Of a stretch of 64,000 nt of DNA, positions 1 through 64,000 are shown piece after piece (within the stretch, counting starts at the first letter, position 1; each line of letters opens with the position of its first letter). This stretch comes from Amycolatopsis sp. DSM 110486 (GTDB taxonomy: Bacteria > Actinomycetota > Actinomycetes > Mycobacteriales > Pseudonocardiaceae): assembly GCF_019468465.1 (NCBI RefSeq), contig NZ_CP080519.1, positions 6,007,001-6,071,000 on the forward strand, written 5' to 3'. The notes under the pieces are model-generated. The model was not told where the DNA came from and did no database searches. It saw only the letters and a program-made list of their open reading frames with translations. The position numbers and the translations under genes were made by a program.

Positions 1-594
1 ATCTGCTGCACGTCGTCGAACGCGGTCGACGTGGTGGCTTCGATCCCCGCTGACCAGGAAGTTCTCTTCCTTCCCGACCAGTTCCTCGGCGCGCACGTGA
101 AGCGCATGACGGGCCGGCAGAACATGCACATCTGGGCCGGCGAGTGCCACGTCCACGCCGGCATCAACGGGGCCGAGCTGGCCGCGCGGGCCGAGGAGAA
201 CCCCGACGCCGACCTGTTCATCCACCCCGAGTGCGGCTGCGCGACGTCGGCGCTCTACCTCGCGGGCGAGGGCGTGGTGGCGCCGGAGCGGGTGAAGATC
301 CTGTCCACCGGCGACATGGTGCACGCGGCTCGGGACACGAAGGCCCGCTCGGTGCTGGTGGCGACCGAGATCGGCATGATCCACCAGCTGCGCAAGGCCG
401 CGCCGGAGATCGACTTCCGCGCGGTGAACGACCGGGCGTCCTGCCGGTACATGAAGATGATCACGCCAGCCGCGCTGCTGCGGAGCCTGCGCGAAGGCGC
501 GGACGAGGTCCACGTGGACCTCGAGACCGCCGCCAGGGCGCGGGCCTCGGTGCAGCGGATGATCGAGATCGGGCAGCCCGGCGGCGGCGAATGA
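1..594 (+). CDS. nadA: Quinolinate synthase NadA (3' part, start outside window)
   Basis: C-terminal ~197 codons of quinolinate synthase, the [4Fe-4S] enzyme that condenses iminoaspartate (from NadB) with dihydroxyacetone phosphate to give quinolinate. The frame is open from base 1, so the start lies upstream of the window. All three regions carrying cluster cysteines in this family are visible: CCTSSNA at the extreme left, HPECGCATS near base 230, and ASCRYMKM near base 440. The stop overlaps the nadB start by four bases (ATGA), so translation is probably coupled. It is the first visible gene of nadA-nadB-nadC. Confidence 0.96.
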
Positions 595-2231
595 CCACCC
601 CGGTTAACGCTTCACAGGCGAAAACCCCGGCGTGGGAAGCCCGTGCGGACCTCGTTGTCGTGGGCAGCGGGGTGGCCGGGCTGACGGCCGCGCTGCGGGC
701 GCAGGAGCTCGGCCTGCACGTGCTCGTGGTGACCAAGGCCGCGGTGTCCGACGGCAACACGCGCTGGGCCCAGGGCGGCGTCGCGGTGGTGTTGGAAGGC
801 GAGCACGACCGCGACGACTCGGTCGCGAAGCACGCCGAAGACACCTTCACCGCGGGCGCCGGCCTGTGCGACGAGGACGCGGCACGATCGATCCTCGACG
901 GCGGCCCGGCGGCCGTGGAGTGGCTGCGGGCCAGCGGCGCTCAGTTCGACGCCGGTGCCGAAGGCTTGGCGCGCGCTCGCGAGGGCGGCCACAGCGCGTT
1001 CCGCGTGATCCACGCGGGCGGCGACGCCACAGGCGCCGAGGTGGAGCGCACGTTGGTGGCGCAGGCCGGCGACCGGCGCGTGCCGGTGCTGCAGCACCAC
1101 ATCGCGGTCGACGCGTTGCTCACGCCCGTGGGTGAGGTGGCGGGCGTGACCGTGCTGGACCGCGACGGCGTGCCCGGCGTGGTGCGGGCCTCGGCCGTGC
1201 TGCTGGCCAGCGGCGGGTTCGGCCAGCTCTACCAGGCGACGTCCAACCCGGAGATCGCGACCGGCGACGGTCTCGCCCTTGCCTTGCGGGCGGGCGCGAC
1301 CGTGGCCGACGTCGAGTTCGTGCAGTTCCACCCCACGGTGCTCTACACGCCGGGGGCTCGTGGCCGGTGCCCGCTCGTCACCGAGGCCGTTCGCGGTGAG
1401 GGAGCCACGCTCGTCGACGGCGCCGGCCAGTCGGTGATGGCCGGCGTGCACCCGCTGGGCGACCTGGCGCCGCGCGACGTCGTGTCGGCCGCGATCACCC
1501 GGCGGATGGGGCTGGCGCCGGGCGGGGTCGACGACCACGTTTTCCTCGACGCCACCGGCATTTCCGGCTTCGCGAAGCGGTTCCCGACCGTGCACGCGGC
1601 CTGCGCGGTGCTGGGCCTCGACCCGGCCGTGGACGCGATCCCGGTGACACCCGCGGCGCACTTCGCGTGCGGCGGAGTGGTGACCACTGTGGACGGACGG
1701 TCGAGCGTCACCGGGCTGTACGCGGCGGGCGAGGTGGCCCGCACCGGGCTGCACGGAGCCAACCGGCTGGCGTCCAACAGCCTGCTCGAAGGCCTCGTGG
1801 TGGGGCACCGCGTGGCGCAGGCCGTGGCCGCCGACCTCGCGGCCGGGCTGCTGCCGGACCCGTCGCGTGGGCGCTTGCCCTCGCGGACGTCGGCGCCGGC
1901 GGCCGAGCGCGACGCTTTGCAGCGCGTGATGAGCCGCTACGCCGCGATCGGCCGCGACGCCGATGGCCTGGCGGCGGCGGGTTCCGTGCTGGACCTGTCC
2001 ACGCAGGACAGTCCGTTGTGGACGCACGTGGCCGTGGAGGACGCGGCGCTCACCGTGGTGGCGCAGGCGCTGCTCGCCGCGGCGGCGCGGCGCACCGAAT
2101 CGCGCGGCTGCCACGTGCGGTCCGATTTTCCCGAGCGGGCAGAGGGCTGGCGGCGCAGCCAGCTCATCCGGCTCAGCCCTTCCGGCCAGCCCGTGCTGGC
2201 CGACCCGATCGCTCTGGAAGGTGTGGCATGA
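591..2231 (+). CDS. nadB: L-aspartate oxidase NadB
   Basis: FAD-dependent oxidation of L-aspartate to iminoaspartate, the substrate of NadA; 546 residues, normal for the family. The N-terminus has the dinucleotide-binding signature [16 protein letters not shown] (about residues 20-35), then [29 protein letters not shown] near residue 395 is typical of the succinate dehydrogenase/fumarate reductase flavoprotein family. The ATG at 591 overlaps the nadA stop and matches the family N-terminus. An open extension to 144 exists but is only nadA read out of frame. The stop overlaps the nadC ATG by four bases. Confidence 0.96.
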
Positions 2232-3127
2232 CCGAGTTGTTCCCGTTTTCCGACGCCGTCTCACGCGCCCTCGTGGACGCGGGGCTCGAGGTCGCCGACG
2301 TCCGCCGCGTGGTGACCACGGCGCTCGAAGAGGACCTGCGGTACGGGCCGGACGCCACCACGGCGTCGACGGTCCCGGCCGACGCGCGCGCGGTTGCCGA
2401 GCTGACCCCGCGTTCGCCAGGTGTCGTGGCCGGGCTGCCTGTGGCCCTGGCGGTGTTCGACGCGGTGCTGGGTTCGGACTACGAGGTGGTGTCCAGCCGG
2501 CCCGACGGGTCGCGGGTGGCGGCGGGCGAGCCCGCGCTCGCGGTGCGGGGCACCGTACGCGGCCTCCTGACGGCCGAGCGGACGGCCCTGAACCTCGTCT
2601 GCCGCCTCTCGGGCATCGCGACGGCGACCGCCCGGTGGGTGTCCGAAGTGGAGGGTTCGGGCACGGCGATCCGCGACACCCGCAAGACGACGCCGGGCCT
2701 GCGGTTGCTGGAGAAGTACGCCGTGCGTTGCGGTGGCGGCGTGAACCACCGCATGGGTCTGGGCGACGCCGTGCTGATCAAGGACAACCACGTCGTCGCC
2801 GCGGGTTCCGTCACGGCCGCGCTGGCGGCGGCGCGCGAGCACGCGCCGGAGCTGGCGTGCGAGGTGGAGGTCGACAACCTGGCGCAGCTGGAGGAGGCGC
2901 TCGCCGCGGGCGCCGACGAGGTTCTGCTGGACAACTTCACGCCGCAGGACTGCGCGAAGGCCGTGGAGCGGCGCAACGCCGTTTCGCCGAAAACGCGGCT
3001 GGAATCCTCTGGTGGCCTCACCCTCGACCGTGCTAAGGCCTACGCTGAGTCCGGTGTGGACTACTTCGCGGTGGGGGCGCTCACGCACTCCTCGCCCGCG
3101 TTGGACCTTGGGATGGACCTGCGCTGA
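2228..3127 (+). CDS. nadC: Nicotinate-nucleotide pyrophosphorylase (carboxylating) NadC
   Basis: Converts quinolinate and PRPP to nicotinate mononucleotide, CO2 and pyrophosphate, the last de novo step before NAD assembly. 299 residues, the usual length. Substrate-binding signatures are present: TRKTTPGLRLLEKYA followed by GGGVNHRMGL around residues 140-170, KDNH shortly after, and EVEVDN, LLDNF and ESSGG in the barrel. The start at 2228 overlaps the nadB stop (ATGA). It closes the nad operon; the following mycosin-like gene has its own promoter-like sequence. Confidence 0.96.
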   Translation: MTELFPFSDAVSRALVDAGLEVADVRRVVTTALEEDLRYGPDATTASTVPADARAVAELTPRSPGVVAGLPVALAVFDAVLGSDYEVVSSRPDGSRVAAGEPALAVRGTVRGLLTAERTALNLVCRLSGIATATARWVSEVEGSGTAIRDTRKTTPGLRLLEKYAVRCGGGVNHRMGLGDAVLIKDNHVVAAGSVTAALAAAREHAPELACEVEVDNLAQLEEALAAGADEVLLDNFTPQDCAKAVERRNAVSPKTRLESSGGLTLDRAKAYAESGVDYFAVGALTHSSPALDLGMDLR

Positions 3128-3132
3128 ACCTG

Positions 3133-3183
3133 TTGCCGCGGCGCCCGCTCGACTAGAATCCCGTTGTCGGACAGCGAGATTCT
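3133..3183 (+). promoter_or_regulatory. Promoter with overlapping 29-bp imperfect dyad
   Basis: A -10-like TAGAAT lies at 3154-3159 with a weak -35-like TTGCCG at 3133-3138 (15-base spacing, short). A dyad centred on 3169 spans 3155-3183: outer arms AGAATC and GATTCT, inner arms TGTC and GACA, 12 of 14 pairs matching. It overlaps the -10 and the likely transcription start, 16 bases before the GTG of the mycosin-like gene, which is the position expected for a repressor operator. No binding protein is evident. Confidence 0.4.
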
Positions 3184-3199
3184 CCGGGAGGGTGCCGCG

Positions 3200-4372
3200 G
3201 TGAGGTGGCCAGCCGTCTTCGCCGTGGCCGGTCTCGTGGCCGTGTCTTCCCTGTCTTCCGTCGGAGTCGCCGGGTCCGCGAGCGCGGTGGGGGCGTGCGC
3301 GAACCCGTCCGGCACCTACACCGGCGCCGTGTCGTGGGGCCAGCGGCTCGTCGACCCGCAGCGCCTGTGGCCGCTCACGCGCGGGGACGGCCAGGTCGTG
3401 GCCGTGATCGGCACCGGCATCGACGCGCAGAACGGCCAGTTCGCGCCCGGCCAGGTCCTCACCGGCCCCGGAACGGCCCCGTCCGACTGCGACGGCCGCG
3501 GCACCATCGCCGCGGGGATCGTCGCCGCGCAGCCTTCGGGGGAAACGACTTTCGTCGGCGTCGCACCGGGCGCGAAGCTCGTGCCGCTGCAATACGTCGA
3601 CGCTTCGTCCCACGACGGCGGCGACCCGGGCGCTCTGGCGGGCGCCATGAACACGGCCCTCGACCGGGGCGCGGGGGTTTTGCTCATCGCGGTGCCGGCG
3701 GCTTTCGACAGCCCGGCTTTGGACGCGGCGGTCGCGCGCGCCCATTCCCGCGGCGCCGTCGTGGTCTCCGCCGCGGCCGCCACCCAGCAGGGCGCGCACA
3801 CCTATCCCACCGCTTCGTCGGGTGTACTCGCCGTCGGCTCCACGAACCAGGCGGGCGCCCCGGTCCAGACCGAAGCCGGCGACTACCTCGGCGTCGCCGC
3901 CCCGGGCGCCGACCTCGTCAGCACCTCGGCCGGCGCGGGCGGCGCCGTCGCGCACCGCTGGCCGGTGACGGACCCGGGCCTGGCCGCTGCGTACGTCGCC
4001 GGCGTCGCCGCCCTGGTGCGCGCCGCCCACCCGGACTTCACGGGCGACCAGGTCGTGACCCGCTTGACGCTGACGGCCTCGCGCCCTCCGTCGGGCGGCC
4101 ACGACCCTCGCCGGGGCTGGGGCGTCGTGGACGCCTACGCCGCCGTCTCGTCGACGCTGCCCGCTTCCGTCGCGGGCCCGGGCGGCTCGGTCGCTCCGAT
4201 TGCTTTGCCTGCGGTCGTCCCTGCCCCGGCCCCCGTTGACGCCGGTGTGGACATCCCCGCCGCCGCCATCGCCCTCGGCGGGGTCGTCCTGGCCGCCGCC
4301 GCGGGCCTCGCCGTCGCCACCGTGCGCCGCGGCCGCCGCCGCTCGTGGCGCGCCTCCCGGTTCGGGTCTTGA
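3200..4372 (+). CDS. Mycosin-like (MycP) subtilisin-fold protein lacking the catalytic residues
   Basis: 390 residues with the architecture of type VII secretion mycosins: signal peptide (residues 1-30), S8 fold, Ala/Pro-rich linker and one C-terminal TM helix (about 350-370) with a basic tail. The start is GTG 3200, with AGGG seven or more bases upstream; an in-frame TTG at 3164 would spoil the signal peptide. Every catalytic position is changed. The Asp motif reads VAVIGTGID (Gly71), the His motif CDGRGT (Arg100), the Ser motif TDPGLAAAYVAG (Gly260), and the oxyanion Asn region SAAAAT. It is probably a structural pseudo-protease; work on mycobacterial MycP indicates these proteins stabilise the ESX membrane complex independently of proteolysis. 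It lies directly after nadC. Confidence 0.85.
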   Translation: MRWPAVFAVAGLVAVSSLSSVGVAGSASAVGACANPSGTYTGAVSWGQRLVDPQRLWPLTRGDGQVVAVIGTGIDAQNGQFAPGQVLTGPGTAPSDCDGRGTIAAGIVAAQPSGETTFVGVAPGAKLVPLQYVDASSHDGGDPGALAGAMNTALDRGAGVLLIAVPAAFDSPALDAAVARAHSRGAVVVSAAAATQQGAHTYPTASSGVLAVGSTNQAGAPVQTEAGDYLGVAAPGADLVSTSAGAGGAVAHRWPVTDPGLAAAYVAGVAALVRAAHPDFTGDQVVTRLTLTASRPPSGGHDPRRGWGVVDAYAAVSSTLPASVAGPGGSVAPIALPAVVPAPAPVDAGVDIPAAAIALGGVVLAAAAGLAVATVRRGRRRSWRASRFGS

Positions 4373-4377
4373 TTCCC

Positions 4378-4737
4378 GTGCCTCAAGGCCGCGTCCTGGT
4401 CATCGGCTTGGACCCCACCCGGCTCGACGGCTGGGACCCCGCCCCGGTCCAGGCCGCCATCGTGCGCGGCCAGGCCACTTTCGCCACCCACGGCCTGGAA
4501 TCCGACCTCTGCCTCGTCGCCCCGGACGACAATCCGTTGTCTGCCATCGAATCCGCTCTGACCCGAGCCGACTACGCCTGCGTCGTCATCGGCGGCGGCA
4601 TCCGCGGCTACGAGCCTTTGCTGGAACTCTTCGAGCAGGTCGTCAACCTCGTCCACCGCCTCGCGCCCGCCGCGGCCATCGCCTTCAACCGCACACCCGA
4701 AGACACCGCCGAAGCGGCCCTGCGCTGGCTGCGTTAG
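4378..4737 (+). CDS. Conserved-looking small cytoplasmic protein, function unknown
   Basis: 119 residues if started at GTG 4378, six bases after the mycosin-like stop; an in-frame GTG at 4345 would overlap that gene. The N-terminus GRVLVIGLDPTRLDGWDP and the later CVVIGGGIRGYEPLLELFEQ give an alternating beta-strand/helix pattern resembling a small Rossmann or receiver-like fold. There is no TM segment or signal peptide. I recognise the style from other actinobacterial hypothetical proteins but no function. It is probably co-transcribed with the mycosin-like gene and ends 30 bases from the convergent operon. Confidence 0.7.
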   Translation: MPQGRVLVIGLDPTRLDGWDPAPVQAAIVRGQATFATHGLESDLCLVAPDDNPLSAIESALTRADYACVVIGGGIRGYEPLLELFEQVVNLVHRLAPAAAIAFNRTPEDTAEAALRWLR

Positions 4738-4767
4738 CTCCGCGGGGTCGGCGTGACGCCCGGTGAT

Positions 4768-5130
4768 TCAGACCGGCACCACGCAGCGCGTCGAGCCGAT
4801 GATCGCCACCCCGCCGCCGGCGCGGGCGACGTGGACGGTGAAGTCGGCGCCGTCGCGGTTGAAGCGGGCGATGAGTTCACGGGGGGTGCTGCGGTCGTGC
4901 GCGGACCAGCCCGCGGCTTCCAGCGAGGGCAGCACGGACTCCGCCAGCCGGTGTTCCGCGTCGCCGCAGTGGTCGAGTCGGACGCCGTACTGCCAGCACA
5001 CCAGGGTGCCCGGGTGGGCGGGGTCGCAGTCGAGCTCGCCGGCGACGGTGGGGGTCACGTCGGGGCCGAAGGTGGCGGCGACGTCGTCGATGACGGCCGT
5101 GAGCTCGTGGGCCAGCAGCGAGAGGGTCAT
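4768..5130 (-). CDS. Small protein encoded last in the ESX operon
   Basis: 120-residue acidic protein of unknown function; last gene of the leftward type VII operon. Its ATG (5130) overlaps the stop of the upstream alpha/beta hydrolase by four bases, so the two are probably translated as a unit. The sequence begins MTLSLLAHELTAVIDDVAAT and has three cysteines in the first half (DCDP, LVCWQY, DHCGD) and one near the end. No signal peptide or TM helix. Tight coupling to a putative exported hydrolase makes an immunity or chaperone role possible; this is inference from position only. Confidence 0.75.
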   Translation of the reverse strand: MTLSLLAHELTAVIDDVAATFGPDVTPTVAGELDCDPAHPGTLVCWQYGVRLDHCGDAEHRLAESVLPSLEAAGWSAHDRSTPRELIARFNRDGADFTVHVARAGGGVAIIGSTRCVVPV

Positions 5131-6428
5131 CGCTGCACCCCCGGCACCGTCGTGAGCGCGCCGCCGGTGAGGACGCCGTAGATGTTGGTCCACGAGTCGG
5201 AGCCGGGCTTGAGCACGTCGCTGTGCGAGGACAGGCCCCAGAGCTCGTTGCCGGCCGCGTCGTTGCCCGTCGTGAGGTCGGTGACGCCCGGGAACGTGTC
5301 GGGGTCGGCGCCGTGGCCGATGCCGGTCCACTCGGCGCCCCAGGCGTTGCCTTGGGCGAGCACGATGGGGTCGAGCGGCGCCGTCATCGAGAAGCGCTGC
5401 ACGCCCGCCTGGCTCGCGGGCAGGTCGGCCGGGTTCCAGACGCCGTGGCCCATGCCCGCAGACTCGACGTGCAGCACGCGGTCGACGGCCAGGCCTTGTG
5501 AATCGGCCAATCCGACGGTCGCGCCGCCGTAGCTGTGGCCGATGGCGGTGATGGTCGCGGCGCCGCCGGTCTGGGTGTCGACCTGGCCGCGCAGTTCGTC
5601 GCCGAACGTCTTGAGGTCCGGGGCCATCGCCTGCGCGTAGCTCGCGTCCGGGCCCTCGACCAGGGGGTTCTGCGGGAAGTCGCCGTCGGCCCACACGACC
5701 ATCGCCGTGCGGCCCGTCGGGTCGGCGGCCACGAGGCTGCGGCCGAGGTCGGCGTAGCCCTGGAAGTTGTCCAGCCGCGTGTTCACACCCGGCACGAACA
5801 GCCCGACGTTGCGCGTCCCCGGCTGGATCGAGCCCACGAGCTCGGCGATCCGGCCGTCGGCCGCGGGGTCGAACCGCAGGATCTGGCGGTTGTTCGCCAG
5901 AATGTCCTGGTACAGCGCGATCCTCCGCTGCGAGCTCGCGATGTCGTCGGCGCTGCCGCCAGAAGACTGAAGCTGTTGCAAACGCGTCTGCTCCGCCGTC
6001 AGCGCGTCCGAAACCTTGGTGCGGTTCGCAGCGATCGCATTCGCCCAGGTCCCGCTCGCCGCCGCCCCGACGGGGCCGCTCACCGCCGGCAGCGGATCCT
6101 CCGGCAGCAGCGACCGGTACGAAGCCGCCACCTGCTCGTCCGTGCGCCGGTAGCCCGCGGCCGACGCGGTGAGCCCGTTCTGCAGCACCTTCGCGCGCTG
6201 CACCTGTCCGTCGATCTTCTCGCCGAGCTCGGACAACGTCTTCTTCAACGTGGCGGCGCAGTCCGCCGAAGCGGACACCTGGCCGAAGGCCGTGGCGGGC
6301 ACGGAAACCCCCGCCACGGCCTTCTGCGCCGTCTCGAGCGCGCCCGCGCGGCCGCCCAGGTCCGCCGCGGCCGCGTCGAGCTTGGCGGGAGCGACCCGGT
6401 AACCCCCGGAGTCCACTGCAGCAGTCAC
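5127..6428 (-). CDS. Alpha/beta hydrolase with ESX-like N-terminal domain (DUF1023 type)
   Basis: 433 residues in two parts. Residues 1-110 are alpha-helical and end in Y93-R-R-T-D97, matching the YxxxD/E type VII export motif, so this is likely an ESX-exported enzyme. Residues ~190-420 are an alpha/beta hydrolase of the DUF1023 type, with nucleophile motif IGHSYGG (Ser299) and late acidic/His candidates (SMTAPLDPI, GLSSHSDVL). The substrate cannot be inferred. No Sec signal. Its stop overlaps the downstream 120-residue gene, and the PPE-like gene lies 16 bases upstream. It may be an effector, lipase or esterase acting outside the cell. Confidence 0.85.
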   Translation of the reverse strand: MTAAVDSGGYRVAPAKLDAAAADLGGRAGALETAQKAVAGVSVPATAFGQVSASADCAATLKKTLSELGEKIDGQVQRAKVLQNGLTASAAGYRRTDEQVAASYRSLLPEDPLPAVSGPVGAAASGTWANAIAANRTKVSDALTAEQTRLQQLQSSGGSADDIASSQRRIALYQDILANNRQILRFDPAADGRIAELVGSIQPGTRNVGLFVPGVNTRLDNFQGYADLGRSLVAADPTGRTAMVVWADGDFPQNPLVEGPDASYAQAMAPDLKTFGDELRGQVDTQTGGAATITAIGHSYGGATVGLADSQGLAVDRVLHVESAGMGHGVWNPADLPASQAGVQRFSMTAPLDPIVLAQGNAWGAEWTGIGHGADPDTFPGVTDLTTGNDAAGNELWGLSSHSDVLKPGSDSWTNIYGVLTGGALTTVPGVQR

Positions 6429-6444
6429 CGAGCCGTCCTCCCGA

Positions 6445-7746
6445 TCAGTAGGTTTCCGGCTCTTCGCCGATCACCGACGGAGCCACGGGCGCCTGCTGGC
6501 CCCATACGTTCTCCGTCTCCACGAGCCACGCCGGGATCCGCCGTCCGGAGCCCATGTCACCGCCGGCTCCCATGCCCATCGGCATCATGGGCATCATCGG
6601 CATCGCGCTCTTCGCCGCCGCGCCCGCGGCACCGGCCGCGCCGCCCGCGAGTCCACTGAGGACGTTCGAAGCGCCGCCGTCGCCCGCGAGGCCGGAGTGC
6701 GCCGCCGGGGCGTCGCTGCCGCCGGAAAGGCCGCCGCCGCCGGGGATTCCGCCGCCGTCGAGCGAAGGCGCGTCACCGCCGCCGATCGGGATGCCGCCGC
6801 CGGCACCGCCCTCGGTGCCCGCGCCGCCACCGAGCTTCGTGCCCGCCGGCTCGTCCTTCTTGTCGTCGGAGTCCTTTCCGGACGCCCACGAAGGCACCTT
6901 CGGCATGATCGAGCCGAACCGCCCGAACGCCGCCGCCGAAGCCGCCGCGAGACCCGCGGTGAACATGTCGCCGAACAGCGGACTGCCCGAAGTCGCCGGG
7001 TCCGAGCCCGGAGCCCCCGGTGCGCCCGCCACCGAGCCGTCGGCCGGCAGCGGATGCGAGTCGTCTGGGGTGCCGACGACGAGACCCGGGTCGGCCAGGC
7101 CGTTGCCGGTCGCACCGCCACCGGACGCGCCGCCGCCGGCCGGGGGAGCGGCCGGCGTGTCGACCGCGTTGGGCGAGACGGGGATCGAGTCCTCGGCGGT
7201 GGTGTAGTTCGTGGCCAGGTTGGTCATGACCACGATCGCCTTGGCGTGCGCGGAACCCGCGGCGTTCGCGGCCTGCTGCTGCGCCTCGACGTCGGCGATC
7301 GCCTGCTGCCGCTGCTGGGCCGCGGCGGCGAGAGTGGCCGGCGACGAGTCGGACGGCAGCAACGGCGGGTTCACGGCCAGCGCGACCTGGCCGGGCGAGA
7401 CGTCGGGCACCGAGACCGGCGGCGGCATCTCGGCCTTGGCCTTCACGAGCGCGTCGGCAGCGTCCTCGAGCATGTGCTGCATGCCCTGCGCGGTCTGCGC
7501 GACCTTGCGGATGCCGCCGACGAGGTCGGTGATCATGTGCGAGTACTGGTCCGCCGCGCCGCCGGTCCACTCGCCCGAGAAGTCCGACAGCTCCTTCGAC
7601 AGGTTCTCGGCCTGCTCGTGCAGCCCGATCGCGGTGGAGTTCCACTGGTCGGCCGCGGCCTGGGCGCTGCTGGGGTCACCGGCCTGCAGCATCGCGTACA
7701 GCTGCTGGTGCGTGTACGCGGCGAAGTTGGTGTGCGCCCCGCTCAT
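6445..7746 (-). CDS. PPE-like type VII secretion substrate
   Basis: 433 residues. The N-terminal ~180 residues are a WXG/PPE-type helical domain with SGEWTGGAADQY (W-T-G) near residue 60 and Y-T-T-A-E, a YxxxE export motif, near the end of the helical part. A long Gly/Ala/Pro-rich region follows, with a Met-rich patch and a conserved-looking tail (IPAWLVETENVWGQ). Such proteins are normally exported as heterodimers with a small partner; the EspC-like gene that overlaps it upstream (four bases) is the natural candidate. It belongs to the leftward ESX operon. Confidence 0.85.
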   Translation of the reverse strand: MSGAHTNFAAYTHQQLYAMLQAGDPSSAQAAADQWNSTAIGLHEQAENLSKELSDFSGEWTGGAADQYSHMITDLVGGIRKVAQTAQGMQHMLEDAADALVKAKAEMPPPVSVPDVSPGQVALAVNPPLLPSDSSPATLAAAAQQRQQAIADVEAQQQAANAAGSAHAKAIVVMTNLATNYTTAEDSIPVSPNAVDTPAAPPAGGGASGGGATGNGLADPGLVVGTPDDSHPLPADGSVAGAPGAPGSDPATSGSPLFGDMFTAGLAAASAAAFGRFGSIMPKVPSWASGKDSDDKKDEPAGTKLGGGAGTEGGAGGGIPIGGGDAPSLDGGGIPGGGGLSGGSDAPAAHSGLAGDGGASNVLSGLAGGAAGAAGAAAKSAMPMMPMMPMGMGAGGDMGSGRRIPAWLVETENVWGQQAPVAPSVIGEEPETY

Positions 7747-8141
7747 GCGTCCGTCCCCCCGGAGTTGTTCGAGCCACCGGACCCGAGGCCCAGCAGCGAA
7801 AGCAGCGGATCGAGCAGCCCGGTCTCGCTGCCCGACTGGTGCAGGTCGCCGGCCACCGACTGGTCCGCCTGCTCGTAACCGTCGGCGACGGTGGTGGTCA
7901 CGTCCTGCGCGAACGTGATCGCGCTGCGGACCTGTTCGAGCAGCCCCCGCATCTCCGCGACGGCGGCGCGGTGGGCGTCGACGAGCGAGCCGGCTTCCCC
8001 GAACTCCCCGAACAGCAGCGGGTGGTCGCCGAGCGTGCTGAGGAAGTCGTTGGGCTTGGACATCGCGTGGATCTGGGTTTCCAGTTCCCGCACGAAGTCC
8101 TTCAGCGATTCGAGGTGAACGTAGTACGACTGGTCGTGCAT
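7743..8141 (-). CDS. EspC-like / WXG100-superfamily small protein
   Basis: 132 residues, mostly amphipathic helix, with a Gly/Ser-rich tail. Y-E-Q-A-D in VADGYEQADQSV, near residue 95, fits the YxxxD export motif, placed after the second helix as in EspC-type proteins. There is no W-x-G. The ATG at 8141 was chosen because it gives a start (MHDQSYYVHLESL) in keeping with the helical domain; the longer open frame is antisense noise over the ESX pair. Its stop overlaps the PPE-like start, suggesting a stoichiometric complex. Confidence 0.82.
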   Translation of the reverse strand: MHDQSYYVHLESLKDFVRELETQIHAMSKPNDFLSTLGDHPLLFGEFGEAGSLVDAHRAAVAEMRGLLEQVRSAITFAQDVTTTVADGYEQADQSVAGDLHQSGSETGLLDPLLSLLGLGSGGSNNSGGTDA

Positions 8142-8184
8142 CGGTCCCGGCCCTCTCGTGCATAACGGACGCTGGAAAGCCGGC

Positions 8185-8220
8185 CGGCCGGTGCGAGCGG
8201 GGGGTTTCCCGCACCGGCCG
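8185..8220 (-). terminator. Intercistronic hairpin between ESX pair and downstream genes
   Basis: Perfect 11-bp inverted repeat (CGGCCGGTGCG at 8185-8195, CGCACCGGCCG at 8210-8220) with a 14-base loop, in the 97-base gap between the ESX-like gene ending at 8239 and the EspC-like gene starting at 8141. No U-tract follows on the transcribed strand, so it is better read as an attenuating or mRNA-protecting hairpin than a full terminator. It would let the ESX pair accumulate above the rest of the operon. Confidence 0.5.
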
Positions 8221-8238
8221 ACCGACGTCGGGAGCGGA

Positions 8239-8538
8239 TCAGGCGAACAGACCCTGGTTGCGGTTCTCCAGCTGCGACTGCAGGTCGTGGGCGTCGCCCA
8301 CCTTGCCGCCGAACTGCGCGATGATCGCGACGATGTCGGCGGTGGCCTGCCGCAGCCGCGTCTCGGCCGCACGGGCGGCCTCACCGGCGGAGCTGCCGGA
8401 GGCGTACCACGTGGCCGTGATCGGCTGGAGGTTCTGGTGCAGCTGCTCGAGCTGCGAGGTCAGTGCCTTGGCCTTGGCGGCCAGCGACGCCGAGCTGTAC
8501 TGCAGCGCGGCGAAGTTGATTTCGACGACGTCAGCCAT
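8239..8538 (-). CDS. ESAT-6-like WXG100-family protein (degenerate WXG)
   Basis: 99 residues, the classic size of WXG100 proteins: two helices joined by a turn around residues 43-50. The turn reads TWYASGSSAGEAA, so W is kept but the Gly two positions later is Ala (W-Y-A). It forms the natural heterodimer partner of the 114-residue protein encoded 21 bases upstream. No YxxxD motif, which in other ESX pairs is carried by only one partner. Expected to be exported through the Ecc complex encoded nearby. Confidence 0.85.
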   Translation of the reverse strand: MADVVEINFAALQYSSASLAAKAKALTSQLEQLHQNLQPITATWYASGSSAGEAARAAETRLRQATADIVAIIAQFGGKVGDAHDLQSQLENRNQGLFA

Positions 8539-8559
8539 CTTGCCGGTCCTCTCCGTGAC

Positions 8560-8904
8560 TCAAAGGTTGAGGCGAGGGATCACCGAAGCGCCCTCGAGGT
8601 TGTGGCCGACGCTCTGGAAGCTCTGGTGCACGTCCGAGTCGCCGGTGTTGTAGTTCGTGTGGCTCGTGTGCACGAGCTGCGACATGGTGTCGAGCTCCTT
8701 CACAGCGGCCGTCATCTTCTCCTGGAGCCGGCGCTGCAGGTCCCAGAACGCCACGGCCTGGTCGCCCTTGTAGTTGCGCAGAGTCTCGGTGAGCTCCGAC
8801 TCCAAGCTGGCCATGGTCGTCTTCGCGTTCGACGCGGTTTCCTCGAAGCCCTGGACGGCGCGCGTCATCGCAGCGGAATCTGCCTGGAATCCCGGACTGG
8901 ACAT
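8560..8904 (-). CDS. CFP-10-like ESX protein carrying the YxxxD export motif
   Basis: 114 residues, first gene of the leftward ESX operon. Helix-turn-helix hairpin; the turn reads NYKGDQAVAFW, so Y-K-G stands where W-x-G is usual. HTNYNTGDSD near residue 85 contains Y-N-T-G-D, a YxxxD signal, and a flexible tail follows as in CFP-10. The start is preceded by a near-perfect Shine-Dalgarno (GGAAGGAGGTG, at about 8911-8922), the best ribosome site seen in the window, consistent with high expression of an ESX substrate pair. Confidence 0.87.
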   Translation of the reverse strand: MSSPGFQADSAAMTRAVQGFEETASNAKTTMASLESELTETLRNYKGDQAVAFWDLQRRLQEKMTAAVKELDTMSQLVHTSHTNYNTGDSDVHQSFQSVGHNLEGASVIPRLNL

Positions 8905-8981
8905 GACGGGCCACCTCCTTCCCTCTCGCGGAAGATCCCGGTGCGCGAGAGGCTTGCCCCTGCCCGCGCGTTGTGAATGTC

Positions 8982-9009
8982 ACGCTAGAAAACCCGGAGG
9001 TGTGGTCAA
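8982..9009 (-). promoter_or_regulatory. Probable promoter of the ESX operon
   Basis: On the minus strand, TTGACC (9004-9009) and TAGCGT (8982-8987) lie 16 bases apart, close to the actinobacterial housekeeping consensus. Transcription would start near 8975, leaving a leader of about 70 bases with the strong ribosome site. It lies in the 225-base divergent gap to the gene at 9130. Confidence 0.5.
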
Positions 9010-9129
9010 ACGGCACAACTGCCGGTCGCGTTGACGGCACTATTACCTACACGGGGTGGGGCGCGCCCCACCCCGCGGACGGGGGCGCTCTCCAGTGCCC
9101 TTTCCCGCCGGTCTCGCGACCCTGAAGGC

Positions 9130-10089
9130 ATGACGACTGGGGGAATTTCACTCGCTCGGCTGCACCGCCCGCTCGTGGTGCTCGCGGGGGCGATGGCACT
9201 GCTGCTCGTGGTGTCGGCGGTGGGGCTGGTGTTCGATGATCGCACGCTCGTCAACGCGCCGCTGTGGGCGAAACCGTTCAAGTTCGCGGTGTCGGTGGGG
9301 ATGTATGCGCTGACGCTCGCGTGGCTCCTCACACTGCTGCGGCGCGGCCGGCGGGCCGGGTGGTGGATCGGCACGGTGTTCGCCGTCGGCATCGGGATGG
9401 ACATGGCGCTGCTGGTGTGGCAGGTCGTGGTCCGCGACCGGACGCTGCACTTCAACAAGGCGACACCGAGCGACATCACGATCAACAACGTGGTGGCCAC
9501 GGGCGCGTTCACGGCGTGGGGTGCTACCGCCGCGGTCGTCGTGCTGCTGCTGTTCCAGAAGTTGCCGGACCGTGCGCTGGCGTCGGCGCTGCGGTGGGGG
9601 ACGGCGTTGTCGGCGGTGGGGATGGGCCTGGCGTTGCTGATGTTCACGGCGACGCCGGACCAGAAGGCGATGTACGCGGCGGGGGAGCGGCCGCCCACGT
9701 TCGGCGGGCACACCGTGGGCCTCGCCGACGGCGGCCCGGGCCTGCCGCTGCTCGGCTGGAGCACGGTGGGTGGTGATCTGCGGATCCCGCACTTCGTGGG
9801 CATCCACGCGATCCAGGCGCTGCCGCTGATCGCGTTGGGCCTGGCGGCGCTCGCGCGGCGGTATCCGGTGCTGTCGTCGGACCTCGTGCGCCGGCGGCTG
9901 GTGTGGACCGCGGTCGTCGGCTACGCGGGGGTGCTCGCTCTGGTGACGTGGCAGGCGTTGCGCGGCCAGTCGATCGTCCGGCCGGACTTCTGGACGCTGT
10001 CCGCGGCGGCGGGGCTGATCGTGGTGGTGACGGCGGGAGTGGCGCTGTCGCTGCGCTCACCGAGAGTGCATGCTCTGACGGAATTCTGA
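9130..10089 (+). CDS. Polytopic membrane protein of unknown function
   Basis: 319 residues with about seven hydrophobic helices (for example residues 15-38, 52-72, 80-102, 122-147, 160-180, 228-250, 265-285, 295-312). ATG 9130 starts just before the first helix; the upstream in-frame stretch to 9031 is charged and unlikely to be translated. The segment NAPLWAKPFKFAVSVGMYALT after helix 1 and RIPHFVGIHAIQALPL before a late helix are distinctive. No catalytic motif recognised. Divergent from the ESX operon; 55 bases upstream of the ligase gene, possibly co-transcribed. Confidence 0.75.
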   Translation: MTTGGISLARLHRPLVVLAGAMALLLVVSAVGLVFDDRTLVNAPLWAKPFKFAVSVGMYALTLAWLLTLLRRGRRAGWWIGTVFAVGIGMDMALLVWQVVVRDRTLHFNKATPSDITINNVVATGAFTAWGATAAVVVLLLFQKLPDRALASALRWGTALSAVGMGLALLMFTATPDQKAMYAAGERPPTFGGHTVGLADGGPGLPLLGWSTVGGDLRIPHFVGIHAIQALPLIALGLAALARRYPVLSSDLVRRRLVWTAVVGYAGVLALVTWQALRGQSIVRPDFWTLSAAAGLIVVVTAGVALSLRSPRVHALTEF

Positions 10090-10144
10090 GATCTTTCGGG
10101 TAGGGATGGTCCTGCGTTTTCCGGGTCGGACAAAGGACGGTGCG

Positions 10145-11608
10145 ATGGTCTTTCCGCAGGCGGTGCTGGACGCGCTCGGTTCGGAGCCGGACGCGGTGGC
10201 GTTCGAGCACGGCCCGCGGAAGGTCACGCGGGGTGAAGCGCGCGACCTGATCGGCCGCTTCGTCGCCGCCCTGCGGGGCGCGGGCGTCTCGCGCGGTGAC
10301 GGCGTCGGGGTCGCCACCGCCGTGACGCCCGAGGGGTGGGCCGCGCAGATCGCCGCGCAGACGCTGGGGTGCCGCACCGTCGGCATCCGGGCGGGCCTGC
10401 CTGTCGCGCACCTGCGGACGGTGGTGGGCGACCTGGCGGCGGTCGTGGTCGACGAGGCCTCCGAGACGCCGGAACTGCGCGCGACGGCGGCGGGGGCGAA
10501 GATCCTGCGGGTCGGGCCGGAGTTGTTGTCGGTGTTCGAGGAACCCGTGCCGAGCGGGCGGCCGTCCGACATCGGCTGGGTGGTGTTCACCAGCGGCAGC
10601 ACAGGGTTGCCGAAAGGCGTGACGTACAGCTTCGAAGCCTTGACGGCGCAGGGGATCGAGCAACGCCCTGAGGAGACGCCCGCGGATCTGGCCGCGCGGT
10701 ACCGGCGTTTCCTGCTGTTCGGCACCTTGACGAGCGCGGTGATGATCACGCACTTGCGCTCGTGCCTGCTGGCGGGCGGGACGGTGGTGATTCCCGAGGC
10801 GTTGCCGGATTTCCCGTGGATCCTGCCGCGCCTCGACATCACGGCGGCTCTGACGACGGTGCCGCGGCTGTACAAGATCCTCGACGTGCTGCGGACTTCG
10901 TCGGTGGATGTCAGTTCCGTGCGGATGCTGGTGGTAGCCGGCTCGCCCGTCGCTCCCGGCCTGATGGCGGAGGCGTTTTCCCGCGTGGGGCCGGGAATGC
11001 AGCAGGCGTACGGCCAGACCGAGGTGGGCAAGCTGACCGTGCTGACGCCGGCCGACGTCGCCGCGTTCCCGGACGCGCTGGGCTCCGCGGGCCGCCCTTG
11101 CGCGGGCGTCGAGATCTCCGTGCGCGACTCCTCGGGGACTGACGTTGAGGCCGGCGCTTCGGGTGAGATCTTCGTCCGGTCGGCCGGCCAGTTCTCGGGC
11201 TACTGGGGCAATCCTTCGCAGACGGGGGAAGTCCTGCGCGACGGCTGGGTCCGTACGCAGGACATCGGCCACGTCGACGCTGACGGTTTCCTCCACCTGA
11301 CTGGTCGGACTCGCGACGTCGTGATCGTCAACGCGGTCATCCACTACACCGGCCCGATCGAACGCGCCCTCGCCTCGCACGCCGACGTGGATCAGGCCTA
11401 CGTCGTGGCGGCTCCCGACCCTTCCACCGGCGAAGCGGCGCACGCTTTTGTGGTCCCGGCTCCGGGGCGGGTCCCGGACGTGACCGAGCTGCGCGGTGTG
11501 GTGGCAGGGTTCGTCGGCGAGGCGGCGGCGTCGGTGAAGGTGATCGACGAGGTGCCGGTGGCCGCGTCGGGGAAGCCGGACGAGCAGGCGCTGCTGAAGC
11601 TGGTGTAG
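10145..11608 (+). CDS. ANL-superfamily AMP-dependent acyl/aryl-CoA synthetase or ligase
   Basis: 487 residues. Adenylates a carboxylate with ATP, then transfers it to CoA or another thiol. Core motifs are complete: TSGSTGLPKGV (phosphate loop, about residue 155), YGQTE (about 295), DGWVRTQDIG and LTGRTRDVV (hinge), and the C-terminal ASGKPDE lysine. Start ATG 10145 follows AAAGGACG; an in-frame ATG at 10106 adds 13 basic residues. The phosphate loop starts early because the N-terminal subdomain is short, as in small members fused to or acting with PKS-type starters. Substrate unknown; no pathway genes adjoin it. Confidence 0.9.
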   Translation: MVFPQAVLDALGSEPDAVAFEHGPRKVTRGEARDLIGRFVAALRGAGVSRGDGVGVATAVTPEGWAAQIAAQTLGCRTVGIRAGLPVAHLRTVVGDLAAVVVDEASETPELRATAAGAKILRVGPELLSVFEEPVPSGRPSDIGWVVFTSGSTGLPKGVTYSFEALTAQGIEQRPEETPADLAARYRRFLLFGTLTSAVMITHLRSCLLAGGTVVIPEALPDFPWILPRLDITAALTTVPRLYKILDVLRTSSVDVSSVRMLVVAGSPVAPGLMAEAFSRVGPGMQQAYGQTEVGKLTVLTPADVAAFPDALGSAGRPCAGVEISVRDSSGTDVEAGASGEIFVRSAGQFSGYWGNPSQTGEVLRDGWVRTQDIGHVDADGFLHLTGRTRDVVIVNAVIHYTGPIERALASHADVDQAYVVAAPDPSTGEAAHAFVVPAPGRVPDVTELRGVVAGFVGEAAASVKVIDEVPVAASGKPDEQALLKLV

Positions 11609-11629
11609 GGGTGCGGCCGATCTCGCTAC

Positions 11630-12070
11630 TCAGGCGAGATTAGATTTCCGAATATCAATCAAGGTTGCGGCCGGCCGAGACATCTGGCTGCTCGCTTATC
11701 CGCATTTCGCTGCTGCTCTGAATTCCTCGTTGAGGGTGCTTGAGCCGTTTGGCGGCAACTTTCGAACGCGTGCCTGTCAGACGTCCGAGAAAAGAAATTT
11801 TTCCGTTATGACCGAGTGGCTATCGTTGTAGGGCTGCGAGGTGCAGCTATCGTCAATCGGCGGCAGTCCATTACGCGCATACATTTTAACCTGGATGGTA
11901 TTAATGATCCGGTGCATTTTGCTGATAGTGGAATTGGCGTGGATCCGCGGGTCGACTATGAGGGATTGACCGCCTGGGAATTGAACCAGATCCGCCAGAA
12001 CCCCGACTGTTGGAGTAGGGTGACCTTTTACCGGGGTGGTCGAGCGTTGGAGGAAAATCCCTTTGAGTGA
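11630..12070. other. Low-GC patch, possible acquired islet
   Basis: Base composition drops visibly compared with the ~70% GC around it, for example in 11640-11730, 11790-11815 and 11875-11940, which contain AT-rich runs rare elsewhere in the window. The first ~190 bases hold no convincing gene; the rest carries the 84-codon ORF described next. This suggests horizontally acquired DNA or the remnant of a longer foreign gene. Confidence 0.5.
11816..12070 (+). CDS. Small ORF, possible toxin C-terminal fragment
   Basis: 84 residues from GTG 11816; the frame is open back to 11744 but has no other usable start, and no good ribosome site precedes GTG. Low-GC codon use unlike neighbouring genes. The end (GLTAWELNQIRQNPDCW, then RVTFYRGGR) looks like the compact C-terminal domain of a polymorphic toxin, but I recognise no named family. 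The next gene starts inside its last codons with a strong ribosome site (GGAGGAAAA at 12049), the usual arrangement for toxin tail plus immunity. It could equally be a free-standing small gene. Confidence 0.45.
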   Translation: MAIVVGLRGAAIVNRRQSITRIHFNLDGINDPVHFADSGIGVDPRVDYEGLTAWELNQIRQNPDCWSRVTFYRGGRALEENPFE

Positions 12071-12434
12071 CGAACCGAAGACGTTGTGGTCGAGTGACCG
12101 AGATCTTCAGCTGTGGCACTACGGGGTCGGCCACTTGCAGCTGTCCTTGCGGACTCCGTGGTCGGACGACTACCCGGACGTCGTTCGACTGGCGTTCTCC
12201 AGTGTTCTGAGAGTCGAGTTGTCGACGCACTACCGCGGTCCGGTCCGGCTCCTGTTGGTTGATCGGCACGGGCCTTACCCGGAAGCATTGAGCAGGCCCG
12301 CGAAGCTCGTGGAGATCCACGGCGCCGACGCCGAGGGCTTTCTGGCGGCGGGCACGATGCGGATCACGCGCGAGACGCGCGAGGGCACAGTGCTCGAGGT
12401 CCTCGTGTCGGAGAACATGTCGTCGGAGTGGTAG
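12063..12434 (+). CDS. Small acidic protein, candidate immunity partner
   Basis: 123 residues from TTG 12063, chosen because GGAGG sits nine bases upstream (12049-12053). The alternative GTG at 12036 has none. It overlaps the preceding ORF by eight bases. No TM helix or signal. The sequence mixes hydrophobic strands (VVRLAFSSVLRVEL, VRLLLVDR) and ends acidic, like many orphan immunity proteins, but no specific family is recognised. GC content returns towards the local average along the gene. Confidence 0.6.
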   Translation: MSDEPKTLWSSDRDLQLWHYGVGHLQLSLRTPWSDDYPDVVRLAFSSVLRVELSTHYRGPVRLLLVDRHGPYPEALSRPAKLVEIHGADAEGFLAAGTMRITRETREGTVLEVLVSENMSSEW

Positions 12435-12441
12435 CGACCGT

Positions 12442-12921
12442 TCAGGGCCGACCGAAGGCTGCGCGGAGGGCTGCGACGTCGGCGAGGTCGTGGGGCCTTG
12501 GTTCGTAGCCCTCGTGGAACAGAAGTTGTTGCGCCACCGACAGGCACGGCACTGTGACGCCGTCGATCTTCCCCGTGACGAAGCAGCCCACCGGGTAACG
12601 GAAAAGGCCGCCGGTGGAGTCGGCCTCTTGGGTGGCCGAGCCGTCGTCGGTGAAGTGCAGCGGGTGCAGGTCGAGAGAAGCGCCGTCGGGGCGGGTGAGG
12701 ACGAAACGCACCGGGCGGAAGTTCGCGGACTCCGTGAAGTCGTTCAGCGCGGCCAGAACCGTGGGCTCCTCCTCGAACCGGTGCAGCAGGTCCAGGTCCG
12801 AATGCGCGCGGGTTTCGCGGCCCAGCAACGCATCGACACCCCAGCCGCCGGCGATCCAGGCGTGGCAGCCGGCAGCGCGCAGACGGGACAACACGTCCAA
12901 GGCGATCTCGGCGGTGAGCAC
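12442..12921 (-). CDS. Nucleotidyltransferase of the aminoglycoside/lincosamide adenylyltransferase type
   Basis: 159 residues from GTG 12921 (an ATG at 12957 adds 12 residues, but it lies in the tail of the trypsin terminator and lacks a ribosome site). WIAGGWGVDALLGRETRAHSDLDL near the N-terminus is the polymerase-beta-type nucleotidyltransferase signature: GG for the triphosphate, D-x-D for metals. LDLHPLHFTDDG and a C-terminal helical region follow, as in LinA/ANT(2'')-like enzymes. It might modify an aminoglycoside, lincosamide or another small molecule; resistance is not established. It stands alone after the trypsin gene. Confidence 0.8.
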   Translation of the reverse strand: MLTAEIALDVLSRLRAAGCHAWIAGGWGVDALLGRETRAHSDLDLLHRFEEEPTVLAALNDFTESANFRPVRFVLTRPDGASLDLHPLHFTDDGSATQEADSTGGLFRYPVGCFVTGKIDGVTVPCLSVAQQLLFHEGYEPRPHDLADVAALRAAFGRP

Positions 12922-12966
12922 GGAACCGAGTGTGCCGAACCGGCCCGGCCGGCGCATCGCAATAAA

Positions 12967-12994
12967 CGAGCCGCCCGACGCGGCGGGCGGCTCG
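12967..12994 (-). terminator. Intrinsic terminator of the trypsin-like gene
   Basis: Perfect 11-bp stem (CGAGCCGCCCG at 12967-12977, CGGGCGGCTCG at 12984-12994) with a six-base loop, 15 bases after the trypsin stop. On the minus strand it is followed by TTTATT, so it fits a rho-independent terminator. Confidence 0.75.
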
Positions 12995-13008
12995 CTATTG
13001 CAACGGAG

Positions 13009-13716
13009 TCAGACGCCCGCGGTCTGCTTGATCCAGTCGCGGCTCGCGGCGACGCTCGCGTAGTTCTGGGTGCCGTTCTTGTCGCTGCCGGAGTTCTCGC
13101 CGGTGGAGCACACACCGACCTGCACGCCGTCGGCGAGCTGGGGGCCGCCGGAGTCGCCGTGCCAGGAGGCACCCGTGACGCCCTCGCTGGTGATGGCCGT
13201 GCCGTTGAACGCGTCGGTGCCCTGGCCCGTGACCTTGACGTCCGCGGTCTTCAGCGTGTCGGACGGCGGGTTGTTGCCCTCGGTGCGGCCCCAGCCGTAG
13301 ATCTGGTTGGTGGCACCGGTTTCCGGGTCGGCGTCGCCGAGTTTCATGAACGTCGCCTCCACCGCGGACGACAGGTGCAGCAGCGCGATGTCCCCGTCGG
13401 GAGAGGCCTTCTGCTGGTCCACGGCCGCCTCGGTGCCCTGGCCGAGCGCCACGTTGCCGACCTTCACGTGCATGCCGGGGGCGTTCAGGCAGTGCTGCGC
13501 GGTGAGCACCCACTGCGCCGCGATGATCGTGCCGGAGCACTCGAAGCCGCCGAAGTCCGTTGCGTCGTCCCAGAAAACCTGCGCACCCCACGGCGCCGAG
13601 CCCACCGTCTCCCCGCCGATGATCCGCGGCCCGGCCGCGCTCGCCGCCCCCGCCGACACGACGCCGAACACCGCGGCCGCCCCGGCCACCACGGCCACTG
13701 CCTTCGCGAAACGCAT
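13009..13716 (-). CDS. Secreted trypsin-like serine protease (S1)
   Basis: 235 residues from ATG 13716 with GAGGGG six bases upstream; the in-frame ATG at 13764 would run through a palindrome and place charged residues before the signal peptide. Signal peptide residues 1-28 (MRFAKAVAVVAGAAAV, cleavage after ASA), then RIIGGE, the usual activation/N-terminal Ile of S1 enzymes. The triad is intact: His in LTAQHC, Asp in DGDIALLHL, Ser in GDSGGP. Three or four cysteines are placed for disulfides. Extracellular. Two dyads lie just upstream, implying specific control; its own terminator follows. Confidence 0.93.
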   Translation of the reverse strand: MRFAKAVAVVAGAAAVFGVVSAGAASAAGPRIIGGETVGSAPWGAQVFWDDATDFGGFECSGTIIAAQWVLTAQHCLNAPGMHVKVGNVALGQGTEAAVDQQKASPDGDIALLHLSSAVEATFMKLGDADPETGATNQIYGWGRTEGNNPPSDTLKTADVKVTGQGTDAFNGTAITSEGVTGASWHGDSGGPQLADGVQVGVCSTGENSGSDKNGTQNYASVAASRDWIKQTAGV

Positions 13717-13726
13717 GTAAGCCCCT

Positions 13727-13757
13727 CTACGTTGATGAAATGATTTCACCAACGTAG
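13727..13757. promoter_or_regulatory. 31-bp near-perfect palindrome upstream of the trypsin gene
   Basis: Reading outward from G13742, 14 of 15 base pairs are complementary (half-site CTACGTTG-TGAAAT; only 13735/13749 mismatched). It ends 11 bases from the trypsin start codon, next to the ribosome site. Being largely non-GC in this genome and not followed by a U-tract, it is better explained as a dimeric repressor operator than as a terminator. Confidence 0.65.
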
Positions 13758-13779
13758 GCGGCATGTGGAAACTTGATAA

Positions 13780-13815
13780 CCTACTTCAGTCGGGTCTCGC
13801 ACCGACGGAAGTAGG
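13780..13815. promoter_or_regulatory. Second inverted repeat in the trypsin upstream region
   Basis: Two 14-base arms (CCTACTTCAGTCGG at 13780-13793 and CCGACGGAAGTAGG at 13802-13815) are complementary at 13 of 14 positions around an eight-base loop. It lies 22 bases beyond the 31-bp palindrome, where the trypsin promoter would be, and upstream of the divergent gene at 13967. It could be an operator or an RNA hairpin. Confidence 0.5.
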
Positions 13816-13966
13816 GTGCTGACAACGTTGTGCCACCGGGAGATCGTGGTCGTAGGCGTGGACGATCTTGCCTCAGAGGTGTCCCGCGGTGAGGGGCGCG
13901 CACGGATTCGCGGTTGTGTGGGTCCGTACCGTTGGTTCTGGCGAAGGCGTTTGTTCGGGGGTCGTG

Positions 13967-14407
13967 ATGAGTGAGTTCCGTTGGCCGGACTGGCTGCGTT
14001 GGCCGCGCAGACCGAACATGGAGCCGGTCATCGAGCCGGTCATCGAGCCGGTGGTCTGGCGGTCGATCAAGGTTTCCGCTGAAGCCCGGGCTTGGCCGCT
14101 CTGGGTCCACGACCCGAACCTGTCCGGTGTCGACAATGTCGACCCTGCCTCACCGGAACTCGGGCTGACCCCGGACCTGGCCCGCGATCTCACGGCCTGG
14201 CAACACGACTGGGACGCCATCTTCGACTGGGACGATCCAGGCTCGGCAGCCTTCCCCTCGGACGAGGCCGAACGACTCTTCGATGAACGCGGCTGGGAAC
14301 TGGCCCGACGGGTGCGGCGCGAACTCGACGAAAACTGGGACGTGACCTACAGCAGCGGTTCGCCCAATGGCGAGGTCGACATCCGGAACCCGGCGACACC
14401 CCTCTGA
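13967..14407 (+). CDS. Hypothetical acidic protein with EPVI repeat
   Basis: 146 residues from ATG 13967, preceded by GGGGGT at 13957. The N-terminus is tryptophan-rich (WPDWLRWPRRP), then three tandem 12-base copies (14021-14056) encode EPVIEPVIEPVV. The C-terminal half is acidic and helical, with LDENWDVTYSS near the end, a layout I associate with small uncharacterised actinobacterial proteins. No signal, TM helix or catalytic motif. Divergent from the trypsin gene and followed by a strong hairpin. Confidence 0.7.
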   Translation: MSEFRWPDWLRWPRRPNMEPVIEPVIEPVVWRSIKVSAEARAWPLWVHDPNLSGVDNVDPASPELGLTPDLARDLTAWQHDWDAIFDWDDPGSAAFPSDEAERLFDERGWELARRVRRELDENWDVTYSSGSPNGEVDIRNPATPL

Positions 14408-14460
14408 CATGACTCAACAGATACGGCTGGCCGATGCCTGAGTTTCATCGATGCCTACGC

Positions 14461-14496
14461 CTTGTGGTGGCGGGTCCCATTCCCTGCCGCCACAAG
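14461..14496. terminator. Bidirectional-type hairpin between convergent genes
   Basis: CTTGTGGTGGCGGG (from 14461) pairs with CCCTGCCGCCACAAG (to 14496) with one wobble and one bulge around loop TCCCATT. It lies between the rightward gene ending at 14407 and eccC ending at 14700, as expected for a terminator. A smaller GGGGG/CCCCC hairpin at 14597-14610 may serve eccC. I see no gene in 14408-14699. Confidence 0.55.
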
Positions 14497-14699
14497 GAAT
14501 GTCGTGCTGATCTCTTCAACTTCAATGTGATGAGGTCACGTTCCGTGATGGTGGTGCGCGAGCATCGCGAATGAAATCCAGCTGTACTGCGTGACCGGGG
14601 GCCCGCCCCCAGTGAGGGGTTCGATGCTCTCCTTTCGCGAGTGTCCGCCGACGGTCCGGAATTTCGCGTGAGTGACCGCAGTTCCGGCGACGGGCGGCC

Positions 14700-17600
14700 C
14701 TACGACTCCACGGGTTTCGTCCACGCCACCTGCACTAGCCCCGTGCCATGCCGACGCGACACCAGCGTCCCCCGGCCCGGGGGCTGCGGCGAAGGCTTCA
14801 CATCCCCCAGCAACGGGCCCTCCTCCTTCGTGCCCGACATGATCAGGCCCGGCGAGCCCAGTTCCCGCACCCGCTGCAGCACCGGCTCGTACAACCCCCG
14901 CCCCGCCCCACCGGAAGCGCGGGCGATGATCAAATGCAGGCCGATGTCCCGAGCCTGCGGCAGGAACTCCAGCAACGGCAACAACGGATTCTTCCCCGAA
15001 GTAGCCACGAGTTCGTAGTCATCGATCAACACATACAGATCCGGTCCCCGCCACCAAGACCGCGAACGCAGCTGCTCCGGCGTCACATCCGGGCCCGGCA
15101 ACCGGTTCCGCATCGCAGTCGCACACTGGCCCACCAGGTCCGTCAAGGTGTTCTCCGCGCCGGCGTAACCCAACAGGTGCGGCTGGTCCACGGCGCCCAA
15201 AAGGCCCCGCCGGTAGTCGCCGACCAGCATCAGTGCCTGGTCAGGAGTAAACGCGGCAGAGATGCCCGACGCGATGGCCCGCAGAAGAGAACTCTTGCCC
15301 GCCTCCACATCCCCGAACGCCAGGAAGTGGGGATCCGAAGAGAAGTCCAGGTGAACCGGCCGCAGGGTCGACTCGGCGATGCCCAGGACAACCCGCCCGG
15401 AGGGCGCCGCGGGAAGCGACTCCAGAGGCACCTCGGAAGGCAGCAAACGCACCTGCGGAGCACGAGAACCGGGCCATGCGGCAGTAATCCGACGAACCAG
15501 ATCCAGGCCACCGGCACCGATCGTCTCCGGGCGCTGGTCACCATCGACACGCGGCAGGGCGGCGAGGAAGTGCAACTTGTCGGCAGTCAGACCACGACCA
15601 GGCCGATCAGCGGGAACGTTCAGAGCCACCTTGCGATCGATGGAAGAATCCGCCGGATCACCCAGACGCAGCTCGAACCGCGTACCGATCGCGTCGCGCA
15701 GCTGAGCCCGCACGCCGATCCACTGGTTCACCGTCACGATCACGTGGATGCCGAAACCCAGACCCCGCGCGGCAAGCCCGGTGATCTGTTCCTCCAGCTG
15801 CTCGTACTCCTGCCGGATCGTGGTCCAGTTGTCCACGAAGAGGAACACGTCACCGAACTCTCGGCCGTCGGTGCTCTCGACCAAATCGGCACGCCGAGCA
15901 CGGAACGCGGCCATCGACTCCAGACCCTGAGCCGCGAAGAACTCCTCGCGCTGCTCCAGCAACGTCGTCAGTTCGGCCACCACACGCCGGCAACGCTGGG
16001 CATCACGCCGCGTCGCGTAACCCGAGACGTGGGGCAGGCCGGCGATCGGTGCCAACGCGCCGCCGCCCATGTCCAGCACAAAAAGCTGCACTTCCGAAGG
16101 GGTGTGGGTCAGGGCGAGCATCGCCGCGATGGACTTCAACAAAGTCGACTTGCCGCTTTGCGGTGCGCCCACGACCAGGGCGTTGCCGGCCGCGCCGGAG
16201 AAGTCGGCCCAGAGCATGTCGCGGCGTTGTTCGAAAGGTTTGTCCACCAGGGCGACGGGGATGGTCAGCTTGCCGTTGCCGCCCCAGCCCAGCGGACACA
16301 AGCCGCGAGCAACGTCCGTGCCCAGTGGTGGCAGGAGCTGGTCCAGGGTGGGTGGTTCGGACAGCGGCGGCAGCCAGATCTGGTGGGCCTCCGGGCCGCG
16401 GCCTTCCAGACGGGAAAGCATTGCGCCGATGATGGTTTCCCCGGTGCCCTTCTCGACCGTCTCGGCCACAGGAACCGACGCCGCCAGCGGCACCTCCACT
16501 GCCTCGAACGTGAACGGCAGCACCCCCACCTGCTGTCCGTCCTCACGCACGATCGTGCTGCGCGGCGGAAGCTCACCGGACACGTAAGCAGCCTTGAACC
16601 GCGTCAAAGTGTCGTTGTCGGACTTCAGATACGCCGACCCGGGCACCGGCGGCAGGTGATACGCATCGGCCACCCCGAGCACCGCCCGGCTCTCCGAAGC
16701 GGAAAACGTCCGCAGCCCGATCCGGTACGACAGGTGGGAATCGAGCCCGCGCACCCGGCCCTCCTCGAGCCGCTGCGAAGCCAGCAGCAGGTGGATCCCC
16801 AGCGAACGCCCCAGCCGGCCGATCGCCACGAACAGGTCGATGAACTCGGGCCGCGACGAAAGCAGCTCGGAGAACTCGTCGATGATCACCAGCAGCGACG
16901 GCAACGGCTGCAGCGGCACCCCGTCGGCGCGCGCCTTCTCGTAGTCGCGCACCGACGCGTAGTTCCCGGCGGAGTGGAGGAGTTCCTGACGCCGCAACAG
17001 TTCGCCGTTCAACGCGTCGGCCATGCGGTCGACGAGCGTGAGGTCGTCGGACAGGTTGGTGATCACCGCGCACACGTGCGGCAGCCCGGTCATGCCCGCG
17101 AACGTCGCGCCGCCCTTGAAGTCGATGAGCGCCAGGTTCAGCTTCTCCGACGAGTGCGTCACGGCCAGCGCGGTCACGAGCGTGCGCAGCAGCTCGCTCT
17201 TGCCCGAACCCGTCGCGCCGATCACCAGCCCGTGCGGGCCCATGCCGCCCTCGGCCGACTCCTTGAAGTCCAGCTCCACCGACCGGCCCTCAGGGTTCAC
17301 GCCCAGGGGAATGCGCAGCCGGTCGCGGGCCGCGCGTGGCGCCCACGTCACGGTCGTGTCGGTGTCGCGCGGGTCGCCGATGCCGAGCAGCCCGGCCAGC
17401 CCGAACGTCGCCGACATCGGCTTCTCGCTGACCACTGCCGTGCCCTGGTACAGCGGCGTCAGCGTGCGCGCGAGCGCCTCCGCCGCGCCGCGGTCGAGCT
17501 GGTCGGGTGTGCCGAGGAAACCCAGCCGTGCCTCGGTGCCGCCGTCGAGCACGACCATGCCGAGCTGGTCGGGGGCCACGTGCAGGCTGAGCAGCTGCTC

Positions 17601-18653
17601 GTTCGACGCGGCGCGCGGCTGTTCTCCGCCGACCTCCAGCACGGTGATCCCGAGCCGGCCCTCCTCGGCGAGCAGCCGCGGCTCGCCCTGGGTGCCGCCG
17701 CCGTCGACCACGACCACCACGTGCGGGAGGTCCTGCGGCGTGCCCGGCCGGCGCGTGAACGCGGGACGGTCGCCCAGGTCCGGGCCCAGCAGCTCGGCCA
17801 GCTCCACCGGGCCGGACGCCACGAGCCGGCGCCGGCCCGTCGCGTCGGTCAGGGCGGGCGCCGTGGCGTGCGGCAGCCACTTCGCCCACTCCCAGTCGTG
17901 CCGCCGGTCCGGGGCCACGCAGAACGCGACGCGCAGGTCGGTGGGGGAGTGGAAGGTCACCAGCTGCGACAGCAGCGAACGCGTCATCCCGAGCACCTCG
18001 GGGCGCCGGCCCGAGAGCGTCGTCGCCGCGTACGAGCGCAGCGACACCGAAACCGGCAGGCCCTCCACAGTGGAGTACGTGCGGATGAAGTACTTGAGGT
18101 TCGTCGACGAGACCGGGTCGAGGTCCTCCAGCGGCACCGTCTGCGGCGCGCGCAACGGCGTCGCGAGCGGTTGCGGGCCGGTGGCCGCGCGCACCAGCGC
18201 GAAGTGCCGGTCGCCGCGGCGGCGATCCCAGTACTGGCCCGTCTCCACGTACGCCCACAGGTCGGCCGGGTCGGGCTGCTGCGCGATGAGCGCCGCGCGC
18301 TGCTCGTCGGCGACCGCGCGCACCTTCGTGCGCAGGCCGGCGAGGTAACGCTGGTAGTCGCGGCGCTCCTCGTTGATCTGCGCCTTCTTGGCCATCCCGC
18401 CGCGCCCGAGCGACATCACGACCATGCCGCCCATCGCGGTCACGAACAGAGCGCCGAAAATCCAGGTCATCACCCCGCCGTCGCGTCCGATGTAGACGAA
18501 CGACATCGCGCCCATGCCGAGCATCATCGGCAGGAACATCATGAGCTGGACCAGCCCGCCCGAGCCGCTCTTGGGAAGCATCGGCGGGGACTGCAACATG
18601 ATCTCCCCGGGCTGCTCGCCGAGCAGGTCCAGGCGGTCGACCGACGGGCTCAT
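14700..18653 (-). CDS. eccC: Type VII secretion ATPase EccC (FtsK/SpoIIIE family, single-chain)
   Basis: 1317 residues, the length of one-piece EccC proteins (EccCa plus EccCb fused). Two N-terminal TM helices (about residues 30-80) and a DUF region precede three tandem ATPase domains. Walker A motifs are GATGSGKSELLRT (about 480), GAPQSGKSTLLKS (about 828) and GDVEAGKSSLLRA (about 1116). Walker B is complete in domain 1 (LLVIIDEFSELL) but altered in domain 2 (FLFVDNW) and domain 3 (YVLIDDYE), as is usual. It recognises substrates through the C-terminal domains and powers export. Start ATG 18653. Divergent from the substrate operon at 18789. Confidence 0.96.
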   Translation of the reverse strand: MSPSVDRLDLLGEQPGEIMLQSPPMLPKSGSGGLVQLMMFLPMMLGMGAMSFVYIGRDGGVMTWIFGALFVTAMGGMVVMSLGRGGMAKKAQINEERRDYQRYLAGLRTKVRAVADEQRAALIAQQPDPADLWAYVETGQYWDRRRGDRHFALVRAATGPQPLATPLRAPQTVPLEDLDPVSSTNLKYFIRTYSTVEGLPVSVSLRSYAATTLSGRRPEVLGMTRSLLSQLVTFHSPTDLRVAFCVAPDRRHDWEWAKWLPHATAPALTDATGRRRLVASGPVELAELLGPDLGDRPAFTRRPGTPQDLPHVVVVVDGGGTQGEPRLLAEEGRLGITVLEVGGEQPRAASNEQLLSLHVAPDQLGMVVLDGGTEARLGFLGTPDQLDRGAAEALARTLTPLYQGTAVVSEKPMSATFGLAGLLGIGDPRDTDTTVTWAPRAARDRLRIPLGVNPEGRSVELDFKESAEGGMGPHGLVIGATGSGKSELLRTLVTALAVTHSSEKLNLALIDFKGGATFAGMTGLPHVCAVITNLSDDLTLVDRMADALNGELLRRQELLHSAGNYASVRDYEKARADGVPLQPLPSLLVIIDEFSELLSSRPEFIDLFVAIGRLGRSLGIHLLLASQRLEEGRVRGLDSHLSYRIGLRTFSASESRAVLGVADAYHLPPVPGSAYLKSDNDTLTRFKAAYVSGELPPRSTIVREDGQQVGVLPFTFEAVEVPLAASVPVAETVEKGTGETIIGAMLSRLEGRGPEAHQIWLPPLSEPPTLDQLLPPLGTDVARGLCPLGWGGNGKLTIPVALVDKPFEQRRDMLWADFSGAAGNALVVGAPQSGKSTLLKSIAAMLALTHTPSEVQLFVLDMGGGALAPIAGLPHVSGYATRRDAQRCRRVVAELTTLLEQREEFFAAQGLESMAAFRARRADLVESTDGREFGDVFLFVDNWTTIRQEYEQLEEQITGLAARGLGFGIHVIVTVNQWIGVRAQLRDAIGTRFELRLGDPADSSIDRKVALNVPADRPGRGLTADKLHFLAALPRVDGDQRPETIGAGGLDLVRRITAAWPGSRAPQVRLLPSEVPLESLPAAPSGRVVLGIAESTLRPVHLDFSSDPHFLAFGDVEAGKSSLLRAIASGISAAFTPDQALMLVGDYRRGLLGAVDQPHLLGYAGAENTLTDLVGQCATAMRNRLPGPDVTPEQLRSRSWWRGPDLYVLIDDYELVATSGKNPLLPLLEFLPQARDIGLHLIIARASGGAGRGLYEPVLQRVRELGSPGLIMSGTKEEGPLLGDVKPSPQPPGRGTLVSRRHGTGLVQVAWTKPVES

Positions 18654-18788
18654 ACCCCGTATTTTCGCCACCACCGCGGCCGTCCTGGTGGGTACTTTTG
18701 CCGTCCGCTCGCTGCCGGAAGCGCTTTTACGCTCTGCCGAGGCCACCCCCACGGGGGAGGCAGCACGCCGCACCCAGGAAGGAGAGCC

Positions 18789-19565
18789 ATGGTCACCGCG
18801 GGCGAGTACCGGGCGGAACCCGAGGCCATGCGCTCGATCGTGGGCAACGTCGGCGGCATCGTCGCCCACGGGATCAACGCGGTCGCCGACCTCGAGAAAC
18901 TCGTGGTCCAGCCGACGTCGTTCGCGGCCTTCGGCAGCGCCGTCGCGGCGGCCAACTCGGCGCTGCAGTCGACCCAGGTCACGGCCGTGCGCACGCTGTT
19001 GCAGCTGCTGCAGCAGATCAACGGCCTGGTCAAGACCAGCGCCGACGCCTACCAGGCGGCCGATGAGGCCGCGGCGAGCGGTTACGGCGGCGGCACCTCC
19101 ACGGCGGCAGCGCCCTCGTCGTCGATCTGGGGCACCCCGCACGCCGGCGAGCTGGCCACCATCGCGATCAACGACAGCGCCGGCGCCCACGGCGAGCCGA
19201 GCTCCGTCGGCAACGTGCTGCGCTATCTCGGCGACGCCGACCTCGGCAAGCTGGGCGAGCACCCGATCACCGACGCCCGCTTCCACGGCGTCGCCGACTT
19301 CAACGACTGGCTCGCCGGAGACGCCGACAACCAGGCCCGGGTCGGCCTGATCGAGGTCTACGCCGGCACCGCGCGCACCTTCGGCGACGTGCCCGGCGGC
19401 GTGCACGCGGGCGACGTCGTGGTGGTCGAACCCCTGCTGTTCGCCGACTCCGGCCCGGTGATCGGCGTGGCCGGCGACGGCGGCGCCCTCTACAACCACG
19501 GACTCGTCGACCCCGGCCTCGGCGGCCTGGCCAAGCTCAGCGTCTACCGGCCCGCATCCGTCTGA
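18789..19565 (+). CDS. Type VII secretion-associated protein with YxxxD motif
   Basis: 258 residues, preceded by a strong AGGAAGGAGAG. Residues 1-95 form an EspC/WXG100-like helical domain ending in Y-Q-A-A-D (SADAYQAADEAA), the type VII export motif. Residues ~115-258 form a separate globular domain, probably beta-rich, with VVVVEPLLFADSGPVIGVAGD near its end. No Sec signal. First gene of a rightward operon with substrates and eccD, so likely a substrate or co-substrate. A -10-like TACGCT (about 18727) is followed by a C5/G5 hairpin (18742-18761) in the leader. Confidence 0.8.
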   Translation: MVTAGEYRAEPEAMRSIVGNVGGIVAHGINAVADLEKLVVQPTSFAAFGSAVAAANSALQSTQVTAVRTLLQLLQQINGLVKTSADAYQAADEAAASGYGGGTSTAAAPSSSIWGTPHAGELATIAINDSAGAHGEPSSVGNVLRYLGDADLGKLGEHPITDARFHGVADFNDWLAGDADNQARVGLIEVYAGTARTFGDVPGGVHAGDVVVVEPLLFADSGPVIGVAGDGGALYNHGLVDPGLGGLAKLSVYRPASV

Positions 19566-19593
19566 CTCCCGACTCCCGAGCAAGTGAGGTCCG

Positions 19594-20691
19594 ATGCTGA
19601 CATTCCCGAACTCCAGCGCGATGGACGCCACGGCGTCCTCGGGCGGCCCGATCACCACGCTGCCGCAGATCGTCACCGGCCAGCCGGAGCAGATCGCGAA
19701 GCACGTGCTCGACCTGCTGCACAAGGCGAGCGAGTTCGCGTCGCTCTACACCGAGCTGAGCAAGGCGGCCGACCAGCTGGGCAAGGTCTGGTCCGGCACC
19801 GCGTCGGAGTCGGCGCTGAAGAAGATCACCGATTCGCTCGACCAGCTCACGAAGATCATCGGCGTGATCGAGAAGGGCGCGCAGCTGCTCGGCGTGTCGG
19901 GCACGCTCGTGAAGACGGCGCAGGAGGCCTACCGTTCGGTGGTCTCGGCGGTGAACCCCACCGTCGCGTCGCTCATGTCGAACTGGTGGACCTACGGCGC
20001 CGCCGTGGCACTGTCCACGGCCACGAGTGCTTCGCTGAAGGCGTTCATCACGGCGATCGGCGCGCTGCTCAAGGCGCTCGGCGCGGGTGACCTCGCGAAC
20101 CAGATCACGCAGGTCGCGCAGATCATCGGCGAGATCGAGAAGCTTTTCCACGGCGGTGACGCCGGTTCGGCCGCCGCGGCCGGCGCCACCGGCAACACGG
20201 CCGTGTCGAGCACCCCGGTCACCGCTCCGCAGGCGCCGCCGTCGGTGGCGAGCGCGGCCGGGCAGCAGACGATCGCCGGTGGCACCGGCGGCGGTGTGGG
20301 CGGTGGGGCGACGGCGCCGGCCGGGCAGCCGCCGTTCACCAACTACACGCCGCCCGCGCTGGCCGGGACCACGGGAACCACCCCGACCACACCGGTGACG
20401 GCCAACGGCACTCCGCTCGACCCGGCCAACAGCTGGATCGCCGTCGACCCGAGTACTTCGGCGCCGAGCACGACGCCGATCCAGCCCACCGCGCCCACCG
20501 CTCCGCCGGGCGGCACCGTCAGCCCGATCGCCCCCGCCGGCGCAGGAGAGGTCGTGATCCACACCGACCTGTCCACCGGCCAGTCGACCGTCGAGGCGCC
20601 CGCCGGCCAGGACCTCGACATCAACCTCGACCTCACCTACAACGGCCAGCACTTCCAGCAGCACGTCGACATCGACGCGAAGGGCGCCTAG
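19594..20691 (+). CDS. WXG-domain type VII substrate with Pro/Thr-rich linker
   Basis: 365 residues. An N-terminal helical region contains GKVWSGTASESALKK (W-S-G) at about residues 66-80, the WXG signature. Hydrophobic helices around 125-185 (YGAAVALSTATSASLKAFI) could form a pore-like or membrane-associating segment. A long Ala/Pro/Thr/Gly linker (~200-310) follows, then a small beta domain (VVIHTDLSTGQSTVEAP, DINLDLTYNGQ). No Sec signal. It sits 28 bases after the previous gene and three before the next. It is an exported protein of unknown role. Confidence 0.8.
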   Translation: MLTFPNSSAMDATASSGGPITTLPQIVTGQPEQIAKHVLDLLHKASEFASLYTELSKAADQLGKVWSGTASESALKKITDSLDQLTKIIGVIEKGAQLLGVSGTLVKTAQEAYRSVVSAVNPTVASLMSNWWTYGAAVALSTATSASLKAFITAIGALLKALGAGDLANQITQVAQIIGEIEKLFHGGDAGSAAAAGATGNTAVSSTPVTAPQAPPSVASAAGQQTIAGGTGGGVGGGATAPAGQPPFTNYTPPALAGTTGTTPTTPVTANGTPLDPANSWIAVDPSTSAPSTTPIQPTAPTAPPGGTVSPIAPAGAGEVVIHTDLSTGQSTVEAPAGQDLDINLDLTYNGQHFQQHVDIDAKGA

Positions 20692-20694
20692 GCC

Positions 20695-22047
20695 ATGGCC
20701 GTCGACGCCTCCGGGGTCGTCAGCTCGGTCCTGTCGTCCTACCGGCAGGTGCTGGTCGAGTGCCAGCGTCGGGTCACGGGCGACCCGGCGGCGCTGAACA
20801 CCGCTTCGCAGCAGTGCGGTACGCAGGCGTCGACGGTGTCCGGCAAGGCGACCGAGATTTCCCAGGCGGCCAAGGACCTGCACACCGACTGGGACGGCGC
20901 CGCCTACACCGCCTACGCCACGGCCGCGCAGAAGTCGGCCGACGAGCTCACCGAAGACGCCACCTTGCTGGCCGACCAGGCCAAGCGCCTGGCCTCTGCC
21001 GCGCAACTGCTGCAATGGGCCCGCCAGGCGCTCGACTCCGTGCTCGCGCAGTTCGACCAGTACGGCGCCCAGCTCACCAGCCAGGCCAAGGCCGCCAACC
21101 CCAACGCCGTCGGCGCGTTCATCTCCGCCGCGCGCCAGCTCGGCGAGCAGGCCGTCGCGATGGCGAAACAGGTGGCCGACGAGCTTTCCGAAGCGCTGGC
21201 ACAGCTTTTCCCGCCCGAAGGAGTCGGCCGGCTGGAACACGAGCTGGGCAAGTGGAGCACGGGCGCGCTGAGCTGGCTCAACGGCGAACCCCTCGACGGG
21301 CGCAAACGGCCGCGCACCGTGCCCTCGTGGTTCGGCAACTCCGGCTGGAAGAAGCTCACCTGGGACGGCCTGCGGGGCACGCGCGCGCCGAAGAAGGCCG
21401 ACACGCCCTTCGGCCAGCCGGAGCCGGAAACCTTGAAGGACAAGGCATTCAAGAACACCGAGATCACCTACCTCAAGACCAAGCACGACCAGGACGGCTT
21501 GTCTCCCGAGTACGACGGGAAGATCACCTCCGAAGGCTGGGACGCCAAGGCCTCGGGCCACGCCCAGCTCGCCGCGCTCGACAAGGACGTGGACGGCAAG
21601 CTCGAGTACGGCGTCGCGGAGGCCCAAGGGAAGGCCTCGGTCTTCGCCGGCGGTGAGGTGAGCGGTTCGGCGCAGCTGGGTGCCCACGGCTTGGGGCTGC
21701 ACGGCAACGCGTTCGTCGGCGGCAAGGTCGAAGGCGAGGTCTCGGCCGACGTCGCGGGCGTCGGGGTCGGCGCCAACGGCACGCTGCAGTACGGCCTCGG
21801 CGCGCAGCTCGACGGCCAGGCCGTGTACGACGCGGGGCACATCAAGGTGAACTTCAAGGCGGGCGTCGCGCTCGGCCTCGGCGCGGGCGTGGGGGCCAAG
21901 ATCGACATCGACCTGCCGAAGCTGGGCCACACCATTGGCGAGTACGGCGGCGCGGCGGTCGACGCCGTCGGCAGCGCCGCGAACGAGGCGGCGGACTACG
22001 TCGGCCACACGTGGGACGACGCCGTGAACTACGTGGGATCTTGGTGA
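20695..22047 (+). CDS. WXG100-domain protein with glycine-rich repetitive C-terminal domain
   Basis: 450 residues. Residues 1-105 are a WXG100 domain (DLHTDWDGAAYTAY, W-D-G near residue 64); a further helical region runs to about 165; 180-265 is basic with Trp (SWFGNSGWKKLTWDGL); 270-410 is a striking alternating Gly/Ala/Val and polar pattern (ASGHAQLAALD, GEVSGSAQLGAHGLGL, GGKVEGEVSADVAGVG), suggesting a repetitive beta-sheet or membrane-inserting module; a short acidic tail follows. This layout is common in actinobacterial type VII exported proteins and polymorphic-toxin-like proteins. Function unknown. Confidence 0.8.
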   Translation: MAVDASGVVSSVLSSYRQVLVECQRRVTGDPAALNTASQQCGTQASTVSGKATEISQAAKDLHTDWDGAAYTAYATAAQKSADELTEDATLLADQAKRLASAAQLLQWARQALDSVLAQFDQYGAQLTSQAKAANPNAVGAFISAARQLGEQAVAMAKQVADELSEALAQLFPPEGVGRLEHELGKWSTGALSWLNGEPLDGRKRPRTVPSWFGNSGWKKLTWDGLRGTRAPKKADTPFGQPEPETLKDKAFKNTEITYLKTKHDQDGLSPEYDGKITSEGWDAKASGHAQLAALDKDVDGKLEYGVAEAQGKASVFAGGEVSGSAQLGAHGLGLHGNAFVGGKVEGEVSADVAGVGVGANGTLQYGLGAQLDGQAVYDAGHIKVNFKAGVALGLGAGVGAKIDIDLPKLGHTIGEYGGAAVDAVGSAANEAADYVGHTWDDAVNYVGSW

Positions 22048-22054
22048 AAACACC

Positions 22055-22561
22055 GTGACTGTCCCTGAAACCGTCTCGCTCCCGCTGGGTTTCGACGTCC
22101 CCGAGGGGTGGATGCCGCTCGACCCGGCGGGGGCGGGCGCGCCGGGCGTCGCGTTCGTCGCGGTGCACCCCGAAGCGGGCTTCACGCCCAACATCACGCT
22201 CGGCGTGCGTCAGCGCCCCGACCCGGCAACGCTGGCCGAGATCGCCGACGAGGCCGTGGAACGCCTGGGCCGCACCATGGCGCTGCTCGACGTGGTGAGC
22301 CGCCACGACGTCGGCGACACCACCGCACCCGGGCTCACGCAGGTGCTGCGCATGCGCACCGGCGAGGGCACGGATCTGGTGCAGACACAGGTGTTCCTCA
22401 CCGTGCCGGGTGCCGACGGGCCGATCGCGCGCGTGGTGCTCGAGCTCGTCTTCACCGCCGAACCCGAGGCGGCGCAACGCCTCACGCCCGACTTCCGCCG
22501 ATTCGTCGCCGGCGTGCACGTCCGCCGCAACCACCCCGCAGGAGAAGGAGAACAGCTGTGA
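22055..22561 (+). CDS. LpqN/DUF1795-like protein of the type VII locus
   Basis: 168 residues from GTG 22055, seven bases after the preceding stop. The pattern LPLGFDVPEGWMPLDP, then GVAFVAVHP and FTPNITLGV, is that of LpqN/DUF1795 proteins with a Mog1/PsbP-like fold. No signal peptide or lipobox, so probably cytoplasmic, unlike true LpqN lipoproteins. The position between exported WXG proteins and eccD suggests a chaperone or accessory role. The downstream GTG overlaps its stop. Confidence 0.65.
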   Translation: MTVPETVSLPLGFDVPEGWMPLDPAGAGAPGVAFVAVHPEAGFTPNITLGVRQRPDPATLAEIADEAVERLGRTMALLDVVSRHDVGDTTAPGLTQVLRMRTGEGTDLVQTQVFLTVPGADGPIARVVLELVFTAEPEAAQRLTPDFRRFVAGVHVRRNHPAGEGEQL

Positions 22562-22881
22562 CCGACCCGTACGCCGTGCCGGACATGGACGAGCTGCTGG
22601 CGCAGGTCCGCCGGCAGACCGAAGAGGTGCAGCGCATCCAGCGCTCGGTCGAGGCCATGGAGGTCAAGGCGGCTTCGCGGCAGAACGAGGTCACGGTGTC
22701 GCTGCGCGGCGACGGCCGTTTCACCTCCATCGACATCGACCCGCGTGCGATCCGCGAGTACGACGCGCGCAACCTGTCGGAGATCGTGCTCGAGGCGGTG
22801 AACGCGGGCCTGCAGAAGCTGGCCGAGGCGAGCAGCGCGAAGTTCGCCCCGGTGATCGAGGCGTCCAGGTCCGTGCAGTGA
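22558..22881 (+). CDS. YbaB/EbfC-family DNA-binding-like protein
   Basis: 107 residues from GTG 22558, which overlaps the previous stop and has a strong AGGAGAAGGAG site. An N-terminal coiled helix (MDELLAQVRRQTEEVQRIQ) is followed by VTVSLRGDGRFTSIDIDPRAI, the typical YbaB strand-turn-strand, and a C-terminal helix. YbaB proteins are dimeric nucleoid-type DNA binders; members inside ESX loci are common but uncharacterised. Its stop overlaps the eccD GTG by four bases. Confidence 0.85.
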   Translation: MTDPYAVPDMDELLAQVRRQTEEVQRIQRSVEAMEVKAASRQNEVTVSLRGDGRFTSIDIDPRAIREYDARNLSEIVLEAVNAGLQKLAEASSAKFAPVIEASRSVQ

Positions 22882-24257
22882 GCGCCCCGGCGCTGGCCGG
22901 GTCCACCCGGCGCGTGACGATCGTGACGCCGCGCGCCCGCGTGGACGTCGCGCTGCCGCAGCAAAGCACGTTCGCGGAGCTCGTGCCGCAGCTCGTGCGG
23001 CTCGCCGGTGCGACGGGCCAGGCCGCGGCCGAGCACCCGGGGTGGGTGCTCTCGCGGCTCGGCGGCGCGCCGCTCGCGCTCGGGCTCACCGTGGCCGCCG
23101 CGCAGGTGCGCGACGGTGAGGTGCTGCACCTGACTCCGCGAGAACGTCCGCGCGGACCCCTGCTGTTCGACGATGTCGTGGACTCGATCGCCAGCGTCGG
23201 CGACGCCGCGTCCACCGCGTGGGGCCCTCGCATCGCGCGGCGCGCGGGCATCGCGGCGGCCGTAGTGCTGCTGGCGGCCGGTGGGCTGCTGGTGCAGGCG
23301 TCGACGGCGGGCAGCGTGCTGGCGCCGATCGCGACGGGGCTGTTGTCGCTGATCCTTCTGCTCGGCGGCGGCGCGTTGAGCCGCGCCTACGGTGACTCGG
23401 GCGCGGGTGCGGCCGGTGCGGTGGCGGGGGTGTTCGTCGCACTGCTGGCGGGGATGTCGATCCTGCCACCGCATGGCGTGATCTCCCTGTCGGCCGGTCC
23501 GTTGGCCGCGGGTTTGGCCGCGGTGACGGTGTACGGCGTGCTGGCCGCGGTGTCGGTGGCCGACCGGCTGCCGATTTTCGTGGCCATCACGGGTTCGGCC
23601 GGTCTTGGTGCGCTGACGACCGGCGTGGTGTTGCTGTCCGGGGTGACGCCGGTCGCCGCGGCGGCTGTCGCTGCGGTCTTGGCGACGGCGTTGGCGGCCG
23701 TGACGCCGATGCTCGCGCTGCGCCTGGGCCGGCTGCCGCTGCCGCGGGTGCCGGACGACATGGAATCCTTCCGTGCCGACGAACAGCCGTCCCTCGGCGC
23801 GGAGGTCATCGGCCGGACCACGTATGCGCAGATGTTGCTGACGGCGTTGCTCGTGGCTTTGGGTCTCGTCGTCGTGGCTTCGGCGGTGACGCTCGCCGCT
23901 TCGGGCGGGCCGTGGGAGGCGGGGCTGGCGGCTTTGGTGGGCGTCGCGTGGGTGCAGCGATCGCGTTCCTACGCGGGCCGGCAGCAACGCCTGGCGCTGG
24001 CCGGTTTCGGCGTGGTCACGGTGCTCACGGCCGGCGCGTGGCTGATCGCGACCGACAACCGCACGCTGCTTCTTGCTGCCGGCGCGGCTTTGCTGATCGC
24101 CGCCGTGGTCTGTCTGGTGTACGCGACGCGGGTGGCGAAGGGCGTGCGGTCGCCGTATTGGTCGCGTTTGCTGGACGTTTCCGAGTTCCTGGTGCTGCTG
24201 GCGTTGGTGCCGTTCGTGGGGATGATCGCGGGGGTGTACGAAGCCGTGCGTGGCTAG
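22878..24257 (+). CDS. eccD: Type VII secretion integral membrane protein EccD
   Basis: 459 residues from GTG 22878 (overlapping the previous stop). Residues ~10-90 form the ubiquitin-like YukD domain (RVTIVTPRARVDVALPQQ); from ~125 on there are about 11 TM helices, the hallmark of EccD, which builds the export channel of the ESX core. The cytoplasmic loop around residues 280-310 (PRVPDDMESFRADEQPS) is typical. Last gene of the rightward operon; it overlaps the convergent methyltransferase by four bases. Confidence 0.94.
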   Translation: MSAPALAGSTRRVTIVTPRARVDVALPQQSTFAELVPQLVRLAGATGQAAAEHPGWVLSRLGGAPLALGLTVAAAQVRDGEVLHLTPRERPRGPLLFDDVVDSIASVGDAASTAWGPRIARRAGIAAAVVLLAAGGLLVQASTAGSVLAPIATGLLSLILLLGGGALSRAYGDSGAGAAGAVAGVFVALLAGMSILPPHGVISLSAGPLAAGLAAVTVYGVLAAVSVADRLPIFVAITGSAGLGALTTGVVLLSGVTPVAAAAVAAVLATALAAVTPMLALRLGRLPLPRVPDDMESFRADEQPSLGAEVIGRTTYAQMLLTALLVALGLVVVASAVTLAASGGPWEAGLAALVGVAWVQRSRSYAGRQQRLALAGFGVVTVLTAGAWLIATDNRTLLLAAGAALLIAAVVCLVYATRVAKGVRSPYWSRLLDVSEFLVLLALVPFVGMIAGVYEAVRG

Positions 24258-25045
24258 GTAGTCGCGGTCACGAAGTGGGTGCGGCCGGGGACGACGCCTC
24301 CGGGCTGGGGGTGGAGACGGCCGTGGTTCGCGTCCGCAGCGCCGGGGGCGGTGAGGTGGTCCGCGGTCCAGCCGCCGGCTCGGCACAGCGCGGCCGGGTC
24401 GTCGGAGCCGAACGGTGGTGGGAAACCGTTGTCGGCGCACCACTTGCGGTAGGGCTGCATGGCGGGGGAGTCGAGGCCGGTGGTGCCGGAGACGTCGGCG
24501 GCGAAGCGGCTGCCCGGCGCAGACAACTGTGCCGCGGTCTTCAGCAGCGCGACGATCTGGTCTTCGGCGAAGTAGAAGAACAGCCCCTCGGCGAGCCACA
24601 GCGTTCGCGCGCCGGGTTGGTAGCCCGCGTCGAGCAGAGGCGTGGCCCAGTCGGCGTTGAGGTCGGCCGCGACGGTGTGGCGGCGGCACCGAGGGGCGGC
24701 CTGCGCGAGGACGGGTTCCTTGGTGGCGAACACTTCCGCACGGTCCACTTCGTACCAGTCGAGCGTGGCCGGCAGGTCCAGCCGGTACGGGCGGGTGTCC
24801 AGGCCCGCGCCCAGCAGCACGACCTGCGTTACGTCCCGTGCTGCCGTGGCCAGGTCGTCGAACCAGCGGACGCGGACGGGGAGGTACGGGTTCTCGCCGC
24901 CGGTGGCGCGTTCGGAGGCGGCCATCGTCGCGAAGCCGCGCTCTCCGGCCAGTTCCCGGGCGAAGGGGTCGTCGAAGAGCCGGTCCGCGCGCTCGGACTC
25001 CCGAGCGCGGGCGGCGGCGATCCAGAAGGCACTGCCCACGGTCAT
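24254..25045 (-). CDS. Class I SAM-dependent methyltransferase (leucine carboxyl methyltransferase-like)
   Basis: 263 residues. The family typified by TIGR00027/LCM proteins is recognised by LFDDPFARELAG near the N-terminus, QVVLLGAGLDTRPYRL (SAM-binding loop, about 70-85), DWYEVDRAEVFATKE, and TLWLAEGLFFYF. Many actinobacteria have large sets of these; substrates are mostly unknown. On the minus strand a -10-like TAGGTT (25052-25057) lies six bases before ATG, so the mRNA is probably leaderless. It interrupts the type VII region between eccD and eccE. Confidence 0.9.
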   Translation of the reverse strand: MTVGSAFWIAAARARESERADRLFDDPFARELAGERGFATMAASERATGGENPYLPVRVRWFDDLATAARDVTQVVLLGAGLDTRPYRLDLPATLDWYEVDRAEVFATKEPVLAQAAPRCRRHTVAADLNADWATPLLDAGYQPGARTLWLAEGLFFYFAEDQIVALLKTAAQLSAPGSRFAADVSGTTGLDSPAMQPYRKWCADNGFPPPFGSDDPAALCRAGGWTADHLTAPGAADANHGRLHPQPGGVVPGRTHFVTATT

Positions 25046-25058
25046 GGCGCCAACCTAC

Positions 25059-25760
25059 CTAGGACCACCAGGTGGCCGAGCCGACCGTCGTGAAGCCGAG
25101 GGATTCGTAGAGCGGTTTGCCGGGTTTGGCGGCGGTGAGGGTGACGGTTCGTCCGTCCACTTCGGACAGCACGGTGTGCATGAGGGCGCGGCCGACGCCG
25201 CGGGAGCGGTGGGCCGGCAGGGTCGTGACCCAGTAGAGGCCGACGGCCGCGCCGTCGTCGATGACGAGGCAGGCGCCGGCGGGTTCGGCGTCGCGGGTCA
25301 CGAGCCAGGTGGTGACGCCGTCGCGCGCCAGCAGGGCGGGCGGGAAGACCTCGCCGCGGACGTAGGGCTGGTGGCGCCCGAGCGGAAAGCCGTGGACGAC
25401 CACGTTTTCCACCGTCGCGAGCAGGTCTGGGGTCTCGACGCGGAGGGCGCTGCGCTCACCGAAGCCGGGGCCCGTGCGGGTCATCACGGGCAGCTGGCGC
25501 GACGTGAGGCCGAGCAGCGACATGTCGACAGTGCCGTACGCGTCTTCGACCAGGACAGTTGGCGCGTTCTTCGCCAGCTCGGTGAGCTCGGCGACGTCGT
25601 CGGCGCTCGGGGTGGCGGTCCTCAGCACGATCCGCATCCCGCTGCGCTCGCTGCCGTGCACGCACACGAAGCCGGGCCGCGTGGTCACGGCGTGGCCGCG
25701 GCTCTCGGCGACGATCGTCCAGAAGGCGGCCGCGTTCGCCACCGCGAGGTTGAGCGCCAT
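25059..25760 (-). CDS. GNAT-family N-acetyltransferase
   Basis: 233 residues. The acetyl-CoA pyrophosphate loop HRSRGVGRALMHTVL (about residues 185-200) follows GLYWVTTLPA, and the C-terminus LYESLGFTTVGSATWW is the classic GNAT end. The N-terminal half (to ~120) is poorly conserved and probably forms the acceptor site or a degenerate second GNAT lobe. Substrate unknown. TAGGGT (25768-25773, minus strand) seven bases before ATG suggests a leaderless transcript. Confidence 0.88.
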   Translation of the reverse strand: MALNLAVANAAAFWTIVAESRGHAVTTRPGFVCVHGSERSGMRIVLRTATPSADDVAELTELAKNAPTVLVEDAYGTVDMSLLGLTSRQLPVMTRTGPGFGERSALRVETPDLLATVENVVVHGFPLGRHQPYVRGEVFPPALLARDGVTTWLVTRDAEPAGACLVIDDGAAVGLYWVTTLPAHRSRGVGRALMHTVLSEVDGRTVTLTAAKPGKPLYESLGFTTVGSATWWS

Positions 25761-25790
25761 GCGTTCGACCCTAACCGGCCGGTGGCACTC

Positions 25791-26765
25791 TCAGAAGGGC
25801 CGATTCAGGCCGGCGAACGGAGGGCCAATCGGACTGGCTGACTTGAGCGTCCGGAGCACCGGCGCCGTCTCGCAGGTGCGGATGCCGTCGATCGTGCCGA
25901 GGCGTTGCGTGAGGTACCGGTGCAGGTCGGACGCGTCGGTGCACAGGGCGTGGGCGAGCAGGTTGGTGGGACCGGTCGTCGCGGCGACGACCGCGAGCTC
26001 GCGGTGCCCGGCGAGCGTCGTGCCCACCGCGTCGAGGTCCGCCGGCGCGACGGCCATCCACAGCAGCGCCTGCGTGGTGGCGCCGAAGAGGCCCGCGTCG
26101 ATCTCGACGTCGAAGAACAACGCGCCGGCCGCCCGCAGGTCCGCGAGCCGCCTTGCGACGACGGCGGGGGAGCGTCCGGTGGCGGCCGATAGCTCGGCCT
26201 GGCCGGCGCGGCCGTCTTGGCCGAGTGCGGTGAACAGCGGTGTGTCGGCTTCGGTGAGCGGGACCGGGCTGGGGCTGACTTCTTGGGTCAGCCGCGCTTG
26301 CTGCTCCTCGGTGAGCCCGTCGACGCGGCCCTGCCACGCGGACGGGCCGCCGAGGTAGGTGTGCAGCATCCGGTGCGCTGAGACGCCGGTGATGCCCGCC
26401 GTGCGCGGGATGTCGCGCAGCAGCAGGGAATGGTCCCGGTCGGTCGGCGTGACGACCACCGTGCAGATCTCGGTGCCGCCGCCGGCGAGCTTCACCCACG
26501 TCGTGTCCGTGCGGCGCACCAGAGCCGTGGCGACGCGCTGGGCCACGCCGGGCACCACGGTCAGCCGCACGAGCCACTGCGCCTGCCCGGTGCGGTGCGG
26601 GTCGGCGAGCCCGACCACGCGCAGGCCCGCCTCCGCGCGCAGCCGCCGGTAGCGGCGCGCGACGGTCTGCGTCGAGACGCCGAGCACCGCACCGATCCGG
26701 GCGAACGGCGCGCGGCCGTCGAGCTGGAGGGCGTGGACGAGAGCGCGGTCGAGGTCGTCGAGCAT
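25791..26765 (-). CDS. Lrp/AsnC-family regulator with two HTH domains
   Basis: 324 residues from ATG 26765, twice the usual Lrp size. First HTH at residues ~1-50 (LDDLDRALVHALQLDGRAPF, then VSTQTVARRYRRL), an effector-type region, a second HTH at about 165-215 (LFTALGQDGRAGQAELSA, SPAVVARRLADLRAAG), and a second ligand-binding-like half. This double form is common in actinobacteria and probably folds as a pseudo-dimer. Divergent from the MFS exporter gene, its likely target, with an inverted repeat in the 97-base gap. Confidence 0.88.
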   Translation of the reverse strand: MLDDLDRALVHALQLDGRAPFARIGAVLGVSTQTVARRYRRLRAEAGLRVVGLADPHRTGQAQWLVRLTVVPGVAQRVATALVRRTDTTWVKLAGGGTEICTVVVTPTDRDHSLLLRDIPRTAGITGVSAHRMLHTYLGGPSAWQGRVDGLTEEQQARLTQEVSPSPVPLTEADTPLFTALGQDGRAGQAELSAATGRSPAVVARRLADLRAAGALFFDVEIDAGLFGATTQALLWMAVAPADLDAVGTTLAGHRELAVVAATTGPTNLLAHALCTDASDLHRYLTQRLGTIDGIRTCETAPVLRTLKSASPIGPPFAGLNRPF

Positions 26766-26807
26766 GGAGTAATTCTGCGCTCGATCGGGCACTGGTGGAA
26801 TCTTTGT

Positions 26808-26825
26808 CCACAAATCGTCTTGTGG
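26808..26825. promoter_or_regulatory. Inverted repeat CCACAA-N6-TTGTGG between lrp-like and MFS genes
   Basis: Perfect six-base arms (26808-26813 and 26820-26825), with an overlapping small dyad TTTGT-CC-ACAAA (26803-26814). It lies about 40 bases from each start codon, so one protein bound here could control both divergent genes; the Lrp-like regulator is the obvious candidate. Confidence 0.5.
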
Positions 26826-26862
26826 CTGGAACGATCTCGCTGCTCTCCCCAAGCTCGGTGGC

Positions 26863-28203
26863 ATGCCGAATCACCACCGCTGGGCCGCACTCGCCGTCCT
26901 GCTCGTCGCCGAGGCGATGAACTTGCTCGACGCGACGATCGTCCAGGTCGCCGCACCCGCGATCCACGCCGAGCTGGGCGGCCCGGCGACCACGATCAGC
27001 TGGTACAGCGCGGCGTACACCCTGCCGTTCGCCTTGCTGCTCGTCACCGGCGGCCGCCTCGGCGACATCGCGGGCCGGCGCCGGGTGTTCCGGATCGGCG
27101 TGGCGGTGTTCACGCTGGCCTCGGCGGCGTGCGCGCTCGCGCCTTCGCCGGTGCTGCTGCTGGTGTTCCGCGCGATCCAGGGCGCCGCGGCCGCGCTGGT
27201 GATCCCACAGACCATCGGCCTCATCCGCGCAATGTTCGACGGCCCGGACCGCGCCAAGGCGCTCGGCGCGATCGGTCCCGTGATGGGCCTCGCCGCCGTG
27301 TGCGGCCCGGTCCTCGGCGGCGTCCTCACGCAGGCCTGGTCGTGGCGCGCGGTGTTCCTGGTGACGGTGCCGCTGGGGCTCGCGGTGTTCGCGGCCGCGG
27401 GGCTGCTGGTGGAAGACCGGGCTTCGGCGCGGCCGCGCCTGGACCTCGTCGGCACCGCACTCGTCGCGGCGGGTGCGGGCCTGGTCGTCTACCCGCTCGT
27501 GGCCGGCTGGCACCTCGGGATCTTCGCGGGTGGCTTGGTGCTGCTCGTGGTGTTCGGCTTTCACCAGCGTTGGCGCCGCGACCGCAGCCCCCTCATCGAA
27601 GCCGGCCTCTTCCGCGACGCGGGTTTCCCCGCCGCGCTGCTCACTTCCGTGCTGTTCTTCGCGGTGATGAACGGCCTCATGCAGGTCGTCGTGCTCCACC
27701 TCCAGGTCGCCGAACACGCCGGCCCCCGCACGGCGGGTCTGACGCTGCTGCCCTGGTCGGCCGGCCTCGCGGTGTCGTCCTGGGTGGCCGGCACCTACTT
27801 CGTGCCCCGTTTCGGAGGGCGGTTGTTGTTCGCCGGCCTCGCCCTCCTGGCGGCCGGCGTGGCGGGCCTGGCGGCGGCGTTCGCGGCCGGTTGGTCACCA
27901 CTGGTGCCCCTCGCCGTCGGCGGCTTGGGGATCGGGCTGTTCACCGTGCCGTTCTTCACCGTGGCCCTGCACCGTGTGCGGCCAGAGGAAACGGGTTCGG
28001 CCGCGGGCCTGCTCAACGCGGTGCAGCAACTGGGCGCCACCCTGGGCGTCGCGTCTCTCGGCAGCGTGTTCTTCTCCGCGGGCGCGCCCACCGCGTGCTG
28101 GATCGCGGTGGCGCTGCTGGCCGCCGCCGCGGTGACCGGCGTCGGGATGACCCGCGATCAGGTCAGGGCGAGCGGGAGCGTCCGCCGGACCGCAGCTTCG
28201 TGA
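26863..28203 (+). CDS. MFS exporter of the DHA2/EmrB-QacA type
   Basis: 446 residues with about 13-14 TM helices. Signatures: AMNLLDATIVQVAAPAI in helix 1 (motif D1 of 14-TM exporters), GGRLGDIAGRRRVFRIG after helix 2 (motif A), and GPVLGGVLTQAWSWRAVFLV in helix 5 (motif C of antiporters). Likely a proton-driven drug or metabolite exporter. Control by the divergent Lrp-like protein is probable. Its last 46 bases overlap the convergent eccE gene. Confidence 0.92.
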   Translation: MPNHHRWAALAVLLVAEAMNLLDATIVQVAAPAIHAELGGPATTISWYSAAYTLPFALLLVTGGRLGDIAGRRRVFRIGVAVFTLASAACALAPSPVLLLVFRAIQGAAAALVIPQTIGLIRAMFDGPDRAKALGAIGPVMGLAAVCGPVLGGVLTQAWSWRAVFLVTVPLGLAVFAAAGLLVEDRASARPRLDLVGTALVAAGAGLVVYPLVAGWHLGIFAGGLVLLVVFGFHQRWRRDRSPLIEAGLFRDAGFPAALLTSVLFFAVMNGLMQVVVLHLQVAEHAGPRTAGLTLLPWSAGLAVSSWVAGTYFVPRFGGRLLFAGLALLAAGVAGLAAAFAAGWSPLVPLAVGGLGIGLFTVPFFTVALHRVRPEETGSAAGLLNAVQQLGATLGVASLGSVFFSAGAPTACWIAVALLAAAAVTGVGMTRDQVRASGSVRRTAAS

Positions 28204-29243
28204 CCCCCATGCAGTGGAACGGCCGAAACTCCTTGCACCACCGGCGTTTCCGCACCCGACCGGGCCCCTACGCGCAGCGTCACATCGATGCGTTCGCGGC
28301 CGCCCGGGGTGCGGCGCAGGGTGGCGGACGTGGCGGTGAACGCGGCTTCCGGCACGGAGAGGCCGAGGATGCGGGGCAGGTCGCGCGTCGAGCGGGGGCG
28401 GTAGCAGGACTGGGTGGCGCCGGCCCAGGACCAGGCGCGCCAGCCGTCGCCGTCGGTTTCCAGGGGTACCGGCGAGGCGGGGACGCCGAGGGCGACGCGC
28501 AGTTCCGCGGTCAGTTCGCCGGCTTCGAGCACAGTGGACGGATAGCCCGCCTCGGCCAGCGCGACCATCAGGCTCAGCGCCGCGCTCGCCGTGCTGCGCA
28601 GTGCGCCGAGCTCGCCGCCGCCGCGGGCGAGGGCGGCGATGGGGGCGTCTTCGGGGCGGTAGCGGACGGCGAGCCAGCGCGCGCGGTAGACCTGCGCGCC
28701 GCGGGGCACGGCCCAGGTGAGCAGCTGCACGGCGGCGAGCGGGATGTCGGTGCCGTGGAAGGACTTGCGCAGGATGGCGAGCAGCGCCTCGGCCGGGGGC
28801 TCGCTCGCGCCGGGCGTGAGGCGGACGATGGCGCTCCAGTCGCCGGCGACCTCGGCGACACCGAAGCGGTTGCCGGCGCGGTCCACGTGCTGGCGCACCC
28901 GCACGGGCCCGGCAACGCGGTGCAGCGGATCGGGGCTGTCGCGGCGGCTGTCGTGGCGCCGCAGCCGGTAACCGAGCCACGCGCCGGCCCACGCGGCGAA
29001 GTGGCGGCCGCCGACGCGCACCGACGTGGTCAGCACCAGCACCCCCGCGACTGAGGCCACGGCGATCCGCACCGGCTGCGCGACCCCATCCATGGCGAAC
29101 ACCAGCAGCACCGCGATCGCCGCGAGCTCCCACAGCCCGGCCTGCAGCGGCCGGACCGGCAGCAGCCACGGCAACGCGGCGGTGCCGGCCCGCGAAGCCG
29201 GCACGGTGACGGCCACCGGCGCCGGCGGTGCTGACACGGACAC
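28158..29243 (-). CDS. eccE: Type VII secretion protein EccE
   Basis: 361 residues from GTG 29243, preceded by GGGGAAGGGG. Two adjacent TM helices near residues 35-75 (LWELAAIAVLLVFAMDGV, VASVAGVLVLTTSV) and a cytoplasmic domain beginning RVGGRHFAAWAGAWLGYRLRR, the typical EccE layout. EccE is the peripheral membrane component of the ESX core complex. It is divergent from eccB, 145 bases away; its 3' end overlaps the MFS gene tail-to-tail by 46 bases. Confidence 0.9.
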   Translation of the reverse strand: MSVSAPPAPVAVTVPASRAGTAALPWLLPVRPLQAGLWELAAIAVLLVFAMDGVAQPVRIAVASVAGVLVLTTSVRVGGRHFAAWAGAWLGYRLRRHDSRRDSPDPLHRVAGPVRVRQHVDRAGNRFGVAEVAGDWSAIVRLTPGASEPPAEALLAILRKSFHGTDIPLAAVQLLTWAVPRGAQVYRARWLAVRYRPEDAPIAALARGGGELGALRSTASAALSLMVALAEAGYPSTVLEAGELTAELRVALGVPASPVPLETDGDGWRAWSWAGATQSCYRPRSTRDLPRILGLSVPEAAFTATSATLRRTPGGRERIDVTLRVGARSGAETPVVQGVSAVPLHGGHEAAVRRTLPLALT

Positions 29244-29388
29244 AGGCGTCCCCTTCCCCGGGCGGTACCGGCGACGCTAGCGCCCCACACACCGTCGCGT
29301 GGGCGTAAAAATTACCCTCGTCCTCCGCGCTCGTGCGCTCCTACGCTCGCGCCCGGAAGAGGCGCGAAGGGCAGGGGGCCGAAGCAGC

Positions 29389-30810
29389 GTGTGGACGCAG
29401 CGGGACCAGATCCAGGCCTACCAGTTCCTTCGGCGGAGGCTCGTCTCCGCGCTCGTGGCCGCCGACGCCAACCACCCCGTGTCGCCCAGCCGCCGGCTCG
29501 TGCTCGGCACGGTGCTGGGCCTGGCCGCAGCGCTGCTGGTGACGGCCGTGTTCGGCGTGATCGGCCTGCTCAACCCCTCGGGCGGCAAAGACTGGCTGGC
29601 CGGCGGCCACGTGATCGTCGAGGAGGGCACGGGCGCGCGGTTCGTGCTCGGCGCCGACGGCGCGGTGCACCCCGTCCTCAACTACGCCTCGGCCCGCCTG
29701 CTCGCGGGCGGCAACGGCGACGCGACCGTGTCCGTGTCCTCCACCGACCTCGGCGCCGCCCCGCGCGGCACGGAGATCGGCATCTCCGGCGCCCCCGACT
29801 CGCTGCCGGCCACGACCGCGCTCGTCTCGGCGCCGTGGACCAGCTGCAGCCGCACGACGCAGGACGCGCCCGCGTCGGCCGAACCCCTCGTGGCGGTGGT
29901 GCTCGGCGCGCCGGCCGCTGGAACGGAGCTGCCGCGGGGCTCGGGCGTGATCGTCCGGCTGCCCGCGGGCCAGCGCTACCTCGTCACCGACGGGCGCCGC
30001 TACCAGCTCAGCGACGAAGCCGCGGCCGCGCTGCAGTTCGACAGCTACCCGACCATCGCCGTGTCGTCGCGGTGGATCGACACCGTGCCCGCCGGACGCG
30101 ACCTCGGCGAGATCGCCGTTCCCGGCGCCGGCGGCCCCGGTCCGCGCGTCGGCGGCGTCAACACCCGCGTGGGCGAGGTCCTCGCCGTGGTCGACGCCAT
30201 GGCCAGCGCCGGCGACGCGAATTCGTACTACCTCGTGCACTCCGCCGGCCTCGAGCCAGTCGGCCAGACGGAGGCGAGCCTGCTCGTCACCACGCCCGAC
30301 AACGAGTCCGCGTATGAGGGCAACCCGGCGCCGGTGCGCGTACGCGCGGCCGACGTCGCCGCGGTGCCGAAGGTCGCGGCTTCCCGGGCCGGCGGCGCGG
30401 ACCCGGCCGCCTACCCGGACCGGATCCCCGGCAAGGCGCCGATCACCGGCTCGTCGGTGACGCTGTGCGCGCAGGGCGGGCGGATCTTCGTCTCCGCCGA
30501 CGTGCCGGTGCCGCCGGGCGGGCGCGCGCTGCCCGTCACGACACGGCGCGACGCCCGAGTCGCCGACGAGGTGTACGTGCCGCCCTCGGGTGGCGCGGTC
30601 GTTTCCGACACCGGTTCCGGCACGACCTACCTGGTCACGGACCTGGGGAGAAAATATCCGGTCGCGACCGCCCCGGCGCTCGCCTCGCTCGGTTACGGTT
30701 CCGTGGCCAGGCAAGCGCTCGCGAGCGGTCTCCTGGCACTGGTGCCGACGGGACCCGCGCTGGATCCGGCCACGGCCGGGCAGCCGGTGCCGTCGGGTGG
30801 AACGGGGTGA
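29389..30810 (+). CDS. eccB: Type VII secretion protein EccB
   Basis: 473 residues from GTG 29389, which gives the family N-terminus (WTQRDQIQAYQFLRRRLVSA); the upstream in-frame extension to 29299 is non-conserved. One TM helix at about 45-70, then a large periplasmic domain with the repeated strand patterns of EccB. Two cysteines (WTSCSRTT and VTLCAQGG) are placed for the stabilising disulfide seen in this family. The stop overlaps the GTG of the first response regulator (GTGA), tying regulators to the core complex. Confidence 0.94.
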   Translation: MWTQRDQIQAYQFLRRRLVSALVAADANHPVSPSRRLVLGTVLGLAAALLVTAVFGVIGLLNPSGGKDWLAGGHVIVEEGTGARFVLGADGAVHPVLNYASARLLAGGNGDATVSVSSTDLGAAPRGTEIGISGAPDSLPATTALVSAPWTSCSRTTQDAPASAEPLVAVVLGAPAAGTELPRGSGVIVRLPAGQRYLVTDGRRYQLSDEAAAALQFDSYPTIAVSSRWIDTVPAGRDLGEIAVPGAGGPGPRVGGVNTRVGEVLAVVDAMASAGDANSYYLVHSAGLEPVGQTEASLLVTTPDNESAYEGNPAPVRVRAADVAAVPKVAASRAGGADPAAYPDRIPGKAPITGSSVTLCAQGGRIFVSADVPVPPGGRALPVTTRRDARVADEVYVPPSGGAVVSDTGSGTTYLVTDLGRKYPVATAPALASLGYGSVARQALASGLLALVPTGPALDPATAGQPVPSGGTG

Positions 30811-31508
30811 GCGAGTCGGTGCACATGACAGAGGAACGGCCACGCGCCGAAGAGACGCAGCCCGCCCGGATCCGGGTGGCGGTGATCGAAGACCACCCGC
30901 TGTACCGGCGGTCGGTGGAGCGCGTGCTCGCCGAGTCGCCGGACATCGAGCTGGGGGCGGTCGTCGACTCCGTCGCGCGTTTCCACGTGGAACGCCAGCC
31001 ACCGGGCTCGGTCGTGCTGCTCGACCTCGGGCTGCCGGGTGTCGCGGGCGCGGCCGCCGTGCTGGAGGTGTGCGAGCTCGGGCACCACGTGCTCGTGGTC
31101 TCGGCTCAGGCCGAGTCGGAGCAGGTGCTCGCCGCGATCTCCGCCGGGGCCAAGGGGTTCCTGTCCAAGGACGTGGACATCGACGAGCTGCTGACCGCCA
31201 TCCGCGCGGTGGCCGAGGGCGGCTCGTACGTGTCGGCCGTGGTCGCCGGGATGATCATCAAGGACAACACCGAGCGGCCGGTGACGCGGCCGGAGATGGA
31301 GCTGTCGCCCCGCGAGGAGCAGGTGCTGCGCCTTGTCGCGGCGGGCGAGCGGGACATCGACATCGCCGCCATTCTCGACATCGGTGTCCGCACGGTGCGC
31401 GGCTACCTCGACCGCATCCGCGACAAGACAGGCGAACGCCGCCGGCCGGGCCTGGTGAAAGAAGCCATCCGCCGGGGGCTGGTGGGCGGCGCGGGAAGGA
31501 CTTCCTGA
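30807..31508 (+). CDS. NarL/LuxR-type response regulator 1
   Basis: 233 residues from GTG 30807, overlapping the eccB stop; ATG 30825 is an alternative. Receiver domain (~15-130): [11 protein letters not shown] acidic pair, phospho-acceptor in VLLDLGLPG, SA switch residue, and [11 protein letters not shown] with the conserved Lys. A LuxR HTH follows ([20 protein letters not shown]). No histidine kinase is near, so it is an orphan. About 60% identical by eye to the next gene, hence a tandem duplication. Expected to act on ESX genes; inference from position. Confidence 0.9.
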   Translation: MSESVHMTEERPRAEETQPARIRVAVIEDHPLYRRSVERVLAESPDIELGAVVDSVARFHVERQPPGSVVLLDLGLPGVAGAAAVLEVCELGHHVLVVSAQAESEQVLAAISAGAKGFLSKDVDIDELLTAIRAVAEGGSYVSAVVAGMIIKDNTERPVTRPEMELSPREEQVLRLVAAGERDIDIAAILDIGVRTVRGYLDRIRDKTGERRRPGLVKEAIRRGLVGGAGRTS

Positions 31509-31509
31509 C

Positions 31510-32178
31510 ATGACCGACGCTGGGGGAGGCGCCGCGGAGGAGCCGGCCGGGATCGACCGGATCCGCGTCGGCGTGATCGAAGACCACCCGCTCTACCGCG
31601 ACGCCGTCGCCCGGGTACTGACCGAAGCCCCGGACATCGAGCTCGGCGCCGTCGCCGACTCCGTCGCCCGCTTCGCCGTGCAAGAGCAGCCGCCGGGCAG
31701 CGTGGTCGTCCTCGACCTCAAACTGCGCGGGGTCCAGGACGCGGCCGCCGTCCTCGAGGTCGGCCACATGGGCCACAAGGTCCTCGTCGTCTCCGCCCAT
31801 GCCGAACAGCCCGAGGTCCTCGGCGCCATGCAGGCGGGCGCCAAGGGCTTCCTGTCCAAGGACGTCGACGGCGACGAGCTCCTGCGCGCCATCCGCACCA
31901 TCGCCCAGGACAATGCCTACGTCTCGCCCACCCTCGCCGGCATGATCATCCAGGACAGCGAAGACCGCCACGCGGGCCCCAAGATCGTCCTGTCGGAACG
32001 CGAAAGGCAAGTCCTGCGCCTGGTCGCCGCCGGCGAACGCGACGTCGACGTGGCCGAGATCCTGAACATCAGCGTCCGCACCGTGCGCTCCTACCTGGAC
32101 CGCATCCGCGACAAAACGGGCGAACGCCGCCGCGCGGGCTTCGTCCGAGTGGCCATCCGCGAAGGCCTGCTCCGCTGA
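31510..32178 (+). CDS. NarL/LuxR-type response regulator 2
   Basis: 222 residues; ATG 31510 begins one base after the stop of its paralog. Receiver motifs intact: [20 protein letters not shown] with the phospho-acceptor Asp, SAHAEQ, and [34 protein letters not shown] ends with the same [19 protein letters not shown] segment as paralog 1, so the two may recognise the same DNA and heterodimerise or compete. No sensor kinase in the window. Confidence 0.92.
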
Positions 32179-32552
32179 CCCTCCCGGCCTCGGCTCTCCC
32201 CTCGCCCCCCAACGCGGCATTGGTTGCGCTCAACGCACCGAACGCCACATTGGGGCGCTCTGGCCCCACCAAACCGCCGCCCGCCTGCCCAACTGACCAT
32301 GCACCCTGGCCGCGTCCACCCTCACGACCGCCGCCCACCCACGCAGCGGAACCCTGCACCCAGACCCGCCCCGGCACCCCGATCCGAAGCCTTCTTGCGG
32401 ACGGCTCACCGGCCGTCAACACAATCCAGCTTCGGGGTGCACACCCCACGCAACACGCCCCCGCGAGGACCGCATCCCCCGCACAGCCTCACGCAACACG
32501 CCCTGCGAGGACCAGAAACCGCACCCACCGCAACACGCCCCACGAAGGACCT
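32179..32552. repeat. Gene-free intergenic region with two imperfect repeat families
   Basis: No gene is supported in these 374 bases. Two related 20-base units start at 32211 and 32241 (AACGC..CATTGG core). Three copies of GCAACACGCCC followed by a GCGAGGACC-like element begin near 32450, 32493 and 32530, spaced 43 and 37 bases apart. They look like short intergenic repeats of the kind scattered in actinomycete genomes; no coding or tRNA-like structure seen. Confidence 0.5.
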
Positions 32553-36468
<3,916 letters not shown>

Positions 36469-36501
36469 GGAAAGCTCCTCCGGGGCCGGTACAACGCCTG
36501 A

Positions 36502-37005
36502 CTAGATCTCGAGGTGCGAGTCGACGCCGCCGTCGTGCAGGTCGACGTTCGCACCGACGGATTTCATCAGGCGTTGTGCCGCCTTGTTGTCCGTGGTGGT
36601 CGAAGCGACATACCGGCCTCCGCCGCCTTCGCGGGCCGCGTCGATCAGGGTCTCGGTGACCCACTTGCCGATCCCGCGGCCCCTGGCCCAGCGGGCGACC
36701 CAGACCTGGGCCTCGATCTCGACCGACTTGCCACGGTGGACGGGGTGCAGCCGCGCGCCGCCGACGATGGTGCCGCCGACCTGGATGGTCCAGGCCGAGG
36801 TGGTCGCCGTCTCCGGGTCGAGCGAATTCCGGCGGTGGAACACCAGGAACGCCTCACGCCGCTCGGGGGTCCAGCCCGGTGGGCCGTCCATCGGCGGCAA
36901 CACCTCGAGCGGGTCGGCGCCCTCGACCGCGACGTCGAGCAGCCGGACCAGGGCCTGCTCGTCCAGCGGGGTCAGGACGATCTCGGCATCGGCGGCTCCG
37001 CTCAC
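36502..37005 (-). CDS. GNAT-family N-acetyltransferase
   Basis: 167 residues from GTG 37005. The acetyl-CoA loop ARGRGIGKWVTETLIDAA (about residues 108-125) and the preceding VEIEAQVWVARWA strand are clear; NKAAQRLMKSVGA follows at the usual distance. N-terminal acidic region may bind the acceptor. Substrate unknown. It sits convergent to hisB with a 33-base gap and is the first gene of the block that splits the his cluster. Confidence 0.88.
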   Translation of the reverse strand: MSGAADAEIVLTPLDEQALVRLLDVAVEGADPLEVLPPMDGPPGWTPERREAFLVFHRRNSLDPETATTSAWTIQVGGTIVGGARLHPVHRGKSVEIEAQVWVARWARGRGIGKWVTETLIDAAREGGGGRYVASTTTDNKAAQRLMKSVGANVDLHDGGVDSHLEI

Positions 37006-37166
37006 CCGGAGAGCTTGCCACGTCGAGCCGCCGAACGCGATGCCCGGGGGTCCGCAGAACGAGGGAGACGTGGGTCACGTGCTCGACGCCGACTCCGCAT
37101 CGGAGAGCGCCGCGGCCTCGCTGCCCAGTCCTGGCCGGGTGGAGGTCGTGTGGCACGCTGAGCTTC

Positions 37167-37325
37167 GTGAGCAAAGAGATTGTCGCCATCCTGCTGCTGG
37201 CGCTCGCCGGCTTCCTGGCCGGTGGCGTCTACTCCACGTGGAAAACGGCGAAGTTCATCGCCGTGGCCCTGGGTGTCGCGGCACTGCTGGCGATCGGCGG
37301 CGCCGTCGCCTGGCTGGTCGGCTGA
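37167..37325 (+). CDS. Small two-helix membrane protein
   Basis: 52 residues from GTG 37167: EIVAILLLALAGFLAGGVYS and FIAVALGVAALLAIGGAVAW form two TM helices separated by TWKTAK. CACGCT seven bases before GTG may be a leaderless -10. No family recognised; size and design resemble small accessory membrane proteins. It ends 28 bases from the convergent MMPL exporter. Confidence 0.65.
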   Translation: MSKEIVAILLLALAGFLAGGVYSTWKTAKFIAVALGVAALLAIGGAVAWLVG

Positions 37326-37352
37326 GCGACCCGCCAGACGGACGGCGCGGCT

Positions 37353-39554
37353 TCACACGCGGGCGGGCTCGCGCTCGTCGTCACCGCGGCTGCCGCGGGA
37401 GTCGGACGCTTCGAGCGCCTTGGCCAGGCCCTCACCCTCCACGTCGACGTTCGGCAGCACCTTGTGCAGACCGCGCGGCAGCCACCAGGCGTGGCGCCCG
37501 AGCAGCGACATCACGGCCGGCACGATCGTCATCCGGATCACGAACGCGTCCACCAACACGCCGAACGCGAGCGCGAAGCCGATCGACTGGATCAGTGTCG
37601 ACTCCGCCAGCACGAAGCCCGCGAACACGCTGATCATGATCAGGGCCGCGGCCGTGACCACGCGCGATCCATGGCGGAAGCCGGTGACCATGGCCTCCTG
37701 CGGGTCGGCGCCGTGCACGTGCTCCTCGCGCATCCGCGTCACCAGGAACACCTGGTAGTCCATCGCGAGTCCGAAGAGGACACCGATGAGCAGGATCGGC
37801 AGCATGCTCATGATCGGCCCGGTCGACGCGACGCCGAGCAGGTCGGTCAGCCAGCCCCACTGGAACACCGCGACCACGGCGCCGAACGTCGCGACCACCG
37901 AGCCGAGGAAGCCGAGCGTCGCCTTCAGCGGCACGACGATCGAGCGGAACACCAGCATCAGCAGGATGAACGCGAGCCCGACGATCAGCGCCAGGTAGGG
38001 GATCATCGCGTCGGACAGCTTCTCGGACACGTCGATGTTCGCGGCCGTCTGGCCGGTCACGGCGAGGCTCGCGCCGGTGGTCTCGTGCAGCGCCTCGGAC
38101 TGCGAGCGGATCGCCGCCACCAGGTCCTCGGTCTGCTTGCTGCTCGGCCCGCTCTTCGGGATCACGGTCAGCAGCGCCGTGTCCCCGTCGGCGTTCACGC
38201 GCGGCGGCGTCACCCCGGCCACGTCGGGCAGTGTGCTGATGCCCGCGACGGCCTGCTTCAGCGACTCGGGGTCGTGGTTCACGCCGGTGTCGACGACGAC
38301 GAGCAGCGGGCCGTTGGCGCCGGCACCGAAGCTCTCGCTCACGAGGTCGTAGGCCTTGCGCTGTGTGGAATCGGGCGCCGCGGTGCTGTCGTTGGGCAGG
38401 CCGAGCTGCATGCTCAGCGCCGGGATGGCGACCACGACGAGGCCGGCGAGCGCCGTGAGTAGCACGGGCCAGCGGTGCCGGGCGACGAACCGGGCCCAGC
38501 GCTCGCCGTGCGAAGCCTTGTCCGTCTTGCGGCGCAGGCGGATCCGGCCGCCCATGACCCGGGTACCGGCGAAACCGAGGATGGCCGGCAGCAGCGTGAG
38601 CGCGATGAGCACGGCGATCGCGACGGTCGCGGCCGCGGCGATGCCCATCTGGCCGAGGAACGGGATGCCGACCACGGTGAGCCCGGCCAGGGCGATGATC
38701 ACGGTGAGCCCGGCGAACACCACCGCGGACCCGGCCGTGCCCGCGGCTCGGCCCGCGGCCTCCTCGGGTTCTCGCCCGATGCTGAGCTCGTGCCGGTAGC
38801 GGGAGACGATGAACAACGCGTAGTCGATGCCCACGGCGAGCCCGATCATCAGGGCCAGCACCGGGGTGTTGGAGTTCAGCTCGAGCGAACCCGAGGCCAG
38901 CATGATGCCCGCCATGCCGATGCCGACACCGATCAGCGCGGTGAGCAACGGGATGCCGGCGGCCAGTAGCGATCCGAACGTGATGATCAGCACGACGGCC
39001 GCGACGGCCACGCCGAGGCCCTCGGTGGCGCCGGTCGCGGGCATCGCCTGCACCGCGTCGCCGCCGAACTCGACTTCGAAACCGCGCTGCTTGGCGCCGT
39101 TCGCGCTGTCGAGCAGCGCCTGGCGGTCGCTGTCCGTGAGCTCGAAGCCCTTGACCTGGTAACTCACCTGGGCGAGTGCCACACGGCCGTCCGGCGAGAT
39201 CGACTTCGCCTGGAACGGGTCGGCCACGCTCGAGACCTTCGGTGCCGTCTTGAGGCTCGCCACCGTCGACTCGACCGCGGCCTTGCCGGCGGCGTCGGTC
39301 ACGGTGTGGCCCTGCGGGGCCGCGATCACGACCCGCGCGGTCGCGCCACCGGCCGCGGCCTGCGGGAACTTCGCCTGGAGCTGGTCGATCGCCTGCTGTG
39401 ACTCGGTCCCGGGGATCGTCACCGAGTCCGAGAGCTGGCCGGACAGCGTGAGCGCGCCGATGCCGAGCGCCACGAGCACGGCCGCCCACACGGCCGAGAC
39501 GAGAGCGCGGCGCCGGAACGACAACCGGCCGAGCCGGTACAGAAATGTCGCCAC
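37353..39554 (-). CDS. MMPL/RND-family membrane transporter
   Basis: 733 residues from GTG 39554 with GGAGAAA seven bases upstream; the open frame to 39698 runs through the operator array and is not coding. About 11-12 TM helices in two RND repeats, each with a large extracytoplasmic loop. MMPL signatures GLAVGIDYALFIVSRYRHEL and FGLAMDYQVFLVTRMREEH are both present (the paired Asp-Tyr proton relay). Likely exports a lipid or hydrophobic compound. Divergent TetR and five operators indicate ligand-induced control. Confidence 0.92.
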   Translation of the reverse strand: MATFLYRLGRLSFRRRALVSAVWAAVLVALGIGALTLSGQLSDSVTIPGTESQQAIDQLQAKFPQAAAGGATARVVIAAPQGHTVTDAAGKAAVESTVASLKTAPKVSSVADPFQAKSISPDGRVALAQVSYQVKGFELTDSDRQALLDSANGAKQRGFEVEFGGDAVQAMPATGATEGLGVAVAAVVLIITFGSLLAAGIPLLTALIGVGIGMAGIMLASGSLELNSNTPVLALMIGLAVGIDYALFIVSRYRHELSIGREPEEAAGRAAGTAGSAVVFAGLTVIIALAGLTVVGIPFLGQMGIAAAATVAIAVLIALTLLPAILGFAGTRVMGGRIRLRRKTDKASHGERWARFVARHRWPVLLTALAGLVVVAIPALSMQLGLPNDSTAAPDSTQRKAYDLVSESFGAGANGPLLVVVDTGVNHDPESLKQAVAGISTLPDVAGVTPPRVNADGDTALLTVIPKSGPSSKQTEDLVAAIRSQSEALHETTGASLAVTGQTAANIDVSEKLSDAMIPYLALIVGLAFILLMLVFRSIVVPLKATLGFLGSVVATFGAVVAVFQWGWLTDLLGVASTGPIMSMLPILLIGVLFGLAMDYQVFLVTRMREEHVHGADPQEAMVTGFRHGSRVVTAAALIMISVFAGFVLAESTLIQSIGFALAFGVLVDAFVIRMTIVPAVMSLLGRHAWWLPRGLHKVLPNVDVEGEGLAKALEASDSRGSRGDDEREPARV

Positions 39555-39613
39555 GAGTGTTTCTCCGTTTCGCCCGGATAGGGCCTTCGTCACACGAACC
39601 AGTGATTCCGAAG

Positions 39614-39723
39614 CTAGCCGATCGGCAAGGAGGCTGCCAAGCCGATCGGCAAGTATGTGACTAGCCGCACGGCTAGGAGTTTGCTTGTCGATCGGCAAGT
39701 ATCTCGGTTTGCCGATCGACTAG
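39614..39723. promoter_or_regulatory. Array of five 16-bp TetR-type operators
   Basis: Five palindromes of consensus CTWGCCGATCGGCWAG lie at 39614-39629, 39638-39653, 39661-39676, 39684-39699 and 39708-39723. Centres are 24, 23, 23 and 24 bases apart, a little over two helical turns. The first two and the fourth are the best preserved; the third reads CTAGCCGCACGGCTAG. They fill the gap between the MMPL exporter and the TetR gene, so cooperative binding along one DNA face is likely. Confidence 0.8.
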
Positions 39724-39737
39724 CTGTCACGTACGCT
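39709..39737 (+). promoter_or_regulatory. Promoter of the tetR-like gene, overlapped by operator 5
   Basis: TTGCCG (39709-39714) and TACGCT (39732-39737) are separated by 17 bases. The -35 lies inside the fifth operator, so the regulator should repress itself. Confidence 0.6.
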
Positions 39738-39761
39738 TCCTGGGCTTGACGAGGAGGAACG

Positions 39762-40337
39762 ATGACTACCGCCGCCCCGGCAGAGGACACTCGGACGCGG
39801 CTGCTCGGCACCGCGCTGCGGCTGTTCGCCGAACACGGCGTGGAGGGCACGTCGCTGCAGATGATCGCCGACGCGCTCGGGGTGACCAAGGCGGCCGTGT
39901 ACTACCACTTCAAGACCAAGGCGGAGATCACCGAAGCCGTCGCGGCGCCCGCCATCCGCGAGCTCGACCACATCGTGTCGGAGGCCGCGAAGCAGCGCCG
40001 CCGCGGCACGCAGGTCGACTACCTGCTCGAGGGCTTCGTGGATCTGGTGGTGCGCCACCGCGTGCTCGTCGCGCTGTTCTCCAGTGACCCGGGCATCAAC
40101 CGCGCGATCGAGAACTCGACGCGCGGGATGGAGGGCTTCAAGAACGCCCTCATCGAAATCCTGGCCGGGCCCGAGCCCGACATCTCCTCACGGGTGGCGG
40201 CGCTGGTCACGCTCACCGGCCTCGCCATGACGGGCGGCTCGCCGGACATCGCTCAGCTCGACGACGAAAGCTTGCGCCGCGAGCTCGTCGACGCCGGCCG
40301 CCGGCTGCTCGGCCGGCCCCGCCGGCACCACGACTAG
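39762..40337 (+). CDS. TetR-family repressor, likely controlling the MMPL exporter
   Basis: 191 residues, ATG 39762 after GAGGAGGA. N-terminal HTH (residues ~10-58): TRTRLLGTALRLFAEHGVEG, then LGVTKAAVYYHFKTKAEI, the canonical TetR signature. The C-terminal ligand domain (~60-190) is helical and has no recognised effector. Genomic context (divergent exporter, five operators, own promoter covered) argues for repression relieved by the exporter substrate. Its stop overlaps the convergent kptA stop by four bases. Confidence 0.93.
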   Translation: MTTAAPAEDTRTRLLGTALRLFAEHGVEGTSLQMIADALGVTKAAVYYHFKTKAEITEAVAAPAIRELDHIVSEAAKQRRRGTQVDYLLEGFVDLVVRHRVLVALFSSDPGINRAIENSTRGMEGFKNALIEILAGPEPDISSRVAALVTLTGLAMTGGSPDIAQLDDESLRRELVDAGRRLLGRPRRHHD

Positions 40338-40879
40338 TTCTCGGTCAGGTACTCCGGCGCGACGGCGGCGGTCAGCCACACGCCGTTCGCGCTGCGTTGG
40401 AACTCGTGTCCCGCGACGGCCATTTCGCCCGCGGCAACGCGAAGGACCACCGGACGACCGTGCCGGGCCCCGACCGCGAGCGCGGTTTCGACGGCGGCCG
40501 ACAGGTGCACGGCGTGGCGGCGCATCGGCCGCAGTCCTTCGGTGTAGATCGCGGGCAGGAAGCGCGTCGCGGTGCCGTGGTAGAGCGCCTCGGGCGGAGC
40601 GAGGCGCTCCAGACCCAGCTCGACGCTGACGCTGTGCCCCTGGTTCGCGCGGATCCTCGTTCCGCTCCCGTCGAAGGCGAAGCGCTGTTTGTTGTTGCGC
40701 TCCACCACTTCCGCCAGCTCGGCCCGGCTCACCCGCACGCCGTGGGCGCGCAGCGCCGCCAGCAGCTCGTCGACCCCGACCCAGCCGGCGGCATCGAGCG
40801 TGAGGCCGATCGACTCGGGTTCGTGGCGCAGGTGGTGGGAAAGCCGCTTCGAGACGCGGATCATGTGTTTCTCATCCAT
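40334..40879 (-). CDS. kptA: RNA 2'-phosphotransferase (KptA/Tpt1 family)
   Basis: 181 residues. Transfers an internal RNA 2'-phosphate to NAD+, giving ADP-ribose 1'',2''-cyclic phosphate. Family motifs with the Arg/His/Arg/Arg active-site residues: SKRLSHHLRHEP, then RIRANQGHS, LYHGTA and VHLSAA. Length normal for bacterial KptA. Bacteria lack the tRNA-splicing pathway that makes the eukaryotic substrate, so the cellular role is unclear; RNA repair or ADP-ribosylation are known suggestions. No RNA-repair partner is adjacent. Confidence 0.93.
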   Translation of the reverse strand: MDEKHMIRVSKRLSHHLRHEPESIGLTLDAAGWVGVDELLAALRAHGVRVSRAELAEVVERNNKQRFAFDGSGTRIRANQGHSVSVELGLERLAPPEALYHGTATRFLPAIYTEGLRPMRRHAVHLSAAVETALAVGARHGRPVVLRVAAGEMAVAGHEFQRSANGVWLTAAVAPEYLTEN

Positions 40880-40940
40880 AACGGCTCAAGTGACCCATAT
40901 CCGCGCCCGCGCCACAACGGAAATTCGGCCGCGGGGAAGC

Positions 40941-41402
40941 TCAGATGCCGCCCTCGGAGACCGGGCGCAGCTTGCTCGCGCCGGGGCCGAAGCGGGCCAG
41001 CTCGTCGTCGGCGTTGTACAGGCTGCAGCTGCGCAGCGAGAGGCAACCGCAGCCGACGCAGCCGGTGAGGCGGTCGCGCAGGCGCTGCAGGGCGTCGATG
41101 CGCGCGTCGAGCTCGTGCTGCCACTCGCGCGAGAGCCGCGCCCAGTCGGCTTTCGTGGGCGCGTGGTCGGCGGGCAGCGTGGCCAGCGCGCCGCTGATGT
41201 CCTCCAGCGAAAGGCCCACGCGCTGCGCGGCCCGGATGAAGGCGATGCGCCGCAGCACCGAACGCGGGTAGCGGCGCTGGTTGCCGGCCGAGCGCTCGGA
41301 CGTGATGAGCCCCTTGTCCTCGTAGAACCGCAGGGCCGTGTGCGGAACGCCGCTGCGTTCGGCGACCTGCCCGATGCTCAAGTGCTCCGCCAACCTCGTC
41401 AT
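40941..41402 (-). CDS. soxR: SoxR-type redox-sensing MerR-family regulator
   Basis: 153 residues. MerR HTH at the N-terminus (LSIGQVAERSGVPHTALRFY, then RRYPRSVLRRIAFI), a dimerising helix, and the [2Fe-2S] ligands in CVGCGCLSLRSC, exactly the C-x2-C-x-C-x5-C of SoxR. Actinobacterial SoxR responds to redox-active compounds. TAACCT (41409-41414, minus strand) lies six bases before ATG, so the transcript is likely leaderless. A SoxR-box-like dyad sits in the gap to the divergent transketolase gene, suggesting that as a direct target. Confidence 0.94.
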   Translation of the reverse strand: MTRLAEHLSIGQVAERSGVPHTALRFYEDKGLITSERSAGNQRRYPRSVLRRIAFIRAAQRVGLSLEDISGALATLPADHAPTKADWARLSREWQHELDARIDALQRLRDRLTGCVGCGCLSLRSCSLYNADDELARFGPGASKLRPVSEGGI

Positions 41403-41418
41403 TGGTCCAGGTTAGCGC

Positions 41419-41441
41419 TTGACCTAGACATTGGTCGAGGT
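41419..41441 (+). promoter_or_regulatory. SoxR-box-like dyad next to -35 TTGACC
   Basis: TTGACC (41419-41424) is followed by a 20-bp dyad ACCTAGAC-ATTG-GTCGAGGT (41422-41441), seven of eight pairs matching. The CCT-N12-AGG geometry equals the 18-bp SoxR box, placed just after the -35 as in MerR-type promoters firing rightward. The -10 is poor. A direct repeat ATTGGTC.AGGTT (41401 and 41430) overlaps it. Confidence 0.6.
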
Positions 41442-41455
41442 TGCACGGTGGGAAC

Positions 41456-42142
41456 ATGACCACCACAGCAACGGCATACGCGGATCTGCCCAGGCTGATC
41501 TCGCTGATGACCGGCGACGACAAGCACCAGGCCGCGGCGGAGTCCACAGTAGACGTTCTCTGGGTGCTCTACGACCGCGTGCTCGACATCTCGCCCGAAA
41601 ACTTCCACGACCCCGGCCGTGACCGGTTCCTGCTCTCCAAGGGACACGGACCGATGGCCTACTACGCCGTGCTCACCGTCAAGGGTTTCCTCGACGAGGC
41701 CGAGCTCGCCGACTGGTCCTCGGCCCGCTCACGGCTCGGCCACCACCCGGACCGCAAACGCGCGCCCGGCGTCGAGATCTCCAGCGGTTCGCTGGGCCAC
41801 GGCCTGCCGATCGCCCTCGGCACCGCGCTGGGCCTGCGGGCGCGCGGCTACGTCAGCCGCGTGGTGACCCTCGTCGGCGACGCCGAACTCGACGAAGGCA
41901 CCAACTCCGAAGCGATCGTCGTCGCCGCGCGCCTGGGCCTGGACAACCTGACCACCGTGGTCGTGGACAACCAGTCGTCCACGCACGGCTGGCCCGGCGG
42001 CATCGCGCGCCGGTTCGAGGTCGAGGGCTGGGCCACGCGCACCGTCTCCGGCCGCGACCACGAAGCGCTCTACGACGCGTTCACCACCGAACACCCGGGG
42101 CGCCCGCTCGCCGTGGTCGCCGTCGTCGAACCGAAGGGCTGA
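41456..42142 (+). CDS. Transketolase, N-terminal (thiamine diphosphate) subunit
   Basis: 228 residues from ATG 41456 after GGTGGGA. One half of a split transketolase: FLLSKGHGPMAYYAVL, SSGSLGHGLPIALGTALG and the ThDP motif region VTLVGDAELDEGTNSEA ending in VVDNQSS. The usual GDG is GDA and the final NN is NQ, so cofactor contacts differ slightly. Needs the C-terminal subunit encoded five bases downstream. Transfers two-carbon ketol units; the physiological substrates may differ from the pentose pathway. Divergent from soxR. Confidence 0.9.
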   Translation: MTTTATAYADLPRLISLMTGDDKHQAAAESTVDVLWVLYDRVLDISPENFHDPGRDRFLLSKGHGPMAYYAVLTVKGFLDEAELADWSSARSRLGHHPDRKRAPGVEISSGSLGHGLPIALGTALGLRARGYVSRVVTLVGDAELDEGTNSEAIVVAARLGLDNLTTVVVDNQSSTHGWPGGIARRFEVEGWATRTVSGRDHEALYDAFTTEHPGRPLAVVAVVEPKG

Positions 42143-42147
42143 CGAAC

Positions 42148-43047
42148 ATGCCGACCACTGTGAACATGCGCGAAACCTTCCTCGCCACCACCGAGGAGAT
42201 CGTGGACGCCGACCCGGATGTCGCAGTCGTGCTCGCCGACATCTCCGCCGCCCAGCTCGCCGGTGTGGCGCGGCGGCACCCGGACCGGGTGGTGAACGTC
42301 GGCATCCGCGAGCAGCTGCTCGTGAGCACGGGCGCCGGGTTCGCGCTGGCCGGCCTGCGCCCGATCATCCACACGTTCTCGTCGTTCCTCGTGGAGCGCG
42401 CGTTCGAGCAGATCAAGCTCGACCTGGTCCACCAGGACGCCGGCGCCGTGCTCGTGTCCTACGGCTCGTCCTACGACATGCCGGCCGAAGGACGCACGCA
42501 CCAGTCGCCGGGCGACGTCGCGCTGATCGACTCCCTGCCGTGCTGGTACGTCCACGTGCCCGGCCACCCCGACGAGGCCCGCCGCCTGCTGCTCGACTCC
42601 GTGCCCGGCGACAGCCGCGTGTACCTGCGGCTCTCGGCCGACCAGAACGCCGAACCGCACCTCGGCGTCGGGTTCCAGCGGGTGCGCAGCGGCAGCAACG
42701 GCGTCGTGCTCGCTGTGGGTCCGACGCTCGACCGGGTGCTCGCCGCGAGCGAAGGCCTCGACGTGACGGTGCTGTACGCGTCGACGATCCGCCCGTTCGA
42801 CGCCGCAGGGCTGCGTGCCGCCGTGGGGGACATCGCCGACATCGTGCTCGTGGAGCCGTACCTCAAGGGCACTTCTGCCTACCACGTGAGCGAAGCGCTG
42901 CGAGACGTTCCGCACCGCCTGCTGTCGCTCGGCACGCTGCGCGACACGGAGGTCCGCACCTACGGGAAGCGGGCCGACCACGACCTCGCGCACGGCCTCG
43001 ACGCGGGCTCGATCGCGTTGTCCCTCAAGGACTTCCTGCGACCGTGA
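42148..43047 (+). CDS. Transketolase, C-terminal (pyrimidine-binding) subunit
   Basis: 299 residues. The pyrimidine-binding domain contains VVNVGIREQLLVSTGAGFAL with the catalytic Glu that activates ThDP, then HTFSSFLVERAFEQIKLDL and the substrate-facing EGRTHQSPGDVALIDS. The transketolase C-terminal domain follows (~180-299). Pairs with the preceding subunit to form the active site at the interface. Ends at a strong convergent terminator. Confidence 0.92.
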   Translation: MPTTVNMRETFLATTEEIVDADPDVAVVLADISAAQLAGVARRHPDRVVNVGIREQLLVSTGAGFALAGLRPIIHTFSSFLVERAFEQIKLDLVHQDAGAVLVSYGSSYDMPAEGRTHQSPGDVALIDSLPCWYVHVPGHPDEARRLLLDSVPGDSRVYLRLSADQNAEPHLGVGFQRVRSGSNGVVLAVGPTLDRVLAASEGLDVTVLYASTIRPFDAAGLRAAVGDIADIVLVEPYLKGTSAYHVSEALRDVPHRLLSLGTLRDTEVRTYGKRADHDLAHGLDAGSIALSLKDFLRP

Positions 43048-43051
43048 GTCT

Positions 43052-43084
43052 CGGGTCGCCGGGGCTGGGGGTCCCGGCGACCCG
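43052..43084. terminator. Perfect 12-bp hairpin terminator between convergent genes
   Basis: CGGGTCGCCGGG (43052-43063) pairs perfectly with CCCGGCGACCCG (43073-43084) across a nine-base loop, between the transketolase stop and the convergent dehydrogenase stop. Likely terminates both; no long U-tract on either side. Confidence 0.7.
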
Positions 43085-43098
43085 TCCACTCCGGACGG

Positions 43099-44271
43099 TC
43101 AGCGGAACGCCGCGATGCCCGTCACCGACTGGCCCAGCGACAGCGCGTGCATCTCCTCGGTGCCCTCGTACGTCAGCACCGTCTCGAGGTTCGCCATGTG
43201 CCGCATCACCGGGTACTCCAGCGAAATCCCGTTGGCGCCCAGCATGGAGCGGGCGGTGCGGGCGACGTCGAGCGCCGAGCGGACGTTGGCCAGCTTGCCG
43301 AAGCTCACGTGGTTGTGGTGCAGCTCGCCGGCGTCCTTGAGCCGGCCGATGTGCAGCGCGACGAGCCCTGAGCGGTTGACCTCGACCAGCAGATCGGCCA
43401 GCTTGCGCTGCGTGAGCTGGAAGCTCGCCAGCGGCTTGCCGAACTGCTCGCGCGTGAGCGTGTAGTCCAGCGCCGTTTCGTAGCAGGCGCGGGCGGCGCC
43501 GACGACGCCGAACAGGATGCCGTAGCGCGCTTCGTTGAGGCAGGACAGCGGGCCGCGCAGGCCACGCACCTCCGGGAACGCCGCGGATTCCGGCAGCCGC
43601 ACGCCGTCGAGCACGAGCTCGGCCGTGAGCGACGCGCGCAGCGAAAGCTTGTGCTTCACCTCGTTGGCGGTGAAGCCCGGGGTCGACGTCGGGACCACGA
43701 AGCCGCGGATGCCCTCGTCGGTCTGCGCCCAGACCACGGCCACGTCGGCGACGGTGCCGTTGGTGATCCACATCTTCGTGCCGTTGAGCACCCAGTCGGA
43801 GCCGTCGCGCACCGCGCGGGTGCGCATGCTGCCCGGGTCGCTGCCGGCGTCGGGTTCGGTGAGGCCGAAGCAGCCCAGCGCCTCGCCGGCGGCCATCTTC
43901 GGTAGCCACTCCTGCCGATGTTCCTCGCTGCCCCAACGGTGGATCGCGAACATCGCGAGCGAGCCCTGCACGGAGACGAAGCTGCGCAGGCCGGAGTCGA
44001 CGGCCTCCAGCTCGCGGCACGCGATGCCGTAGGCCACCGCGCTCGTGCCGGCGCAGCCGTAGCCCTCCAGGTGCATGCCCAGCAGGCCGAGCTGCCCGAA
44101 GCCCTTGGCCAGGTCACGGGCGGGCAGCGAGCCCGACTCGTACCACTCGGCCACGTGGTCGAGGAGCTGGTCGCGGGCGTAGTCGCGGACCGCGTCCCGG
44201 ATGGCCCGATCCTCCTCGGCCAGTCCTGCGTCGAGATCGAGGAAGTCGTGTGGATCCGGGTTCTTGCTCAT
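43099..44271 (-). CDS. Acyl-CoA dehydrogenase, glutaryl-CoA dehydrogenase-like
   Basis: 390 residues, FAD enzyme. GCFGLTEPDAGSDPGSMRTRA and WVLNGTKMWITNG (FAD and substrate sites), ACYETALDYTLTREQFGKPL, and the end of the protein TYEGTEEMHALSLGQSVTGI carrying the catalytic Glu are in the order and form of glutaryl-CoA dehydrogenases, which decarboxylate glutaryl-CoA to crotonyl-CoA in lysine and tryptophan breakdown. The Glu-rich EEM replaces the more usual HDI, so another short-chain substrate is possible. Stand-alone. Confidence 0.9.
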   Translation of the reverse strand: MSKNPDPHDFLDLDAGLAEEDRAIRDAVRDYARDQLLDHVAEWYESGSLPARDLAKGFGQLGLLGMHLEGYGCAGTSAVAYGIACRELEAVDSGLRSFVSVQGSLAMFAIHRWGSEEHRQEWLPKMAAGEALGCFGLTEPDAGSDPGSMRTRAVRDGSDWVLNGTKMWITNGTVADVAVVWAQTDEGIRGFVVPTSTPGFTANEVKHKLSLRASLTAELVLDGVRLPESAAFPEVRGLRGPLSCLNEARYGILFGVVGAARACYETALDYTLTREQFGKPLASFQLTQRKLADLLVEVNRSGLVALHIGRLKDAGELHHNHVSFGKLANVRSALDVARTARSMLGANGISLEYPVMRHMANLETVLTYEGTEEMHALSLGQSVTGIAAFR

Positions 44272-44315
44272 CGGCTGCTCCTACTGGCTCGCGTCGACGC
44301 GGTGCGAGCAGGAAA

Positions 44316-44510
44316 TCACAGATGACCCCGGTTCCAGTGCGTGGGATTCATCACGTTCTCTTTGCGAGCGTCACGAGAACGACATGCCTCGACGTGTGCG
44401 CGGGAGGGTTGCGGAGGGATCACCAGCGTCGTGAACTGCGGAAACGGCACGCTGTTGATGTCGTCCCGCCACGCTTCGAACATCTGGCAGAGGAGGTCCG
44501 ACTCGGACAT
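44316..44510 (-). CDS. Small hypothetical protein with strong ribosome site
   Basis: 64 residues, MSESDLLCQMFEAWRDDINS at the start. The ATG is preceded by GGGAAGAGGAAG (about 44515-44526), a far better site than chance. Polar, one Cys near each end, no TM helix. It resembles the short leader-type ORFs found in Pseudonocardiaceae, but no function is known. Lies alone between gcdH-like and the divergent secreted-protein gene. Confidence 0.6.
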   Translation of the reverse strand: MSESDLLCQMFEAWRDDINSVPFPQFTTLVIPPQPSRAHVEACRSRDARKENVMNPTHWNRGHL

Positions 44511-44650
44511 GTCTTCCTCTTCCCTCGTCCGGGGGCGCCGGCGGCGCCTCAGCCGAACGGGTGAATACCCAGCGGGGCCTCCGGTGAAACGGGGTCGCGT
44601 GCAAAAATTCGCGGGCCGCCGCCAAGGTCACGTTCGCGAAGGAGCGAACC

Positions 44651-45535
44651 ATGCGTCTGTCGACGTCGGCGGCGAAAGCCCTCGTAATGTCCACCGCGGC
44701 TGTTCTGAGCTGCGCTTCCCTTGCCACGGCGAGCCCCGCCGCTTCCCTCGGCGGCTGGCGCCAGACCGGGAAGGTCTCCGTCGCCAACTCCGTCAGCGGC
44801 GAAGGCATCACCACGCTGCGGCTGCCGGGCCAGGCGCCGCAGACGGTCTACCGCAACGGCACCACGATCCCGCAGCCGCTGAAGGACGAGGGCTGGGGTC
44901 ACGTCGGCGACCCGGACTCCCTGCGCGGCTACACCTTCGACGTCTACCAGGACACCGTCACCAACCCGGCGGTGTCGAAGATGTACCTGGTCACCTCGCC
45001 GTCCGGGCAGACCACGGAGTTCGTGCACCCGCTCGCGGCCGACGAACCCGCGCCCAACGCCAACGCCCAGGTCGCCGTGAGCCCCGACGGCCAGTGGCTC
45101 GTCTCGGGCGCGCTCGGCGACGCGACGGAGCTGTTCGTCTCGCCCACGCCGTTCCTCAACCACCGCGCCCCGCGCGTGGCCGGCGACCTGCCGCTCGCGG
45201 CGCGGATCCGCCTCGACCACCCGATCCGGGCGGCCCAGGGCTGCGACTTCGTCTCGGCGACGCGCCTGCTGTGCGCGACGTCGGACTCCAACAACGACCT
45301 GTACCCGACGAGCTACCAGCTCCTGCAGGTCGACCTGCCCCACGCGCTCACCGGCCACGACGTCCGGGCGCACGTGAAGGAGCTCGGCCAGCTGCCGCTG
45401 TCGAGCACCTGCGCCGGCGCGTTCACCCCGGAAGGCGTGGACTACGACGCGCCGACGGGCACCCTGCGCGTGGAGGTCGTGCCGCCCGCGCCCTGCAACA
45501 CCGTGACGGACGTCTACTCCTTCCGCCGCGGCTGA
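44651..45535 (+). CDS. Secreted protein of unknown function
   Basis: 294 residues after AAGGAG six bases before ATG. Sec signal peptide (residues 1-30, MRLSTSAAKALVMSTAAVLS, cleavage near TASPAAS). The mature part has repeated short strands with turn motifs (AVSPDGQWLVSG, FVSATRLLCATSD) reminiscent of a beta-propeller; four cysteines (QGCDF, LLCAT, STCAG, APCNT) could pair. No catalytic motif recognised. Extracellular; followed 33 bases later by the hisH promoter. Confidence 0.8.
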   Translation: MRLSTSAAKALVMSTAAVLSCASLATASPAASLGGWRQTGKVSVANSVSGEGITTLRLPGQAPQTVYRNGTTIPQPLKDEGWGHVGDPDSLRGYTFDVYQDTVTNPAVSKMYLVTSPSGQTTEFVHPLAADEPAPNANAQVAVSPDGQWLVSGALGDATELFVSPTPFLNHRAPRVAGDLPLAARIRLDHPIRAAQGCDFVSATRLLCATSDSNNDLYPTSYQLLQVDLPHALTGHDVRAHVKELGQLPLSSTCAGAFTPEGVDYDAPTGTLRVEVVPPAPCNTVTDVYSFRRG

Positions 45536-45556
45536 CGTGCGCTCCCGCCCCGGGAC

Positions 45557-45562
45557 TAGGCT
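45557..45562 (+). promoter_or_regulatory. -10 element of leaderless hisH promoter
   Basis: TAGGCT lies six bases before the hisH GTG; no ribosome site is present. Confidence 0.55.
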
Positions 45563-45568
45563 TGCCGT

Positions 45569-46198
45569 GTGTCTCGTGTGGTGATTCTCGACTACGGTTC
45601 CGGCAACCTCCGCTCAGCCGAACGCGCCGTCGCGCGCGCGGGCGCCGAGGTGGAGGTCACCGCCGACCCGCATGCCGCGCTCGAGGCCGACGGGCTGGTC
45701 GTGCCCGGGGTGGGAGCCTTCTCCGCCTGCATGGCGGGGCTGCTCGACGTGCACGGGAACCGCATCATCGGCAAGCGCCTGGCCGGCGGCCGTCCCGTCC
45801 TCGGCATCTGCGTGGGCATGCAGATCCTCTTCAGCCGCGGCGTCGAGCACGGCGAGGAGACCGAGGGCACGGGGGAGTGGCCCGGCACTGTCGAGCGCCT
45901 GCACGCCGACGTGCTGCCGCACATGGGCTGGAACACCGTGCGCGCGCCCGAGGACTCGCAGCTGTTCGCCGGTATCGACCCGGAGGAGCGCTTCTACTTC
46001 GTGCACTCCTACGCGGCGCGCGAGTGGGAGCTGGAGTCCGGCCTTGCCGGGCGGCAGCCGAAGGTGACCTGGGCCAACCACGGCGAGGACTTCGTGGCGG
46101 CGGTGGAGAACGGCCCGCTGTGGGCCACGCAGTTCCACCCCGAGAAGTCGGGCGACGCGGGCGCGAAGCTGCTGCGCAACTGGCTGGCCACTCTCTAG
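45569..46198 (+). CDS. hisH: Imidazole glycerol phosphate synthase glutaminase subunit HisH
   Basis: 209 residues from GTG 45569. Class I glutamine amidotransferase: nucleophile Cys in [11 protein letters not shown], His/Glu in TQFHPEKS, N-terminal [13 protein letters not shown]. It supplies ammonia to HisF (encoded at 50974). Its own leaderless promoter shows that this second his segment is not dependent on hisDCB read-through. Confidence 0.96.
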
Positions 46199-46257
46199 TC
46201 CGGCCTGGTTCGGTGCGGTAGGTCGGCCCGGTGGTCCGGCACCGTGACCGGCGCCTT

Positions 46258-46263
46258 TACGCT
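46258..46263 (+). promoter_or_regulatory. -10 element of leaderless hisA promoter
   Basis: TACGCT lies six bases before the hisA GTG with no ribosome site; promoter internal to the hisHA segment. Confidence 0.55.
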
Positions 46264-46269
46264 GTCGCG

Positions 46270-47001
46270 GTGACTTTCACGCTCTTTCCCGCAGTTGATG
46301 TGGCCGATGGCCAGGCCGTCCGACTCGTCCAGGGCGAGGCCGGGACCGAGACGTCCTACGGCAGCCCCCTCGACGCCGCGCTCGCCTGGCAGCGCGACGG
46401 CGCCGAGTGGATCCACCTCGTGGACCTCGACGCGGCCTTCGGCAAGGGCTCGAACCGCGAGCTGCTGGCGGAGGTGATCGGCCGCCTCGACGTCCAGGTG
46501 GAGCTCTCCGGCGGCATCCGCGACGACGCCTCGCTGGAAGCCGCCCTGTCCACCGGCGCGCGGCGCGTGAACCTGGGCACCGCCGCCCTGGAGGACCCCT
46601 CCTGGACCGCCAAGGTCGTCACCACGTACGGCGACCGCGTCGCCATCGGGCTGGACGTCCGGATCACCGAGGCCGGCCACCGCGTCGCGTCCCGCGGCTG
46701 GACCTCCGACGGCGGCGACCTGTGGGAAGTCCTGGAACGCCTCGACCGCGACGGCGCCGCCCGCTACGTCGTCACCGACGTCAGCAAGGACGGCACCCTC
46801 AAGGGCCCGAACCTCGACCTCCTCCGCGAAGTCGCAGCCCGCACCGACGCCCCCGTGATCGCCTCGGGCGGGGTGTCCAGTGTGGACGACCTCAGGGCAC
46901 TGGCCGGCCTGGCCTGCGACGGCATCGAAGGCGCCATCGTCGGCAAGGCCCTCTACGCCGGCGCCTTCACCCTGCCGGAGGCACTGGCCGCCGTCCGCTA
47001 G
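46270..47001 (+). CDS. priA: Phosphoribosyl isomerase A (HisA/PriA)
   Basis: 243 residues from GTG 46270. (beta/alpha)8 barrel: [20 protein letters not shown] with the N-terminal catalytic Asp, [31 protein letters not shown] with the second Asp, and [12 protein letters not shown]. In actinobacteria lacking a separate trpF this enzyme isomerises both ProFAR (histidine) and PRA (tryptophan). No trpF occurs in the trp operon of this window, fitting the dual role. A longer in-frame start at 46231 is not needed. Confidence 0.94.
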
Positions 47002-47087
47002 TCATTACCCCGCGGGTAATCGACGTGGTTACGTCTTCTCGGCAGGATCGGTTCTCGACAGGGACCGATCCGACCGAGGAGACAAAG

Positions 47088-47429
47088 ATGACCGCCTACG
47101 CCATCGCCCACCTTCGCCAGCCTGGTGTGATCCACCCCCAGGTGGGTGAGTACCTGCGGCGCATCCAGTCCACTTTGGACCCGTTCGGGGGTCGGTTCCT
47201 GGTGCACGGAGCACAAGCGCAGGTCGTCGAGGGGGTGTGGCCGGGGCCGATCGTCGTGGTCGCCTTCCCGGACCTGGGCCGGGCCCGGGGCTGGTACGAC
47301 TCGCCCGACTACCGCGAGATCCTGCCGCTGCGCACCGACCACCTGGTGGGTGATGTGGTGCTGGTTGAGGGCGTGGAGCCGGGGCACGACCCGGCGAAGC
47401 GGGCCGCGGGGCTGATCGACGCCGGATGA
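47088..47429 (+). CDS. DUF1330-family small protein
   Basis: 113 residues from ATG 47088, preceded by GAGGAGA. Ferredoxin-like dimeric alpha/beta barrel pattern: AYAIAHLRQPGVIHPQ, GRFLVHGAQAQVVEG, PIVVVAFPDLGRARGWYDSP, the hallmark of DUF1330. Function unknown; related proteins are sometimes stress-linked. Follows hisA by 86 bases and converges on the PPOX gene. Confidence 0.85.
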   Translation: MTAYAIAHLRQPGVIHPQVGEYLRRIQSTLDPFGGRFLVHGAQAQVVEGVWPGPIVVVAFPDLGRARGWYDSPDYREILPLRTDHLVGDVVLVEGVEPGHDPAKRAAGLIDAG

Positions 47430-47472
47430 GCGGTGCCCGGTGAGCGGTAGCGGCGAGCCCTTGCCAGGGCAC

Positions 47473-47859
47473 TCAGCCTTCGTCGAGCTTCACGGCGATC
47501 CCGATCGTGCGCTGCGGGCCGCCGCGGAGCTTGCTGAAGAACATCGACACCGGCCCGACCAACGGGTAGTGCCGCCGAATCGCCTTTCGCACCCGCTCGG
47601 TGCCGGCGTCGTCGAGCAGCCGGGCGGTGCCGGCGACCGTCGGGCCGTGGGTGCGGCCGCGGACGTCGCCGGCCTGGACCTCCACCCGCCCACTGTTGCG
47701 AAGCCGCTTGACCTTCCCCGCCTTCCGCTCGGAATAGACCAGCAGCTCGTCGCCGTCGAGGCCGAACCACACAGCAGTGGGGACAGCCCGCCCATCGCGG
47801 CGGAACGTGGTGAGCACGACGTACTTCTCACCGGCGAACCGGTCCAGCTCCGTAGGCAT
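47473..47859 (-). CDS. PPOX-class F420-dependent oxidoreductase-like protein
   Basis: 128 residues; split-barrel flavin/F420-binding fold: YVVLTTFRRDGRAVPTAVWF at the N-terminus, ELLVYSERKAGKVKRLRNSG, then VEVQAGDVRGR. Such enzymes use reduced F420 to reduce small molecules or bind flavins. TACTGT (47866-47871, minus strand) six bases before ATG suggests a leaderless mRNA. Substrate unknown. Confidence 0.88.
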   Translation of the reverse strand: MPTELDRFAGEKYVVLTTFRRDGRAVPTAVWFGLDGDELLVYSERKAGKVKRLRNSGRVEVQAGDVRGRTHGPTVAGTARLLDDAGTERVRKAIRRHYPLVGPVSMFFSKLRGGPQRTIGIAVKLDEG

Positions 47860-47878
47860 GTGTCCACAGTAGCCGGAT

Positions 47879-48808
47879 TCAGGACCCGATCCAGCCGTAG
47901 TCAGGCGACGGATCGACCACCACAGCGCCGGCGACCGCGACCAGCTCAGCGCGCGGCACCTTGCCGGAGACGGTGAGCCAGCGGCCGGAGGCCAGGCGCA
48001 CCGTGACCAGGTCCGCCGCGGCGGCGCCGGGGACACCGCGGACCGTGACCGGGACCGACCCGCCGAGACCAGGCGACGCCGCCCCCACCGTGACCCGCAC
48101 CGGCGCAGCCTCCAACGTCGTCGTCGCTTCCCCGGCACTGATCCCGCTCACCGTCGTCGCCGTCTCCCGAAGCCCGGCCGGCAGTGGCCCGAACCGCGCC
48201 TCTCCCCGAATCGGGATCGGCCGGCTCTCCGAAACATCCTCCGCAATTCGCTGTGCGACCGCCTTCGCCGACGGCACCGCATCGACCTCGGCCCGCAGCA
48301 CATGAGTCTCATCCGGCGACCAAGTCAGCACCGCCGACGTCGCCGATCCGGTCAGCATCGCGACCCGCCCGTGCACCAGCACCTGGTCACGCACCGCGGC
48401 GATGCGCAGCGCGGTCGCGGACCATTCGGGATCCTTCGTCGAGAACGCCGTCAGCTCGATCCGGCTCGGCCCGGCGAACCACCGACGCACTTGCGGTGCC
48501 GTTTCCGGCCCGGCCGACCGGTACTGCTCCGTGAACCCGTCGGGCAGCCACCCTGGCGCATACCCCAGCACCGGCTCACCTGCGGCAGGCGGCACCCGCG
48601 AGGGCCACGTGGCCACCACCGACACCCCGACCGTCACCGCGGCCACCGCGGCGGCCACCGCGACCAGCGCCAACCTCGGCCGCCTGCGCCTCGACTGGCG
48701 GGCGCGGACCAGCGCGTTGCGGACCTCATGACCGTCGGGAGCGCGTTCGGCGAGCCGTTCGAGGCTGTCGCGCAGCAGCGTCTCGGTGTCGCGGGCGGGC
48801 TGGCTCAT
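47879..48808 (-). CDS. Membrane-bound partner of the SigE-family sigma factor (anti-sigma-like)
   Basis: 309 residues from ATG 48808, overlapping the sigma-factor stop by four bases. Residues 1-48 are a charged helical cytoplasmic segment (TETLLRDSLERLAERAPDG), followed by one TM helix (about 46-68, LALVAVAAAVAAVTVGVSVV) and a large extracytoplasmic domain with WLPDGFTEQY. Same layout as proteins encoded next to SigE-like sigma factors in streptomycetes and relatives. Likely an anti-sigma factor or sensor; no zinc motif (HxxxCxxC) is present, so this is an inference. Confidence 0.72.
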   Translation of the reverse strand: MSQPARDTETLLRDSLERLAERAPDGHEVRNALVRARQSRRRRPRLALVAVAAAVAAVTVGVSVVATWPSRVPPAAGEPVLGYAPGWLPDGFTEQYRSAGPETAPQVRRWFAGPSRIELTAFSTKDPEWSATALRIAAVRDQVLVHGRVAMLTGSATSAVLTWSPDETHVLRAEVDAVPSAKAVAQRIAEDVSESRPIPIRGEARFGPLPAGLRETATTVSGISAGEATTTLEAAPVRVTVGAASPGLGGSVPVTVRGVPGAAAADLVTVRLASGRWLTVSGKVPRAELVAVAGAVVVDPSPDYGWIGS

Positions 48809-49314
48809 TCTCCGGCTCCGGTGGTCAGGGCGGTGGGCAAGGGGTACGCCGTGGCGCGCAGGGTCGCGAGCGCGCGCGAGATCTGGCTTCGCACGGTGGA
48901 GGTGGCGCATCTGAGGAGGTCGCCGATCTCCTCGTCGGAGTAGTTCTCGTAGTAGCGCAGCACCAGCGCCGCGCGCTGCTTGCGCGGCAGCGTCGCGAGG
49001 CGGGCCAGCATCTCGTCACGCTCGTCGTAGGCCACCGACGGGTCGGCCGTCGGCGGGCTGATCGCGTCGAGCACCTCGTGGCTCGACGGCACCACGCGCC
49101 GGACCGCGCGCCGCCGCCAGGACAGGTACTCGTTGGTGACCATCCGGCGCACGTAGGTGGGCGGCGAGTCGATCTTCGCCCAGCGCTCCTGGGCCCGCAG
49201 CAGCACGTCCTGCACGATGTCCTGCGCCAGGTGCGGATCGTCGGTGAGGACGGTCGCGTAGCGCAGGAGTCCGTCGAGGCGCTCCGCCACGAACTCGTCG
49301 AAGCTGGTGGTCAC
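48805..49314 (-). CDS. SigE-family ECF RNA polymerase sigma factor
   Basis: 169 residues. Region 2: DEFVAERLDGLLRYATVLTD, DPHLAQDIVQDVLLRAQERW; region 4 HTH: LPRKQRAALVLRYYENYSDE, then CATSTVRSQISRALATLR. A standard SigE-family (TIGR02983-type) ECF factor. It is co-translated with the membrane protein downstream, which probably restrains it. Target genes unknown. Confidence 0.92.
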   Translation of the reverse strand: MTTSFDEFVAERLDGLLRYATVLTDDPHLAQDIVQDVLLRAQERWAKIDSPPTYVRRMVTNEYLSWRRRAVRRVVPSSHEVLDAISPPTADPSVAYDERDEMLARLATLPRKQRAALVLRYYENYSDEEIGDLLRCATSTVRSQISRALATLRATAYPLPTALTTGAGE

Positions 49315-49392
49315 GCTTTCTCAGACGCGCGAGGGGCCAGTTCTGATGCATTCCGAGCGAATTTCAGTGATGACTAGCCTATGCTGACACGC

Positions 49393-49833
49393 ATGGACGA
49401 CGAGGTGCTCGAGTGGGTCGAGCGGGTCGCGGACTTCCTCACGCAGGAGTACGGCCTGCCGCCGATCGCCGGGCGCGTGCTCGGCTGGCTGATGGCGTGC
49501 GACCCGCCGGAGCAGTCGGCGGCGCGGCTGGCCGAGGCGGTGGGCGCGAGCCGCGCGTCGCTCACGACCAACCTGCGGTTGCTGCTCGACGCCGGGCTGG
49601 TCGGCAAACGGCTCGGCCGCGGCGAGCGCACCGCCTACTACCGCGTGGACGATGACGCGTGGCAACGCGTGATCCGCCGCCGCATCGCCACGCTGGGCTC
49701 GTTCCGCGACATCACGAACGCCGGCATCGAGCTGCTCGAACGCGACGGCGCCCGGGCGGCGCGCGTCCGCAGTGCCGACGCGGCGTTCGCGTGGCTGGCC
49801 GAAGCGTTCGCGGAAGCCGGCGAGCCGAAGTGA
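49393..49833 (+). CDS. MarR/GbsR-like winged-helix regulator
   Basis: 146 residues from ATG 49393; a TATGCT -10-like element (49380-49385) lies seven bases upstream, so this start is preferred to ATG 49381. Winged helix: GLPPIAGRVLGWLMACDPPE, then ARLAEAVGASRASLTTNLRLLLDAGL and a wing with KRLGRGERTAYYRV, typical of GbsR/MarR repressors. The C-terminus is a dimerising helix. Overlaps the monooxygenase GTG by four bases, so it probably controls that gene. Confidence 0.88.
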   Translation: MDDEVLEWVERVADFLTQEYGLPPIAGRVLGWLMACDPPEQSAARLAEAVGASRASLTTNLRLLLDAGLVGKRLGRGERTAYYRVDDDAWQRVIRRRIATLGSFRDITNAGIELLERDGARAARVRSADAAFAWLAEAFAEAGEPK

Positions 49834-50915
49834 AGGCTGTGGTGGTGGGCGGTGGGATCGGCGGGCTGACGGCCGCGATCGCGTTGCGCCGCACCGGACA
49901 CGAGGTCACAGTGCTGGAGCGCGCGCCCGAGCTGCGGGAGATCGGGGTCGGGCTTTCCCTGGCGCCCAACGCGATGCGGGCGCTCGACGCGCTGGGGATC
50001 GGGGAGCGGGTGCGGAAGCACTCGGCTCCGTCGGAGGTTACGGGCACACTGCGGACGTCGTCGGGCCGGTTCCTGCGCCGGTTCCGGGAGGGGCGGGACG
50101 AGCCGCTCGCCGCGTTCCACCGCGCGGAGCTGCACTCGGCTTTGCTGGCGGAGCTGCCGGAAACCTTGGTGCGCACAGGGATTGAAGTAACTGATCCATC
50201 CGAAGTGGACGCGGACGTGATTGTGGCGGCCGACGGTGTCCACAGTGGATTCCGCTGCCGGGCATTCCCTGGCGCACCCGAACCGGGGTTTCGCTACACG
50301 GCCTGGCGTGGCGTCACCGAACCGGGTGCGGCGCCGCCGGTGCGCGGCAGCTTCACCATGGGCCGCGGCGCGTACTTCATGATCCACCCGCTGCCCGGCG
50401 ACCGCGCCTGCTGGGCCCTCGGCGCCGCCGAGTCCACGCCCGGCGTGCGCTACCCGAGCGAGCACGCCGAGGTGACCCGCCGCGTGGCGGACTGGCCGGC
50501 CGAGGCCCGCGAGCTCGTGGCGGCGACGCGGCCGGACGCCGTGCTGCACAACGACATCCTCGACCTCGACCCGCTGCCCGCGTTCACGAGCGGACGCGTC
50601 GCGCTGCTCGGTGACGCGGCTCACGCCGTGCCGCCGGACCTCGGCCAGGGCGCGTGCCAGGCGATCGAGGACGCCGTGGTCCTCGCCGCATCGCTGCGGG
50701 CCCACCCCGTGCCCGAGGCGCTCGCCGCATACGACGCCGCGCGCCGCCCGCGTGCGGCGTACGTCACGAAGCAGGCGCGCAGCAAGGCGGCGGCCGACAC
50801 GGCGTCGGCGTGGTGGCTGCACGCGCTGCTGGCGGTGACCGTGCCGCTGATGCCCGCGTCGGTGATCCGGCGCCAGGCCGCGCCCTTGTGGGACTGGACT
50901 CCGCCCGTCCTCTGA
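49830..50915 (+). CDS. FAD-dependent aromatic-type monooxygenase
   Basis: 361 residues from GTG 49830, overlapping the regulator stop. Class A flavoprotein monooxygenase: [20 protein letters not shown] (FAD ADP site), [12 protein letters not shown] (second motif), and [20 protein letters not shown] (flavin ribityl site) in the right order; no separate NADPH domain is needed in this class. Substrate unknown; may hydroxylate a phenolic compound that also acts on the MarR-like regulator. Confidence 0.92.
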
Positions 50916-50961
50916 GCACCTGTGCGCCGACCGGGCGGGCGGACCGTCGCAGGTGGACGGC

Positions 50962-50967
50962 TACGCT
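50962..50967 (+). promoter_or_regulatory. -10 element of leaderless hisF promoter
   Basis: TACGCT lies six bases before the hisF ATG without a ribosome site. Confidence 0.6.
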
Positions 50968-50973
50968 GGTGGC

Positions 50974-51747
50974 ATGGCTGTGGCGGTGAGGGTGATCCCG
51001 TGTCTGGACGTCGACGCGGGTCGCGTGGTGAAGGGCGTCAACTTCGCCGATCTGCGCGACGCCGGCGACCCGGTGGAGCTGGCCCGGCTGTATGACCACG
51101 AAGGCGCCGACGAGCTGACTTTCCTCGACGTCACCGCGTCGTCGGGCAACCGCGAGACCACCTTCGACGTGGTCCGCCGCACGGCCGAGCAGGTCTTCAT
51201 CCCGCTGACGGTCGGCGGCGGCGTGCGCTCCAACGACGACGTCAACCGCCTGCTGCGCACGGGCGCAGACAAGGTGAGCATCAACACGGCCGCGATCGCG
51301 CGCCCGGAGCTGCTGCGCGAGGCGTCGCGCCGGTTCGGGGCCCAGTGCATCGTGCTGTCGGTCGACGCGCGGCGCGTGCCGGAGGGCGGCGAGCCGACGG
51401 CGTCGGGCTTCGAGGTGACCACCCACGGCGGGCGCCGCGGCACGGGCATCGACGCGGTCGAGTGGGCGGCGCGCGGCGAGGAGCTGGGCGTCGGCGAGAT
51501 CCTGCTCAACTCGATGGACGCCGACGGCACCAAGTCCGGCTTCGATCTTTCCTTGATCGAGATGGTCCGCCGCGCCGTGCGCGTGCCGGTGATCGCCAGC
51601 GGCGGCGCGGGCGCCGTCGACCACTTCCTGCCCGCCGTGGAGGCCGGTGCGGACGCGGTGCTCGCGGCGAGCGTGTTCCACTTCGGACAGCTGAAGATCG
51701 GCGACGTCAAGGGCGCCCTGCGCGAAGGCGGGGTCATCGTCCGATGA
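50974..51747 (+). CDS. hisF: Imidazole glycerol phosphate synthase cyclase subunit HisF
   Basis: 257 residues, barrel enzyme that uses HisH-derived ammonia to form imidazole glycerol phosphate and AICAR. Catalytic motifs: [15 protein letters not shown] (first Asp), [26 protein letters not shown] (second Asp) and [15 protein letters not shown] 50974 agrees with the leaderless promoter; an in-frame start at 50953 is in the promoter. Overlaps hisI by four bases. Confidence 0.97.
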
Positions 51748-52109
51748 GCCTCGACGCAGACCTGTCCCAGCGGCTCAAGCGCAACTCCGACGGCCTGATC
51801 GCGGCCGTCGTCGTGGAGCACTCGACGTCCGACGTGCTGATGATGGCCTGGATGAACGACGAGGCCCTGGAGTCCACCCTCACCACCCGGCGCGCGACCT
51901 ACTGGTCCCGCAGCCGCCAGGAGCTGTGGGTGAAGGGCGAGACCTCGGGCCACGTCCAGCACGTCCGCGAAGTGCGGATCGACTGCGACGGTGACACAGT
52001 GCTCCTGCGCGTGGACCAGACCGGCCCGGCCTGCCACACGGGCACCCACACCTGTTTCGACTCCGCGGAGCGCCTGCTCCTCGCCGACGAGAGTGAGAAC
52101 ACCCCGTGA
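51744..52109 (+). CDS. hisI: Phosphoribosyl-AMP cyclohydrolase HisI
   Basis: 121 residues; opens the adenine ring of PR-AMP. Zinc/magnesium ligands in [18 protein letters not shown] and [11 protein letters not shown], with [25 protein letters not shown] at the substrate site. Monofunctional, with no HisE domain. Overlaps hisF upstream and the DUF1304-type gene downstream by four bases each. Confidence 0.97.
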
Positions 52110-52468
52110 CGGTTGTCGCGAACGTGCTGGTGGGGCTGGTCGCCCTCATCCACGTATACATCGTGGTGCTCGAAATGTTCCTCTGGACGACCCCGCGCGC
52201 CCGCGCGGCGTTCGGCACCACCGAGGCGTTCGCGCAGGAGAGCAAGGCGCTCGCCGCGAACCAGGGGCTCTACAACGGTTTCCTCGCGGCGGCCCTGATC
52301 TGGGGCCTCATCGCGACCGACCCGACGGGCTTCCAGTTCAAGCTCTACGGCCTGGCCTGCGTGATCGTCGCCGGCCTGTACGGCGCCGCGACGGCCTCGA
52401 AGCGGATCCTGCTGGTGCAGGTGCTGCCGGGCGTCCTCGCGCTGGTGTTCGTGCTGCTGGCGCGCTGA
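52106..52468 (+). CDS. DUF1304-family membrane protein
   Basis: 120 residues from GTG 52106. Four TM helices: [52 protein letters not shown], and [26 protein letters not shown] after helix 1 is the family signature. Function unknown. Tail of the hisFI operon; its stop overlaps the CTG proposed as start of DUF3592 copy A. Confidence 0.85.
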
Positions 52469-53205
52469 CCGCCGACCTGGCCCGCGAGACGCGGCGGCTG
52501 CGTGCCGTCGCCTGGCGGGCGTGGGCGCTCGCCGCGGTGTGGTGCTTGGTTTCCGCGGGCGGGCTCATCGCGGTGCTGGGCGTCCTCCACTCGGCGGACA
52601 CCCTGCTGGCGACCGGCACGCGCGTGCCGGGGACGGTCGTTTCCGTCGCCACTCCGCCGAAGGGCACGCGCTGGATCGACGTGTCCTACCGTGCCGACGG
52701 CCGCACGCTGACCGAACGCGTCGACCGCAGCTCCACGGCCGCCTACACCCCGGGCGAGCGCGTGACGGTGGTCTTCGACCCGGCCGACCCGGCGCGCGTC
52801 CGCACGACCGCCGAGGACGGCCTGAGCGAGAACGGCCTTGGCTTCGCCTGGATCGGCGTCGGCCTGGTCCTGCTGTGCTCCCTGGTCGCCGCGGCGGGCG
52901 CCGTCGGCTGGTCCCGCCGCTCCCGCGCCGTGCGCCGCACGGGCTGGCAGGAGGGCACGGCCACCGTCGTCCTCGCGCCCTTCACCGGCCGTGGCGTGAA
53001 CCCGCCGTACTTGCACGTGCGCCCGCTTTCCGGCGAGGCCGTGCGCCTGCGCGCCGTGCCGTCCACCCACGGCGCCCGCTTCCTGCGCACCTACACCGAC
53101 CGCCCCGCCTGGCTGGGCGGCACCGGGTCCGCGTCGGTGATCCTCTTCCGCCACGGCTGCGGCGAAGCGCCGTACGCCGTGCCGGCCGTGGTCGCGCGCG
53201 GGTGA
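52465..53205 (+). CDS. DUF3592-like membrane protein, array copy A (no standard start codon)
   Basis: 246 residues if read from CTG 52465, whose CTGA overlaps the previous stop exactly as ATGA/GTGA do elsewhere here. No ATG, GTG or TTG exists in frame between the upstream gene and GTG 52537, which would cut into the first TM helix. Layout: charged N-terminus, TM 1 (AVWCLVSAGGLIAVLGVL), extracytoplasmic domain ending VVFDPADPARVRTT, TM 2 (WIGVGLVLLCSLVAAAGAV), basic patch RRSRAVRRTGW, then a C-terminal domain. First of seven paralogs; function unknown. Confidence 0.75.
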   Translation: MTADLARETRRLRAVAWRAWALAAVWCLVSAGGLIAVLGVLHSADTLLATGTRVPGTVVSVATPPKGTRWIDVSYRADGRTLTERVDRSSTAAYTPGERVTVVFDPADPARVRTTAEDGLSENGLGFAWIGVGLVLLCSLVAAAGAVGWSRRSRAVRRTGWQEGTATVVLAPFTGRGVNPPYLHVRPLSGEAVRLRAVPSTHGARFLRTYTDRPAWLGGTGSASVILFRHGCGEAPYAVPAVVARG

Positions 53206-53228
53206 GCCGAAACGCCGGACGGTCCCGT

Positions 53229-53308
53229 TCGGTTGCCTTCGTCGGCGGTGGTTTCGATCGCAGCTTTTCCCCTGGTGGAGCGCGATTTCCCGGTCGTACC
53301 CTCTCCTG
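53229..53308 (+). repeat. Duplicated leader/promoter, copy 1 (before paralog B)
   Basis: Closely matches 55064-55147: shared TCGGTTGCCTTC, ATCGCAGCTTTT, CTGGTGGA and GATTTCCCGGTCGTAC, ending in TACCCT (53297-53302) six bases before ATG 53309. The copies lie 1.84 kb apart, so promoter and N-terminus were duplicated together. Confidence 0.75.
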
Positions 53309-54218
53309 ATGGACCTGGGGAGGACCGGCCGGAGCGAACGCCCCGGCGGTGACGACGACCAGTCTCTTCCGGTGGACCGGGCCAACGCCGTGGTCCGCCT
53401 CGGCCGGGCCGGGGCGACGCCGATGAGCGGGCCGGCGCGGCCTCGCAAACAGCCGCGAGCACCGGCGGGCCAAGCGGCTTGCGGAGCAGCAGCGGAAGTG
53501 GGACGGCGCGGTCCACCGCCGGTTCCGGCGTTCCGTGCGGACCGCCGTGGCGTGGCTGGTCGTGCTGCTCACCGGGGGCACCGGTGTCCTGCTGACGGGC
53601 TTCGCCGGCGAAGCGCTCCTGACCCGCGGCGCCCGCGCGGACGGCGAGGTGACGGCCGTGAGCGAAGAGGTCGTGATCGTCGACTACGTGGTCACCGGGG
53701 TGAGCCTGCGCGCGGTGATCGACCACATCTCCGACCACCGGTACGTCGCGGGGGAGACCGTGCCGGTGTTCTACGACCCCGCCGACCCGCACACCGCGCG
53801 CCTGCGCGACGACGTGAACCTGAGCCTCGGGATGATGGCGCCGTCCCTCCTCCTCGTCCTCACGAGCCTGGCCGCGATCCCGATCGAGGTCGCCTACGTG
53901 GTGGGCTGGGCCCGCCGCCGAGGCTCGCCCTGGTACCCCGCCACGGCGATCGTCCTGCCCCTGAGACTGCGCCCCGACGCCCCGGAGGTGTTCCACACAC
54001 TGGAGTTCGTCCTCCCCGGCGGCGTCACCATCGAGGCGAAGACCACCTCCGTCCTGCCCCGCCGGTACGCGTTCCTCCGCCACCGTGGCCGGCGAGAGGT
54101 GTGGGTCTCCGGTTCCGGCCGCACGCTCGCCGTGGTCCTGCCCGTCGGCCCCCGCGACGGCGAGCCGTCCGCGATCCCGTTTCGCCTGGCGTCCACCTCG
54201 AAGTGGACGCTCGCCTGA
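53309..54218 (+). pseudogene. DUF3592 array copy B, frameshifted near the N-terminus
   Basis: The leaderless ATG 53309 begins MDLGRTGRSERPGGDDDQSLP, matching intact copy D, but that frame soon diverges. From about 53470 homology continues in the next frame: KRLAEQQRKWDGAVHRRFRR, TM 1 (AVAWLVVLLTGGTGVLL), VPVFYDPADPHTARL, TM 2, VVGWARRRG and the C-terminal domain to the TGA at 54216. A one-base insertion (or two-base loss) between 53427 and 53470 explains this. GTG 53535 could start a shortened product lacking the N-terminal basic segment. Confidence 0.75.
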
Positions 54219-54247
54219 ACCACGCGCCGCTGTCGTACGCTTTGGCC

Positions 54248-55030
54248 GTGGCCCTGGGGAAGACCAACGAAAACGCCGGCGAACCGCTTCGTGCGGCCGC
54301 GGACTCCGCGTCCGAGGACCGCGCGCTGCGCCGGCAGTTCTGACGGGCCGTCGGCTGGGCCGTGCCGTGCGCGCTGGTCGTGCCGGCGTCGGCACTGGGC
54401 ATCGGGTGGCAGGACCTGCGCGCCGACTGGCTCCTCGACCACGGCGACGAGGCCACCGGCAAGGTCGTGGCGGTCCACACGCCCCGGGACGGCGACGGCA
54501 CGCCCACCATCACGGTCTCCTACACCGCCGCCGGCGTCCCCGAACAGGCCGAGATCAACCGCGACTCCGACCGCGAATACGAAGTGGGCGAACCGATCTC
54601 GGTGTTCTACGACCCCGCCGACCCGGCCCGTGTGCGCACCGAAGACGAACAGAACGTCGGCGACGGGTGGATGGCGGTGTTCTCGGTCCCGCTGATCTTC
54701 GTGGCGATTCTCCTGCCGTTGACGATCACCCTCGCCGTGGGCTGGGCGCGTCGCCGCCGGCTCGCCCGCCGCACGGGTTGGCGGCCCGTCCGCATCCAGG
54801 CCCACGATCGCGCCGACCACGCGCAGGTCGTCCGCTTCACCGTCGGCGGCCGGCGGGTCGTCGCCCGTACGACGTCGCTGACGCGCGTGCTTCGTGAGGG
54901 GAGCCGCCGGGCCGGCGCGAGGGTCGCGGGGTCGGGCCTCCGGTTCGTTTTGGTGCTGCCCCGCGGTTCCCGCCGCGGCGGGCCACGCGTGGTGGCCTTG
55001 CGCGCGTTCGATCCCCGCCGCGGCGGGTGA
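54248..55030 (+). pseudogene. DUF3592 array copy C with in-frame TGA
   Basis: TACGCT (54236-54241) precedes GTG 54248 by six bases, again leaderless. The frame reads MALGKTNENAGEP, EDRALRRQF, then TGA at 54341-54343 exactly where paralogs have Trp (RFW), and continues without a shift: TM 1, DWLLDHGDEATGKVVAVHTP, INRDSDREYEVGEPISVFYD, PADPARVRTEDEQN, TM 2, VGWARRRRLARRTGW and a C-terminal domain to 55030. A single TGG to TGA change fits. GTG 54362 might allow a truncated product. Confidence 0.75.
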
Positions 55031-55063
55031 CTGCCGAGGGGACCGTCAGCACGCTCGATGGGC

Positions 55064-55147
55064 CCTCTCGGTTGCCTTCCCGGCCGGTGTTCTGAATCGC
55101 AGCTTTTTAGCTGGTGGAACGAGATTTCCCGGTCGTACGCTCTCCTG
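55064..55147 (+). repeat. Duplicated leader/promoter, copy 2 (before paralog D)
   Basis: Second copy of the leader described at 53229-53308; TACGCT (55136-55141) lies six bases before ATG 55148, so copy D is probably transcribed as a leaderless mRNA and heads the D-E-F-G unit. Confidence 0.75.
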
Positions 55148-55966
55148 ATGGATCTGGGGATGACCGGCGCGGGCGAAACCCCGCGCCAAGAAGACGACGA
55201 ACCTCTCCCAGCCCGCACCGGGCGGCTGCCGAAGCCGGACCCGGTGATCTTGGACCGGGCCGTGCGCTCGCGGATCTGGCACGCCCTCGGCGCGGCCGCG
55301 CTGTGGGTCCTCGTGGTGGCCGCGACGATCGTCGGCTCGTCCGTGCTCTTCGACCGGGCGGACCGCCTGCTCACGGACGGGGTGAAGGTGCCCGCGCGAG
55401 TGGTCGCCGTGGAGGACGGGAAAACCGGGGCCTATCTCGTCGTGGACTACCTGGCACCGGGCGTCGAAGGCAGGATCGACCTCGACTCCGGTAACCGGTA
55501 CTTCGTCGGCGAAGTCCTGACGGTGTACTACGACCCGGCCGATCCGGCGCACGTGCGCACCACGGAAGAGCCCAACGGCGACGACTCCTGGGCCTTGGGC
55601 TCGGTCGTCGTGGTCGTTCTCGAGGCGGGCGCGCTCTCGTGGGCCGTGGCGTACCCGGTCGTCCTGGACCGGCGCCGGCGGATCGCGCGCCGCTCCGGGT
55701 GGCGACCGGTCAAGGTCACGTCCCTGCGCAACGGCACGTACGTCCTGAACCACGCCGGCCGCGAACGGACGTCGGCCCGCGTCGTCACGCTGCTGCGCGG
55801 TCGTTACGAGTACTTGGCCAAGCAGCCCGTCTCCGCCTGGGTAGCCGGCGAAGGCGCCCGCCTGCTCCTCGTGGCCCCGCGCGGCAACCGCCTCTACGCC
55901 ATCCCCCTCGGCCGCAGCCCCGGCTGGTCCCCGATCCTGCCGCCACGCCGGGGACGGAGCCGATGA
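55148..55966 (+). CDS. DUF3592-like membrane protein, array copy D (intact)
   Basis: 272 residues. N-terminal acidic/basic cytoplasmic segment (MDLGMTGAGETPRQEDDEPL), ILDRAVRSRIW, TM 1 (ALGAAALWVLVVAATIVGSS), extracytoplasmic beta domain (ARVVAVEDGKTGAYLVVDY, YFVGEVLTVYYDPADPAHV), TM 2 (about 150-172), DRRRRIARRSGWRPVKVTS and a C-terminal domain ending LVAPRGNRLYAIPLG. The YDPADP turn is the DUF3592 signature. Function unknown. The stop overlaps the ATG of copy E. Confidence 0.85.
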   Translation: MDLGMTGAGETPRQEDDEPLPARTGRLPKPDPVILDRAVRSRIWHALGAAALWVLVVAATIVGSSVLFDRADRLLTDGVKVPARVVAVEDGKTGAYLVVDYLAPGVEGRIDLDSGNRYFVGEVLTVYYDPADPAHVRTTEEPNGDDSWALGSVVVVVLEAGALSWAVAYPVVLDRRRRIARRSGWRPVKVTSLRNGTYVLNHAGRERTSARVVTLLRGRYEYLAKQPVSAWVAGEGARLLLVAPRGNRLYAIPLGRSPGWSPILPPRRGRSR

Positions 55967-56710
55967 CCGGGGGACCGGACCCGGCCGCGTTGAACCGCGC
56001 GGTACGCCTGCGGATCCGGCGCGCCGTGGCAGCCGCGGTGCTGTGGGCGCTCGGCGGCGGCGGTGGGGCCTCTCGGGGCGCAGCTGGTGGATGCGTTGTC
56101 CGACGCGCTTCTCGGGCAGTGGGTGGCCGTGCCCGCGCGGGTGACCGCGGTCGACGACCACCCGCTGCGCGGATCCCCGTACCTCGCGGTGGACTACCTC
56201 GGCTGGGGGACGGCCCGGCAGGCGACGATCGACCACGACTCCGACACGCGGTACTTCGTCGGCGAAGTCCTGACGGTGTACTACGACCCGGCCGACCCCG
56301 GGCGTGCCCGGACCGACGACGACCGCAACGACGGTTTCGCGCTCGCGCTGCTGGGCGGCGTGACCCTCTGCTCGCTGTGCTGCCTCCCGTGGGCGGTGGT
56401 GTTTCCCGTGCTCCTGGCACTGCGCCACCGGGCCGCCCGCCGCTCCGGCTGGGAGCCGGTCGAGGTCACCGCGTTCAGCGACGGGTCGCTGGTGCTCGCC
56501 GGCCGGGAGCGCACGGCGACCGGCACCAGCACGGTCACCCGCCGCCGTTGCCCGTACCTCGAAGGAAAACCCTCCCGAGGCTGGGTCGCCGGCGAAGGCC
56601 GGCGCCTGGTCCTGGTGATCCCGCGGGGCACGGGCCCGTTCGCGATCCCGCTTCGCCGCCTCAAACTCCAGCCGCGGAAAACCCCAGGGGGACAGCACGA
56701 TGGTCGCTGA
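55963..56710 (+). pseudogene. DUF3592 array copy E, frameshifted in TM 1
   Basis: ATG 55963 overlaps the copy D stop and reads MTGGPDPAALNRAVRLRIRR, AVAAAVLWALGGGG. Within the GGC-repeat/GGGG tract at about 56054-56066 homology moves to the next frame (VGPLGAQLVDALSDALLGQW), then VPARVTAVDD, YFVGEVLTVYYDPADPGRAR, TM 2, RHRAARRSGWEPVEVTA and the C-terminal domain to 56710. The shift lies in a simple-sequence tract, so slippage (mutation, phase variation or sequencing error) should be considered. GTG 56063 could start a product missing TM 1. Confidence 0.72.
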
Positions 56711-57524
56711 AGACCAGCCCGCGAGACGGCCGCGCGCCAAACGGCATCGCCACCAAACCCGCCGGCAACGCGCCGAACGGGGACCCGCCGACCCCACGGG
56801 GTGGGATCGCGCGCTGCGCAAGCGGTTCTGGCGCGCGGCCGCCGCGGCGACGGCGTGGTTCCTGATCATCCCGGTGGCGGTCACCGTGATTTCCTTGCTG
56901 CACAACAGGTCCACCTGGCTGCTCGACCACGGCACGAAGGTCGAGGGGCGCGTGGTCGCCGTGTACACCCCGGCGCGGGGCGCGCCGACCGTCACCGTGG
57001 ACTACCCCGTCGGCGACGTCCTCGCACAAGCGGTGATCAACCGCGACTCGGACGACGACTACGTCGAGAACGAGCGCGTCCAGGTCTACTACGACCCGGC
57101 CGATCCGCAGCGCGTGCGGACCGACGACGAGGAGAACGTCACCAACGCGGGGATGGCTTTCGCCGTGATCCCGATGCTCGTGGCCTTGCTCGTCTTCCCG
57201 TGGCTGATCGCGTACACGCTGGGCTGGGCCCGCCGGCGCCGATGCGCCCGCAAGTCGGGCTGGGAACCCGTCACCGCCGTCGTTTTCGACTCCTCGGGTG
57301 GCTACCAGCTCCTGCGCCTCGACTTCCCCGATGGCCGGCGGCTCGCCGCCCGCACCGTGGCGGCGCTGCGCGGGCGCTACTCCTTCCTTCGCAACGGGCC
57401 GGTCGAAGCGTGGGTCTCCGGCGAAGGCCGCCGCTTCACCCTCGCGCCGCCACACCACGCGAAGGGGCCCTACGTGATCCCCCTGCGCGTCCCGCGCGGA
57501 TCACGATGGCCGGCCGGCCGATGA
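56700..57524 (+). CDS. DUF3592-like membrane protein, array copy F (intact)
   Basis: 274 residues; ATG 56700 follows AGGGGGA and overlaps the end of copy E by 11 bases. Basic N-terminus (ARRPRAKRHRHQTRRQRAER), WDRALRKRFWRA, TM 1 (TAWFLIIPVAVTVISLL), WLLDHGTKVEGRVVAVYTP, INRDSDDDYVENERVQVYYD, PADPQRVRTDDEEN, TM 2 (FAVIPMLVALLVFPWLIA), LGWARRRRCARKSGWEPV, C-terminal domain ending PYVIPLRVPRGSRWPAGR. The best reference copy for the family in this window. Stop overlaps copy G. Confidence 0.87.
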   Translation: MVAEDQPARRPRAKRHRHQTRRQRAERGPADPTGWDRALRKRFWRAAAAATAWFLIIPVAVTVISLLHNRSTWLLDHGTKVEGRVVAVYTPARGAPTVTVDYPVGDVLAQAVINRDSDDDYVENERVQVYYDPADPQRVRTDDEENVTNAGMAFAVIPMLVALLVFPWLIAYTLGWARRRRCARKSGWEPVTAVVFDSSGGYQLLRLDFPDGRRLAARTVAALRGRYSFLRNGPVEAWVSGEGRRFTLAPPHHAKGPYVIPLRVPRGSRWPAGR

Positions 57525-58278
57525 GCCCCGAAGCGGACGAGACAGCCTGGAACCGCGTGCTGCGCAGGCGATCGTGCCGATCCGTCGCAGCCGCCTTCTT
57601 CTGGCTCCTCGTCCTGGCTTCGACGGTGGGCGGCATGATCGCCCTGGACGCTTCCGCGGACGCGCTGCTCGTGAGCGGGATGCGCGCGGTCGGCCGGGTG
57701 GTCGGCGTCGCGGACCCGCGCCGAGGGACGCCGACCATCACCGTGGACTACACCGTGGGTGTCACGCCCCGGGAAGCCGTCGTCAACCGGGACTCCGGGC
57801 TGGCCTAGCACGTGGGGGATCTCGTGTGGGTCTACTACGACCCGGTCGATCCGCAGCACGTGCGCACGGCCGAAGAGCGCAACCACAGCGACGCCTGGAA
57901 GTGGGGCCTGGTCTCCCCGGCGCTCGTGGCGCTGGTCTTCTTCCCCTGGGGCACGGTGTTCGCGGTGCGCTGGGTCCGCCGGTGGCGTGCGGCCCGGCGG
58001 TCGAGCTGGGTGCCCGTCACGGTGACCGACGCGACGCCCGAAGCGGCGCACCAGGCGCTGGCTCTCAAGGTCAACGACGCGGGGCGGCTGAGGGTCCGGA
58101 CCCTCTCGATGCTGCCCGGCCGCTACACCTTCCTGCAGGGCCCCGAACCGACGCGAGCATGGATCGGCGGCGCGGGCTCGGCCACGGTCCTCGTGCTCGC
58201 CCGGGGCCGCGCAGAGCCCGTCCCTGCCCGATCCCGGTCCGCCCGCAGCTGGGCTGGACCTGGCCGGCCGGCCGGTGA
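57521..58278 (+). pseudogene. DUF3592 array copy G with in-frame TAG and 3' frameshift
   Basis: ATG 57521 overlaps the copy F stop: SPEADETAWNRVLRRRSCR, TM 1, GRVVGVADPRRGTPTITVDY, VVNRDSGLA then TAG at 57806-57808 where paralogs have Tyr, then HVGDLVWVYYDPVDPQHVR in the same frame, TM 2 and the RRSSW patch. Near 58210 the conserved ending (PCPIPVRPQLGWTWPAGR, stop 58276-58278) is in another frame, so a second lesion exists. Two independent hits make this a true pseudogene rather than a recoded gene. Confidence 0.8.
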
Positions 58279-58356
58279 GCGGCGGGCCGCGACGGGCGAT
58301 GCTGTTCGTGTCGGGGCGGAGGCGGTCTCGATGCAGACGATCAACACCCGCCGGAC

Positions 58357-58965
58357 CTAAAGCCCCAGATCCCCCGTCAGATACCGCTGCAGGTTCGGCG
58401 CGATCGCCGTCACGAGCGTTTCGACTTCGGCCGACGCGATCGGCTCGAAGCGGGCGATGTAGCGGACCATGCCGAGCCCCACGACCTGCGAGGCGCACAG
58501 CGTGGTCCGCAGCCCGGGCTGGTCGGAGCCGATGTGGCCGATCACCTCGGCGAAGAACAGCGAGAAGAAGTCCCGCAGCACGGTCGCGGCCAGCTCGTGG
58601 CCCGCGACGCTGCGGATGAGTGCCTGGAACGTGTCGCCGCCGGCGCCGTCCCAGCGGGTGACGAAGACGCGGACGATCCGTTCGCCCAGCTTGTCGTCGG
58701 GGCCGTCGCGCAGGGTCGCGAGCAGTTCGTGCGGGGAGAACGGCAGCTCCAGCACGGCCTGGGCGAACAGGCCCTCCTTGCCGCCGAACCAGTGGTTGAC
58801 CATGGCCGCGTCGACGCCGGCGCGCGCGGCGATCGCGCGCACAGTGGCGCGTTCGTAGCCGTGTTCCGCGAACACCGCGCGCGCGGCCTCGATCAAGGCG
58901 GTCCGGGTGTCCTGCCCGGCGGGCCGGCGGCCGCGCCTGCGGGAGGTAGTGTCTTCGGTGCTCAC
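58357..58965 (-). CDS. TetR-family transcriptional regulator
   Basis: 202 residues from GTG 58965. HTH: TRTALIEAARAVFAEHGYER, then ATVRAIAARAGVDAAMVNHWFGGKEGLF, with W-F-G replacing the commoner Y-Y-H-F. A long helical ligand domain follows (FQALIRSVAGHELAATVLRD), of the TetR_C type found in several actinobacterial regulators. CATAGT (58972-58977, minus strand) is six bases before GTG, so leaderless; the -35 TTGAAT lies inside the 32-bp operator, implying autorepression. Confidence 0.9.
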   Translation of the reverse strand: MSTEDTTSRRRGRRPAGQDTRTALIEAARAVFAEHGYERATVRAIAARAGVDAAMVNHWFGGKEGLFAQAVLELPFSPHELLATLRDGPDDKLGERIVRVFVTRWDGAGGDTFQALIRSVAGHELAATVLRDFFSLFFAEVIGHIGSDQPGLRTTLCASQVVGLGMVRYIARFEPIASAEVETLVTAIAPNLQRYLTGDLGL

Positions 58966-58987
58966 GGGTCCACTATGACTCGTCGCC

Positions 58988-59019
58988 CCCTTGAATTCAA
59001 CAGGTGCTGAATTCAAGGG
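58988..59019. promoter_or_regulatory. 32-bp palindromic TetR operator
   Basis: Perfect 12-base arms CCCTTGAATTCA and TGAATTCAAGGG around an eight-base spacer. It covers the -35 (minus-strand TTGAAT, 58995-59000) of the adjacent tetR gene, 17 bases from its -10. It also lies 43 bases before trpE, so it might influence that promoter. Confidence 0.75.
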
Positions 59020-59061
59020 CCGCCCAAGGTCCGCCGAGGCCCGCGCGGCACAATGGGGCCC

Positions 59062-60624
59062 ATGGTCAGCTCAGCAGCCGGCAAATCCACCGGGCCCGGC
59101 CCGGTCAGCCCCTCGCGCGCCGAGTTCCGCGCCCTCGCCGAAGGCCGCCGCGTGATCCCCGTGGTGCGCAAGGTCCTCGCCGACGGGGAGACCCCGCTCG
59201 GGATCTACCGCAAGCTCGGTGCCGACCGGCCCGGCACGTTCCTGTTCGAGTCGGCGGAGAACGGCAAGTCGTGGTCGCGCTGGTCGTTCGTGGGCGTGCG
59301 CAGCCCGGCCGCGCTGACCGTGCGCGACGGCAAGGCCGTGTGGACCGGCACGCCGCCCGTCGGCCTGCCCACCGAAGGCGACCCGCTGCAGGTGCTGCGC
59401 GCCACCGTCGAGGCGCTGCACACCGAGCCGCTGCCGGGCCTGCCGCCGTTGACCGGCGGCATGGTGGGCTACATCGGCTACGACGCCGTGCGGTGGCTGG
59501 AGAAGCTGCCCGAGCTCGCCGAGCGCGACCTCGACATCCCCGAGCTGACCATGCTCCTGGCCACCGACCTCGCGGCGTTCGACCACCACGAGGGCACCGT
59601 CACGCTGATCGCCAACGCGGTCAACTGGGACGACTCGCCCGAGCGCGTGGACGCCGCCTACGACAGCGCGCTGGAGCGCCTGTCGGCGATGACCGAGCAG
59701 CTGCGCGTGCCCGCGCCGCCGACCGTCGCGACGTTCGACCGGCCGGCGCCGGAGTTCAAGCGCCGCCGCACGAAGGAAGACTTCCACGCCGCCGTCGACA
59801 AGGCCGTGGAAGCGATCAAGGCCGGCGAAGCGTTTCAGGTCGTGCCCTCGCAACGCTTCGAGATCGAAACCGGCGCCGACGCGCTCGACGTCTACCGCGT
59901 GCTGCGCAACTCCAACCCGAGCCCGTACATGTACCTGCTGCGGCTGGAGGGCTTCGACATCGTCGGCTCCAGCCCCGAGTCGCTGGTCACCGTGCGCGAC
60001 GGCCGAGCGACCACGCACCCCATCGCGGGCACGCGCTGGCGCGGCGCCGACCCGGAGGAGGACGCGCAGCTGGCCAAAGACCTGCTGGCCGACGAGAAGG
60101 AACGCGCCGAGCACCTCATGCTCGTCGACCTCGGCCGCAACGACCTGGGCAAGGTCTGCCGCCCCGGCAGCGTGCACGTGGTCGACTTCTTCCAGATCGA
60201 GCGCTACAGCCACGTGATGCACATCGTGTCCACCGTCACCGGTGAGCTGGCCGAGGGCAAGACGGCGTTCGACGCGGTCACCGCCTGCTTCCCGGCCGGC
60301 ACGCTTTCGGGCGCGCCCAAGGTGCGCGCGATGCAGCTGATCGAGGAGCTCGAGCCCGTGCGCCGTGCCCTGTACGGCGGCGTCGTCGGCTACCTCGACT
60401 TCGCGGGCGACGCCGACACGGCCATCGCCATCCGCACCGCCCTGATGCGCGACGGCGTGGCCTACGTCCAGGCCGGCGGCGGCGTGGTCGCCGACTCCGT
60501 AGCCGACTACGAGGACACCGAGTCGCTCAACAAGGCGCGCACGGTGCTCTCGGCCGTCGCGGCGGCCCAGACCATGGTCCCCGCGGGCGAGCTCGATCCA
60601 GCCGAGGATTCCGCCGGTGTCTGA
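59062..60624 (+). CDS. trpE: Anthranilate synthase component I TrpE
   Basis: 520 residues. Converts chorismate and ammonia to anthranilate. Chorismate-utilising core: [22 protein letters not shown] [72 protein letters not shown] and [15 protein letters not shown] 59062 is preferred over ATG 59053 because CACAAT (59049-59054) sits seven bases upstream in leaderless fashion. The partner TrpG is not in this window. No Trp-codon leader is seen before it. Confidence 0.96.
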
Positions 60625-61219
60625 GCAGGGAGAGCCGGAACCAGCGGGCCCGCGGCAGTCCGAGCCGGTACAGACCGAGGCCAAGCCCTCGCGCCGTCCA
60701 CTGTGGATGATCGTCGTCGGCCTGTTGCTGGGCGCGCTCGCGTTGTGGGGCGCCTCCAAGCTCGCGTGGTTCGCCGAGTTCCGCGACGGCGGCGTGCTCG
60801 GTACGCAGCTCTACACCGAAGACGGCGAGCAGCGGGCCACGGCGCTTGTGCCGCTGGCGTTGCTGGCGCTGGCCGGCGTCGCGGGCGTGATCGCGACCGG
60901 CGGCTGGGCGCGGCGGATCCTGGGCTTGGTGCTGGCGCTGGCGGGCCTCGCAGGCGTCTGGACCGGCGTGAACGGCGTCAAGTTCAGCGGCTGGGCGCCC
61001 GGATTGCCCGTCACCGAGATGCTTCTCGGCCGCGGGCTGGCCGTGCTGGGCGGAATTCTCCTCGTCGTCGCGGGGTTGGTCGCAGTCAAGGGTGCGGGCG
61101 CCGCGCGGCGGCTCGGCACCCGGTACGCGGCGCCGGGCGCCCAGCGCGCCAAGCGTGATCCGGACATCGAGCTGTGGGAGGCGCTTTCCGAGGGTGAGGA
61201 CCCCACCGCGAGCAGGTGA
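60617..61219 (+). CDS. Trp biosynthesis-associated membrane protein (TIGR02234 type)
   Basis: 200 residues from GTG 60617, overlapping the trpE stop by eight bases. Four TM helices: [57 protein letters not shown] and [17 protein letters not shown] patterns such as [11 protein letters not shown] after helix 1 are typical. Found in actinobacterial trp operons; its role, perhaps in transport or regulation, is unknown. Confidence 0.88.
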
Positions 61220-61320
61220 GCGCCGGATACCGAAGCGCATTCGGAGCAAGGCGTGCACCCGGAACGGGCCGGTCTTCGAGCGGGGGTTAGCATCGTTTCG
61301 GCGGGAAGGGGAAGGTTTTT

Positions 61321-61377
61321 GTGAGCGAACTTGCGATGGGATCGATGAATTCGCCGACGGACGGGTGCGCCCGGTGA
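61321..61377 (+). CDS. 18-codon ORF coupled to trpC
   Basis: GTG 61321 opens [18 protein letters not shown] and stops at TGA 61375-61377, overlapping the trpC GTG (GTGA). A strong GGAAGGGGAAGG site precedes it (61304-61316), while trpC itself has only a weak one. It contains no Trp codon, so it is not a classical attenuator; its job may be to deliver ribosomes to trpC. Confidence 0.5.
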
Positions 61378-62183
61378 GCGTGCTCGAAGACATCGTCGCC
61401 GGTGTGCGGGAGGACCTCGCCGTGCGCGAGTCCGTGCTGCCCTTCGACGAGCTGAAGGCCCGCGCGGCCAAGGCCCCGGCACCCCGAGACGTGATGGCCG
61501 CCCTGCGTGAGTCGGGCATCGGCGTGATCGCCGAGGTGAAGCGGCGCAGCCCTTCCAAGGGCGACCTCGCCGTGATTCCCGACCCCGCCTCCCTGGCCAA
61601 GGACTACGAGGACGGCGGCGCGCGCGTGATCAGCGTGCTCACCGAGCAGCGCCGCTTCGGCGGCTCGCTCGCCGACCTCGACGCCGTGCGCGCGGCCGTC
61701 GACGTTCCCGTGCTGCGCAAGGACTTCATCGTCAGCCCGTACCAGGTGCACGAGGCGCGCCTGCACGGCGCGGACATGGTGCTGCTGATCGTCGCCGCGT
61801 TGGAGCAGAACGCGCTGGCCGCGCTGCTCGACCGCGTCGAGTCGCTCGGCATGACCGCGCTCGTGGAGATCCACAACGCCGAAGAGGCCGACCGCGCCCT
61901 CGAGGCCGGTGCCCAGGTGATCGGCGTCAACGCCCGCAACCTGCACACGCTGGAAGTCGACCGGGACGTGTTCTCCCGCCTCGCCCCGGGGCTGCCGTTC
62001 GAGGTGTTCAAGGTCGCCGAGTCCGGCGTCCGCGGCCCCGGCGACCTGATGTCCTACGCCGGCCAGGGTGCCGACGCCGTGCTGGTCGGCGAGGGCCTGG
62101 TGGCCTCCGGCGACCCGAAGGGCGCGCTGGTGAAGCTCGTCACCGCCGGTTCGCACCCCGCCTGCCCGAGGCCGTCGCGGTGA
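61374..62183 (+). CDS. trpC: Indole-3-glycerol phosphate synthase TrpC
   Basis: 269 residues from GTG 61374. Barrel enzyme closing the indole ring from CdRP. Motifs: [15 protein letters not shown] (catalytic Lys), [62 protein letters not shown] and [12 protein letters not shown]. Start overlaps the 18-codon ORF stop. Its own stop overlaps trpB by four bases. Confidence 0.96.
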
Positions 62184-63400
62184 CCGAGGAGCACAGCAAG
62201 CACGACCCGGACGAGCGGGGCTACTACGGCCCCTACGGCGGCCGGTTCATGCCGGAAGCGCTGATCGGCGTCGTCGACGAGGTCGCGGCTGAATACGAGA
62301 AGGCGCGCCGCGACCCGGAGTTCACCGGTGAGCTGCGCCGCCTGCTCAAGGACTACGCGGGCCGCCCGTCGCTGCTCACCGAGGCCAAACGCTTCGGCGC
62401 GCACGCCGGGGGCGCGCGGGTGTTCCTCAAGCGCGAAGACCTCAACCACACCGGTTCGCACAAGATCAACAACGTGCTCGGCCAGGCGCTGCTCACCAAG
62501 CGCATGGGCAAGAAGCGCGTGATCGCCGAGACCGGCGCGGGCCAGCACGGCGTGGCCACGGCCACCGCGTGCGCGCTGCTCGACCTCGAGTGCCTGGTCT
62601 ACATGGGCGAGGTCGACACCGAGCGCCAGGCGCTCAACGTCGCGCGCATGAAGCTGCTCGGCGCCGAGGTCGTGCCGGTCAAGACCGGTTCCCGCACGCT
62701 CAAGGACGCGATCAACGAGGCCTTGCGCGACTGGGTGACCAACTCCGAGACCACGCACTACCTGTTCGGCACCGCCGCGGGCCCGTACCCGTTCCCGATG
62801 ATGGTGCGCAACTTCCACAAGGTCATCGGCGAGGAAGCGCGCGAGCAGATCCTGGAGCAGGCCGGCCGGCTGCCCGACGTCGTCGCCGCGTGCGTCGGCG
62901 GCGGTTCCAACGCCATCGGCATCTTCTCCGGCTTCTACGACGACCCGTCGGTGCGGCTGGTCGGCCTGGAGCCGGGCGGCGAGGGCCTCGACGGCGACCG
63001 CCACGGCGCCACGCTCACCAAGGGCACCCCGGGCAACCTGCACGGCGCGATGTCGTACCTGCTGCAGGACGAGGACGGCCAGACGGTGGAGTCGCACTCC
63101 ATCTCGGCCGGGCTCGACTACCCGGGCGTCGGCCCGGAGCACGCGTGGCTCAAGGACTCCGGCCGCGCCGAGTACCGCCCGGTCACTGACGCCGAGGCCA
63201 TGGACGCGTTCCGGCTGCTCTCGCGCACCGAAGGCATCATCCCGGCGATCGAGTCGGCCCACGCGCTGGCCGGCGCCCTGGTGCTCGGCCGTGAGCTCGG
63301 GCCCGAGGGCCTCATCGTCGTGAACCTCTCGGGGCGCGGCGACAAGGACATGGACACCGCGGCCAAGTGGTTCGGCCTCGTGGACGGGGAGGACCAGTGA
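62180..63400 (+). CDS. trpB: Tryptophan synthase beta chain TrpB
   Basis: 406 residues from GTG 62180. PLP enzyme joining indole and serine. [17 protein letters not shown] at the N-terminus, [20 protein letters not shown] with the PLP Lys, [30 protein letters not shown] (phosphate loop) and [12 protein letters not shown]. Complete TrpB1-type protein; overlaps trpC and trpA by four bases each. Confidence 0.97.
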
Positions 63401-64000
63401 GCGCGCTCGACGACCTGTTCGCGGCGACGCGGGCGGAAGGCCGGGCCGCGCTGGTCGGCTACCTGCCCGCCGGATTCCCGTCGGTCGACGGCTCGAAGGA
63501 TCTCCTGGCCGCCACCATCGACGGCGGTGCGGACCTGCTCGAGATCGGCGTGCCGTACTCCGACCCGGTGATGGACGGGCCCACGATCCAGGCCGCCGCC
63601 GAGTCGGCGCTGGCCGGTGGGTTCAAGCTCAAGCGGCTCTTCGAGGTCGTCGAGTCGGTGTCGGCGCGCGGCGGCAAGGCCGTGGTGATGACGTACTGGA
63701 ACCCGGTGCACCGCTACGGCGTCGATCGCTTCGCGCGCGACCTCGCGTCGGCGGGCGGGCTGGGCATGATCACGCCGGACCTGATCCCCGACGAGGCCGC
63801 CGAGTGGACGGCCGTGTCCGAGACCCACGGTCTGGACCGGATCTTCCTGGTGGCGCCGTCGTCGTCGGAGGAGCGCCTGGCGCTCACCACCGCCGCGTCG
63901 TCCGGCTTCGTCTACGCCACGGCGGTCATGGGCGTCACGGGCGCCCGTGACGCGGTGGGCGTGCACGCGGAGGACCTGGTCCGCCGCACGCGGGCCCACA
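63397..64000 (+). CDS. trpA: Tryptophan synthase alpha chain TrpA (5' part, cut by window end)
   Basis: First 201 codons of TrpA from GTG 63397, the frame open to the window edge. Cleaves indole glycerol phosphate to indole, passed to Trp[36 protein letters not shown] (catalytic Glu and Asp) and [19 protein letters not shown] are present; [15 protein letters not shown] follows. The gene should end about 60-70 codons further right. Confidence 0.95.

Follow-up and report, generated by a model that had tools for sequence, protein, structure and literature searches.

A tandem array of seven DUF3592-like genes, several of them damaged, at a variable his-trp slot of Amycolatopsis

Results

A seven-copy array between DUF1304 and TetR

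We analyzed a stretch of 64,000 nucleotides from Amycolatopsis sp. DSM 110486 (the window) and found seven consecutive plus-strand homologues (A-G, 52465-58278) that very probably represent the most expanded of 63 examined loci of a birth-and-death family, held at a fixed his-trp slot that runs from DUF1304 to TetR. The reading draws on the slot itself, the homology of the copies, differences in copy number, orthologues in other strains, strain-specific lesions and a raised dN/dS. As a working guess, the product may be an envelope-facing accessory protein that is needed only under changing conditions. The gene order is hisF-hisI-DUF1304-array-TetR-trpE, and the variable slot is bounded on the left by the stop codon of the DUF1304 gene.

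50953..51747, plus strand: gene that we take to be hisF from sequence and gene order, left anchor of the variable site
51744..52109, plus strand: presumably hisI, from sequence, left anchor
52106..52468, plus strand: DUF1304 small membrane protein (Pfam PF06993, E 7.5e-44)
58357..59016, minus strand: TetR-family regulator, which bounds the slot on the right (Pfam TetR_N 3.3e-15, TetR_C_16 3.4e-32)
59053..60624, plus strand: presumably trpE, from sequence, right anchor

Birth-and-death gene arrays are known generally and are lineage-specific. The present array resembles them in its tandem paralogues, old duplications, strain-to-strain differences in retention and recent lesions, but differs in its genus-wide fixed slot, in the start-proximal boxes on many copies and in belonging to a family without an assigned function. 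A literature search on DUF1304, bacterial birth-and-death arrays and DUF397 found nothing useful, and DUF3592 is nearly absent from the large paper collection searched.

Homology, family assignment and predicted architecture

BLASTP of the open pieces matched 20 of the 21 copy pairs at E<=1e-3 (E 5.5e-8 to 3.6e-52), with 29-51% identity in the aligned parts, indicating that the copies are neither chance resemblances nor recent duplicates. The one pair without a match is A-G, for which the 3' piece of G was used. Profile matches also establish the homology of the seven copies.

The likeness to DUF3592 noted in the initial annotation gives a mixed picture. Against the curated cut-off of 25.3 bits for Pfam PF12158 (DUF3592), A (36.4 bits), B (28.9), C (39.9) and E (27.6) pass, whereas D (20.8) and F (20.4) fall below it, though both are plain homologues of the other copies. 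These scores cover A-F, and G is not among the matches listed for the scan that gave E. Most named relatives are DUF3592 proteins in public records. The outer beta domain ending in YDPADP is recognized by the Pfam model in A, B, C and E, but the model lacks both the second beta domain after the second transmembrane segment (TM2) and the extra N-terminal part of many genus members.

We consider the product most likely to be an inner-membrane protein, predicted to contain TM1, an outer OB-like DUF3592 domain, TM2 and a cytoplasmic OB-like domain, with its topology derived from the positive-inside rule. Support for an OB-like fold of the two beta domains is weak, and a profile comparison of these domains as an internal repeat gave E 0.006 at a probability of 2.6%. 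A sequence search of the PDB returned five matches at E 0.4 to 0.95, and Foldseek returned none at E <= 0.001 with either the whole model or the C-terminal model. NCBIfam gave no match for the window's copies, and a single long form matched twice below threshold. A contig scan with F produced 32 pattern matches and no relative.

Intact and damaged copies

52465..53205, plus strand: copy A, 5'-truncated DUF3592 gene, 246 open codons (Pfam 8.3e-9)
53309..54218, plus strand: copy B, in which the frame of the ATG at 53309 and that of the body disagree after about 53440 (Pfam 1.9e-6)
54248..55030, plus strand: copy C, with an in-frame TGA at 54341-54343, in TM1
55148..55966, plus strand: copy D, intact, 272 aa, open end to end
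55963..56710, plus strand: copy E, with a frame change at about 56046-56075, in TM1, and a body open from 56063
56700..57524, plus strand: copy F, intact, 274 aa, open end to end
57521..58278, plus strand: copy G, with a TAG at 57806-57808 and a 3' frame change near 58205-58230

The initial annotation described seven consecutive copies of one layout, with D and F intact and the others each damaged in a different way, and most of this description stands. D and F are the only copies that are surely intact in this strain. The state of B is uncertain, and truncation or damage affects A, C, E and G. The ATG of E overlaps the stop of D, the start of F overlaps the end of E, and the ATG of G overlaps the stop of F. 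The common layout extends to all copies as homologues but not to the N-terminal part of A, which is a 5'-truncated remnant. Long forms elsewhere carry about 95-115 extra N-terminal residues, and A begins where that part ends. There is no ATG, GTG or TTG at the beginning of its open frame, which abuts the DUF1304 stop, and the same junction is present in genome G056. A CTG start for A was considered and set aside, as the CGCTGA end of DUF1304 is common to genomes with and without A.

Both frame breaks claimed for B and E are seen. B, however, might still be made from an internal GTG at 53535 with TM1 retained, the body being open from there for 227 aa. Two homologues, P0007 and P0009, match the short length that B has when read from this codon. 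The TGA of C is present, but the Trp said to be conserved there occurs in just 6 of the 13 alignment rows that are filled at that position, with Arg or His in other homologues. Among the orthologues of C, the residue is Trp in G010 and P0010 and Arg in P0011. A code that reads TGA as Trp found no support, the residue not even being conserved as Trp. The GTG start of C matches the orthologues P0010 and P0011. An upstream in-frame start, missing in none of 41 full copies elsewhere, is missing in B and C. In G, the TAG does fall on a nearly invariant Tyr, and the 3' frame change is also found.

Could the lesions be sequencing or assembly errors in seven genes that are all intact? The lesion of E sits in a GC-repeat stretch, as such errors might, but C and G carry single-codon stops and not indels, divergence between the copies is too great for an assembler to mix them up, and relatives carry lesions of their own. 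When the neighbouring genes in the remainder of the window were compared with three relatives, there was no clear window-side break and two places were ambiguous, and assembly error was rejected as a general cause. We judge this explanation improbable, and sequencing error is likewise unlikely as the general cause of the lesions.

Slot content across the genus

A DUF1304 match was found in 65 of 80 genus genomes, our own counted. The slot survey covered 62 of the 64 others; it left out G016 and G018, where DUF1304 lies at contig ends, and the 15 genomes without a match. At each of the 62 other loci, hisF and hisI are present in order, and TetR and trpE are each found at 61. The anchors recur in 62 other genomes, which turns the row of damaged genes into a defined site, and relatives with intact single-copy versions offer a place where function is testable.

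Comparing copy number across related strains, as had been suggested, we found 0-4 profile-hit groups in the slots of these 62 genomes versus seven copies here, the maximum. Presence and absence on the TrpE tree need eight changes, at least five of them forced by well-supported branches. Copy number that varies at an orthologous site, together with lineage-specific pseudogene lesions, bears out the earlier view of an expanded birth-and-death array. Blocks of slot DNA with one end inside the TetR gene have relocated on two occasions: in this genome and in G066, a copy plus the tail of that gene lies at another chromosomal place.

Old duplications and recent lesions

In a copy tree of 61 rows, B-G fall into a single supported clade (100/99) that also contains copies from G010, G056 and other named strains. 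A is joined to the A copy of G056 (100/100), and D to P0014 and P0015. For each of C, D, E and F, other strains have an orthologue that is closer than the paralogues, indicating that the duplications are old and the damage is recent and strain-specific. A is also closer to its orthologue than to same-strain paralogues, and no close partner of B or G is among the rows. F is 86% identical to the G010 copy versus 61% to the G056 copy.

The orthologues of C and E are open at the damaged places. That of C in G010 is open at 77% amino acid identity, and P0013 (90%) is open at the lesion of E and has a frame change of its own at the 3' end. Other strains carry other lesions: F is fused out of frame into G in G010, A contains a 77-bp inversion in G056, and the E orthologue of NPDC049253 has a frame change at its 3' end. 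Lesions that differ between strains agree with the recent decay originally proposed.

The alternative offered with it was that the damaged copies serve as a silent reservoir whose sequence passes into an expressed copy through gene conversion, in the manner of pilin or vls systems. D and E share an exact run of 47 bp, and B and C one of 26 bp, as conversion might leave; none of 1000 codon shuffles reached either length, and 8 of 1000 reached the 21-bp run shared by D and F. These are, however, the only three exact runs of at least 18 bp, and they lie in the most conserved motif, YYDPADP. The copies are just 29-51% identical, C, D, E and F are closer to orthologues elsewhere than to paralogues, and several copies each come with a promoter-like box. 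Unlike pilS or vls reservoirs, the array holds no near-identical tracts between copies, the longest exact run being those 47 bp. Reservoir use is therefore very improbable.

Start-proximal boxes

53294..53311, plus strand: promoter-like TACCCT box and ATG of B
54233..54250, plus strand: promoter-like TACGCT box and GTG start of C
55133..55150, plus strand: promoter-like TACGCT box and ATG of D

The copied promoters proposed earlier are supported, with the start regions of B (53212-53370) and D (55051-55209) being 77% identical over 159 bp. A first promoter pattern was higher on the reverse strand (3 vs 21) and was superseded by a start-anchored test. After 37 copies without a family-type start were set aside, a TANNNT box was found 4-9 nt before the start in 34 of 52 genus copies versus 92 of 10,400 random positions (0.9%). 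The box would be a promoter of the leaderless type.

Under birth and death at the fixed slot, founding copies often carry such a box of their own, so that a duplicated copy could be expressible from birth. Copies would then diverge quickly. A copy could be lost to one nonsense or frame change, to a deletion fusing it with a neighbour or to a short inversion, or the slot could be emptied.

Evolutionary rate and a possible conflict role

Most neighbouring genes evolve several times more slowly than the copy family. The dN/dS of the copies has a median of 0.50 and reaches 0.95 (16 copy pairs), versus medians of 0.04-0.32 for six neighbours (14 genome pairs). Such values, like the copy-number differences between genomes at the slot, are what a conflict-related membrane family for immunity or defence might show, its diversity driven by an arms race and its damaged copies being the discarded side. 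An HTH gene cluster occurs at 13 of the 62 other loci, three of them with a DUF397-like gene (one each confirmed by Pfam), and a passage of PMC7159879 describes the HTH/DUF397-type pair as a likely toxin-antitoxin system. On the other side, PADLOC matched none of five proteins among 5027 models, no copy pair has a dN/dS above 1, and visual inspection of 12 loci where copies lie at other sites revealed no toxin-like partner next to them. Variability does not peak in the presumed outer domain either: identities over 15 pairs are 0.76 in TM1, 0.80 in the outer domain, 0.77 in TM2 and 0.83 in the C-terminal domain. We regard a conflict-related family as rather unlikely; the surface or conflict function suggested at first is possible but unsupported, the presumed outer domain being no more variable than the rest.

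In polyimmunity and orphan-immunity arrays, divergent paralogues share one site and turn over rapidly. The array resembles them in both respects, but here no toxin gene was recognized, no known immunity family was matched, and the products are membrane proteins of an unassigned family. A wider proposal would see the his-trp slot as the place where a new conflict- or environment-facing inner-membrane family, built of two units of a TM plus an OB-like barrel, turns over across the genus; its copies would be self-contained modules with leaderless promoters, and the slot would take up HTH/DUF397 cassettes and export blocks. As a whole, we find this proposal doubtful. As a separate observation, TetR genes recur beside family copies at other sites.

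Seven tandem copies in the DUF1304-TetR interval

The 10.98-Mb genome of Amycolatopsis sp. DSM 110486 has the gene order hisF-hisI-DUF1304-array-TetR-trpE, the array being seven plus-strand homologues (A to G) whose closest relatives, among the genomes compared, are in Amycolatopsis, including A. carbonis (G010) and Amycolatopsis sp. FDAARGOS 1241 (G056). We see here an ordinary evolutionary process; the site at which it acts extends across the genus and is unusually clear, and the family concerned has no known function. The initial annotation's description of the array was correct in the main. The features discussed are:

52465-58278, plus strand: seven tandem DUF3592-like copies
53535, plus strand: GTG in copy B
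54341-54343, plus strand: TGA in copy C
55148-55966, plus strand: copy D (272 aa)
56700-57524, plus strand: copy F (274 aa)
57806-57808, plus strand: TAG in copy G

D and F, reported as intact, do have open reading frames; in a Pfam search both fall below the DUF3592 cut-off, which A, B, C and E pass. The TGA in C is present, but the Trp it was said to hit is not conserved, since only 6 of the 13 family alignment rows with a letter at that site have Trp (Trp in the orthologues of G010 and P0010, Arg in P0011). In G, the TAG hits a nearly invariant Tyr and a second lesion changes the frame close to the 3' end, both as first described. B and E had been called frameshifted. E has a frame change within TM1, the first of two transmembrane helices flanking the outer domain; in B the start and body frames disagree, yet a product retaining TM1 could begin at GTG 53535, and the homologues P0007 and P0009 are equally short. 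The starts of E, F and G each overlap the end of the preceding gene, so D-E-F-G reads as a putative coupled operon.

Copy A had been described as lacking a standard start. In long forms elsewhere, a '(V)DFDxETARLR' segment is preceded by some 95-115 residues that include additional hydrophobic stretches. Because A starts at this segment, straight after the DUF1304 stop, with an identical junction in G056, it is a 5'-truncated remnant. An unusual start codon was rejected as the explanation, as A begins where the N-terminal block of the long forms ends.

Lesions and history of the copies

As a control for sequencing error, window genes were compared with those of G010, G056 and G068, and their genes with the window. 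Against G010, 27 of the 37 genes with a match of at least 75% were whole in the window. The ten flagged were two array copies, four over-extended starts, one window edge, 49659-50915 (open in the window, broken in G010) and two flags in the putative gene at 14700-19724 (minus strand), whose open frame of 1674 aa can be aligned to G010 only piecewise. Whole genes numbered 24/29 against G056 and 27/29 against G068; the others were edge, start-extension or partial alignments, plus 35014-35463, a short 90% match that contains a stop and is probably an antisense frame. We treat the array lesions as real on these comparisons.

A tree built from 61 copies places B-G in a single clade (100/99), together with copies of G010, G056 and further named strains. 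The partner of A is the A copy of G056 (100/100), and the deeper position of this pair, among genus-wide copies, has weak support (84/47). Orthologues in other strains exist for each of C, D, E and F, indicating that their duplications predate the strains; for B and G the 61 copies include no close partner. The lesions are not common to strains: G010 joins F to G out of frame, the E orthologue of NPDC049253 (P0013) is open at the break of the window's E and has its own frame change at the end, and in G056 a stretch of 77 bp close to the 3' end of A is inverted in place relative to the window (L037:5877-5953, array orientation), which breaks the frame there.

The interval across the genus

Of 80 genus genomes, this one included, 65 have DUF1304. 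We surveyed the interval between DUF1304 and TetR (the slot) in 62 of the 64 others, leaving out two with DUF1304 at contig ends. hisF, hisI and DUF1304 are in order at all 62 loci, and TetR and trpE are also present at 61, the remaining locus being broken off by a contig end. The slot is at most 150 bp long at 11/62 loci. Compared with seven copies here, 18 loci hold no profile-hit group, 20 hold one, 11 two, 8 three and 5 four, where groups include fragments and one broken copy can be counted more than once. The hits comprise 41 full copies, 31 short ones (outer domain unmatched) and 14 fragments. None of the 41 full copies was flagged for lacking an upstream start, versus B and C in the window; A escapes the flag only because its frame runs open into the preceding gene. 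On a TrpE tree (62 rows), presence versus absence of copies in the slot needs eight changes, at least five of them forced by starred branches, with gains not distinguishable from losses.

The short members match the helices and C-terminal domain, not the DUF3592 domain, and often lie beside full ones (L099, L104, L106, L109, L110, L113, L115, L117 and others); of two scanned, Pfam matched nothing in the first and, below threshold, only DUF4064 in the second. At L094:1862-2764 (array orientation), an IS4/5-family transposase is inserted in the slot.

Rates, shared runs and promoters

For 16 copy pairs, dN/dS (Nei-Gojobori) had a median of 0.50 (range 0.26-0.95) and exceeded 1 in none. By the same method, medians over 14 genome pairs were 0.039 for hisF, 0.065 for hisI, 0.091 for TrpE, 0.173 for DUF1304, 0.181 for the membrane gene that follows trpE and 0.315 for TetR (maximum 0.51). 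Identity across 15 orthologue pairs was 0.76 in TM1, 0.80 in the outer domain, 0.77 in TM2 and 0.83 in the C-terminal domain, giving no hypervariable outer face by region. A frame unrelated to the array (32220-34757, 845 aa) also has high dN/dS against G010 (0.113/0.165).

Use of the copies as a reservoir had been proposed as one possibility. Exact runs of at least 18 bp are few: 47 bp between D and E and 26 bp between B and C, each reached in 0/1000 codon shuffles, and 21 bp between D and F (8/1000). Short conversion tracts between copies are possible on these runs; however, all of them fall in the most conserved motif, and a pilin-type reservoir is not supported.

The suggestion of copied promoters held, the regions around the B and D starts being 77% identical over 159 bp. 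TANNNT lies 4-9 nt before a start candidate in 34 of 52 genus copies with a family-type N-terminus (37 further copies without a family-type start were set aside), versus 92 of 10,400 random slot positions. Leaderless promoters of actinobacteria have a box at such a short distance from the start. We relied on this start-anchored test alone because a stricter pattern, applied earlier, matched 3 times versus 21 on the reverse strand.

Distribution, neighbours and relocated blocks

Named matches in protein searches were all Amycolatopsis (in one search, among the best 7997 candidates), and a profile search of 150 genomes of the taxonomic family matched in 26, spread over 12 of 46 genera. The initial interpretation loses its reservoir branch, and its conflict branch is still a guess. 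PADLOC matched 0/5 proteins, and no toxin-like partner was seen by eye beside copies at 12 loci at other sites. L009 and L011 are the same site in different genomes, as are L028 and L030. TetR-family genes lie beside copies at L032:786-1355 and L035:2673-3272 (Pfam), and L148:828-1355 and L153:2307-2504, also beside copies, match the slot's TetR at 32% and 42%. As TetR genes abound in genomes of this kind, the adjacency may be chance; a regulatory link is possible. An HTH gene cluster occupies the slot at 13/62 other loci, three of them with a DUF397-like gene, counted with genes under 60 aa not called and one of each confirmed. The confirmed pair (Pfam), at L119, is a minus-strand HTH-DUF5753 regulator (L119:2564-3597, array orientation) and a DUF397-like gene. 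HTH/DUF397 is regarded in PMC7159879 as a likely toxin-antitoxin pair.

Sequence matches show at least two relocations of slot DNA with a cut inside TetR, because two blocks match slots and end inside TetR. One is a degenerate block in the same genome, 2.8 Mb from the array (L038:3081-4748; G000:C1, about 8827080-8828747), whose matches to the G056 slot, at 78% and 69% identity, run from the end of A into TetR; in it are the end of one A-like copy, an F-like copy in shortened form, a copy resembling the third of G056 and a TetR piece. The other (L026:1392-2705; G066:C1, near 9934742) contains a whole copy and the last 32 residues of TetR, and is 83-87% identical to the slots of G041, G025 and G040.
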